DNA from: an uncultured Erysipelotrichaceae bacterium
GTDB taxonomy: Bacteria > Bacillota_I > Bacilli_A > Erysipelotrichales > Erysipelotrichaceae
Assembly (NCBI GenBank): GCA_900315065.1
Contig: OMXQ01000020.1
Span: 1-33,164, forward strand
Length of the DNA stretch: 33,164 nt
Direction: 5' to 3'
Position 1 is the stretch's first letter; each line of letters opens with the position of its first letter. Position numbers and translations under genes: made by a program. Under the pieces are notes generated by a model. The model did not search any database. It saw nothing but the letters and a program-made list of their open reading frames with translations, and had not been told where the DNA came from. Shown here one piece after another: positions 1-33,164 of the stretch.

Positions 1-100
1 ACGCTTACCTCATTTACATATGTGAGTATAGCTGAAGGTCAGAGAAGGGCTGTACGTTCCAAGGTACAACGCCAACACTTAGCTAGAAAAGAGCGATTTA

Positions 101-2590
101 TTATTTCTGTTTCTCAATTATCTTCCAGAAAGCTTCTATCTGTTTCCCGACAGAGTCAATGGAACAGAAGGTTCTCTGTTTCCATTCAGGCGGAAACATA
201 TTCTGATAGCGGTAGGAAGAAAGGCGTTTGTCTGCCAATAGAAGAACACCGGTATCTTCTTCCGTGCGGATGAGTCTGCCGGCTGCCTGCAGGATCTTTG
301 CCATGCCCGGATACGTATAGGCATAGGCAAATCCCATCCCGCCGTTTTCATCAAAGTAGGTCTGCAGGACATTGGACTGGTTGGAAATCTGCGGAATACC
401 GGTGCCGATGACCATGACACCGACCAGCTGTTCTTTTTCGAGATTGATGCCTTCAGAAAAGACAGATCCAAGTACGGCTAAGCCGCACAGGCTTTTTCCT
501 TCTTCTCTTTTTTCCGCAAAAGCTTCCAGATAGTCTTCTTTGTCTGCTTCCCGCATGCCTTTTTCCTGTTTCAATAGTTCCAGATTTTCACTTTCCTTCA
601 GATAATATGAAACCTGATCCATAAAGAGGAAAGAAGGGAAGAAGACAAGATAATTGCCGCTATGAGAAGCACACATTTCCTTTATATAAGCAGCGCAGCG
701 CTGATACATGGCTTCGCTTCTTGCCTGATACAAAGAAGTCAGGTCACTGGTTATCAGGATCTGTCTTCTGCTTTCATCAAAGACGGATTGGGCGTAGGCA
801 GTCAGGTCATCTTCTTCTGCACACAATAATTTCCGGTAGTAATCCATCGGCAGCAAAGTTGCGGAAAAGAAGATTGATGCTTTTGTTTTCTTCAGCGTTT
901 CTTTCAGGTCTTTGGAAGGATCTGCACAGAAAATATGAATGACATAGTCCTTGTCATCATTGCTTTCTTCATAATTGAGATAATGAGACCCGCTTCTTTC
1001 GTATGCATTGAGGAACCTGCGGATATCAAAATAGAGCTGGCGCAGGTTTTCATTGATTTCTTCTTTTTCTTTCGGATCAGAGAAGTATTCTTCCATAGCA
1101 CCGTTGAATTCTTTGAGCAAAGTGCAGAAAGAGCCAAGGTCCTCTGCTTTGCGCCATTTGCCGTCAGTTTCAGAAAGATAGTCTTCTTTTCTTTTCTTCA
1201 GATACCGGAGCAGGGCATTGCATACCTTCAGGATATAGGAAGCAGAAGACAATGCCTTCAGGTCTTTCTTTGCCTGTACAAAGGCAGATTCAGAAAGGAC
1301 AGCCGAGAACATGTTTCTGGCTCTGTCCGGTAAGTTATGTGCTTCATCAATGAGCAGGACTGTATCAGAAATGCCTTCTCCATAGACGAATCTTTGTAGA
1401 TGGACGGAAGGATCAAAGACATAGTTGTAATCACAGATCACCCCGTCGCAGAAATCAGAAATATCCAGAGAGAATTCAAAAGGACATACCTGATGCTTTT
1501 CTGCCAGGAACTGCACCAGGTTTCTGTCAAAGGTCTGGTAGTTGGAAAGGGCCTCATACAAGGCATCATTGATCCGGTCATAGTGGCCTTTTGCATAAGG
1601 ACACTGGTCAGGCCGACAGTGGTTTGCCCGGCTGTCTTCACGCGAGGATAAAGGACAGATTCTGGACTTTGCCGTAAGGACAAGCGTCGAAAAATACAGG
1701 CCGTGGGCATGAAGAATATTGAAAGCGTCTTCCGCTGCTTTTCTGGTGATGGTCTTGGCAGTCAGGTAGTAAAGATGATCTGCTTTGGAAAGGCCGATGG
1801 CTTTCAGAGTCGGAAAGATGACTGCCAGGGTTTTGCCGGAACCGGTTGGTGCCTGCAGGTAGAGTTTCTTTCCTGCTTCAATTGTTCTGTATACATAAGC
1901 TGCCGTTCTTCTCTGGCCTTTGCGGTACTCATACGGGAAAGTCAGTTCCTGGAGGGAATGATTTCTCTTTTCAAGATGGGTGATGATCAGAACTGCCCAT
2001 TTTCTGTATTCTTCCAGCAGCGCAAAAAACCATTCTTCCAGAGCGGCAAACGTATATTGTTTGTGGAAATACATTCGCTCCTGTGTGTCGAGCGAGATAT
2101 AGGTCAGCTGGACAGTAACCTTCTGACCAGGATCACTCATTTCGTGTTTTCTCAGATACAGATAGGCATAGGACTTTGCCTGCGCAAGATGAACCGGCAC
2201 CGGTTCTTCCAGCTTGGTGACATCGTAGTACATGCCTTTGATTTCCTCGATGGTAACGGCTTCTTTCGTATCGAGGACACCATCGGCTCTGCCTTCAATC
2301 TGCAATGCAAAGTCAAAAGGAGAAGTGCTTTCTGCAGGACACTTGTGACGCAAGGCATCAATGTCATATTTTCCTTCCGGAAAATAGAAAGTATCAGTCA
2401 GGGTAACTTCTGCTTCGTAAGTTTCATTTTTTTCCGTCTGTTCACCCTGGATCATACGGTGAAGGCGGGAGCCTTCCTGCATGGCATTCAATGCATTGCC
2501 CAGAGAAGAAGTAGAATCAATGTCGCCTTCGCGCATTAAAAACTCAACCAGAGACCGGACGGAAATATGAATTGCATGCAGTTCACTCAT
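101..2590 (-). CDS. PD-(D/E)XK nuclease-like domain fused to DinG/XPD-type SF2 DNA helicase
   Basis: An 829-residue protein. The N-terminal ~200 residues resemble a Cas4/RecB-like PD-(D/E)XK nuclease: an EGRADGV segment, then EEIKG, then HLAQAKSYAY. An XPD/DinG helicase core follows, with Walker A APTGSGKT (Lys ~253) and DEAH box LLIDEAHN (~413-420). Four cysteines in the SRICPL...HCRPDQC region fit the iron-sulphur cluster expected in XPD-like helicases. A C-terminal motif VI-like stretch reads AAGRLIRTEED. Family knowledge suggests 5'-3' unwinding coupled to cleavage of branched or damaged DNA. Its ATG overlaps the stop of the upstream gene by 4 bp, so the two are translationally coupled. 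Fusions of this type are fairly widespread in Bacillota. Whether the job here is repair or defence cannot be told from sequence. The helicase call is firm; nuclease activity is inferred. Confidence 0.88.
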   Translation of the reverse strand: MSELHAIHISVRSLVEFLMREGDIDSTSSLGNALNAMQEGSRLHRMIQGEQTEKNETYEAEVTLTDTFYFPEGKYDIDALRHKCPAESTSPFDFALQIEGRADGVLDTKEAVTIEEIKGMYYDVTKLEEPVPVHLAQAKSYAYLYLRKHEMSDPGQKVTVQLTYISLDTQERMYFHKQYTFAALEEWFFALLEEYRKWAVLIITHLEKRNHSLQELTFPYEYRKGQRRTAAYVYRTIEAGKKLYLQAPTGSGKTLAVIFPTLKAIGLSKADHLYYLTAKTITRKAAEDAFNILHAHGLYFSTLVLTAKSRICPLSSREDSRANHCRPDQCPYAKGHYDRINDALYEALSNYQTFDRNLVQFLAEKHQVCPFEFSLDISDFCDGVICDYNYVFDPSVHLQRFVYGEGISDTVLLIDEAHNLPDRARNMFSAVLSESAFVQAKKDLKALSSASYILKVCNALLRYLKKRKEDYLSETDGKWRKAEDLGSFCTLLKEFNGAMEEYFSDPKEKEEINENLRQLYFDIRRFLNAYERSGSHYLNYEESNDDKDYVIHIFCADPSKDLKETLKKTKASIFFSATLLPMDYYRKLLCAEEDDLTAYAQSVFDESRRQILITSDLTSLYQARSEAMYQRCAAYIKEMCASHSGNYLVFFPSFLFMDQVSYYLKESENLELLKQEKGMREADKEDYLEAFAEKREEGKSLCGLAVLGSVFSEGINLEKEQLVGVMVIGTGIPQISNQSNVLQTYFDENGGMGFAYAYTYPGMAKILQAAGRLIRTEEDTGVLLLADKRLSSYRYQNMFPPEWKQRTFCSIDSVGKQIEAFWKIIEKQK

Positions 2591-3840
2591 AAACCTGCCT
2601 CCCTGAGTTTTTTCTTAAGATTTGCTTCGGTAGGATCCGTGTCATAGTTCCAGATGATCAGAGTAACATTGTTGTCTTTGCAGGCCTGGGCTTTTTTCTG
2701 GTCCAGTTCCTGTCGTTTTGCCAAAGCTTCTTGGCCGCCGAAAAAGTCAACCGGCTGGTAGTGCTGAACACCCTGGTATTCAATTGCCGCAGAAAGAGAA
2801 GGAATATAGATATCCAGGCTTTGCAGCTGCAGCCAGTCCGGCCGGTATTGGTACAAAGTATCGGGATAGAGTCTTCTGGCAGCTAAGAACAGAGACAATT
2901 CGTGTTTCCACTTTGGATGCAGAATACCTTCTGCCGTCAGTTTGGAACGGATTTCCATTCTTCTCAGGCGCCAGTCACATCTGAAGTGATCCTTTGTTTC
3001 GTAAGCATCGATGTCATCATACCACCAGCCGAAAAGGGGCATGATATCAATTGCCAGCGCATGAAAAAATTCCAGTTCGTCTTTGAACCAGCCCATGGCA
3101 AGAATGTGATCGATTTCTCTTCTGACCCGCAGTATTTTGGCAGGATTATGGTGCCATGACAAGCCGCCCTGGTATTTTGTCAATCGGTCCGGCAGCCATG
3201 GTGATCTGAGTACGGTGTCTTTGTAGCAGAGGTGGTCCAGGTAGTAGGGCAGGGTATTGCCGTAGATCTTATAGCCGCCGAAGATTTCATTGGCATCAGC
3301 GGTATAGATGATATGGTGCAGCAGCAGAATGTCTTCCATGTTTTCTTTGGAAAAAACAGCCATGTACTGGATTTCATCCTGGTCAGGAAACAGATTGTTG
3401 AGTACAACGATGCGCTTTGCCTTCCGGCACACTTCCTGAACAATAAAATACTGATAAGCATAGCTTTGCGGATAGATAAAAGCAGTTTCTTTGTCCGAAT
3501 CAATCTCAGCAAACTGAGACATGAAAGCAGAAACAAGCGGATTGGTGTGAATCGGATCATGGGCAAGAAGCAGCTCCATGGTCTTTTTCCGATAGGGCAG
3601 GTCTGACCAGGATAACTGGACGAAGAACTTCTCATAGCCTTTCAATAAAAACTCAGCCCGGTCTTCATCAGAAAGGTCTTTCTGAAAAGATTCATGGTCA
3701 GAAAGAATACTGTCCAAAGTTGTAAATATAGTCATGTCTCTGACCCTGAGATTGCCTGCCCAGAGTTTGTTGAGACGGGTATAGTCCATATCATTGACGG
3801 GATCTGGTTTTAGATGCACTGCCGGTTTCATAGAAAACAT
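2587..3840 (-). CDS. Protein with C-terminal restriction-endonuclease-like domain, partner of the DinG-type helicase
   Basis: About 417 residues from the ATG at 3840. An in-frame TTG 15 bases upstream would lengthen it by five residues, and neither start has a clear Shine-Dalgarno, so the start is uncertain. The first ~300 residues are unrecognised. The last ~90 contain SLDIYIPSLSAAIEYQGVQH, followed by FFGG and a terminal LIIWNYD. This acidic D-x(n)-ExQ pattern is typical of PD-(D/E)XK or Vsr-like nuclease folds found at the end of many uncharacterised bacterial proteins. The preceding YRPDWL..QSLDIYIP segment fits the same fold. The 4-bp overlap with the helicase-nuclease gene points to a shared pathway. 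No signal peptide or membrane segment is seen. The function is unknown; the nuclease fold is inferred from motif spacing. Confidence 0.75.
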   Translation of the reverse strand: MFSMKPAVHLKPDPVNDMDYTRLNKLWAGNLRVRDMTIFTTLDSILSDHESFQKDLSDEDRAEFLLKGYEKFFVQLSWSDLPYRKKTMELLLAHDPIHTNPLVSAFMSQFAEIDSDKETAFIYPQSYAYQYFIVQEVCRKAKRIVVLNNLFPDQDEIQYMAVFSKENMEDILLLHHIIYTADANEIFGGYKIYGNTLPYYLDHLCYKDTVLRSPWLPDRLTKYQGGLSWHHNPAKILRVRREIDHILAMGWFKDELEFFHALAIDIMPLFGWWYDDIDAYETKDHFRCDWRLRRMEIRSKLTAEGILHPKWKHELSLFLAARRLYPDTLYQYRPDWLQLQSLDIYIPSLSAAIEYQGVQHYQPVDFFGGQEALAKRQELDQKKAQACKDNNVTLIIWNYDTDPTEANLKKKLREAGL

Positions 3841-3855
3841 TGTAGCCAAAACCAA

Positions 3856-4539
3856 AATAAAAAGGGATACAAATCCCCAACAATCTTATTATTGCAGAAA
3901 AAAAATCGAAATAAAAGACTTTAAACAAAGAAAATGTGCCCTATTATAAGGGTGTAAAAAGAAGTACCAATAAAAAAGAAAGAAGCAGAAAGAAATGCTT
4001 CAAAGGAGGCATTCACATGAGGTACATCAGAGCAGTTTGTTAACGCAGGTGAGGAGCCTGCATAAAAACAGTTTGTCCCGAAAGAAAACAGGCAAGGTTA
4101 TCAAGGCGGCGCAGAAATGTTTCAGCAGTTTCTGGTGAAAGCAGAAATGAAGAAATAACATTTATTGCAAAGCGAAGGATTGCGGATCCGATCAGATGAA
4201 AAAGAAAAGGATAATGATTTACAACATCTGAAGGGATAGGAAAACAATCCGGCATTCAACTTATCAATCCGTTCAATCAGATTCCGGATCATCGGAATAA
4301 AACAAATCAATGTCATAGTAAATCCTGAAATATCAAGAAAATCATTGAATGAAAAAAACGGATGAGAATGTTATATAACCCGATGTAATACTCTCAATAG
4401 TAAGCAGAAACAGGAAGAAGATACTCGCCATATCCCTGTAAAAAGGTTGAAGATCTGAAGTTATATGAAATCAGGATAACAAAGCAGAGATTGAGAAAAA
4501 TACATTGAAAAAATACTGAGTTTCATAAGAACATAAACA
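3856..4539. other. Gene-poor stretch, possibly a decayed gene
   Basis: Almost 700 bases without a convincing gene. A plus-strand promoter-like pair (TTTAAA at 3919, TATTAT at 3941, spacer 16) and a very good ribosome site (AAAGGAGG, 4002-4009) lead only into an 8-codon frame. Beyond it, all three plus frames are broken by stops every few dozen codons, and the minus-strand frames are short and lack ribosome sites. This fits the start region of a gene whose body has decayed, but nothing recognisable remains. Confidence 0.4.
4017..4043 (+). other. 8-codon frame behind a perfect ribosome binding site
   Basis: AAAGGAGG at 4002-4009 sits 7 bases before ATG, but the frame (MRYIRAVC) stops after eight codons. 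It may be a leader peptide or the surviving 5' end of a lost gene. No attenuator-like hairpin is evident just downstream. Confidence 0.3.
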
Positions 4540-4569
4540 AAGGAAGTTTCCTGAGGGGAGACTTCCTTT
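4540..4569 (-). terminator. Intrinsic terminator of the WYL regulator gene
   Basis: Inverted repeat AAGGAAGT / ACTTCCTT with short inner pairing. It lies directly after the stop codon of the minus-strand gene. The T-run is better on the plus strand (CCTTTTTA) than on the minus strand (CCTTTG), so it may act in both directions. Confidence 0.6.
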
Positions 4570-5610
4570 TTATGATGCTGTCATAGTTGAATAAGCAGCC
4601 TCTGCTTCCTGGTACCACTTGTGCATTTCTTCCTGCAGACAAGCAGGGGAAAGCACCAGCGCTTCGGCACCAAAGCGGGAAAAATAGAAACGGGCTTGCA
4701 AAGACGTGCAGGCAAAGTCACGGACATGGTCATCTTCAGAATGAATCCTGATGCATTTCGGACGTAAATTCATCTGGGAAGAGAGTTTCTTCAAACCTTT
4801 GTCCGTAAAACGCACGGTAATGGTTACCGGATAGCCGCCGGTAAACTGGACGCCGTCTTCCATCAGGATTTTGTCGATTTCCTTTGTTTCTGCTTTGGTA
4901 AAAGAACCGTCAGTATCCTGTCTGATCACGGCTTTATCGATTCTGCTTAAGCGCAATGAATAGATCTTTCCGTCAATTTTCGGAAAATCCGGAGCAATCG
5001 CTTTGGCAATGACATAAGAATAGGTTGATAAAGGATCTGATGCAATTTTATAAATCTTCATCAGATACTTCCTGCCGAAAGAATGAAAGATGCAGACGGC
5101 ATTGCCTTCCTTTGCAGCTTGTAACAAAGTATCCAGAACATCTTTGCAATAATACTTCTCACGCTCAAGATAAGGCAGCCGGCAGAATTCTTCAATCAGG
5201 GCATCCAGGTATTTCTTAATGCCTTTTGGATAATACAATTCTTCATGAGTGGAAGCATCACTTGTTAAAAGAAAAAGATTTGCTTTGGAAAGGCGGAAAA
5301 GAACTGACGATTTCGCTTCCTGATAAACAGGCAGAGCACTGGTCAGCTTTTCACATTCTGCTGCAATCAGTTTGTCCATGACTTCACTGTACTCTGGCCC
5401 AAGGGAATTCATCAAAGAAGTCTGGCAGGCATTGAGCTGTACAGACAAGGAAGCTTTGGCAGAAAGGGAATAGCCGGCAATGATTCTGTTCAGCAAGGTA
5501 GCAGTACCGATGCCCAGGTTTGCCTGGTCTTCCTGCAGAGTATTCATCGCAAAAGAAGTCAGAGAAATGCGGACTTTGTTTTCAGAATTGATGTCAGTAA
5601 AAAGAGACAT
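4570..5610 (-). CDS. WYL-domain transcriptional regulator
   Basis: 346 residues from the ATG at 5610, chosen because AAAGGAGGACCT ends just upstream; a longer frame beginning at 5643 lacks a ribosome site. The central part (SFGRKYLMKIYKIASDPLS, then YVIAKAIA and YSLRLSRI) matches the WYL ligand-binding SH3-like fold. The end (ARFYFSRFGAEALVLSP) matches the WCX C-terminal extension, with a final helix EEMHKWYQEAEAAY. The N-terminal ~130 residues are helical, but a winged helix is not obvious. WYL proteins generally act as ligand- or nucleic-acid-sensing transcription factors and often control defence or stress genes. The gene is transcribed away from the structured RNA at 5785, and the 170 bases between them contain an 11-bp direct repeat that could be its operator. 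The ligand is unknown. Confidence 0.75.
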   Translation of the reverse strand: MSLFTDINSENKVRISLTSFAMNTLQEDQANLGIGTATLLNRIIAGYSLSAKASLSVQLNACQTSLMNSLGPEYSEVMDKLIAAECEKLTSALPVYQEAKSSVLFRLSKANLFLLTSDASTHEELYYPKGIKKYLDALIEEFCRLPYLEREKYYCKDVLDTLLQAAKEGNAVCIFHSFGRKYLMKIYKIASDPLSTYSYVIAKAIAPDFPKIDGKIYSLRLSRIDKAVIRQDTDGSFTKAETKEIDKILMEDGVQFTGGYPVTITVRFTDKGLKKLSSQMNLRPKCIRIHSEDDHVRDFACTSLQARFYFSRFGAEALVLSPACLQEEMHKWYQEAEAAYSTMTAS

Positions 5611-5651
5611 AGGTCCTCCTTTACAAATGAAAAATGAAATCATTGTTCCAC

Positions 5652-5728
5652 AAATGGTAACATAAAATAAAATATATCAAATGAAATAACAGTTATATTA
5701 TGCAACATACATAATAAAAATGGTAACA
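5652..5728. promoter_or_regulatory. Direct repeat AAATGGTAACA, possible WYL-regulator operator
   Basis: The 11-mer AAATGGTAACA occurs exactly at 5652-5662 and 5718-5728, 66 bp apart, in the AT-rich region between the divergent WYL gene and the structured RNA. Exact repeats of this length in a 140-bp spacer suggest a protein-binding site. Assignment to the WYL protein is inference from position. Confidence 0.45.
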
Positions 5729-5784
5729 GAAATATTTTTTATGGTTCCTATGAAACGCACAGGCCCTGATTTATCATAATCGTG

Positions 5785-6388
5785 TCAGATGAGGAAATTC
5801 TTCCGCTTCTGATCAGAACCGGCAGACAGCCATGTGTACTTTCCCTTCAGCAGGGGGCATGGGCGCGGCTGGTCAGTCACCAGGGATGAGCGTACAAGGA
5901 TACTTATACGCAAGTCCTCCTGAGCTGCAGGAATGCAGCGAAAGGGAAGCGTTGATTCGCAACTGGTGCATGGCTGCGGCACACAGGGTGTTCGAGCAAA
6001 GGCAGACAGGCGTCAGGTATGAACAAGAGGGAACCATTTCCCGCCTGGCAGGTACGGGGCGGTGCCCGTATAGCTGACAGGTATACCATAAATCATATGA
6101 GTCGTGAAACCGGCCAAAGCCGGCGTATAACTGATTCCTGTGTCTGAATAGCCCAAACGACTATATAAACAGGAGTATTCATAAAACTGAATGCCGGGTG
6201 AAAGGTGGAGGTCTCAATCCTCCCGCAGTTCTTTCGTGTCTCAGGACACGATCGGAAGAGAAGTTTGCAAAAGACGTTTTGCAGGCTCAGTCTCTTCTGC
6301 TGCGTTGCTGAAAATGCGGAAACACCTGCAGTGTACGGCGAATAAAAACCGGTCTGCCGGTTCTGACCAGAAACGGAATCTCATCTGA
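5785..6388 (+). ncRNA. Large highly structured non-coding RNA (~600 nt)
   Basis: The ends pair through about 34 base pairs: 5785-5793 with 6380-6388 (9 bp), 5801-5805 with 6374-6378, 5807-5811 with 6368-6372, and 5813-5827 with 6352-6366 (15 bp perfect). The interior holds many perfect hairpins: 5869-5883, 5890-5911, 5924-5939 (GGAA loop), 6029-6042, 6053-6070, 6110-6123, 6207-6223, 6235-6250 (CGTGTC/GACACG), 6266-6283 (TGCAAAA/TTTTGCA, enclosed by 6255-6261/6291-6297) and 6322-6334. TCCTGT 6136-6141 pairs with ACAGGA 6169-6174. Short frames inside lack ribosome sites. A -10-like CATAAT (5775-5780) lies just upstream. Size, closing helix and ornate folding recall ROOL, GOLLD or OLE RNAs; no known signature was confirmed. 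The plus strand is assumed from that -10 and from the divergent WYL gene. RNase P and tmRNA hallmarks were not seen. Confidence 0.72.
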
Positions 6389-6408
6389 TGCAATTCAATG
6401 AAAAATAT

Positions 6409-6447
6409 TTAACACGCATTTAACAATGCCTGCCGGCGTATTTAACA
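6409..6447 (+). promoter_or_regulatory. Phased TTAACA direct repeats (Pho-box-like operator)
   Basis: TTAACA occurs at 6409-6414, 6420-6425 and 6442-6447, each preceded by T. The repeat periods are 11 and 22 bp, i.e. one and two helical turns. The first two copies are separated by exactly 5 bp. This matches the TT(A/C/T)A(C/T)A repeats bound by Bacillus PhoP and related OmpR-type response regulators. The site lies between the structured RNA and the microprotein start at 6487. Confidence 0.5.
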
Positions 6448-6486
6448 ATCCTTCTTCATACTAATCGTAGAAGGAGGATAAAAAAT

Positions 6487-6621
6487 ATGATGCGGGCAGA
6501 ATTGGAAAATCCTTATTTCATCCGTGAAAGACAAAATAATCAGAAGGTAATCCTCGTTCACCTGAGTACAATTGCAATATTGACCGTCATGGAAACGATC
6601 CTTTATCTTCTGACGCCTTAA
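6487..6621 (+). CDS. 44-residue single-pass membrane microprotein
   Basis: A short frame with a textbook ribosome site (AAGGAGG, 6471-6477, 9 bases before ATG) and a strong terminator after it. It encodes a polar N-terminus (MMRAELENPYFIRERQNNQK), then a hydrophobic segment of ~22 residues (VILVHLSTIAILTVMETILY) ending in LLTP. A second in-frame ATG follows immediately. Basic and polar residues precede the helix, and almost nothing follows it. No family is recognised; such peptides often modulate a larger membrane complex. It stands alone between the structured RNA and its own terminator, so it is either monocistronic or read through from the RNA. Pho-box-like repeats upstream suggest response-regulator control. 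Confidence 0.7.
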   Translation: MMRAELENPYFIRERQNNQKVILVHLSTIAILTVMETILYLLTP

Positions 6622-6649
6622 GTACAGAAGAAAAAAATAAGATACAACG

Positions 6650-6703
6650 CAGGAACAGGACATGCATGCATAATACAGCAACCTGATCTGTTCCTGTTTT
6701 TTT
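6650..6703 (+). terminator. Intrinsic terminator after the microprotein gene
   Basis: CAGGAACAG (6650-6658) pairs with CTGTTCCTG (6688-6696), followed by seven T. The long loop contains a further CATGCATG palindrome. Confidence 0.8.
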
Positions 6704-6737
6704 ATTTACAAACTTAAAATTTTTACAAAATCCGCAT

Positions 6738-6743
6738 TATAAT
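6738..6743 (+). promoter_or_regulatory. Consensus -10 box TATAAT for the 119-residue membrane protein gene
   Basis: A perfect TATAAT lies 50 bp before the ATG at 6794. The best upstream hexamer at a usable distance is TTAAAA (6714-6719, spacer 18), which is weak. TTTACA at 6722 is too close. Confidence 0.4.
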
Positions 6744-6793
6744 AAAAACAGACATGAGAGCTGGAACATGCATTATGCACAAGAGGAGGAATT

Positions 6794-7153
6794 ATGAACC
6801 ACGCTCAATATAATCTGAAGTCTGTCGCTCTTTACGCACTCGTTCTTATTCTGACGTATTATTTAACACCGAATGTGATTGAAACGGTCGGTGACGGGGC
6901 AGTCGTATTGCTTTTCATCATACCATTGGTCATCCTGATGTCTGCTTTTGCCTTCGGCAGAATGGACGGCGTCAATCTTGTGATTTCCCTCATTACCGGT
7001 TTGTTATTTATTCCGACCATTTACATTTTCTATCATGGCGCAGGGTGGGTATATGTGCCGGCTTATGCATTGATTGCTTTGATTGGCGATATAACGGGTA
7101 CATATGTTTACAATACCGGCAGGCTGCAGTTCAATAAACCGCATCGTGCCTGA
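6794..7153 (+). CDS. Four-helix membrane protein of unknown function
   Basis: 119 residues, with the ribosome site AGAGGAGG just before ATG. Four hydrophobic segments cover most of the chain: ~9-28 (SVALYALVLILTYYLTP), ~36-56 (AVVLLFIIPLVILMSAFAFG), ~60-80 (VNLVISLITGLLFIPTIYIF) and ~86-106 (VYVPAYALIALIGDITGTYV). The tail is a short basic RLQFNKPHRA. It has no signal peptide and no catalytic motif. The size and layout resemble small conserved integral membrane proteins of Bacillota, with no assigned role. It is a single-gene unit with its own -10 box upstream and a terminator downstream. The expression call is solid; the function is unknown. Confidence 0.8.
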   Translation: MNHAQYNLKSVALYALVLILTYYLTPNVIETVGDGAVVLLFIIPLVILMSAFAFGRMDGVNLVISLITGLLFIPTIYIFYHGAGWVYVPAYALIALIGDITGTYVYNTGRLQFNKPHRA

Positions 7154-7176
7154 GAAAAATTCATGATTTAATAAAG

Positions 7177-7206
7177 AGGAACCGGAAAACAAAGCCGGTT
7201 CCTTTT
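7177..7206 (+). terminator. Intrinsic terminator
   Basis: AGGAACCGG (7177-7185) pairs with CCGGTTCCT (7195-7203), followed by T residues, 24 bases after the stop of the membrane protein gene. Confidence 0.8.
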
Positions 7207-7336
7207 CAGTGAAGAAACAAGTTTCATAAAGAAACGGGAAGTGCAGAAAAAATACAACAAGTCGGCAATAAAAGAAGACCGTCTTTCCAGAAAGTGTTGT
7301 AGAGTAAATGCGATATAGACAAAGAGGTAATCGTTT

Positions 7337-8398
7337 ATGGACAAGACGCAAATCGAACGCATTCAGAAATTATCCGATCTCTTCGGTGTTTCCGGTTTTG
7401 AAGATGATGTTTCTGCTTATGTCAGAAGCCAGCTGCCGGAGTATGCACCGGCAGAAGATCATATGCGCAATGTACGGTGTGAAAAGGAACCTGGATCTGA
7501 CAAGCCGAGAGTCATGCTGGACGCTCATCTTGATGAAGTAGGCCTGATCGTGCAGGCAATCAGACCGGATGGAACAATGAGATTCTTACGGATCGGCGGT
7601 ATGACGCCTTCTTCTTTACCGGCAAATTCTTTCCTGATTAAGACAGATGATGGTAAGCTGGTACCGGCAGTTGTCGCTGCCAAGCCTCCGCATTTTATGA
7701 GCCAGGCAGATAAAAACAAGCCGCTGGACGTCGCTGACATGATTCTTGACTGCGGTTCTGCAAGCAGGGAAGAAACAGAAGCCTTAGGGATTCATATCGG
7801 GTCTCCGGCTGTGCCTGAAGTGACATGTACCTATGACGAAAAGAGAGATCTTTTCTATGGCAAGGCTTTTGATTGCCGAATCGGTGTGGCAGCTGAGATT
7901 GAAACTTTGAAGAGATTAAAGGAAGAAGAGCTTCCTTGTGCGCTTTCTGCTTCTTTCTCAGCCCAGGAAGAAGTTGGTGAAAGAGGCGTCAGAGCCAATG
8001 CGAATGCGCTGAAGCCGGATGTCATGATCTGCTTTGAAGGATGCCCGGCAGATGACACATTCTCAGAAGACTATATGATTCAGGCAGCTTTAGGCAAAGG
8101 ACCGATGTTAAGACACATGGATGTTTCCATGATTACCAATCATCGTTTCCAGAAGTTTGCCCTGGATACGGCAAGAGAACTTGGTATTCCGGTTCAGGAA
8201 TCCGTCAGAAGCGGCGGCGGTACAAACGGGGCAGCTGTGAATCTTACCTTCGGTACACCGGCGATTGTCATCGGTGTTCCGGTTCGTTACATCCATTCTT
8301 CCAACTGTTTTACAAAGTATTGTGATTATGAAGCAGCTGTAGAACTTGCCTGTGCTCTTGCAAAGAGATTGACAAGGGAAGTTGTTGATTCTCTCTGA
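7337..8398 (+). CDS. M42-family metallo-aminopeptidase
   Basis: 353 residues, the usual length for M42 peptidases (PepA/FrvX/YsdC group), which form dodecameric shells and trim N-terminal residues from peptides in the cytoplasm. Signatures: DAHLDEVGLIV (first metal histidine), KAFDCRIGVAAEIE (bridging aspartate), SAQEEVGERGVRAN (catalytic Glu pair) and YIHSSNCF near the end (last histidine). Between them, CFEGCPADD carries Glu where many members have Asp as a metal ligand, which may mark a subfamily. An insertion domain at about residues 70-165 fits the lid of the family. The start has AAAGAGG about 10 bases upstream. It is a single-gene unit with a strong terminator behind it. Substrate preference cannot be read from sequence. 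Confidence 0.93.
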   Translation: MDKTQIERIQKLSDLFGVSGFEDDVSAYVRSQLPEYAPAEDHMRNVRCEKEPGSDKPRVMLDAHLDEVGLIVQAIRPDGTMRFLRIGGMTPSSLPANSFLIKTDDGKLVPAVVAAKPPHFMSQADKNKPLDVADMILDCGSASREETEALGIHIGSPAVPEVTCTYDEKRDLFYGKAFDCRIGVAAEIETLKRLKEEELPCALSASFSAQEEVGERGVRANANALKPDVMICFEGCPADDTFSEDYMIQAALGKGPMLRHMDVSMITNHRFQKFALDTARELGIPVQESVRSGGGTNGAAVNLTFGTPAIVIGVPVRYIHSSNCFTKYCDYEAAVELACALAKRLTREVVDSL

Positions 8399-8412
8399 TC
8401 AATGGAAACAAG

Positions 8413-8433
8413 CTCCGGGAAACCGGAGTTTTT
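8413..8433 (+). terminator. Intrinsic terminator after the M42 peptidase gene
   Basis: CTCCGG (8413-8418), GAAA tetraloop, CCGGAG (8423-8428), then five T. Compact and near-ideal. Confidence 0.88.
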
Positions 8434-8503
8434 ATTATGGAAAAAAGCCTTACAATTAAGTAAAGAAACACAGCACAAATAACAGAAAACAGAGGAGACC
8501 ATC

Positions 8504-9577
8504 ATGAAATCCATCGATCATCACTATAACATTGAAGACCTTCGTTTCGGTTTTGTCACAGAACTCTATTATGCATATACTGGTGAGAAGCTCCCGTCCC
8601 AGTTAGCCTTGCTGGATACATGGTTTCCTTCTTTGTTTATGACACTGACAGAAAGTGAAGAAAAGATCCCGGCTGAATTTGATGAAAGGTTCTTCATGAT
8701 CAAGGCTGTGCGATATAAAGGCAAACTATATGCCGGGGGCAGCAGGGATATTTCACAATTGCTGGGAAGGCTCATTGGTACCGCAAAAGGCAGCCAGGAA
8801 AAGCAAAGAAAAAATGCAGAACTATTGCGCATGCATGTTTCAGGCTTTCTTGTGACAGACATGGATGCGATGGAAAAAATCCTGGAGAACAATGATGCAT
8901 TATTGAGAAACATCCCGGATGAAAAGATCACAGACTTCGCAGAAGATCTCATTGATTCTTTGTTTTACCTGGCAGAAAAGCGGGAGAAGATGACGCCGGA
9001 AGACAAATTGCATGAGCCGCAGCCTATGTATGATGAGACCTTTGACAACATTCTCTATAATGCCGGTTATCAGCTGCACCTGAATACCTGGAAAGGACTG
9101 GTCAAGGCATGGACATGGCTGTTAATCGGAAGCTTATTGAGAAATGAAAGCGGCCGGGTAACAAGATACTTTGATACAGGTTTTGTGCCGGCTGGCAGGC
9201 AGCAATCAGAAAATAATACGATTTCAGACAAGCTGAATTTTCTTTTCTTTCCGGAACAATATGAATCTGTCTATTATGGTGACATGCATGGTGAAAAGTA
9301 TCCCGGCATTGAGTGGACATGCGACAAGTGCGGTGCTCATCTCAATGACCAGGAAGGCTTTACGGACCAGAAGGGTACCTGGCAATGTACAAACTGCGGT
9401 TATATAAACAAAATATCCATGGATGAGATTTATGATTCCGAAGAAGATTACAAAAACGGGATCGGAAAAGTAAACAAAGAAGACATGGAACGAGCCATAA
9501 AAGAAAGAAAAGAAGAGATCAGAAAACAGGAGGAGAAAGGGAAAAACGAGAACAGGAATAACAAAGATCATTCATAA
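8504..9577 (+). CDS. Uncharacterised protein with C-terminal zinc ribbon and charged tail
   Basis: 357 residues; ribosome site AGAGGAG before the ATG. Residues 1-260 are soluble and mixed helical with no family recognised. Hydrophobic stretches (LVKAWTWLLIGSLL) are too short and amphipathic to be sure membrane spans. A zinc ribbon follows, with Cys273 and Cys276 (TCDKCG) and Cys295 and Cys298 (CTNCG), spaced CxxC-18-CxxC. The last 45 residues are highly charged (KERKEEIRKQEEKGKNENRN) and probably disordered or coiled. The ribbon could bind nucleic acid or a protein partner. It stands alone between the M42 gene and mupG, giving no pathway hint. The gene is real by ribosome site and composition; the role is unknown. 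Confidence 0.8.
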   Translation: MKSIDHHYNIEDLRFGFVTELYYAYTGEKLPSQLALLDTWFPSLFMTLTESEEKIPAEFDERFFMIKAVRYKGKLYAGGSRDISQLLGRLIGTAKGSQEKQRKNAELLRMHVSGFLVTDMDAMEKILENNDALLRNIPDEKITDFAEDLIDSLFYLAEKREKMTPEDKLHEPQPMYDETFDNILYNAGYQLHLNTWKGLVKAWTWLLIGSLLRNESGRVTRYFDTGFVPAGRQQSENNTISDKLNFLFFPEQYESVYYGDMHGEKYPGIEWTCDKCGAHLNDQEGFTDQKGTWQCTNCGYINKISMDEIYDSEEDYKNGIGKVNKEDMERAIKERKEEIRKQEEKGKNENRNNKDHS

Positions 9578-9580
9578 TGT

Positions 9581-9609
9581 CTGCACTTGTATCTGCAGGA
9601 AATTTTTTT
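9581..9609 (+). terminator. Weak intrinsic terminator
   Basis: CTGCA (9581-9585) pairs with TGCAG (9594-9598), and a seven-T run begins a few bases later. The short stem makes it a weak candidate. Confidence 0.35.
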
Positions 9610-9642
9610 CATGAGATTTTGTTTCAGTCTGTGCAACATGCA

Positions 9643-9656
9643 TGTAAACGCTTGCA
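9643..9656 (+). promoter_or_regulatory. Catabolite-responsive element (cre) for CcpA
   Basis: TGTAAACGCTTGCA fits the cre consensus TGWAARCGYTWNCW, including the central CG and near-dyad symmetry. It overlaps the -35 box of the promoter before the MupG-type gene, the position expected for CcpA repression. Confidence 0.75.
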
Positions 9657-9679
9657 TTAATTTTCAGAAGGTAGATAAT
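9652..9679 (+). promoter_or_regulatory. Promoter of the mupG-type gene
   Basis: -35 TTGCAT (9652-9657), 16-bp spacer, -10 GATAAT (9674-9679). The -35 lies inside the cre site, so CcpA binding would block the polymerase. Confidence 0.6.
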
Positions 9680-9700
9680 GAAGAAAAGAGGTGAGTTTTT

Positions 9701-10738
9701 ATGAATCTTGGTATTTCAATTTATTCAGGTCAGGATGAAAAACTGACCGCCCGCATGATCCGCAACGCCCGCAAGGCAGGCATCCGTACTGTCTTCCTTT
9801 CTCTGCAGGAAGATGACAACAATAATATTACGGATGACGTCACCAAAGTCCTGAATCTTTGCCGCAAGTACAATCTTGATGTCTTCATGGACATCAACCA
9901 CGCGACATTGAAGAAACTGGGATTGAACCAGGTCAGAGACGTGCATTCTCTTGGCCTGCGTACTTTGCGTCTTGACAAGGGCTTCTCCGTTCAGGAACAG
10001 GCAGAATTGACGCATGATTTCCAGATCATCATCAACGCTGCAACCCTTTCTGATAATGTCATTTCTTCTTTGAAACAGTATGGTGCAGATTTTGCCAACC
10101 TGACCGGCTGTCATAATTTCTATCCGGAAATCTGGACAGGCATGTCTTATGCCAAGGTAAAAGACATGAATACAAAGCTGCATGCCTTAGGCATCCGTAC
10201 CATGGGTTTCGTACCTGGCAACGGCGAATTGAGAGGACCGATGTTTGAGGGTCTTCCTACGATTGAAGAACAGAGATCCCATAAGGAAAAGATGATTGAG
10301 AACATGCTGGAAATGCATGAAGCAGGTACAGATGTTGTCCTGGTCGGTGATCCTGAAATCAAAAATGGTACCTGGAAAGATATCACTTTGTTAGCGCAGA
10401 ACCAGATCCGGGTAAAAGTCCGCAATTGCCAGCTGCCGGATGAATATATGGACACAGTTCATCATGATCGTTCCGATGAGTCTGATTATCTCTTCCGTTC
10501 TTCTGAATCCAGAGCTTTCAAGACAGGTTCTATCGAAGCGGGAGAAAGCGCTCCTAGACCTGCAGGTACTATATGCATTGCCAATGACAAGTTTGACAGA
10601 TACAAGGGCGAGCTGACCATTACCAAGAAGGAACTTCCAGAAGACGAGAGAGTCAATGTCGTTGGTTCCATCTCTGAAGATGATCTTCATAAGCTGCACC
10701 TGATCGATGGTACTTTCGGTGTTGTATTCTGGAAATAA
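9701..10738 (+). CDS. mupG: DUF871/MupG-family 6-phospho-N-acetylmuramidase-like protein
   Basis: 345 residues, the normal length of DUF871 proteins. Residues 1-~235 form a TIM-barrel with the family hallmarks: MNLGISIYSGQ at the start, then AGIRTVFLSLQEDD, DVFMDINHATLKKLG and LRLDKGFS. Residues ~240-345 form the C-terminal cyclophilin-like half, ending DGTFGVVFWK. The characterised member, MupG of Staphylococcus, splits imported MurNAc-6P-GlcNAc during cell-wall recycling; other members are annotated only as outer-surface protein. The ribosome site GAGGTGAG precedes the ATG. The cre site over the promoter fits a carbohydrate-salvage role. No PTS transporter or MurQ etherase is adjacent, so the substrate is inferred from the family alone. 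Confidence 0.85.
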   Translation: MNLGISIYSGQDEKLTARMIRNARKAGIRTVFLSLQEDDNNNITDDVTKVLNLCRKYNLDVFMDINHATLKKLGLNQVRDVHSLGLRTLRLDKGFSVQEQAELTHDFQIIINAATLSDNVISSLKQYGADFANLTGCHNFYPEIWTGMSYAKVKDMNTKLHALGIRTMGFVPGNGELRGPMFEGLPTIEEQRSHKEKMIENMLEMHEAGTDVVLVGDPEIKNGTWKDITLLAQNQIRVKVRNCQLPDEYMDTVHHDRSDESDYLFRSSESRAFKTGSIEAGESAPRPAGTICIANDKFDRYKGELTITKKELPEDERVNVVGSISEDDLHKLHLIDGTFGVVFWK

Positions 10739-10765
10739 AGTAAAACAGAACAAACATGAACCAAG

Positions 10766-10796
10766 AAGCGGTTATGAAATGCATAGCCGCTTTTTT
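10766..10796 (+). terminator. Intrinsic terminator of the mupG-type gene
   Basis: AAGCGGTTATG (10766-10776) pairs with CATAGCCGCTT (10782-10792, one G-T pair), followed by a run of six T. Confidence 0.85.
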
Positions 10797-10802
10797 CGCG
10801 GC

Positions 10803-10832
10803 TTGTAATAGAATAAATAGATCTACTATAAC
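10803..10832 (+). promoter_or_regulatory. Possible promoter upstream of the MerR gene
   Basis: TTGTAA (10803-10808), 18-bp spacer, TATAAC (10827-10832). It would give a 5' leader of ~200 nt before the MerR gene. The 10797-10978 stretch otherwise holds only an AT-rich frame without a ribosome site. Confidence 0.4.
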
Positions 10833-10978
10833 GCAGGTAGTTTTCTTTGGCATAATTTTGGGCATTTTTATGTGCCTTGTTTTTTTCTATTCTTCAGGTG
10901 TACCAACGTTCCTGTACAGAACACATGATACACAGAAACAAACAGAAAGACACTGACTGCAGACAGGTAAGTTTTCTG

Positions 10979-10998
10979 TTGACCGTTCCGTAGAAAAC
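10979..10998 (+). promoter_or_regulatory. MerR operator-like element, copy 1
   Basis: TTGACCGTTCCGTAGAAAAC is a -35-like TTGACC followed by an imperfect dyad (GTTCC-GTAG-AAAAC), as in MerR-type promoters. It matches the copy at 11394 in 17 of 20 positions. GTTTTCT just upstream (10971) pairs with AGAAAAC. Its position 40 bp before the MerR ATG suggests autoregulation. Confidence 0.6.
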
Positions 10999-11037
10999 AA
11001 GATGAAAATAAACGAAAGACAAGGTAAAAAACGACCC

Positions 11038-11397
11038 ATGAATAAAAAACAAACGCAGTCCTTATATAGTGTCAGCCAGGTCAGCAAGCTCATGAACATT
11101 ACCAGAAAGACACTCTATTACTATGATCACGCCGGCTTATTGGCTCCTGCTGCCAGACTTGGTTCTTTAGAGACAAAGTACTATGGTGAAGCAGAAATTG
11201 AAACACTGAAAAAGATCAAAGCATACAGAGCTGCAGGTCTCAAAATTTCAGAAATTCAGGCTCTCTTTCATAAAGAAAAAGAACCGATGGAAATTTTCCT
11301 GCAGGTAAGAAAAAGACTGGAAAACCAATTAACGCAAAGAAAAGAAGAAATCGATAATCTCAATGCTTTGATGAAAGAAGCAGAGGATAAGCCTTGA
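11038..11397 (+). CDS. MerR-family transcriptional regulator
   Basis: 119 residues from the ATG at 11038. An in-frame ATG at 11002 is disfavoured because it falls where the -10 region of the operator-containing promoter would be and has no ribosome site; AAGGT precedes 11038. Residues ~9-75 are the MerR winged helix-turn-helix (YSVSQVSKLMNITRKTLYYY, then DHAGLLAP and KKIKAYRAAGLKISEIQAL). Residues ~80-117 form the dimerising coiled coil (FLQVRKRLENQLTQRKEEID, then NLNALM). There is no metal-binding cysteine pair and no drug-binding domain, so any inducer is unknown. The same operator-like element flanks the gene on both sides, so it probably controls itself and the lipoprotein genes that follow. 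Confidence 0.88.
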   Translation: MNKKQTQSLYSVSQVSKLMNITRKTLYYYDHAGLLAPAARLGSLETKYYGEAEIETLKKIKAYRAAGLKISEIQALFHKEKEPMEIFLQVRKRLENQLTQRKEEIDNLNALMKEAEDKP

Positions 11398-11413
11398 CAG
11401 TTCCGTAGGGAAC
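11394..11413 (+). promoter_or_regulatory. MerR operator-like element, copy 2, before the lipoprotein operon
   Basis: TTGACAGTTCCGTAGGGAAC: consensus -35 TTGACA followed by the perfect dyad GTTCC-GTAG-GGAAC. It overlaps the MerR stop codon and lies 48 bp before the first lipoprotein ATG. No good -10 is seen at 17 bp, as expected for a MerR-activated promoter with an abnormal spacer. Confidence 0.65.
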
Positions 11414-11460
11414 GATGCGAAAACATAAGAAGAAATACTTTATCTGGAGGAAAAATAATT

Positions 11461-12039
11461 ATGAAAAAGCTATGGAAGGCACTTTTATGTGCAGCAGCTC
11501 TGACACTGACGCTGACAGGCTGCGGATCAGCTTCACCGAAGGGGACAGTAGATAGTTTTCTCAAAGCTGTCAAATCACAGAATCAGGATAAGATCAAAGA
11601 ATATTATGATGGTGAATTGCTGACATCGGATGAGACAGAAATCGATGATTCTACTGAAAAAGGCAAAGCCGCTGAGAAGGCTCTTTACGACAAGATGCTT
11701 GCATTTGATTATAAGATTACAGATGAGAAGACCGATGGTGACACTGCTTCCGTTACGGTTGAATTCAAAGACTATCCGATCGGAGATACTATGGCAGATG
11801 CATTATCAGATTATATTGGTTCTGCTTTCAGTGCAGCTTTAGGTGGTTCATCCCAGGAAGAAATTACCAATCAGTTCTACGATACATTGATCGAAAAATA
11901 CAATGGACTGAAAGAAAAGTCTTATACCAGGACAGCAACAATCAAACTCACGAAGAAAGATGGCAAGTGGAAGATTGATGATCTGGATACAGATGCATTG
12001 AATGGAATTTTCGGTGGTTTGTATACATTCGGCGCATGA
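11461..12039 (+). CDS. Lipoprotein with NTF2-like (DUF4878/DUF5105-type) domain
   Basis: 192 residues; ribosome site TGGAGGA. The signal peptide MKKLWKALLCAAALTLTLTG ends in the lipobox LTGC, so Cys21 is the predicted lipidated residue and the protein is anchored outside the membrane. The mature part starts SPKGTVDSFLKAVKSQNQDK, a typical opening of small cone-shaped NTF2-like domains (DUF4878/DUF5105). It ends with TATIKLTKKDGKWKIDDL, the standard last strands of that fold. A central insertion (IGSAFSAALGGSSQEEI) is less typical. Such proteins bind unknown ligands at the cell surface. The gene sits 21 bp before a second lipoprotein gene under the MerR-type operator, so both may respond to an envelope or chemical stress. 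Confidence 0.85.
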   Translation: MKKLWKALLCAAALTLTLTGCGSASPKGTVDSFLKAVKSQNQDKIKEYYDGELLTSDETEIDDSTEKGKAAEKALYDKMLAFDYKITDEKTDGDTASVTVEFKDYPIGDTMADALSDYIGSAFSAALGGSSQEEITNQFYDTLIEKYNGLKEKSYTRTATIKLTKKDGKWKIDDLDTDALNGIFGGLYTFGA

Positions 12040-12060
12040 AGTGAGAAGGCAGGATAATTT

Positions 12061-13353
12061 ATGAAACGCAGATATGTATTTGTTCTTGCAGCATTGCTTG
12101 CCTTGGGTGGCTGTTCTGCAAAGCAGCAGGCATCCAATGCTGCCGAAAAGTCCAGTGCCAATGAGACTACCGTCGTTGATAATAGGAAGAAAGATGAAAA
12201 AGTAAGTTTTTCTGAAGATGATTTTGACACACAGGGTTGGTATTGCAAGGAAAAGTATGGCAGTTCTTCCTATTATTTTCTGGAAGTAAAAAATAATTCC
12301 AAAGCAACTGTAGGAATTTCAGGCAATGCAACAGCATTGGATGGAAATGATTCAGTTCTTGGTTCTGCAGATGGAAGTATTGATGTATTAGGACCAGGTG
12401 AAACCAGCCTGATGACATTCTATTTTAGTGATGTTGGTGATGTAACAACAGTGAAAACTGATCTTCAATATACACAGGATATTTACTATCAGCCTGTAAT
12501 CAGCAATCTCAAGGTCAATCAGTCCATTAATGATAAGAATGTCACTATTCAGGTAACGAACAATGGGGATGTACCAGCTGAGTTTGTCGAAGCAACTGCC
12601 TTATTCTTTGATGCAGAAGGCAATGTTATTTACCATAATAGCGGCTATGTAGCGGACAATGATTCAGAAATCAAGCCGGGTGCTACATTGTCTGATCAGC
12701 TGGATTCTTATGAAGCATTTGACCACGTCAATGTTTATCTTAACGGCAGAGCTGATAAGAGTGCAAAAGCAGCTGATAGTTCATCTTCCAAAGGGAATTC
12801 ATCTGTTACGGATAGTGATTTCGATATTACTGAATATACATACAGCAATGATATAGCCCGCAGCAGCATGTACTTCCTGGTAATCAAAAACAATAGTGAA
12901 AAGACTGTCGGTATCGATGGCAACATGACTGCATATGATGGCAGCGGAAATGTAATTGGTGCTGCAGATGGTTCTATTGATGTGCTTGCACCAGAGGAAG
13001 AATCTATCGCAACTTTCTATTTCAATGATGTTACAGGCATAGATCATGTCGACTACAAGCTGAATTATGATACTGCACCGTATTACACATCTGGTCTGAA
13101 AGATCTGAAAGTTGAAGAAAATATCAATTCGAAGAACGTTGTTGTAACTGTGACAAATAATGGCACGGAAGCCTCACAGTTTGTGGAAGCACATGCATTA
13201 TTCTTCGATTCACAGGGCAATGTAATTTCTTATGAATCTACTTATGTTGTCGATGATGATTCCGTAATCAAGCCAGGTGCAACTATTTCAAAGCAGATTG
13301 ATTCTTACAAGCCATTTGATACCGTCAAGGTTTATCTTACTGGCAGAAGATAA
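12061..13353 (+). CDS. Lipoprotein with two tandem FxLYD-like beta domains
   Basis: 430 residues; start MKRRYVFVLAALLALGGCSA with lipobox LGGC, Cys18 lipidated. After a Ser/Ala-rich linker come two homologous units of about 175 residues each (~57-225 and ~256-430), joined by a short Ser-rich linker. Shared landmarks are YFLEVKNNS / YFLVIKNNS, GSADGSIDVL / GAADGSIDVL, FVEATALFFDAEGNVIY / FVEAHALFFDSQGNVIS and SEIKPGATLS / SVIKPGATIS. Each unit itself looks like two Ig-like FxLYD-type beta sandwiches. Such domains occur on secreted proteins of Bacillota with unknown ligands. It is co-transcribed with the NTF2-like lipoprotein and followed by a terminator. The lipoprotein call and the duplication are directly visible; the function is not known. 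Confidence 0.85.
   Translation: MKRRYVFVLAALLALGGCSAKQQASNAAEKSSANETTVVDNRKKDEKVSFSEDDFDTQGWYCKEKYGSSSYYFLEVKNNSKATVGISGNATALDGNDSVLGSADGSIDVLGPGETSLMTFYFSDVGDVTTVKTDLQYTQDIYYQPVISNLKVNQSINDKNVTIQVTNNGDVPAEFVEATALFFDAEGNVIYHNSGYVADNDSEIKPGATLSDQLDSYEAFDHVNVYLNGRADKSAKAADSSSSKGNSSVTDSDFDITEYTYSNDIARSSMYFLVIKNNSEKTVGIDGNMTAYDGSGNVIGAADGSIDVLAPEEESIATFYFNDVTGIDHVDYKLNYDTAPYYTSGLKDLKVEENINSKNVVVTVTNNGTEASQFVEAHALFFDSQGNVISYESTYVVDDDSVIKPGATISKQIDSYKPFDTVKVYLTGRR
12229..13350 (+). repeat. In-gene tandem duplication of a ~525-bp unit
   Basis: Unit 1 spans about 12229-12753 and unit 2 about 12826-13350. Their proteins align over their whole length without large gaps, with roughly half the residues identical by eye. 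This indicates an old duplication rather than a recent copy. Confidence 0.8.
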
Positions 13354-13371
13354 TATTGCACTAAGCTGAAG

Positions 13372-13416
13372 ATAAGGAGTTCATGCAGGTATTCCTGTAA
13401 AGAACTCCTTATTTTT
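13372..13416 (+). terminator. Intrinsic terminator of the lipoprotein operon
   Basis: ATAAGGAGTTC (13372-13382) pairs perfectly with GAACTCCTTAT (13402-13412), followed by T residues. Confidence 0.88.
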
Positions 13417-13457
13417 CATGTGTGATAAATAATGCATATACAGTTAATGAGCTGATT

Positions 13458-13486
13458 TTGACGTGAAAGTACTGCTTTGGTACAAT
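13458..13486 (+). promoter_or_regulatory. Strong promoter of the unknown two-gene operon
   Basis: TTGACG (13458-13463), 17-bp spacer, TACAAT (13481-13486). It is one of the best sigma-A-type promoters in the window and lies 31 bp before the start codon. Confidence 0.75.
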
Positions 13487-13516
13487 TTCAGAAGATAATA
13501 TTCAGGGAGAATGAAA

Positions 13517-14206
13517 ATGAAACAGGTATATTTTGATGGATGTACAGAGTTTCTTTCAGGATATATAAAGCAGAATTCGCAGGCAGAAGGCAATGTATGT
13601 GATCAGATTCTGGAAAAGATGCCAGAATTACGTGATCATATTTTCAAAGCGGACAATAAATATTTGCCTGGTGAATTCAGAAGAAGCTTCTATTGTCGTC
13701 AGATATTGAGAAGTACGGTTGCATCTCTTGATGATGAATCAAAGAAGATTGCATTTGCAAATGGTATGCATCGCAGTCCGGCAATGATGAATATCATAGC
13801 TTCTACTAAGGACTTTATCGAAGATACAGGTGAAGAAAGCGAAGAAGAAAGGGCAGTAACTGTTATCCGCAATGTGCTTCTGATCCTGGAAAATATCAGA
13901 CAATATGATCTGGAAATGCCTGACATAAGAAAATTTGATCCTTCCAAGGTAGTGAATGGTATTATGGATGCCGTTAACAAAGGCAATCGTGATTTGAAAA
14001 TTGAAAGTACTGAAATCAGTAAAGAAGCAGTAAGTAGGTTTTATAAACTTGTAAAAATTGATTCGTCGGTTTCTGTGGGAAATATCCTGCAGATGAAAAA
14101 GAACCCTCCTTTTGAATCTGACAAGGACTATTATGAAAGACAATACAGAACATTATTTCTGCTTCTTACAATCAGAAACATTGAACTGATGGAGGATATC
14201 AGATGA
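13517..14206 (+). CDS. Unrecognised soluble protein, first gene of a two-gene defence-like unit
   Basis: 229 residues from ATG 13517. The ATG six bases earlier sits directly against the ribosome site GGGAGA, so the second start has the better spacing. The product is mostly helical and acidic, without signal peptide, membrane segment or cysteine motif. Landmarks include FRRSFYCRQILRSTVASLDD, FANGMHRSPAMMNIIAST and a terminal YERQYRTLFLLLTIRNIELM. I recognise no family. Its stop overlaps the next ATG (ATGA), so the two products are made together. The pair has its own strong promoter and is followed by a bidirectional terminator, beyond which the PLD-helicase gene runs the other way. The context suggests a defence or toxin-type module, by position only. 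Confidence 0.75.
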   Translation: MKQVYFDGCTEFLSGYIKQNSQAEGNVCDQILEKMPELRDHIFKADNKYLPGEFRRSFYCRQILRSTVASLDDESKKIAFANGMHRSPAMMNIIASTKDFIEDTGEESEEERAVTVIRNVLLILENIRQYDLEMPDIRKFDPSKVVNGIMDAVNKGNRDLKIESTEISKEAVSRFYKLVKIDSSVSVGNILQMKKNPPFESDKDYYERQYRTLFLLLTIRNIELMEDIR

Positions 14207-15216
14207 CATATACTTTTGTGAAAGCGGTAATTAAAGTCAGTTCTGAGGTACAAAAGCTGATAGAAGAAGGAAAACTCGGCTATGGAAGTGGAGGTCTTAG
14301 GTGGCTTGAAGGAGCAAAAAAAGGGGAAATATTCCGGCAGTACCAGTTTGCTGGAATTGTTAATGCTTCTGAACAGAATGACCTTGCAAAGCATGTTCTT
14401 AAGGCTGTCAATAAATTAAATGCACAAATGGGTAACACAAATAATGCAGTCAAGTCCATAAAGAGCATGCAGTGGTTTCAACTTGGCCTTGAAGCAGCAA
14501 ACCTGGCTGTGAATATTGCAGGTTTTGCAACGGTAATGGCTAAGCTCAATGAGGTATCAGAGCAAATTACAACTCTTTCCAACGAGCTGCATGAAAAGTG
14601 GCAGAAAGATCTTTATAAAGAAATCAATAATCTGATTGATAATCTCAAGTCAGTCACGTCCATTTTGACAGACAGACGTTTAAAAGATGATTATATTTTT
14701 GACATTGAGAAACATCTCAATCAATCCAAGAACCTGATTATTGATCTGGCAAAGGAATTCAGCTCATCTGCAGAAGCAGAAGGCGAAAATACTTTTTTAC
14801 TGCTGTATCTTCTTGTCGCAGAATATACTGCAGTTATAAAAGAATATGGAGCACAATATTACTATCTGAATAATAATTTTCCGGCACAGTATGATACTTG
14901 GGTAAGGGTATTTGACCAATTCGAAGATAATACATTTAAACATGCATTAAAGAGAACAATCTGGCTTACACACCCGACTGAATCAACCAGAAAACTTAAG
15001 GATGGATTCAATTACACATTAAATACATTCAATGAACAGAAAAATGTGTTAGTTGAATATAAAAATATCATTCCTAAGATTGCTCAGGAAGACTATTTCA
15101 ATATGGATTCCTATATGGAGAAGCTTTATAAAGATGGTGATTTTATTACTGTCGACAACTTCGAAGATAAGCAGGCACAGGCAATGCTGAAGGATAATGG
15201 ATACCGATTAGCATAA
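14203..15216 (+). CDS. Unrecognised helical protein with hydrophobic segment and coiled coil
   Basis: 337 residues, with ATGA overlap to the upstream gene; ATGGAGG before it serves as ribosome site. The N-terminus is glycine-rich (LGYGSGGLRWLEGAKKGEIF). Residues ~93-115 are apolar (LGLEAANLAVNIAGFATVMA) and run into heptad-like helix (LNEVSEQITTLSNELHEKW, then EINNLIDNLKSVTSIL). More helices and a Tyr-rich region follow (AEYTAVIKEYGAQYYYLNNN). A single buried or membrane-inserting hairpin flanked by long helices recalls alpha-helical pore-forming toxins, but there is no secretion signal and no clear homology. Within a defence island it could be a membrane-acting effector triggered by its partner. 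That is inference; only the gene and its coupling are certain. Confidence 0.75.
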   Translation: MTYTFVKAVIKVSSEVQKLIEEGKLGYGSGGLRWLEGAKKGEIFRQYQFAGIVNASEQNDLAKHVLKAVNKLNAQMGNTNNAVKSIKSMQWFQLGLEAANLAVNIAGFATVMAKLNEVSEQITTLSNELHEKWQKDLYKEINNLIDNLKSVTSILTDRRLKDDYIFDIEKHLNQSKNLIIDLAKEFSSSAEAEGENTFLLLYLLVAEYTAVIKEYGAQYYYLNNNFPAQYDTWVRVFDQFEDNTFKHALKRTIWLTHPTESTRKLKDGFNYTLNTFNEQKNVLVEYKNIIPKIAQEDYFNMDSYMEKLYKDGDFITVDNFEDKQAQAMLKDNGYRLA

Positions 15217-15221
15217 AAGAG

Positions 15222-15268
15222 AGAAGACATTACAAAGCATTAGAATGCATGCTTGAATGTCTTCTTTT
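15222..15268. terminator. Bidirectional terminator between convergent genes
   Basis: AGAAGACATT (15222-15231) pairs with AATGTCTTCT (15256-15265), with inner AGCAT/ATGCT pairing. TTTT follows on the plus strand, and an interrupted T-run follows on the minus strand. Confidence 0.75.
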
Positions 15269-15271
15269 CAA

Positions 15272-18200
15272 TTAACTTGATAATTTGTTGGTGCTTCTTA
15301 AGTACTTTGCAGGAATCGGTTGATCCAGTTTCCAAATGATATTCATTGGTTTACTGCCAGAAGAAGAAACATAGTCGGCAGTACCTAAGAAGACATATGG
15401 TTCTGCTTCGTTAGACTTAACATTGTTACGATTCTTATATTCACGGACAAAGAGAAGTATCTTGGAGCCTCTTTGTGCGTGGTGGATATATCGTTGCCCG
15501 GTTTCAGATTCAGAGCTTGTAGTACTTTGGCTTTGCCAATGGAACAAATATTCATTTTCAGAATAATCATTGTACAAAGTTGTAGGAGAATAGTCCTTTT
15601 CGGATTTATTCAAAGTAATTAACAAGACATCACAATTCTGATCCGGTAGCCATTTGACGCCTTCTCGAATGTTGTGTGGTTGCAAATAATCCATGGCAGT
15701 AAATAACTGGTCTCTGGTATAGGTACAATGTACATCGAGTGGGCAGTCAAAGCCAAGGTCACTTTCGATCTCAACAAGGTCAATCTTTGTTAATCGGTAA
15801 CGAAGTAAGTCAATGAGTTCTTGGCAACAGATAGGATTTGCCTTGAGTTCCTTTATGCCATCTAATGGAGAAGTGAAGTTGGATTCTTCACATGATTTGT
15901 TATAGAGGGTGTATTGGAACATCTGCAGCATTCTGTATTCTGCAGTATTTGTTTCTGGAAGAATTGGTAATTCTTCATTCGTTAAGAGGTATATGATGTA
16001 GCGAATAAAACGCACTGAGTCTAGCCAAGCAAAACGTACCATTGCTTTGGAGAAGACACCTTTTTGCATAATTTCTTCATCGAAGTTTTTTCGTAAGCCT
16101 GCTTGTGCTTCTAAGGAAGAAAGGGTGTTATAGCTTCTGTTTTTGTTATAGAAGTCACGTGGGTCTATATTCGTATGATCAAAGAAGTTGGCAAGGGTAA
16201 GTGGCTTGCCAGTGTCTTGCGTAAAGGTCCTGAGTTGATTGATGACGCGTTGGTTGAAGTTGCCTTTGTATGCAGCTCTGATGTTATCGAGGATGTATTG
16301 TTGGGCAACTTTTTCCATTTTGATGAAACAGCCTTTTGGTAAGTATTGGAAGCCTTTAGTGATTTCATCTTCTACACTACGGTGTGTTCTTTCTAGCAAG
16401 GCTGTGAATCTGTCTTCAAAGTTGTAGTGGTTGTTGGCTTTGCCAACAAAGTCCAAGACGGTTAAGAAGTCCTTGCCTTGGTATTGACGCAAGCCTCTTC
16501 CAAGTTGTTGTAAGAACACAGTTAAAGATTCTGTTGGGCGTAGGAAAAGAACAGTATTCACGCATGGAATATCAACGCCTTCATTATAGATATCAACAGA
16601 GAAGATGAAACGAATGGTACCGTCGGTCAATTTACGAGCGGCATCGTTTCGTTCTTCTTCCTTTGAGTCACCAGTTAAGGCAATGGAAGGAACACCATGG
16701 TCATTGAAATATTCTGCCATGTATTTAGCATGTTCAACGGTAACACAGAAGCCTAAGCCTTTGACATCACGCATATCAGTGACGTATTTGTCTACTGCAT
16801 GCAGAATAGTATCCGCACGAGCTTGGGCAATAGCAGGATCAGCTATATATGCTTTTTCCAGTTCACTACGTAAATAACCACCATTTTGCCAAGGAACATT
16901 TTCCAGGTTTACGACATCCGTCACGATAAAATACTGGAATGGTGCCAATAACTTACGATTGATCGCTTCTGGTAAACGAATTTCAGCTGTGATGACATTG
17001 TTGAAATAGGGAAGTATGCTAACGCCATCCATTCTTTCCGGGGTTGCCGTTAAGCCAAGTAATACGTGTGGCTTATAGTATCCAAGCAGGGTCTGATAGA
17101 CAGGAGCTGCATCATGATGAGACTCATCTAAGACAATATAATCAAAAGAATCAGGGGCAGTTGTTTCATTCATGTGCTTGGAATTAAAGGACTGAATGGA
17201 AACAAACAAGTGATCTGGATCATTTATTTCAGAATAATTACCAACGATTAAGGATCCAAAGTTTGGATCTTTCAAAACACCCCTGAAACAAGCAAGAGCT
17301 TGTTTCAGGATTTCCTCTCGGTGACAAACAAATAAGAAACGATTCGAAGAAGTAGGGTGTTGTTTACACCAATTGCGATAGTCAAAGGCAGCTAAGACGG
17401 TTTTACCAGTACCAGTAGCCGCAACGATCAAGTTCTTATAATTGCCACGAATGGTTCTTTCAGCTTGTATCTGATCCAGTATTTCTTGTTGGAATGGGTA
17501 TGGATTGATGTCAAAGTCATACTTGAGAATAAGAGCAGTAGTGCCTTTGTGTTTCTCATGATCGATGGCATCTTGTAGTTTCTGATAGGAGTCACTTGTA
17601 TAGAGTTCAAATTCTTCTGAGTTCCAATAGGTATTGAAGGAAGCATCAATCTTCTTGAAGGTTTCAGGTAAGTCCTGAGCAGTGATCTTCATGTTCCATT
17701 CCAAGCCTGCACTCATGGCAGCATTGGAAATATTGGAAGAACCAATATAGGCAGTGGTATAGCCTGTCTCACGATAGAAGACATAAGTCTTAGCATGAAG
17801 ACGGGTACGCTTTGTATCATAAGAAATCTTAATTGAAGTGTTAGGTAACTTGGATAAGACATCAATGGCTTTTGGATCGGTAGCACCAGTGTATGTAGTC
17901 GTAATAATGCGCAATGTGCCACCACGCTTACAGAAGGCTTCTAAGTCATCTTTTAATAGACGAATGCCAGACCAACGAATAAAGGAAACGAGTAAATCAA
18001 TACGATTAGCGGAACGAATTTCTTTTTGAAACTCTTGGAATAAATTTGGTTCGCTATTTGCACCAGTGAATAATGAACTCTGGGCTATAGAAGTTTCTGG
18101 TCGATCTGGTTCGCCTGTAAACAAAGAATTTTTCTTATTAACGACAGCATTCAGAATTTCTGACTTGCCATCTTCTTCCGTTAGGTATTGATCACTTCCG

Positions 18201-18457
18201 TTATCCTCTGCTTCATACTTAGCAAGTACATCCATGATTTCATTCATGAGGGCTGTCTGTTTTTCACTAGGTATTTTTTTGTCTTGCATCACTTGCAAAG
18301 TGTGTTTGATTGCTTCACTTGCATAGTGAGAATAGACTTCTGGTTTTTCTTCTTCATCTAGTGTTTGTTTATATGTCTTAATCTCATCAGAAGCATGGTC
18401 TAATTCTTCTTTGAGCTCTTGATTAATGAGTTTTTCATAGATGCCTTCTTTGATCAT
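15272..18457 (-). CDS. PLD-like nuclease / SF2 helicase / DUF3427-type protein
   Basis: 1061 residues. After a helical N-terminus, residues ~145-290 form a phospholipase-D-like domain with one HxK motif (HAKTYVF, His221 and Lys223) and IGSSNISNAAM. The SF2 helicase follows: Walker A VAATGTGKT (Lys352), DEAH variant VLDESHHDA, motif III GLTATPERMDG and motif VI QQLGRGLRQYQG. The C-terminal third, with AEPYVFLGTADYVS near the end, matches the DUF3427-type extension. This architecture is well known in Bacillota, often in defence islands and annotated as a type III restriction-like helicase. A single HKD half-site implies dimerisation for cleavage. It is not a canonical HsdR despite the nearby HsdM remnant. 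AGAGGCA precedes the ATG, and a minus-strand promoter lies at 18491-18520. Domain calls are firm; the biological target is unknown. Confidence 0.9.
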   Translation of the reverse strand: MIKEGIYEKLINQELKEELDHASDEIKTYKQTLDEEEKPEVYSHYASEAIKHTLQVMQDKKIPSEKQTALMNEIMDVLAKYEAEDNGSDQYLTEEDGKSEILNAVVNKKNSLFTGEPDRPETSIAQSSLFTGANSEPNLFQEFQKEIRSANRIDLLVSFIRWSGIRLLKDDLEAFCKRGGTLRIITTTYTGATDPKAIDVLSKLPNTSIKISYDTKRTRLHAKTYVFYRETGYTTAYIGSSNISNAAMSAGLEWNMKITAQDLPETFKKIDASFNTYWNSEEFELYTSDSYQKLQDAIDHEKHKGTTALILKYDFDINPYPFQQEILDQIQAERTIRGNYKNLIVAATGTGKTVLAAFDYRNWCKQHPTSSNRFLFVCHREEILKQALACFRGVLKDPNFGSLIVGNYSEINDPDHLFVSIQSFNSKHMNETTAPDSFDYIVLDESHHDAAPVYQTLLGYYKPHVLLGLTATPERMDGVSILPYFNNVITAEIRLPEAINRKLLAPFQYFIVTDVVNLENVPWQNGGYLRSELEKAYIADPAIAQARADTILHAVDKYVTDMRDVKGLGFCVTVEHAKYMAEYFNDHGVPSIALTGDSKEEERNDAARKLTDGTIRFIFSVDIYNEGVDIPCVNTVLFLRPTESLTVFLQQLGRGLRQYQGKDFLTVLDFVGKANNHYNFEDRFTALLERTHRSVEDEITKGFQYLPKGCFIKMEKVAQQYILDNIRAAYKGNFNQRVINQLRTFTQDTGKPLTLANFFDHTNIDPRDFYNKNRSYNTLSSLEAQAGLRKNFDEEIMQKGVFSKAMVRFAWLDSVRFIRYIIYLLTNEELPILPETNTAEYRMLQMFQYTLYNKSCEESNFTSPLDGIKELKANPICCQELIDLLRYRLTKIDLVEIESDLGFDCPLDVHCTYTRDQLFTAMDYLQPHNIREGVKWLPDQNCDVLLITLNKSEKDYSPTTLYNDYSENEYLFHWQSQSTTSSESETGQRYIHHAQRGSKILLFVREYKNRNNVKSNEAEPYVFLGTADYVSSSGSKPMNIIWKLDQPIPAKYLRSTNKLSS

Positions 18458-18490
18458 AAGTCGTGCCTCTATTCTGATTATCTATGTACC

Positions 18491-18520
18491 AGGATACTAA
18501 GAATTAGCTGCCTTCGTCAA
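18491..18520 (-). promoter_or_regulatory. Promoter of the PLD-helicase gene
   Basis: Reading the minus strand: TTGACG (18515-18520), 18-bp spacer, TATCCT (18491-18496). It lies 34 bp before the start codon. Confidence 0.5.
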
Positions 18521-18676
18521 CTAAGTAACTAGGAAACAAAATAAAATAATTCCATGCATGAAAAGAATGAAAAAAACGTTGTGAAAGCCAACAAAATATA
18601 AATGGAAAGACATGAAATCGTTAGGAATAATGAACAACATGATACAATTGACTTGTATTGAAAGAGAAGGCATGAA

Positions 18677-18787
18677 ATGAGCTACAAGATCATTGACTCA
18701 GAATTTCATACAGATGACTACGGCAATGCAAAATACCTGCGTAACTGGCCTATGCTATACATACTGGAAAATGGCAAGGAAGCATAA
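18677..18787 (+). pseudogene. N-terminal remnant of a GIY-YIG / DUF2075-type protein
   Basis: A 36-codon frame reads MSYKIIDSEFHTDDYGNAKY, then LRNWPMLYILENGKEA, then TAA. This matches the opening of GIY-YIG plus DUF2075 (Schlafen-like ATPase) proteins, where NWPxxYIL is the GIY-equivalent and the YIG half (YVGET or similar) should follow KEA directly. Here the stop falls exactly at that point, and the rest of the gene is missing. GAGAAGG and a TACAAT box (18643-18648) upstream show the gene once had expression signals. These proteins are common in defence islands. The identification rests on a short but distinctive stretch. Confidence 0.55.
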
Positions 18788-18901
18788 AAATTATGAAATT
18801 AAAGTAAGCTGAATCTCTAATTATGGTTATTATAGAAAAAATATGTGTTGCACTTCATTGGGACGGAAGTAACTTTATGAACATGACGGAGGATAACGGA
18901 A

Positions 18902-19591
18902 ATGGCTAAGAAATAAGCGGAGAAAAAGACCATTAGCATGGAAGAATCACTCTGGCGGTCTGCAGATAAATTACGTGGCTCAGTTGAACCATCAGAGTAT
19001 AAGCATGTTGTGCTAAGCTTGATTTTTCTCAAGTATGCAAGTGACCGTTTTGAAGAGCAGCGTAAGAAGATCATCGCAAATGGGCATGAGAAGTTCGTGG
19101 ACATGAAAGCGTTCTATACGCAGGACAATGCTTTTTACTTACCGGATGAAACGCGCTGGTCGTATATCATGCAGCATGCGAAGCAGCCGGATATAGCCCT
19201 TCTGATAGATACGGCACTGTATACAATTGAGAAAAATAACGAGCAGCTTAAAGGCGCTCTGCCGGACAATTATTATTCCAGGTTGAATTTGGACACTTCG
19301 AAATTGGCTTCGCTTCTGGATGTGATTGATGGTATTGAACTGACTGCCGATAAGGAACAGGACGTCATCGGAAGAGTATATGAATATTTTCTTAGCAAAT
19401 TTGCTCTGAAAGAAGGCAAGGGTAAAGGAGAATTCTACACTCCTAAAACCATAGTCAATTTGATTGCTGAGCTGCTGGAGCCGTATTCTGGTATCCTTTA
19501 TGATTCAGTGTGTGGCACCGGAGGCATGCTAATCGAGTCCATTTACCACATTCATAATGCTCGAATGAACTACGAAAGTTCTTCGTTTTGA
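18902..19591 (+). pseudogene. hsdM: Broken type I restriction methylase subunit HsdM (nonsense codon 5, 3' truncated)
   Basis: ACGGAGGATAACGGAA precedes ATG 18902, which encodes MAKK, then TAA at 18914, then in frame AEKKTISMEESLWRSADKLR. HsdM proteins commonly begin MAKKK..KKT, so a single change of AAA to TAA explains the stop. The frame continues through the HsdM N-terminal helical domain (SEYKHVVLSLIFLKYASDRF) and reaches the SAM-binding motif I region (GEFYTPKTIVNLIAELLEP, then DSVCGTGGMLIES). It then runs into unrelated residues and stops at 19591. The catalytic NPPY motif and about half of the protein are missing. A restart at ATG 18938 could still make the stub. No HsdS or HsdR is present, so the system is dead. 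Confidence 0.85.
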
Positions 19592-19733
19592 AAAAACTTA
19601 TCCATACCTCATGTATCAGACAACAGGAAATTATCTAGTAATTCAACTGATGGGTGAAGAATATCAGAAGGAAATATTGGGTACCAGAAGGAAACTACTT
19701 GCGCTCCGCGAAAAACTTGAAAGAGGTGATGTT
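19569..19733 (+). pseudogene. Unidentified C-terminal gene fragment at the HsdM breakpoint
   Basis: The frame used by the following methyltransferase is open from 19569. It encodes TTKVLRFEKTYPYLMYQTTG, then NYLVIQLMGEEYQKEILGTR and RKLLALREKLERGDV before the methyltransferase ATG. No ribosome site precedes the internal ATG at 19611. It has the composition of a real protein tail but I cannot name it. It overlaps the end of the HsdM stub, so the junction near 19570-19600 looks like a deletion or recombination scar. Alternatively it may be an N-terminal extension of the methyltransferase. Confidence 0.35.
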
Positions 19734-20321
19734 ATGTCCGATACACTCGATTACTACAACAAAAACGCTGCATCCTTTTTCAATAACACAGCTGAAGTAA
19801 ACATGGGAACTATCCAGAAAAAATTCCTCTCATACTTGCCAGAAGGCAGCTTTATTCTTGACCTTGGATGCGGATCCGGAAGAGACACAAAACTATTTCA
19901 TGATAACGGCTATCGTGTAGAAGCAATGGACGGCTCAGAAGAAATGTGCAAACTTGCAGCAAAAGAAACAGGACTACAAGTAAAACACGTTCTCTTCTCA
20001 GACTTCCATGAAGAAAACAAATACGATGCTGTATGGGCATGTGCTTCTATTCTTCACTTGCCAAAGAATGAAATGAAGAACATGCTGGAAAGAATAGCAG
20101 CCTCCCTTCAAGACAAAGGAATCTTCTATACTTCCTTCAAATATGGTGACTATGAAGGAGAAAAGAACGGAAGATACTTTTCCTATTACACTGAAGAAAC
20201 ACTCAATGAACTCTTATCTTCCGTTCCTTCTCTTGAACTATTGGAAGAATGGATCTCTGTTGATGCCAGAAAAGGCAGGGAAGATGAAAAGTGGATCAAT
20301 GTGATCCTCAGAAAGAAGTAA
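19734..20321 (+). CDS. Class I SAM-dependent methyltransferase
   Basis: 195 residues from ATG 19734 (MSDTLDYYNKN), chosen because AGAGGTGAT lies just upstream; the open frame extends further 5' without a ribosome site. SAM-binding motif I is FILDLGCGSGRDTKLF, motif II EAMDGSEEM, and a post-II strand YDAVWACASILHLP (motif IV region). It resembles the TehB/UbiE-like small-molecule or protein methyltransferases of ~200 residues. It lacks NPPY or other DNA-methylase signatures, so it is probably not a restriction-modification enzyme. The gene sits between the HsdM remnant and an HNH nuclease gene, and a terminator separates it from the latter. The substrate is unknown. Confidence 0.85.
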   Translation: MSDTLDYYNKNAASFFNNTAEVNMGTIQKKFLSYLPEGSFILDLGCGSGRDTKLFHDNGYRVEAMDGSEEMCKLAAKETGLQVKHVLFSDFHEENKYDAVWACASILHLPKNEMKNMLERIAASLQDKGIFYTSFKYGDYEGEKNGRYFSYYTEETLNELLSSVPSLELLEEWISVDARKGREDEKWINVILRKK

Positions 20322-20328
20322 CAATATG

Positions 20329-20352
20329 AGCAGGCTGCGAAGCCTGCTTTTT
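20329..20352 (+). terminator. Intrinsic terminator after the methyltransferase gene
   Basis: AGCAGGCT (20329-20336), GCGA tetraloop, AGCCTGCT (20341-20348), then T residues. Confidence 0.85.
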
Positions 20353-20370
20353 CCAATGCGCGCACAATGC

Positions 20371-20376
20371 TACAAT
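20371..20376 (+). promoter_or_regulatory. -10 box upstream of the HNH gene
   Basis: TACAAT lies 25 bp before the ATG at 20402. The -35 at a proper distance falls in the T-run of the preceding terminator and is weak. Confidence 0.4.
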
Positions 20377-20401
20377 AGAAACAGAAATTACGGTGACCAT
20401 C

Positions 20402-21583
20402 ATGGACCTGAAGAATATAACAATTGATCCTGTATATGCCAACAAGCTGAATATGCACAGCTTTGAACAGATGCTCGACAACAATGCCCAGGGCTATAAG
20501 TTCTACTGGCTGGAAGCAATTGTGCAATTGATTGTAAATGATGATAAATCAGAGATTTCGTTTGATGAAATTATCAAGAGGATGATCTGGTCTGCCTGGT
20601 ATTCTGTCACCGAATATCATCTGCATCTTGGTCCATGTTATCAAGGCAAATATGCGAATGCGATTGAAAAAATCATACATGAACTTTCGGCCGGTCTGGA
20701 ATCACCTCAGAACTTTTCCTATGAAGAATTTGAAAAAATCTATGTAGAGAAATATGGGGCAATATCCGCTGATGTGAAAGTACTTTATCTGAATGTGCCA
20801 TACAGATTATTGTCTTCTTTCCTGGATCTTTCAGGCGGAGACAAGCGTTGGAACCAGACGAAATGGCTGATTGACTATATGCAGGAGTTCAACAGCAGAA
20901 ACAATGAATTCCTGCTTCCCTATATCATTCTGGATGACAAAAAATCCGGCAAAAGAATCAGAATTACACCTGAATGGAAAAGACTCATTCTTGATAATGT
21001 GACTATTATTGAAAGCTGGATTGATCTTAAGAAGATCCAGTATCTTCAGCAAAGAAATCCAGGCGTGCCAGGCATTGTCAATAAAATTCATAAGGAAACT
21101 TATGAACAAAGACACCTGGATCATGTCAGAAAACTATGGAAATACTATTCTGAAATTACCGGGAAACCTATCATTGATATTTATTCCAATGACATTCTGG
21201 AAGGGGCAGTTTCCATTGATCACTTTGTCCCGTGGTCTTATATTTCCAATGATGAAATCTGGAATCTGATTCCTACGTCAAGATCACTGAATTCAAAGAA
21301 AAGCGACAAACTCCCGGAATGGAATAAGTACTTCAAACAATTCTCCAAAGAAAAATATGAATTATACCAGGCAGTCTTCCCGTCTGAAGAAAACAACGCA
21401 ATCCAGAAACTGAAAGACCTCTTTGAAGCATGCCGCACTGACAACCTGAATTCTCTTTGGGCAAGTGAAAAACTGTATATTCCTGGTCACAGTGAAAATG
21501 AATTTCAGTCTATATTGGAAGAAAATCTGAAACCTGTGTTTGATGCCGCTAAGCTGCAGGGATTCCGGATCTGGAAAGTATGA
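20402..21583 (+). CDS. HNH endonuclease domain protein
   Basis: 393 residues from ATG 20402. A GTG three codons upstream is part of the GGTGA that probably serves as ribosome site. Residues 1-~250 are helical and unrecognised. The HNH motif follows: SIDHFVPWSYIS (Asp273, His274), then NLIPTSRSLNSKKSDKLP with the conserved Asn and Lys. No zinc cysteines are present. This N-terminal helical plus HNH layout is frequent among stand-alone nucleases of defence islands and restriction-like systems. The gene ends 51 bp before jetD with no terminator between, so it may be transcribed together with the Wadjet genes. It could be an independent nuclease or an accessory to that system. The HNH call is strong; the target is unknown. 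Confidence 0.85.
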   Translation: MDLKNITIDPVYANKLNMHSFEQMLDNNAQGYKFYWLEAIVQLIVNDDKSEISFDEIIKRMIWSAWYSVTEYHLHLGPCYQGKYANAIEKIIHELSAGLESPQNFSYEEFEKIYVEKYGAISADVKVLYLNVPYRLLSSFLDLSGGDKRWNQTKWLIDYMQEFNSRNNEFLLPYIILDDKKSGKRIRITPEWKRLILDNVTIIESWIDLKKIQYLQQRNPGVPGIVNKIHKETYEQRHLDHVRKLWKYYSEITGKPIIDIYSNDILEGAVSIDHFVPWSYISNDEIWNLIPTSRSLNSKKSDKLPEWNKYFKQFSKEKYELYQAVFPSEENNAIQKLKDLFEACRTDNLNSLWASEKLYIPGHSENEFQSILEENLKPVFDAAKLQGFRIWKV

Positions 21584-21634
21584 AATAAGAATAACATTCC
21601 CTTAACCTGGCAAAGTCCGTTAAAATATAGGTAT

Positions 21635-22657
21635 ATGAACTACCTCACCAGGCTGGAAAAATACAGGAAGAAAACTATCACGAGAGAAGATCTGGCTTCT
21701 CTTTTCGACATTTATGAAGATAACGTTCTTTATGAAATTATCTCTTCTTTGTCTCAATATCTGCAGCCGATCGTCTCTTCTGCTACCAACGGCAGTATGA
21801 AATATCCGATCTATAACAAATATCATATTATTCTGAACAAAGAACCGGATCAGAAATTACTAGCTGAGATCCAGTCTCTTCATCCGCTTCTTCATGGCAG
21901 CTCCTGGTTGATAAAACACCCGCAGGACTATGAACGCTTTTCTTTACGCTTGAAACAATTGAGTACCTGGTTCTTTCAACATGGCAAAGACACACTTCCT
22001 GTTTCCCGCAAAGAAAGATCTTTTGAAATCTTCAACGAAGAAAAAATGCTGGAAGAAGATACCGGCTTGCCGGCAGTACTTCGAAAAATCGGACTCACAA
22101 AAGAAGATCTGTATTTCTATAACACACCGGAATATTGTTTTCACGATTTCATTCCTGTCCGCAAGGAAAATATGACTCTGCTGATCTTGGAAAACAAAGA
22201 CATCTGGTTTAATCTGAGACGCATGTTCTTTGAAGAAAACAAGCACACGCTGTTTGGTACTGCTTATGACGGCCTTGTGTATGGTGCAGGCAATGGCGTT
22301 ACGACAAAAAATGCTTTGGCAGAATACACAAACTTCCTTGGATTGCAGCAGGTTCACTACCTCTATTGGGGAGACCTGGACAGGGAAGGCCTCAACATAT
22401 TCCTACGGCTATGTGAGAACAATACTCAGTCAGATATCAAGCTCTTTGTGCCGGCTTACCAGAACATGCTTGCAATGTCAATTGACCGTCAACTTCCGGA
22501 TAGTGAAGACAAGCGTGAAAAGATGGATGACTATACGCAAATCTATGCTTCTCTCGGCACTTATGCTTTTCAGGCAGAAAAATATATTCAGGAAAACAAG
22601 CGCTTGCCTCAGGAAATCATATCCTATGCCGTGTTGAAAGAAAGGATGGACAAATGA
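21635..22657 (+). CDS. jetD: Wadjet nuclease subunit JetD (Toprim fold)
   Basis: 340 residues. JetD is the Toprim-type nuclease that cuts plasmid DNA after loop extrusion by the JetABC SMC motor. The C-terminal half carries the Toprim signatures: LLILENKDIW (Glu186) and YLYWGDLDREGL (Asp247, Asp249). FGTAYDGLVYGAGNGV sits between them, as in the DUF2220/JetD C-terminal family. The N-terminal ~130 residues are the DUF3322-like arm. The start has only AGG three bases before ATG, so the leader is short or initiation is weak. This may keep the nuclease scarce. Its stop overlaps the jetA start (ATGA). Type I Wadjet loci place jetD last; here it is first, which with the JetA and JetB families points to a type II/III arrangement. 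Subtype not certain. Confidence 0.88.
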   Translation: MNYLTRLEKYRKKTITREDLASLFDIYEDNVLYEIISSLSQYLQPIVSSATNGSMKYPIYNKYHIILNKEPDQKLLAEIQSLHPLLHGSSWLIKHPQDYERFSLRLKQLSTWFFQHGKDTLPVSRKERSFEIFNEEKMLEEDTGLPAVLRKIGLTKEDLYFYNTPEYCFHDFIPVRKENMTLLILENKDIWFNLRRMFFEENKHTLFGTAYDGLVYGAGNGVTTKNALAEYTNFLGLQQVHYLYWGDLDREGLNIFLRLCENNTQSDIKLFVPAYQNMLAMSIDRQLPDSEDKREKMDDYTQIYASLGTYAFQAEKYIQENKRLPQEIISYAVLKERMDK

Positions 22658-24195
22658 CAATGCGAAGTGACATAGCCGGATATTTAGCCGGTTGTGAAAA
22701 CAGAATGAAGTTCATTAACATCGTCAGGTGTCTGATCGACTATCCCTACTCGGATGATTTGAAGAAAATCATACCTGATCACAAGATCATGGATAATATT
22801 GTCCTTGCCGTATTGGTCTATATCAAGGAAAGATCTTTGGGAGAAGATCAGAAATGCAGACTCACTGACATTGCCGGTTTCCTGGAAGAAATTCTCCCGT
22901 CTTTTCATGTTGACAATGAAAATGCAGAATTCCTGGCCCGTTACATCACAGTTGCCATCCTTCAAAACGGCGGCCAGATTCAGGAATTCAAAACCTATGA
23001 CAGTAAGAAAAATGACTATGTCATGCAGCAGATACGACTTCTGTCTGAAAACGAAGGATCCTATCGTCTAACGGATGAAGCCTTTGACTTCCTCTTCCGC
23101 ACCAAGGAAATTGAATCGGAACTGGATTACTCAGTCACAAGATTCCGGCTGAGCGAATACATGAAACGCCACAATTACACCGAAGCCCTCAGCCAATCCC
23201 GTGAACTCATTCAGAGAATCCGCAGTATGAAGACCTCGATGGAGGACTTTTTACTTCGCTGCCGGGAAAATATTGCCCGCATAGATATGGACAGATACAA
23301 CCATCTCATCACTGACTTCAGAAATCTGATGAATGAAGAAGACAAGCAGCTCAATGACATTCAGAAAGATGCGAAGAAGGAAGAAAAAAGACTCCTGGAA
23401 GCAGAACAAAACCGGGTTGATGCCAAGAACCTGCTCCGCAACCAGAAAGCCCTGGCTGAAATTGTCCGCAACATCGATATCACGATCTCTGAACAAAGAA
23501 GCCTGATTAATAAACGCTCATCTTTCTCTGATTCCTATGAACAGCTCATCCATGACAGCTTCACGACCGGCAGGTTTGAGAGCCTGGACTTTGAAAAAGA
23601 TGTTATGGTTCCTTTACGCAACACAGATGGTGTTCTGGGAGATGCAGCTTTACACTTCCTGTATCCCTTATTGAAACCGGTCTTTCCAAATTTCTTCTCC
23701 ATTGAAAATTTCTATGCCCCGCAAGGCTCGTTAAATCAGGAAGAAGAACCAGAAGAATTTAGTGAAGAAGACTATGAAAACCTGACAGCACAGGTGCAGG
23801 AAAGCCGCAACCAACGCTACCAGGGCATTGTAACTTCCTTCTTTACCTATATCCGTGACCACAAGCACTTTACAATCCAGGACTATATCAATGACCTGAA
23901 AGTATCCCAGTTAAACGACTATTGCAAAGAAAGCGCACTTCCGAATGTGATCCTGACTTTCTATGGATTGCAGACGATTGATATTCAGGAATGGAAAAGG
24001 GAAGACATTCCGGATATCAAACCTCTGGGTGAATTTGAACTCTCCTGGTGTCTGAAAAACCTGCCGGAAGACTTATTGGACATGAAATGCATCTCTTTTG
24101 AAAGATCCGATCAGACTTTCCGCTATGAATATGACAATAACGGTGAAAAAACAACGATAGAAATGAATGACTTTACAGTGGAGGTAACCTTATGA
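22654..24195 (+). CDS. jetA: Wadjet kleisin subunit JetA
   Basis: 513 residues. It is read from the ATG overlapping the jetD stop; a second ATG two codons later is equally possible, with AAAGGATGG as ribosome site. JetA is the MukF-like kleisin that bridges the SMC heads. Visible parts: N-terminal winged-helix-like domain (~1-170, SLGEDQKCRLTDIAGFLEEI and EGSYRLTDEAFDFLFRTKEI), a central helical and coiled-coil segment (~185-300, FRNLMNEEDKQLNDIQKDAK, then KRLLEAEQNRVDAKNLL), an acidic linker (EEEPEEFSEEDYEN) and a C-terminal wing (~370-513). It matches the Wadjet JetA family of non-type-I loci by length and layout. Overlap with jetB (ATGA) enforces matched production. Confidence 0.85.
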   Translation: MTMRSDIAGYLAGCENRMKFINIVRCLIDYPYSDDLKKIIPDHKIMDNIVLAVLVYIKERSLGEDQKCRLTDIAGFLEEILPSFHVDNENAEFLARYITVAILQNGGQIQEFKTYDSKKNDYVMQQIRLLSENEGSYRLTDEAFDFLFRTKEIESELDYSVTRFRLSEYMKRHNYTEALSQSRELIQRIRSMKTSMEDFLLRCRENIARIDMDRYNHLITDFRNLMNEEDKQLNDIQKDAKKEEKRLLEAEQNRVDAKNLLRNQKALAEIVRNIDITISEQRSLINKRSSFSDSYEQLIHDSFTTGRFESLDFEKDVMVPLRNTDGVLGDAALHFLYPLLKPVFPNFFSIENFYAPQGSLNQEEEPEEFSEEDYENLTAQVQESRNQRYQGIVTSFFTYIRDHKHFTIQDYINDLKVSQLNDYCKESALPNVILTFYGLQTIDIQEWKREDIPDIKPLGEFELSWCLKNLPEDLLDMKCISFERSDQTFRYEYDNNGEKTTIEMNDFTVEVTL

Positions 24196-24890
24196 GCAGA
24201 AAAACAATTGACCTCTTTCATGCCCTTATGAAAAAAGGCTGGATCGACAGAAAAGAAGACGCCCTGGCCTGGTCAATGTATGAAGACGATGAAGTCAAGG
24301 ATGAACTCCTTGACCTCAAGGAAGGTATGAACATTGACCTGATTCCTTCCGGCGACAGACTCTATATGGTACCGACTCAGGACAATGACCTCTTTCTGAA
24401 AAACAACATTGACTACAGAAAAGACATCAAAGCCGACAATACCGTAAGGCTTAGAGATCTGTATCTTCTCAATTACCTTGCAATTTATGTGCTTTATATC
24501 TTCTTCCGGGGAGAAGGAGCATCACTGCAAACCCGTGATTTCATTTCCAAAGAAGACCTGATCAAACAATTTACCCAGCATTGTGAGACAGCCTCTTCCT
24601 CCACCCAGGACAAGCAGACTGACTACTCGGAAAATTTCCGCTCGTTAGCAGATGACTGGCTGGCAAAAACAGAAGGCACTCCTGACTCTGCAAAGATGAA
24701 TGAACGCTACGGGATTGTTAACCGGCTTATGCGCAAATTCGAAGCAGATAACATTTTCATGACAGACACAGAAAATCTGATACGCCCGACCCGTAAAACC
24801 AGAGACCTGATGCCTTACTTCCTCCAGAAGGAAAGAATCAATGAGATCCAAGCCTGGATGAAGGAGAACACACATGCCGCAGATCACTAA
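24192..24890 (+). CDS. jetB: Wadjet KITE subunit JetB
   Basis: 232 residues; GGAGGTAACCTT before ATG. JetB is the MukE-like KITE protein of tandem winged helices that binds the kleisin and DNA. The start (TIDLFHALMKKGWIDRKEDA) and the middle (LRDLYLLNYLAIYVLYIFFR) match the DUF6063/DUF4194-type JetB families. RNGIVNRLMRKFEADN-like residues (GIVNRLMRKFEADNIFMTD) form the second winged helix. The chain ends in a basic helical tail. Its last 17 bases overlap the jetC start, and the jetC ribosome site AAGGAG lies inside this gene. Function is taken from the family; the position between JetA and JetC is exactly as expected. Confidence 0.85.
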   Translation: MSRKTIDLFHALMKKGWIDRKEDALAWSMYEDDEVKDELLDLKEGMNIDLIPSGDRLYMVPTQDNDLFLKNNIDYRKDIKADNTVRLRDLYLLNYLAIYVLYIFFRGEGASLQTRDFISKEDLIKQFTQHCETASSSTQDKQTDYSENFRSLADDWLAKTEGTPDSAKMNERYGIVNRLMRKFEADNIFMTDTENLIRPTRKTRDLMPYFLQKERINEIQAWMKENTHAADH

Positions 24891-27800
24891 AGTCAGAATT
24901 ACCAACTTCCGCTACAACGGAAACAGGTACATCCAGGATGAACTCTTCAACCTGTCGGATGAAATCCATCACGCCTTGGACACTCTTTTCAGTATGGAAA
25001 ACGGTACTGGCAAAACGGTTATGGTACAGTTGATGATGCAGCCGATTATCCCGATGGCAAAGATCGCCGGCCGTAACATCCGATCCAATTTCAACCGGAC
25101 CAGCGACCATTGTTTCATTATGCTTGAAATCCAGAAAGACCGCAGCCCGGAACAATTAATGATCGGAATTGCGATTGCGGCCTCCCAAACCAACACCAAT
25201 GACACAGATAACGGCAGGGGAAACAACGTCCGCTACTATACTTTCTACACGGAATACAAAGGCCACAGCACATATGATATCGAACACCTGCCGGTTGCTG
25301 AAAAAGAAAACGGCATATTGAAACCTGCTAAATTTGAAGCAATCCGTGACCTTGCCCGCCGCAGCAACGGCAGACTTCATTACTACGCCAGTGATGATTC
25401 TTTGAAGTGGACAGAAAAACTGGAAGAATTCGGTATCTCCAATTCCGAATGGAAAACAATCGAAAAACTCAACTCGGAAGAAGGTGGTCTCAGTAAATTC
25501 TTTGAAGCCTTTACAACCTCCGACAAACTTATCGATAACCTCCTTCTGGATGCCGTTGAAAAGAAAATCGATTCCTCCAGCAAAGAAGATGATTCGCTCA
25601 CAACCATGATGCTCAACTATGTAAAGCACTACAAGGATCAGAAGAAAAACATCAATACGGAAAAGGCCCTGAATGGTTTTATTGAGCAACTTAAAGAAAT
25701 CGACAACCAAAATGCAGAAATCTGGCAGAAGGATGATGAAAGAAAAACAACGATTTCCCGTTTGTACTCTCTGCTGGATGCTTTAAATGTGTCCATTCAT
25801 AAAACACAGGCAGAAAACGAAGACATTGATACAATAATCAAAAATCTGAATAAACAAATCATTACCATTCATTGGGAAAAGAATTCTGAAAAATACTACA
25901 AAGCCTTTGAAGAAAACCAGCAGGCTGAAAAGGCAGAGCAGGAAGCTGAAGAAAATCGTGGCGAGAAAATAAGGCTTGCTGACCAGGCACATCATCGGCA
26001 GCAAGCCATGGAATGTGCAGGCTATTACAGGAAAATTCTTGATGATGACAATACGATCAAAGCCTACTCCAAAGCCATTCAGGACAAAGAAAACGGCAGC
26101 ACCGGCAATCATGAAATTGCAAAAGCCAAGTACAATGCTGCCAGAATTCTGAAAGAGGAAATTCCTCATCAGGAAGAAGAAAAGTACAAGCTTGCCGGGA
26201 AACAGAAGGAACTTACTGCTAGAGAAAGCGAATTGAAGAACATTCTCCATGATCTGAGTGCTACTTATGATAAACACCGCAAGCAGTGTGATACGCTTTC
26301 CGGCTCTTTGAAAAAGCAGAAACAATATTCTGATGATCTTGTGCAGGAATTGAAGATTCCAGTTGTTCGTTCTTTGATTGGAGAATATCCGTCTAGTGCA
26401 TTGGAAGCAGCTTTAGCTGAAAAGCAGAAAGACCAGACAAGAATTCAGAATGAAATCACTGCTCTTACAAAGAAGAAACAATCCATTCAAAATGAGATTG
26501 ATATGATTCCAGGTACGATATCTGACAAGAAGATCGCCATTCATGATACGCAATCCAAAATAAACAATCTGCAGGAAAAAATCGATGAATATACGACACT
26601 GGATGAAGAAATGGCAGCGATCCTCAAGGAACACAATCTTTCCACGGATGATAAATTCACCCAGGGTCCGCTCAACTATCTCGATCAGGAAAGAGAAAAA
26701 AACAAGGCAGCCCTCAGACAGAAGGAAAGAGAACGGGATCTGACGCAGGAAACCCTTCAGGCAATTGAAAAGGGCCATCTTCATATTCCGGATTCTATGA
26801 TCCGCTATCTGGATGAACTTGGTATTTCCTATCAGACAGGTGAAAAATACTTGCTTTCACTTCTTGCAAATCAATCGATTCCAAAAGAAAAATGTCTGGA
26901 TATTCTGCAGCGTGTCCCGGCTTTGGCCTACGCGGTTATTGTAAGTGATGTCAGAGAACTTGACGTAAGACCTGACTGGCTGCCGGCAGTCCTGCCTGTA
27001 TTCACCAATCAGGAAATGGCTGAAATTCTTTACGGTCGTTCTTATGACATGCATGCAGAAGCCTGGTATGCCCGGGATTACTTTGATAATGCTTCTGCAT
27101 ATAAAACAAAATGTCAGGAAAAACTGGAAGGCATCACAAATCAAATCTCTTATCTGAATGCCTATCTGGAAAGGCTTGATAATGAATACAATACTGCAAG
27201 TAGCTTCAGCAGCTACCAGGAAGATTGGCTGGAAAAGCAGAACGATCAGATACATAAACTGGAAGAAATGATTAAAAAAGCCCAGTCTGAAATCGAGCAG
27301 CTCGAACTCCAAAGAGAACAAAAGAAAGCAGAACTATCTGAGACAGAAAAAAATCGGGACCGGGCAGGAAAAGAAGGGGAAGAAAACACCCGCTGGCAGC
27401 AGAACTATACCAAACTCCAAAAATTCCTTTCAGAAGAAAAAAATTATACAGGACAGATTTCGGAACTTGAGGCAATCCTGCAAAAGGAAGAAAAGGAAAA
27501 AGAAAATCTCAACAAGGAAATCAGCCAGATACAAGATAATCTCCAGACATGTCAGGCTGATTTGAAAGCTGTTATTAATCGGATTGATGAAATGACCAGG
27601 GCATATGAAGATGTCAGACAATGCAATGAAACAGAAGTGATCGAAGACACCTGGCAGAACCACTATGACCGTTATCTGAAACTTTGTCAGGCACTGAAAA
27701 CAGAAATTTCCGATCTGAAGAAAGAAATGGAACGCGCCCAAAATGACAAGACTGCCCAGCAGAAGGAAATCGATAAACGAAACCTTGGCATAGAAGAGTA

Positions 27801-29211
27801 TCAATCTCTTTCTTATGACGAAGGACTAGAAGAAACATACTGCAAACAGGCAGAACAAGCGAAGAAAGACAAAAACAAAGCAGATACTGATTATCAGACA
27901 ACAAGAGAAACCAGAATCCGCACTTCAGCTGCTTTGCAAAATGCAAAAGAAGCTCTGGAAGAATACGGAGGTCAGCCAATTGAAAAGGAACGCATTCTTG
28001 GAAACTACCAGTCCCGTGAACATGAATGCAGGAATCAGATCCAGAAAAATACAGCTGCTTTTAAAACCAATGAAAGTCATATCACTAGCTGGACCAATCT
28101 CTGCAGCCGGTGTGAAGATGAGCTTTCTGATACCAGAAAACCATCTGAAATTGATGTGATTCGTTTGCCGGACGATTCGGAAGAATACTACCGGAAATTG
28201 TGCAATGAATTGAGGCAACTGAAGAAAACAATTACGGATGGAAACAGTTCTATCCTCGAACTTGTCAGGAGTCTCTCTCTTTACCATGACTTTGACAGAG
28301 CTCGCAGTATCTCTCAGCAATTATCCGGCTTGTATGTCAGTGAAACCAATGCTTCTGACAGGTATAGTGCTGCCGCAATGCATCTGGATAACACTTTGAA
28401 AACCTGCAATCTCTATCTGGAAAAACTCCGTACGGACTTAGCAGACTTTAATAATAACTTCAACGATCTGATCAAGCAGGGTGTCCTGCGGGCAAAGCAG
28501 CTTCATGAAGGTCTCTTACAGATCACCAACCACTCCCGGACTGAAGTGTACCCTGGTAATAAGAAATATATGCTGAAGATTGATATGCCGACGGAAGTAG
28601 ATGAAATGATTGCGCGTGAAAGTATCAAAAATGAACTTGATAAAAGAACACAGGAGCTGGTTAATTACATGAGCAGTACTGACTTTGATCCGGAAAAGCT
28701 GAAAAAAATGGCGGCCAGAACAATCGGCGGTCCGAATTTATTGCGAAGCTATATCAACCAGCAGCGGATTACTGTGAAAGCATTCAAGATCGATCAGAAC
28801 CCGGATAATGCCGGCTACAGAAACTGGGAAGAACTCCGTGTCCAGAATTCCGGTGCTGAAAAAGCAATCGTTTATTTCTCTGTTATTGCAGCGGTCATCA
28901 ATTACTCCCGCAGTGAATTTGAAAGCAGAGCCGACAAGGATCTGACTAGTGCCTTATTAATGGATAACCCGTTTGGCTCAACTTCCTCTGCCCATATCCT
29001 GACACCAATGTTCAAGATGGCAGACCTGTTCCGAATTCAATTGATCTGCTTCTCTGATATCAAGCAGACAGATGTCATCAATAAATTCGATAATGTGATC
29101 AAGGCCGTCATCAAACGCGGCAAATATTCCAGTCTTGAAGTTATGGACCATGAACAGGAACTGATGGAACACGGCTTCTACAAGAAGGAACAAATGAGTC
29201 TCTTTGACTAA
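24874..29211 (+). CDS. jetC: Wadjet SMC-like ATPase JetC
   Basis: 1445 residues, typical for MukB-like SMC proteins. N-terminal head: MPQITKVRITNFRYNGNRYI and Walker A MENGTGKT (Lys47). Residues ~260-1240 are long antiparallel coiled coil, rich in Glu, Lys and Gln, interrupted at ~640-780 by a globular hinge region (VPALAYAVIVSDVRELDVRP). The C-terminal head has the signature motif NSGAEK (~1325-1330) and Walker B-like ALLMDNPFG (Asp1364). Asn follows the Asp where most SMC proteins have catalytic Glu. JetC extrudes DNA loops on small circular DNA and hands it to JetD. The extreme C-terminus is KKEQMSLFD; QMSLF resembles the beta-clamp pentapeptide QL(S/D)LF. Last gene of the operon, followed by a terminator. 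Confidence 0.92.
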   Translation: MPQITKVRITNFRYNGNRYIQDELFNLSDEIHHALDTLFSMENGTGKTVMVQLMMQPIIPMAKIAGRNIRSNFNRTSDHCFIMLEIQKDRSPEQLMIGIAIAASQTNTNDTDNGRGNNVRYYTFYTEYKGHSTYDIEHLPVAEKENGILKPAKFEAIRDLARRSNGRLHYYASDDSLKWTEKLEEFGISNSEWKTIEKLNSEEGGLSKFFEAFTTSDKLIDNLLLDAVEKKIDSSSKEDDSLTTMMLNYVKHYKDQKKNINTEKALNGFIEQLKEIDNQNAEIWQKDDERKTTISRLYSLLDALNVSIHKTQAENEDIDTIIKNLNKQIITIHWEKNSEKYYKAFEENQQAEKAEQEAEENRGEKIRLADQAHHRQQAMECAGYYRKILDDDNTIKAYSKAIQDKENGSTGNHEIAKAKYNAARILKEEIPHQEEEKYKLAGKQKELTARESELKNILHDLSATYDKHRKQCDTLSGSLKKQKQYSDDLVQELKIPVVRSLIGEYPSSALEAALAEKQKDQTRIQNEITALTKKKQSIQNEIDMIPGTISDKKIAIHDTQSKINNLQEKIDEYTTLDEEMAAILKEHNLSTDDKFTQGPLNYLDQEREKNKAALRQKERERDLTQETLQAIEKGHLHIPDSMIRYLDELGISYQTGEKYLLSLLANQSIPKEKCLDILQRVPALAYAVIVSDVRELDVRPDWLPAVLPVFTNQEMAEILYGRSYDMHAEAWYARDYFDNASAYKTKCQEKLEGITNQISYLNAYLERLDNEYNTASSFSSYQEDWLEKQNDQIHKLEEMIKKAQSEIEQLELQREQKKAELSETEKNRDRAGKEGEENTRWQQNYTKLQKFLSEEKNYTGQISELEAILQKEEKEKENLNKEISQIQDNLQTCQADLKAVINRIDEMTRAYEDVRQCNETEVIEDTWQNHYDRYLKLCQALKTEISDLKKEMERAQNDKTAQQKEIDKRNLGIEEYQSLSYDEGLEETYCKQAEQAKKDKNKADTDYQTTRETRIRTSAALQNAKEALEEYGGQPIEKERILGNYQSREHECRNQIQKNTAAFKTNESHITSWTNLCSRCEDELSDTRKPSEIDVIRLPDDSEEYYRKLCNELRQLKKTITDGNSSILELVRSLSLYHDFDRARSISQQLSGLYVSETNASDRYSAAAMHLDNTLKTCNLYLEKLRTDLADFNNNFNDLIKQGVLRAKQLHEGLLQITNHSRTEVYPGNKKYMLKIDMPTEVDEMIARESIKNELDKRTQELVNYMSSTDFDPEKLKKMAARTIGGPNLLRSYINQQRITVKAFKIDQNPDNAGYRNWEELRVQNSGAEKAIVYFSVIAAVINYSRSEFESRADKDLTSALLMDNPFGSTSSAHILTPMFKMADLFRIQLICFSDIKQTDVINKFDNVIKAVIKRGKYSSLEVMDHEQELMEHGFYKKEQMSLFD

Positions 29212-29216
29212 AACAA

Positions 29217-29250
29217 AATCAGGCATTTGCGTCTATGCAGGTGCCTGATT
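29217..29250. terminator. Terminator between jetC and the convergent pseudouridine synthase gene
   Basis: AATCAGGCA (29217-29225) pairs with TGCCTGATT (29242-29250). A T-rich stretch follows on the plus side, and TTTTGTTT on the minus side, so it may act in both directions. Confidence 0.75.
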
Positions 29251-29253
29251 CTC

Positions 29254-30150
29254 TTATTTTTCATGAAGCAGATTTTCCATATCTTCCGGCAGGGGAGCCT
29301 CAACGTGGATTGTTCTATGAGTAAAAGGCTGTTTCAGTGTTAACTTGCCGCAATGCAGGGCGGGTCTTGCTATACGGGTAGTACCGCCGTAAAGTCTGTC
29401 ACCAACTAACGGATGTCCTAAACCTGAGAAACCTGCTCTGATCTGATGATTTCTGCCGGTTCTGATGGAAACTTCCACAAAGCTGGTGTCTTTCATTTCT
29501 TTTAATACTTTGTAATCAGTGATACAGAGAAGACCATTTTCTGAAATGTGCTGAGCTTTATCATTTCCTTTTTCAAGTCTGTATTTCAGAGTTCCTTCCT
29601 TCTTATCCATAAAACCATGGATAACAGCATAGTAGACTTTATGGAAGTTATGGTGTTCTGTGTCTTCAAGTCTTTGTCTCTCTAATGCTGCTGCAGCTTC
29701 CTTTGATTTTGCATAGCACATGACACCCGATACATCTTTATCCAGTCTTCCGGCTGGTCTTACGATATAGTCACTCCCCAGGTGTTTTTTCAGAAGGGTG
29801 CCGATATGATCTTTCTCATGTTCCTTCGTTGCATGGACAGATAAACCAGCAGGCTTGTTAATGAGGATGAGATCATTGTCTTCATAGAGGATTTCCAGAG
29901 TGTCAGGTAAGATGCCGTGACGATTTGCCTCCAGGTCTGACATCTGTGCTTTTATTCTGTCACCTGCTTTGACAGTTTCTGAAAGACGCACTGTTTCTCC
30001 ATTCAGGAAAATCCCGTGGTTTGCATTCAGAGAAGTGACTTCTCTGCGGGAATAATTACCTTTCTTAGAAAGAATGTCCTTGACTCTGCTTCCTTCGTCT
30101 TCATCTGTAACTGTATATTCGAATGTTCTGCTCTTGTTTGTATTCTTCAT
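29254..30150 (-). CDS. RluA-family RNA pseudouridine synthase
   Basis: 298 residues. The N-terminal ~80 residues form an S4 RNA-binding domain (GSRVKDILSKKGNYSRREVT...GIFLNG). The catalytic domain follows with LILINKPAGLSVH, the active-site motif GRLDKDVSG (Asp137), and RTGRNHQIRAGFSGLGHPLVGDRLYGG cut here to its recognisable core RTGRNHQIR and HPLVGDRLYGG. These enzymes isomerise uridine in rRNA or tRNA; RluD, RluC and RluA members cannot be told apart here. There is no good ribosome site before the ATG, but the gene begins 22 bp after the aldo/keto reductase stop on the same strand, so it may be its co-transcribed partner. The family call is firm; target positions are unknown. Confidence 0.92.
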   Translation of the reverse strand: MKNTNKSRTFEYTVTDEDEGSRVKDILSKKGNYSRREVTSLNANHGIFLNGETVRLSETVKAGDRIKAQMSDLEANRHGILPDTLEILYEDNDLILINKPAGLSVHATKEHEKDHIGTLLKKHLGSDYIVRPAGRLDKDVSGVMCYAKSKEAAAALERQRLEDTEHHNFHKVYYAVIHGFMDKKEGTLKYRLEKGNDKAQHISENGLLCITDYKVLKEMKDTSFVEVSIRTGRNHQIRAGFSGLGHPLVGDRLYGGTTRIARPALHCGKLTLKQPFTHRTIHVEAPLPEDMENLLHEK

Positions 30151-30172
30151 ATAATATCTGAGACTATGAGAC

Positions 30173-31171
30173 TTACTTATCGAGCTCTTTTACCTGTACA
30201 GGTTTTGCTGTTTCATTGAGAAGGGCAATCTCTTCTTCTGTGAGTTTAACGTTCAGACACTTACAGGTATCTTCCAAAGTTTCTGCGTGTCTGCATCCGA
30301 TCAGCAAGTTCAGATTTTCATACTGGGCAAGCGTCCATGCCTCAATGATATTGGCATAGCTGCAATTATATTTTTCCCTCATCGGCTTCATGACATCAAA
30401 GAGGGTATGAATACCAGACTTATATGGTTCATGGAACCACGGCAATTTGCCTCTGACGTCCGTCTTCGGATAAGACTGATCTACTTTGTCACGTCTAGTC
30501 AGGAAGCCTTCTTCAAGAGCACCATAGACCTGGAAAACAGTATCCGTATCTTTAATTGTCCTGAAATAATCATAGCTATGGTATGGAGCTAAGAGAGAGA
30601 ACTGTTCCTGGACTAAAGAAACACTGCCGTACTTTGCATATTCTCTGTAATCTTCCGGCTTGGAATTAGACAAAGCAAAAGCACGGATCTTTCCTTCACT
30701 GATCATTGCATTGAGTTCATTGACAGTTTCTTCTACCGGTGCCACTTCATTATTTACGTAATGAACAACCGCAACATCAATATAGTCTGTATCCAGTCTG
30801 ACTAAAGAATCTTCGACATCCTGTCTGACTGCCTTGGCATGGGTGTTGTTTCTGACGGTGACGCCGTCTCTTTCATACTTGAAAGCACCGCCGTCATTGC
30901 GCCAGTTCATAGATACTTTTGTCTGCAAGACAAAATGATCTCTTCTGTTCTTCAAAGCTTTGCCTAACAAGCGTTCACTATTGCCGGTACCGTATACCGG
31001 TGCAGTATCAATGTAATTGATGCCAAGTTCTTCTGCCTTTGCAAGAAGGGTATCTGTCTGTTTCACGTCAGGGTTTTCATCCGCCCAGACACAGCCGCCG
31101 CCGATGCCCCATGTACCGAGTGAAATCTTTGATACTTTGATGTCTGTATTGCCGAGTTTCTGATATTGCAT
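30173..31171 (-). CDS. Aldo/keto reductase
   Basis: 332 residues from ATG 31171, preferred because AGGAG (31180-31184) lies 8 bases upstream; an in-frame TTG two codons earlier is too close to it. The TIM-barrel carries the complete catalytic tetrad: Asp55 and Tyr60 (YIDTAPVYGTG), Lys85 (LQTKVS) and His137 (VAVVHYVN). The NADPH-binding end reads LLIGCRHAETLED. The length and the SKISLGTWGIGGG opening match the general stress/YdhF-like AKR branch of Bacillota. It reduces carbonyl groups with NAD(P)H in the cytoplasm; the substrate is not predictable. It is probably the first gene of a unit with the pseudouridine synthase. Confidence 0.92.
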   Translation of the reverse strand: MQYQKLGNTDIKVSKISLGTWGIGGGCVWADENPDVKQTDTLLAKAEELGINYIDTAPVYGTGNSERLLGKALKNRRDHFVLQTKVSMNWRNDGGAFKYERDGVTVRNNTHAKAVRQDVEDSLVRLDTDYIDVAVVHYVNNEVAPVEETVNELNAMISEGKIRAFALSNSKPEDYREYAKYGSVSLVQEQFSLLAPYHSYDYFRTIKDTDTVFQVYGALEEGFLTRRDKVDQSYPKTDVRGKLPWFHEPYKSGIHTLFDVMKPMREKYNCSYANIIEAWTLAQYENLNLLIGCRHAETLEDTCKCLNVKLTEEEIALLNETAKPVQVKELDK

Positions 31172-31338
31172 AGTCAATTCTCCTGTGTTTCTGAAGATAT
31201 TATGCCATGCATGCTTTCAACAGGAAAGAAGAGCAGAAAGCAGGGTTGTGATTGTCCCGCAGAAAACAGTAAAATGGAAATAACAAAGATACACCAGGAA
31301 ATCATCATTCCTGAAAATTGAATGAAGAAGGCGGAAAC

Positions 31339-32142
31339 ATGTTTGAAACGCAGAAAATCAGAAATGGAATTACCCGGATTGTCTATCCGGGCAAAGTCTG
31401 TGGCTATTATCTGGAAGGTACTGAACAGGGAATACTTCTGGATACCGGCTGCGGCTATGGGGATCTGAAAGAATTTGTGGATGGAATTTCCAGAAAACCC
31501 TATGTTGTGGTACTCAGCCACGGCCACGTAGACCATGCCGGCGGTGCCGGTCAGTTTCCTCAAGTATACCTGAATGAAAAAGACTGGAAACTTGCACAGG
31601 AACACACGCAGAAAAAAATCCGGAAAGACTATCTGATTTCTAACGATGTGCAGGCAGAGGATGCTTTACTGACAGAACCAGCGAAGAAATTCCTGCCTCT
31701 GCATGACGGACAGAACTTTGATCTCGGCGGTCTGCATGTGCAATTCATCAGTCTGCCTGGGCACACACCAGGCAGTATGGCAATGTTCGTTCCGGAAGAA
31801 AGAATCATGTTGTTGGGAGATGCGTGCAATTCCGCGACGTTCCTGCAGTTGCCAGGATGCTTGTCTGTATCGGCATACAGGAAGGCACTGGAAATCTTTG
31901 ATGAAAAAACAGCAGGCAGGTATGACACTGTTCTCTATTCACACCCGCACAATTCAGGCGGACCGGAGATTGTTCCTGAAATGATTGCCTTATGCAAAGA
32001 AATTGAGAAGAATCCTCAATTTGGATTCCCGGTACCGATGCCGCAATGGCCGGGTGCTTATCTTGCTATGCCGGTGGATCAGACGATGCACCGGAAAGAC
32101 GGCAAGGCTGCCAATCTTTTCTACCAGCCTCAGAATGTCTGA
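31339..32142 (+). CDS. MBL-fold metallo-hydrolase
   Basis: 267 residues from ATG 31339, which has AAGGCGG upstream; a TTG seven codons earlier lacks a ribosome site. The metallo-beta-lactamase motif HxHxDH is SHGHVDHAGGA (His61, His63, Asp65, His66). Later metal ligands are in LPGHTPGSMAMF, MLLGDACNSATF and LYSHPHNSGGP. The lineage is the broad glyoxalase II-like or quorum-quencher-like hydrolase group acting on thioesters, lactones or phosphodiesters. There is no signal peptide. It is transcribed divergently from the aldo/keto reductase across 167 bp and ends at an intrinsic terminator. The substrate is unknown. Confidence 0.9.
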   Translation: MFETQKIRNGITRIVYPGKVCGYYLEGTEQGILLDTGCGYGDLKEFVDGISRKPYVVVLSHGHVDHAGGAGQFPQVYLNEKDWKLAQEHTQKKIRKDYLISNDVQAEDALLTEPAKKFLPLHDGQNFDLGGLHVQFISLPGHTPGSMAMFVPEERIMLLGDACNSATFLQLPGCLSVSAYRKALEIFDEKTAGRYDTVLYSHPHNSGGPEIVPEMIALCKEIEKNPQFGFPVPMPQWPGAYLAMPVDQTMHRKDGKAANLFYQPQNV

Positions 32143-32194
32143 AGAACGAATCAGATAATATTTTCCGCAAAGAGAGACGAAGCATAAGAAAATG

Positions 32195-32242
32195 AAAATG
32201 ACCAGTAAAGAATGTGAGCATTTCCCGCTGATCATTTTTTTT
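32195..32242 (+). terminator. Intrinsic terminator after the MBL-fold gene
   Basis: AAAATGACCAG (32195-32205) pairs with CTGATCATTTT (32228-32238, one mismatch), with inner AATG/CATT pairing and a run of eight T. Confidence 0.75.
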
Positions 32243-32271
32243 CGTATAGAATTATCTGCTTTTCAGATGAC

Positions 32272-32898
32272 TTATCTTCGCTTTTTCTGAATATACAGAA
32301 GACGAATCCCAAGATACAGGATCATAATATATACAAGAGTACCAAAGACTTCATTGAATACATTTGAATATCGCATGAAGGAATCAGAAAAATGCGAAAC
32401 AAAAGCAGTTTCCCAGCCGAATATGCTGAAGCCTACGGCTGCCAGACGAATCGCAGCTGTTTCCGGTTCCGGATATGTATCATTTTTTCTGCCGGCGATC
32501 ATTTTGTATACCGCATATACAAGTCTCAGGATGGTCAGCAGAGTCAGAATCATCAACATGATCTTTGAATACGCAAACCTGTCATTTTTCAGAATGGAAA
32601 GCGCACAGGCACCGCTGATAATGATGGAAAAAGAAATCAGACCGGCAGCAGTTTTCCGGTTTGAAAGAAGAATGCTTGTTTTATGATGAATATCATGCGC
32701 CAGAGAAAACCGCAGACACAGAAGAATGATTTCTCCTGAAGCGAATGTCCACAGCCATAAAGACTTCTGGAACACAGCCGGAACTGCATAAACGAAAAAC
32801 AGAACAGAAGAAATGCAGCCGGACACAAACAAAACAAGCTTGTTCCATGTTATGGTATCTGCCATTAATTCTTTCAGATTTCTGTGTTTTCCTGTCAT
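32272..32898 (-). CDS. Six-helix membrane protein of unknown function
   Basis: 208 residues from ATG 32898; AGAGG lies nine bases upstream. A TTG two codons earlier is possible but too close to that site. Six apolar segments: KLVLFVSGCISSVLFFVYAV, LWLWTFASGEIILLCLRFSL, AAGLISFSIIISGACALSIL, IMLMILTLLTILRLVYAVYK, IRLAAVGFSIFGWETAFVSH and FGTLVYIMILYLGIRLLYIQ, ending in a basic KKRR. No transporter, enzyme or channel motif is recognised. It lies between the MBL gene terminator and the insertion-sequence end. Composition and ribosome site support a real gene; the role is unknown. Confidence 0.75.
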   Translation of the reverse strand: MTGKHRNLKELMADTITWNKLVLFVSGCISSVLFFVYAVPAVFQKSLWLWTFASGEIILLCLRFSLAHDIHHKTSILLSNRKTAAGLISFSIIISGACALSILKNDRFAYSKIMLMILTLLTILRLVYAVYKMIAGRKNDTYPEPETAAIRLAAVGFSIFGWETAFVSHFSDSFMRYSNVFNEVFGTLVYIMILYLGIRLLYIQKKRR

Positions 32899-33060
32899 GA
32901 ACAAATGCCTCTTTCAGGTATCAGAATACTATCTGTTTGAAAGGCTTGCAACCGGAAAGGAAAAGGGAAAACTTCGAGTTTCTGTTTCTGAAAAAACGGT
33001 TCCTGTACTCTTTTGACTGTATACTGTTGTTCAGAAGAATATCTATGTAAATTTTATATA

Positions 33061-33164
33061 GATTCTGGGTCTGTACGGAAACTTGTGTAAAGGTGTTATG
33101 AAATAAAAAAGGAATCTCGTATAATCATTAGCGACCAAACCAAAGAAAGTACGAGGTTCCCAAA
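33061..33164 (+). mobile_element. Probable left end of an IS256-like insertion sequence (cut by the window edge)
   Basis: The terminal segment GGGTCTGTACGGAAACTTGT (from 33068) resembles inverted repeats of IS256-family elements. It is followed by a consensus -10 TATAAT (33120-33125) inside an inverted repeat GGAATCTCGTA (33111-33121) / TACGAGGTTCC (33151-33161). These are the usual pieces just before a transposase start, which would lie outside the window. The family name is from memory of terminal repeats and needs the missing transposase. Confidence 0.45.

Follow-up and report, generated by a model that had tools for sequence, protein, structure and literature searches.

The 33,164-nucleotide stretch analysed here (the window) carries a bona fide, full-length ROOL RNA, which is divergently adjoined by the gene of a WYL1-type protein. 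We consider it slightly better than an even bet that this ROOL represents a chromosomal, non-phage subtype which is controlled by the adjacent WYL1-type protein and takes part in an RNA-damage response. Control of ROOL by the WYL protein is well supported; support for a role in RNA repair is no more than moderate, and weaker in the case of the window because the RtcB ligase is absent from its genome (assembly 96% complete). The ROOL RNA itself was known, and the WYL pairing and the RNA-repair company are new. Natural cages made of RNA alone are formed by ROOL and by GOLLD. The features of the window are collected in Table 1.

Table 1. Coordinates of features in the window
Feature	Positions	Strand	Remarks
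XPD/DinG-like helicase overlapping a 422-aa protein	101-3855	-	C-terminus of the 422-aa protein like phage homing endonucleases
WYL1-type protein	4570-5610	-	Divergent from ROOL; AAGGAGGA lies before the ATG at 5610
Putative WYL operator copy 1, AAATGGTAACA	5652-5662	+	Exact 11-base repeat
Putative WYL operator copy 2, AAATGGTAACA	5718-5728	+	66 bp from copy 1
Candidate -10 hexamer TATCAT for ROOL	5772-5777	+	Sigma70-like consensus scan; consensus match only
ROOL RNA with extended terminal helix	5785-6388	+	Rfam RF03087 match at 5806-6370
44-codon ORF	6488-6622	+	Strong ribosome site GAAGGAGG; one probable membrane segment; read from sequence
Type IV restriction enzyme (1061 aa), then type I methyltransferase split in two ORFs and HNH protein	15272-21583		
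Complete Wadjet-type system, JetD-JetA-JetB-JetC	21635-29211	+	Type III models

Identification and fold of the ROOL RNA

When the whole window was searched against Rfam at the gathering score, ROOL (RF03087) alone was matched, with 188 bits (gathering score 99.1), an E value of 5.8e-41 and the model covered from 1 to 574 of 574; GOLLD, OLE, HEARO, RNase P and group II intron were not matched. The first-pass annotation had proposed a large, strongly structured RNA that was either a new class or ROOL-like, with an Rfam search of the segment as the check. The ROOL half of that claim was borne out by the full-length covariance-model match, and a new class was rejected at 188 bits. The predicted folding energy of 5785-6388 on the plus strand was -256.4 kcal/mol versus -194.3 ± 3.5 kcal/mol for 20 dinucleotide shuffles (z -17.8), which agrees with the proposal of strong structure. 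An RNA on the minus strand was rejected, since the fold there is weaker (z -9.6) and it is the plus strand that fits the model. The annotated terminal helix with many hairpins between its arms was recovered in the minimum-energy fold, where about 35 pairs close 5785-5827 with 6352-6388 around many local hairpins, and this helix lengthens P1 of the model on both sides; the annotated limits, which reach beyond the model match, are thus correct.

The model pairs were canonical at 127 of 153 ungapped positions in the window ROOL, and 71 canonical pairs were changed on both sides with respect to the Rfam consensus; as a control, the 3' partners were slid by 1-3 positions, and only 36-43% of the pairs were then canonical. 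These compensatory changes are strong backing for the same structure as that of the ROOL model, and the identity of the RNA is settled. The known ROOLs (RF03087; env-120, L. salivarius megaplasmid) and the window ROOL are alike in complete secondary structure, in full-length model match and in size; the env-120 ROOL forms a homo-octameric RNA cage (PMC12286853).

An 81-aa ORF (5832-6077) crosses the ROOL region with no sign of being a gene; in L. salivarius, too, the reality of an ORF annotated over the ROOL has been questioned (PMC5643018). The candidate -10 hexamer predicts a start at about 5784-5785, where the terminal helix begins. By inspection of the sequence, no terminator was seen between ROOL and the 44-codon ORF.

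Copy number and distribution of ROOL

A single ROOL copy was found in the 2.5-Mb genome of the window, so the miniature transposable element that had been named as an alternative, a unit present at many sites, was discarded. ROOL is patchy: within the genus, 8 of 70 genomes carry it, with 11 copies between them, and it was found in 12 of 145 genomes drawn from the family Erysipelotrichaceae. Copies of different lineages share about 40-45% base identity, and the window ROOL is 40-43% identical to the other ROOLs of its genus. Known ROOLs are usually reported from phages or prophages near tRNA islands, or from a megaplasmid, whereas the window ROOL is chromosomal and WYL-paired; no tRNA was found in the window. 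This WYL-paired chromosomal setting is what is new, and it makes ROOL a resident chromosomal gene outside phages.

WYL protein adjacent to ROOL

The WYL protein consists of a ribbon-helix-helix-like N-terminal part, a WYL/Sm barrel and a C-terminal part. A phmmer search against the PDB sequences gave as its sole match 6OAW (E = 1.6e-9), the WYL1 protein of a Cas13d system, and with a profile the alignment with 6OAW was full-length, over positions 11-333 (E = 4.2e-31). In Foldseek, the AF2 model (pLDDT 82) also retrieved 6OAW first (E = 4e-18), followed by DriD, PafBC, CapW and BrxR, and PADLOC called the protein WYL (E = 4.5e-11). Along its whole length the protein thus resembles the WYL1 accessory protein of Cas13d (PMC6547453), in sequence as well as in fold; unlike that protein, the window WYL faces a noncoding RNA gene, and no Cas13d was seen in the window. 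WYL1 prefers single-stranded RNA, the binding having been shown for RspWYL1 (PMC6547453).

The window WYL is only 19-24% identical to other WYL proteins of its subfamily. No member of the subfamily turned up in 2.9 million viral contigs or in 50,697 phage records, and the interpretation of this WYL as a phage gene was rejected on this ground; among plasmids, two weak Fusobacterium matches were obtained.

CapW and BrxR regulate defence systems, and this relationship, together with the defence genes of the window and the helicase/TerB clusters beside other ROOLs of the genus, would fit a WYL repressor of the CapW/BrxR kind that silences ROOL until a phage infects the cell or its DNA is damaged, with ROOL as an anti-phage device and not a part of RNA repair. 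We regard this as improbable, as the best structural match is WYL1, followed by the activators DriD and PafBC, and the conserved partners of the subfamily are RtcB and a Ro60-like protein, not nuclease effectors.

Recurrence of the WYL-ROOL linkage

The linkage was examined within the family and in 32 WYL loci of named genomes. Besides the window, the WYL gene divergently adjoins ROOL in G019, G006, G020, G197 and G141, and in G175 a WYL gene of the same subfamily lies 3.5 kb from ROOL. The WYL-linked ROOLs (about 42% identity) stand at four separate places in a MAFFT-based ROOL tree, which is weak at deep nodes and serves only to show that these copies are not one recent clade. Chance adjacency is estimated at about once per thousand ROOLs, because a genome of about 2 Mb contains about one such WYL gene or none. 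The first-pass annotation had held a chromosomal ROOL beside a WYL gene and outside a prophage to be notable. This is borne out, and more than was foreseen, as the linkage recurs in several ROOL lineages and connects ROOL with a regulon of the RNA-repair type.

ROOL was not detectable in 26 of the 32 WYL loci, so the module can do without it; when eight loci were searched by E value for diverged ROOLs overlooked in the remaining WYL leaders, none appeared. The genus also has ROOLs with no WYL gene beside them, and the proposed role therefore cannot hold for ROOL in general.

Putative WYL operator

In 23 of 31 WYL loci, two sites near (A/G)(G/T)GGTC(A/G) stand in direct orientation upstream of WYL, 54-57 bp apart; in three more loci they are 67-68 bp apart, so that the spacings differ by roughly one turn of the helix. 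The repeat pairs precede both kinds of transcript, ROOL and the RNA-repair operon. The pair precedes ROOL in G019, G006, G020 and G141, and in G197 with one changed base, and was found before none of the 11 ROOLs that lack a WYL neighbour. In a test that could have failed, the ROOL of G175, distant from its WYL gene, was found to have the pair still, at -149 and -94.

The AAATGGTAACA pair of the window is unique in the 2.5-Mb genome. A repeat as long arises in 13 of 500 shuffles of the intergenic region, and taken alone it is only moderately unusual; it carries weight because its geometry matches that of the relatives. The window repeats have diverged, having only the GGT core in common with the usual site (GGGGTCA/GTGGTCA).

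These results bear on the possibility that the ROOL is a decayed-prophage leftover, that is, a stranded phage ROOL with a coincidental WYL neighbour in a defence-rich region. ROOL is usually reported from phages or prophages (PMC12286853), and the restriction and Wadjet genes mark the region as variable, but no phage structural genes were recognised in the window, the RNA pairing is well kept, the WYL linkage extends over four ROOL lineages, and the paired operator stands before ROOL even where the WYL gene is 3.5 kb away; such an origin is therefore unlikely.

RNA-repair genes in the WYL loci of relatives

In 24 of 32 loci, RtcB and/or a DUF2828 protein is encoded on the divergent side of the same WYL. 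The AF2 model of the DUF2828 protein (pLDDT 82) gave six PDB matches with E below 0.001, which were the six best and were all Ro60. For L038:4579-6027 and its relatives (Pfam DUF2828 and DUF7788), the modelled structure matches Ro60 over the full length, and these proteins look like a Ro60 branch missed by sequence searches.

In 11 DUF2828-type loci the leader between the WYL and DUF2828 genes (L043-L051, L040 and L041; e.g. L043 3948-4438, minus strand) bears an array of three to six Y-RNA-like hairpins, which gives a total of 43. The stems (e.g. AGATGCC .. CAGCAA .. GGCATCT-TG) covary, each of the six stem positions showing at least 4 pair types. Three arrays contain an insert called tRNA by ARAGORN, and one hairpin per array often bears a tRNA mimic with GGTTCGAATCC. 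No Rfam family other than tRNA was matched by the hairpins in the loci tested, and the arrays look like an undescribed small-RNA family for the Ro60-like protein. Clusters of 3-10 tRNA genes were seen just downstream of WYL, and convergent with it, in L043, L044, L045 and L049.

In G019, G006 and G020, three species, the order is WYL-ROOL-RtcB, with ROOL filling the leader and RtcB directly after it. In G175, Y-like hairpins and a Ro60-like gene lie beside WYL, and ROOL-RtcB follows 3.5 kb on. Of the set of WYL, ROOL and RNA-repair genes, ROOL and WYL alone were seen in the window, and no Ro60-like gene was seen there; either different enzymes may partner the ROOL here, or the module may be a reduced one.

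In G019, G006 and G020, about 20 nt separate the 3' end of ROOL from the RtcB ribosome site, and a ribosome site with an ATG follows closely on the tandem ROOLs of G004 and G055 as well. Such spacing would suit a structured leader that controls the downstream gene (RtcB) in cis, in place of a free cage RNA. This is doubtful, as a full ROOL is kept in the window, where RtcB is lacking, the complete architecture of all full-length copies goes far beyond the needs of a leader, and the related L. salivarius ROOL is as abundant as 16S rRNA (PMC12286853, PMC5643018).

The loci of the relatives resemble the rsr-Y RNA-rtcBA operon of Salmonella with its divergent RtcR (PMC7790460) in having a divergent regulator, a noncoding RNA, RtcB and a Ro60-like protein. 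They differ from it in that WYL is used and not the CARF protein RtcR, and in that ROOL replaces Y RNA in some loci; the genome of the window differs further in lacking RtcB. ROOL RNA and RtcB were not found together in the best-matching openly readable papers, and the 2025 Nature paper on the structure of ROOL (PMC12286853) gives no function and mentions neither WYL, RtcB, Ro60 nor repair.

Proposed role of the WYL-ROOL pair

Under the favoured reading of WYL control within an RNA-damage response, a WYL dimer would bind the two repeats, sense nucleic-acid fragments and switch on the ROOL promoter. DriD and PafBC, structural relatives of the WYL protein, are activators of DNA-damage responses. 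The ROOL would assemble into a cage and help the cell through RNA damage, for example by holding or shielding tRNAs or their fragments for repair. From its gene company, ROOL would serve RNA repair, and in the WYL-ROOL-RtcB loci it would take the position that Y RNA has in RNA-repair operons. More tentatively, and with rather less than an even chance, ROOL cages may be, in one family at least, the noncoding RNA part of an RNA-damage response, in which a WYL1-type protein senses RNA fragments, binds the two direct repeats and activates ROOL, either alongside RtcB, the Ro60-like protein and the Y-RNA-like hairpins or as their substitute; ROOL would then perform the task of a Y RNA in the form of a cage as large as a ribosome.

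Because its DNA site can be defined, and because it accompanies ROOL in several lineages and RtcB/Ro60-type RNA repair in relatives, the WYL regulator offers a direct way to induce ROOL, and the link between WYL and RNA repair offers a specific, testable function for ROOL cages.

Additional observations on ROOL loci and on the window

Tandem ROOL pairs about 29 nt apart were found in two species, at L012 9744-10862 (minus strand, G004) and L017 9127-10236 (minus strand, G055), with a short upstream copy (503-507 nt) and a full-length downstream copy. In G004 the upstream ROOL has lost a hairpin and retains almost nothing of the central linker, which is disordered inside the known cage. Between G004 and G055, the identities are 86% (a-a), 78% (b-b) and about 60% (a-b); the duplication preceded the species split, so the pair has been maintained. 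Mixed cages with fewer linkers are possible.

In a second ROOL group (L016, L018, L019 and L033), a small XRE-type HTH gene lies directly 3' of ROOL, and downstream of the L. salivarius ROOL there is an HTH gene too (PMC5643018); this arrangement is possibly a second kind of ROOL control module. In G108 (L035:5269-5846), ROOL adjoins a TraG-type conjugation ATPase gene, and from this locus ROOL may travel on a conjugative-type element as well.

In the window, the restriction genes are partly decayed, and the helicase and the 422-aa protein beside the WYL gene are possibly a two-gene defence pair.
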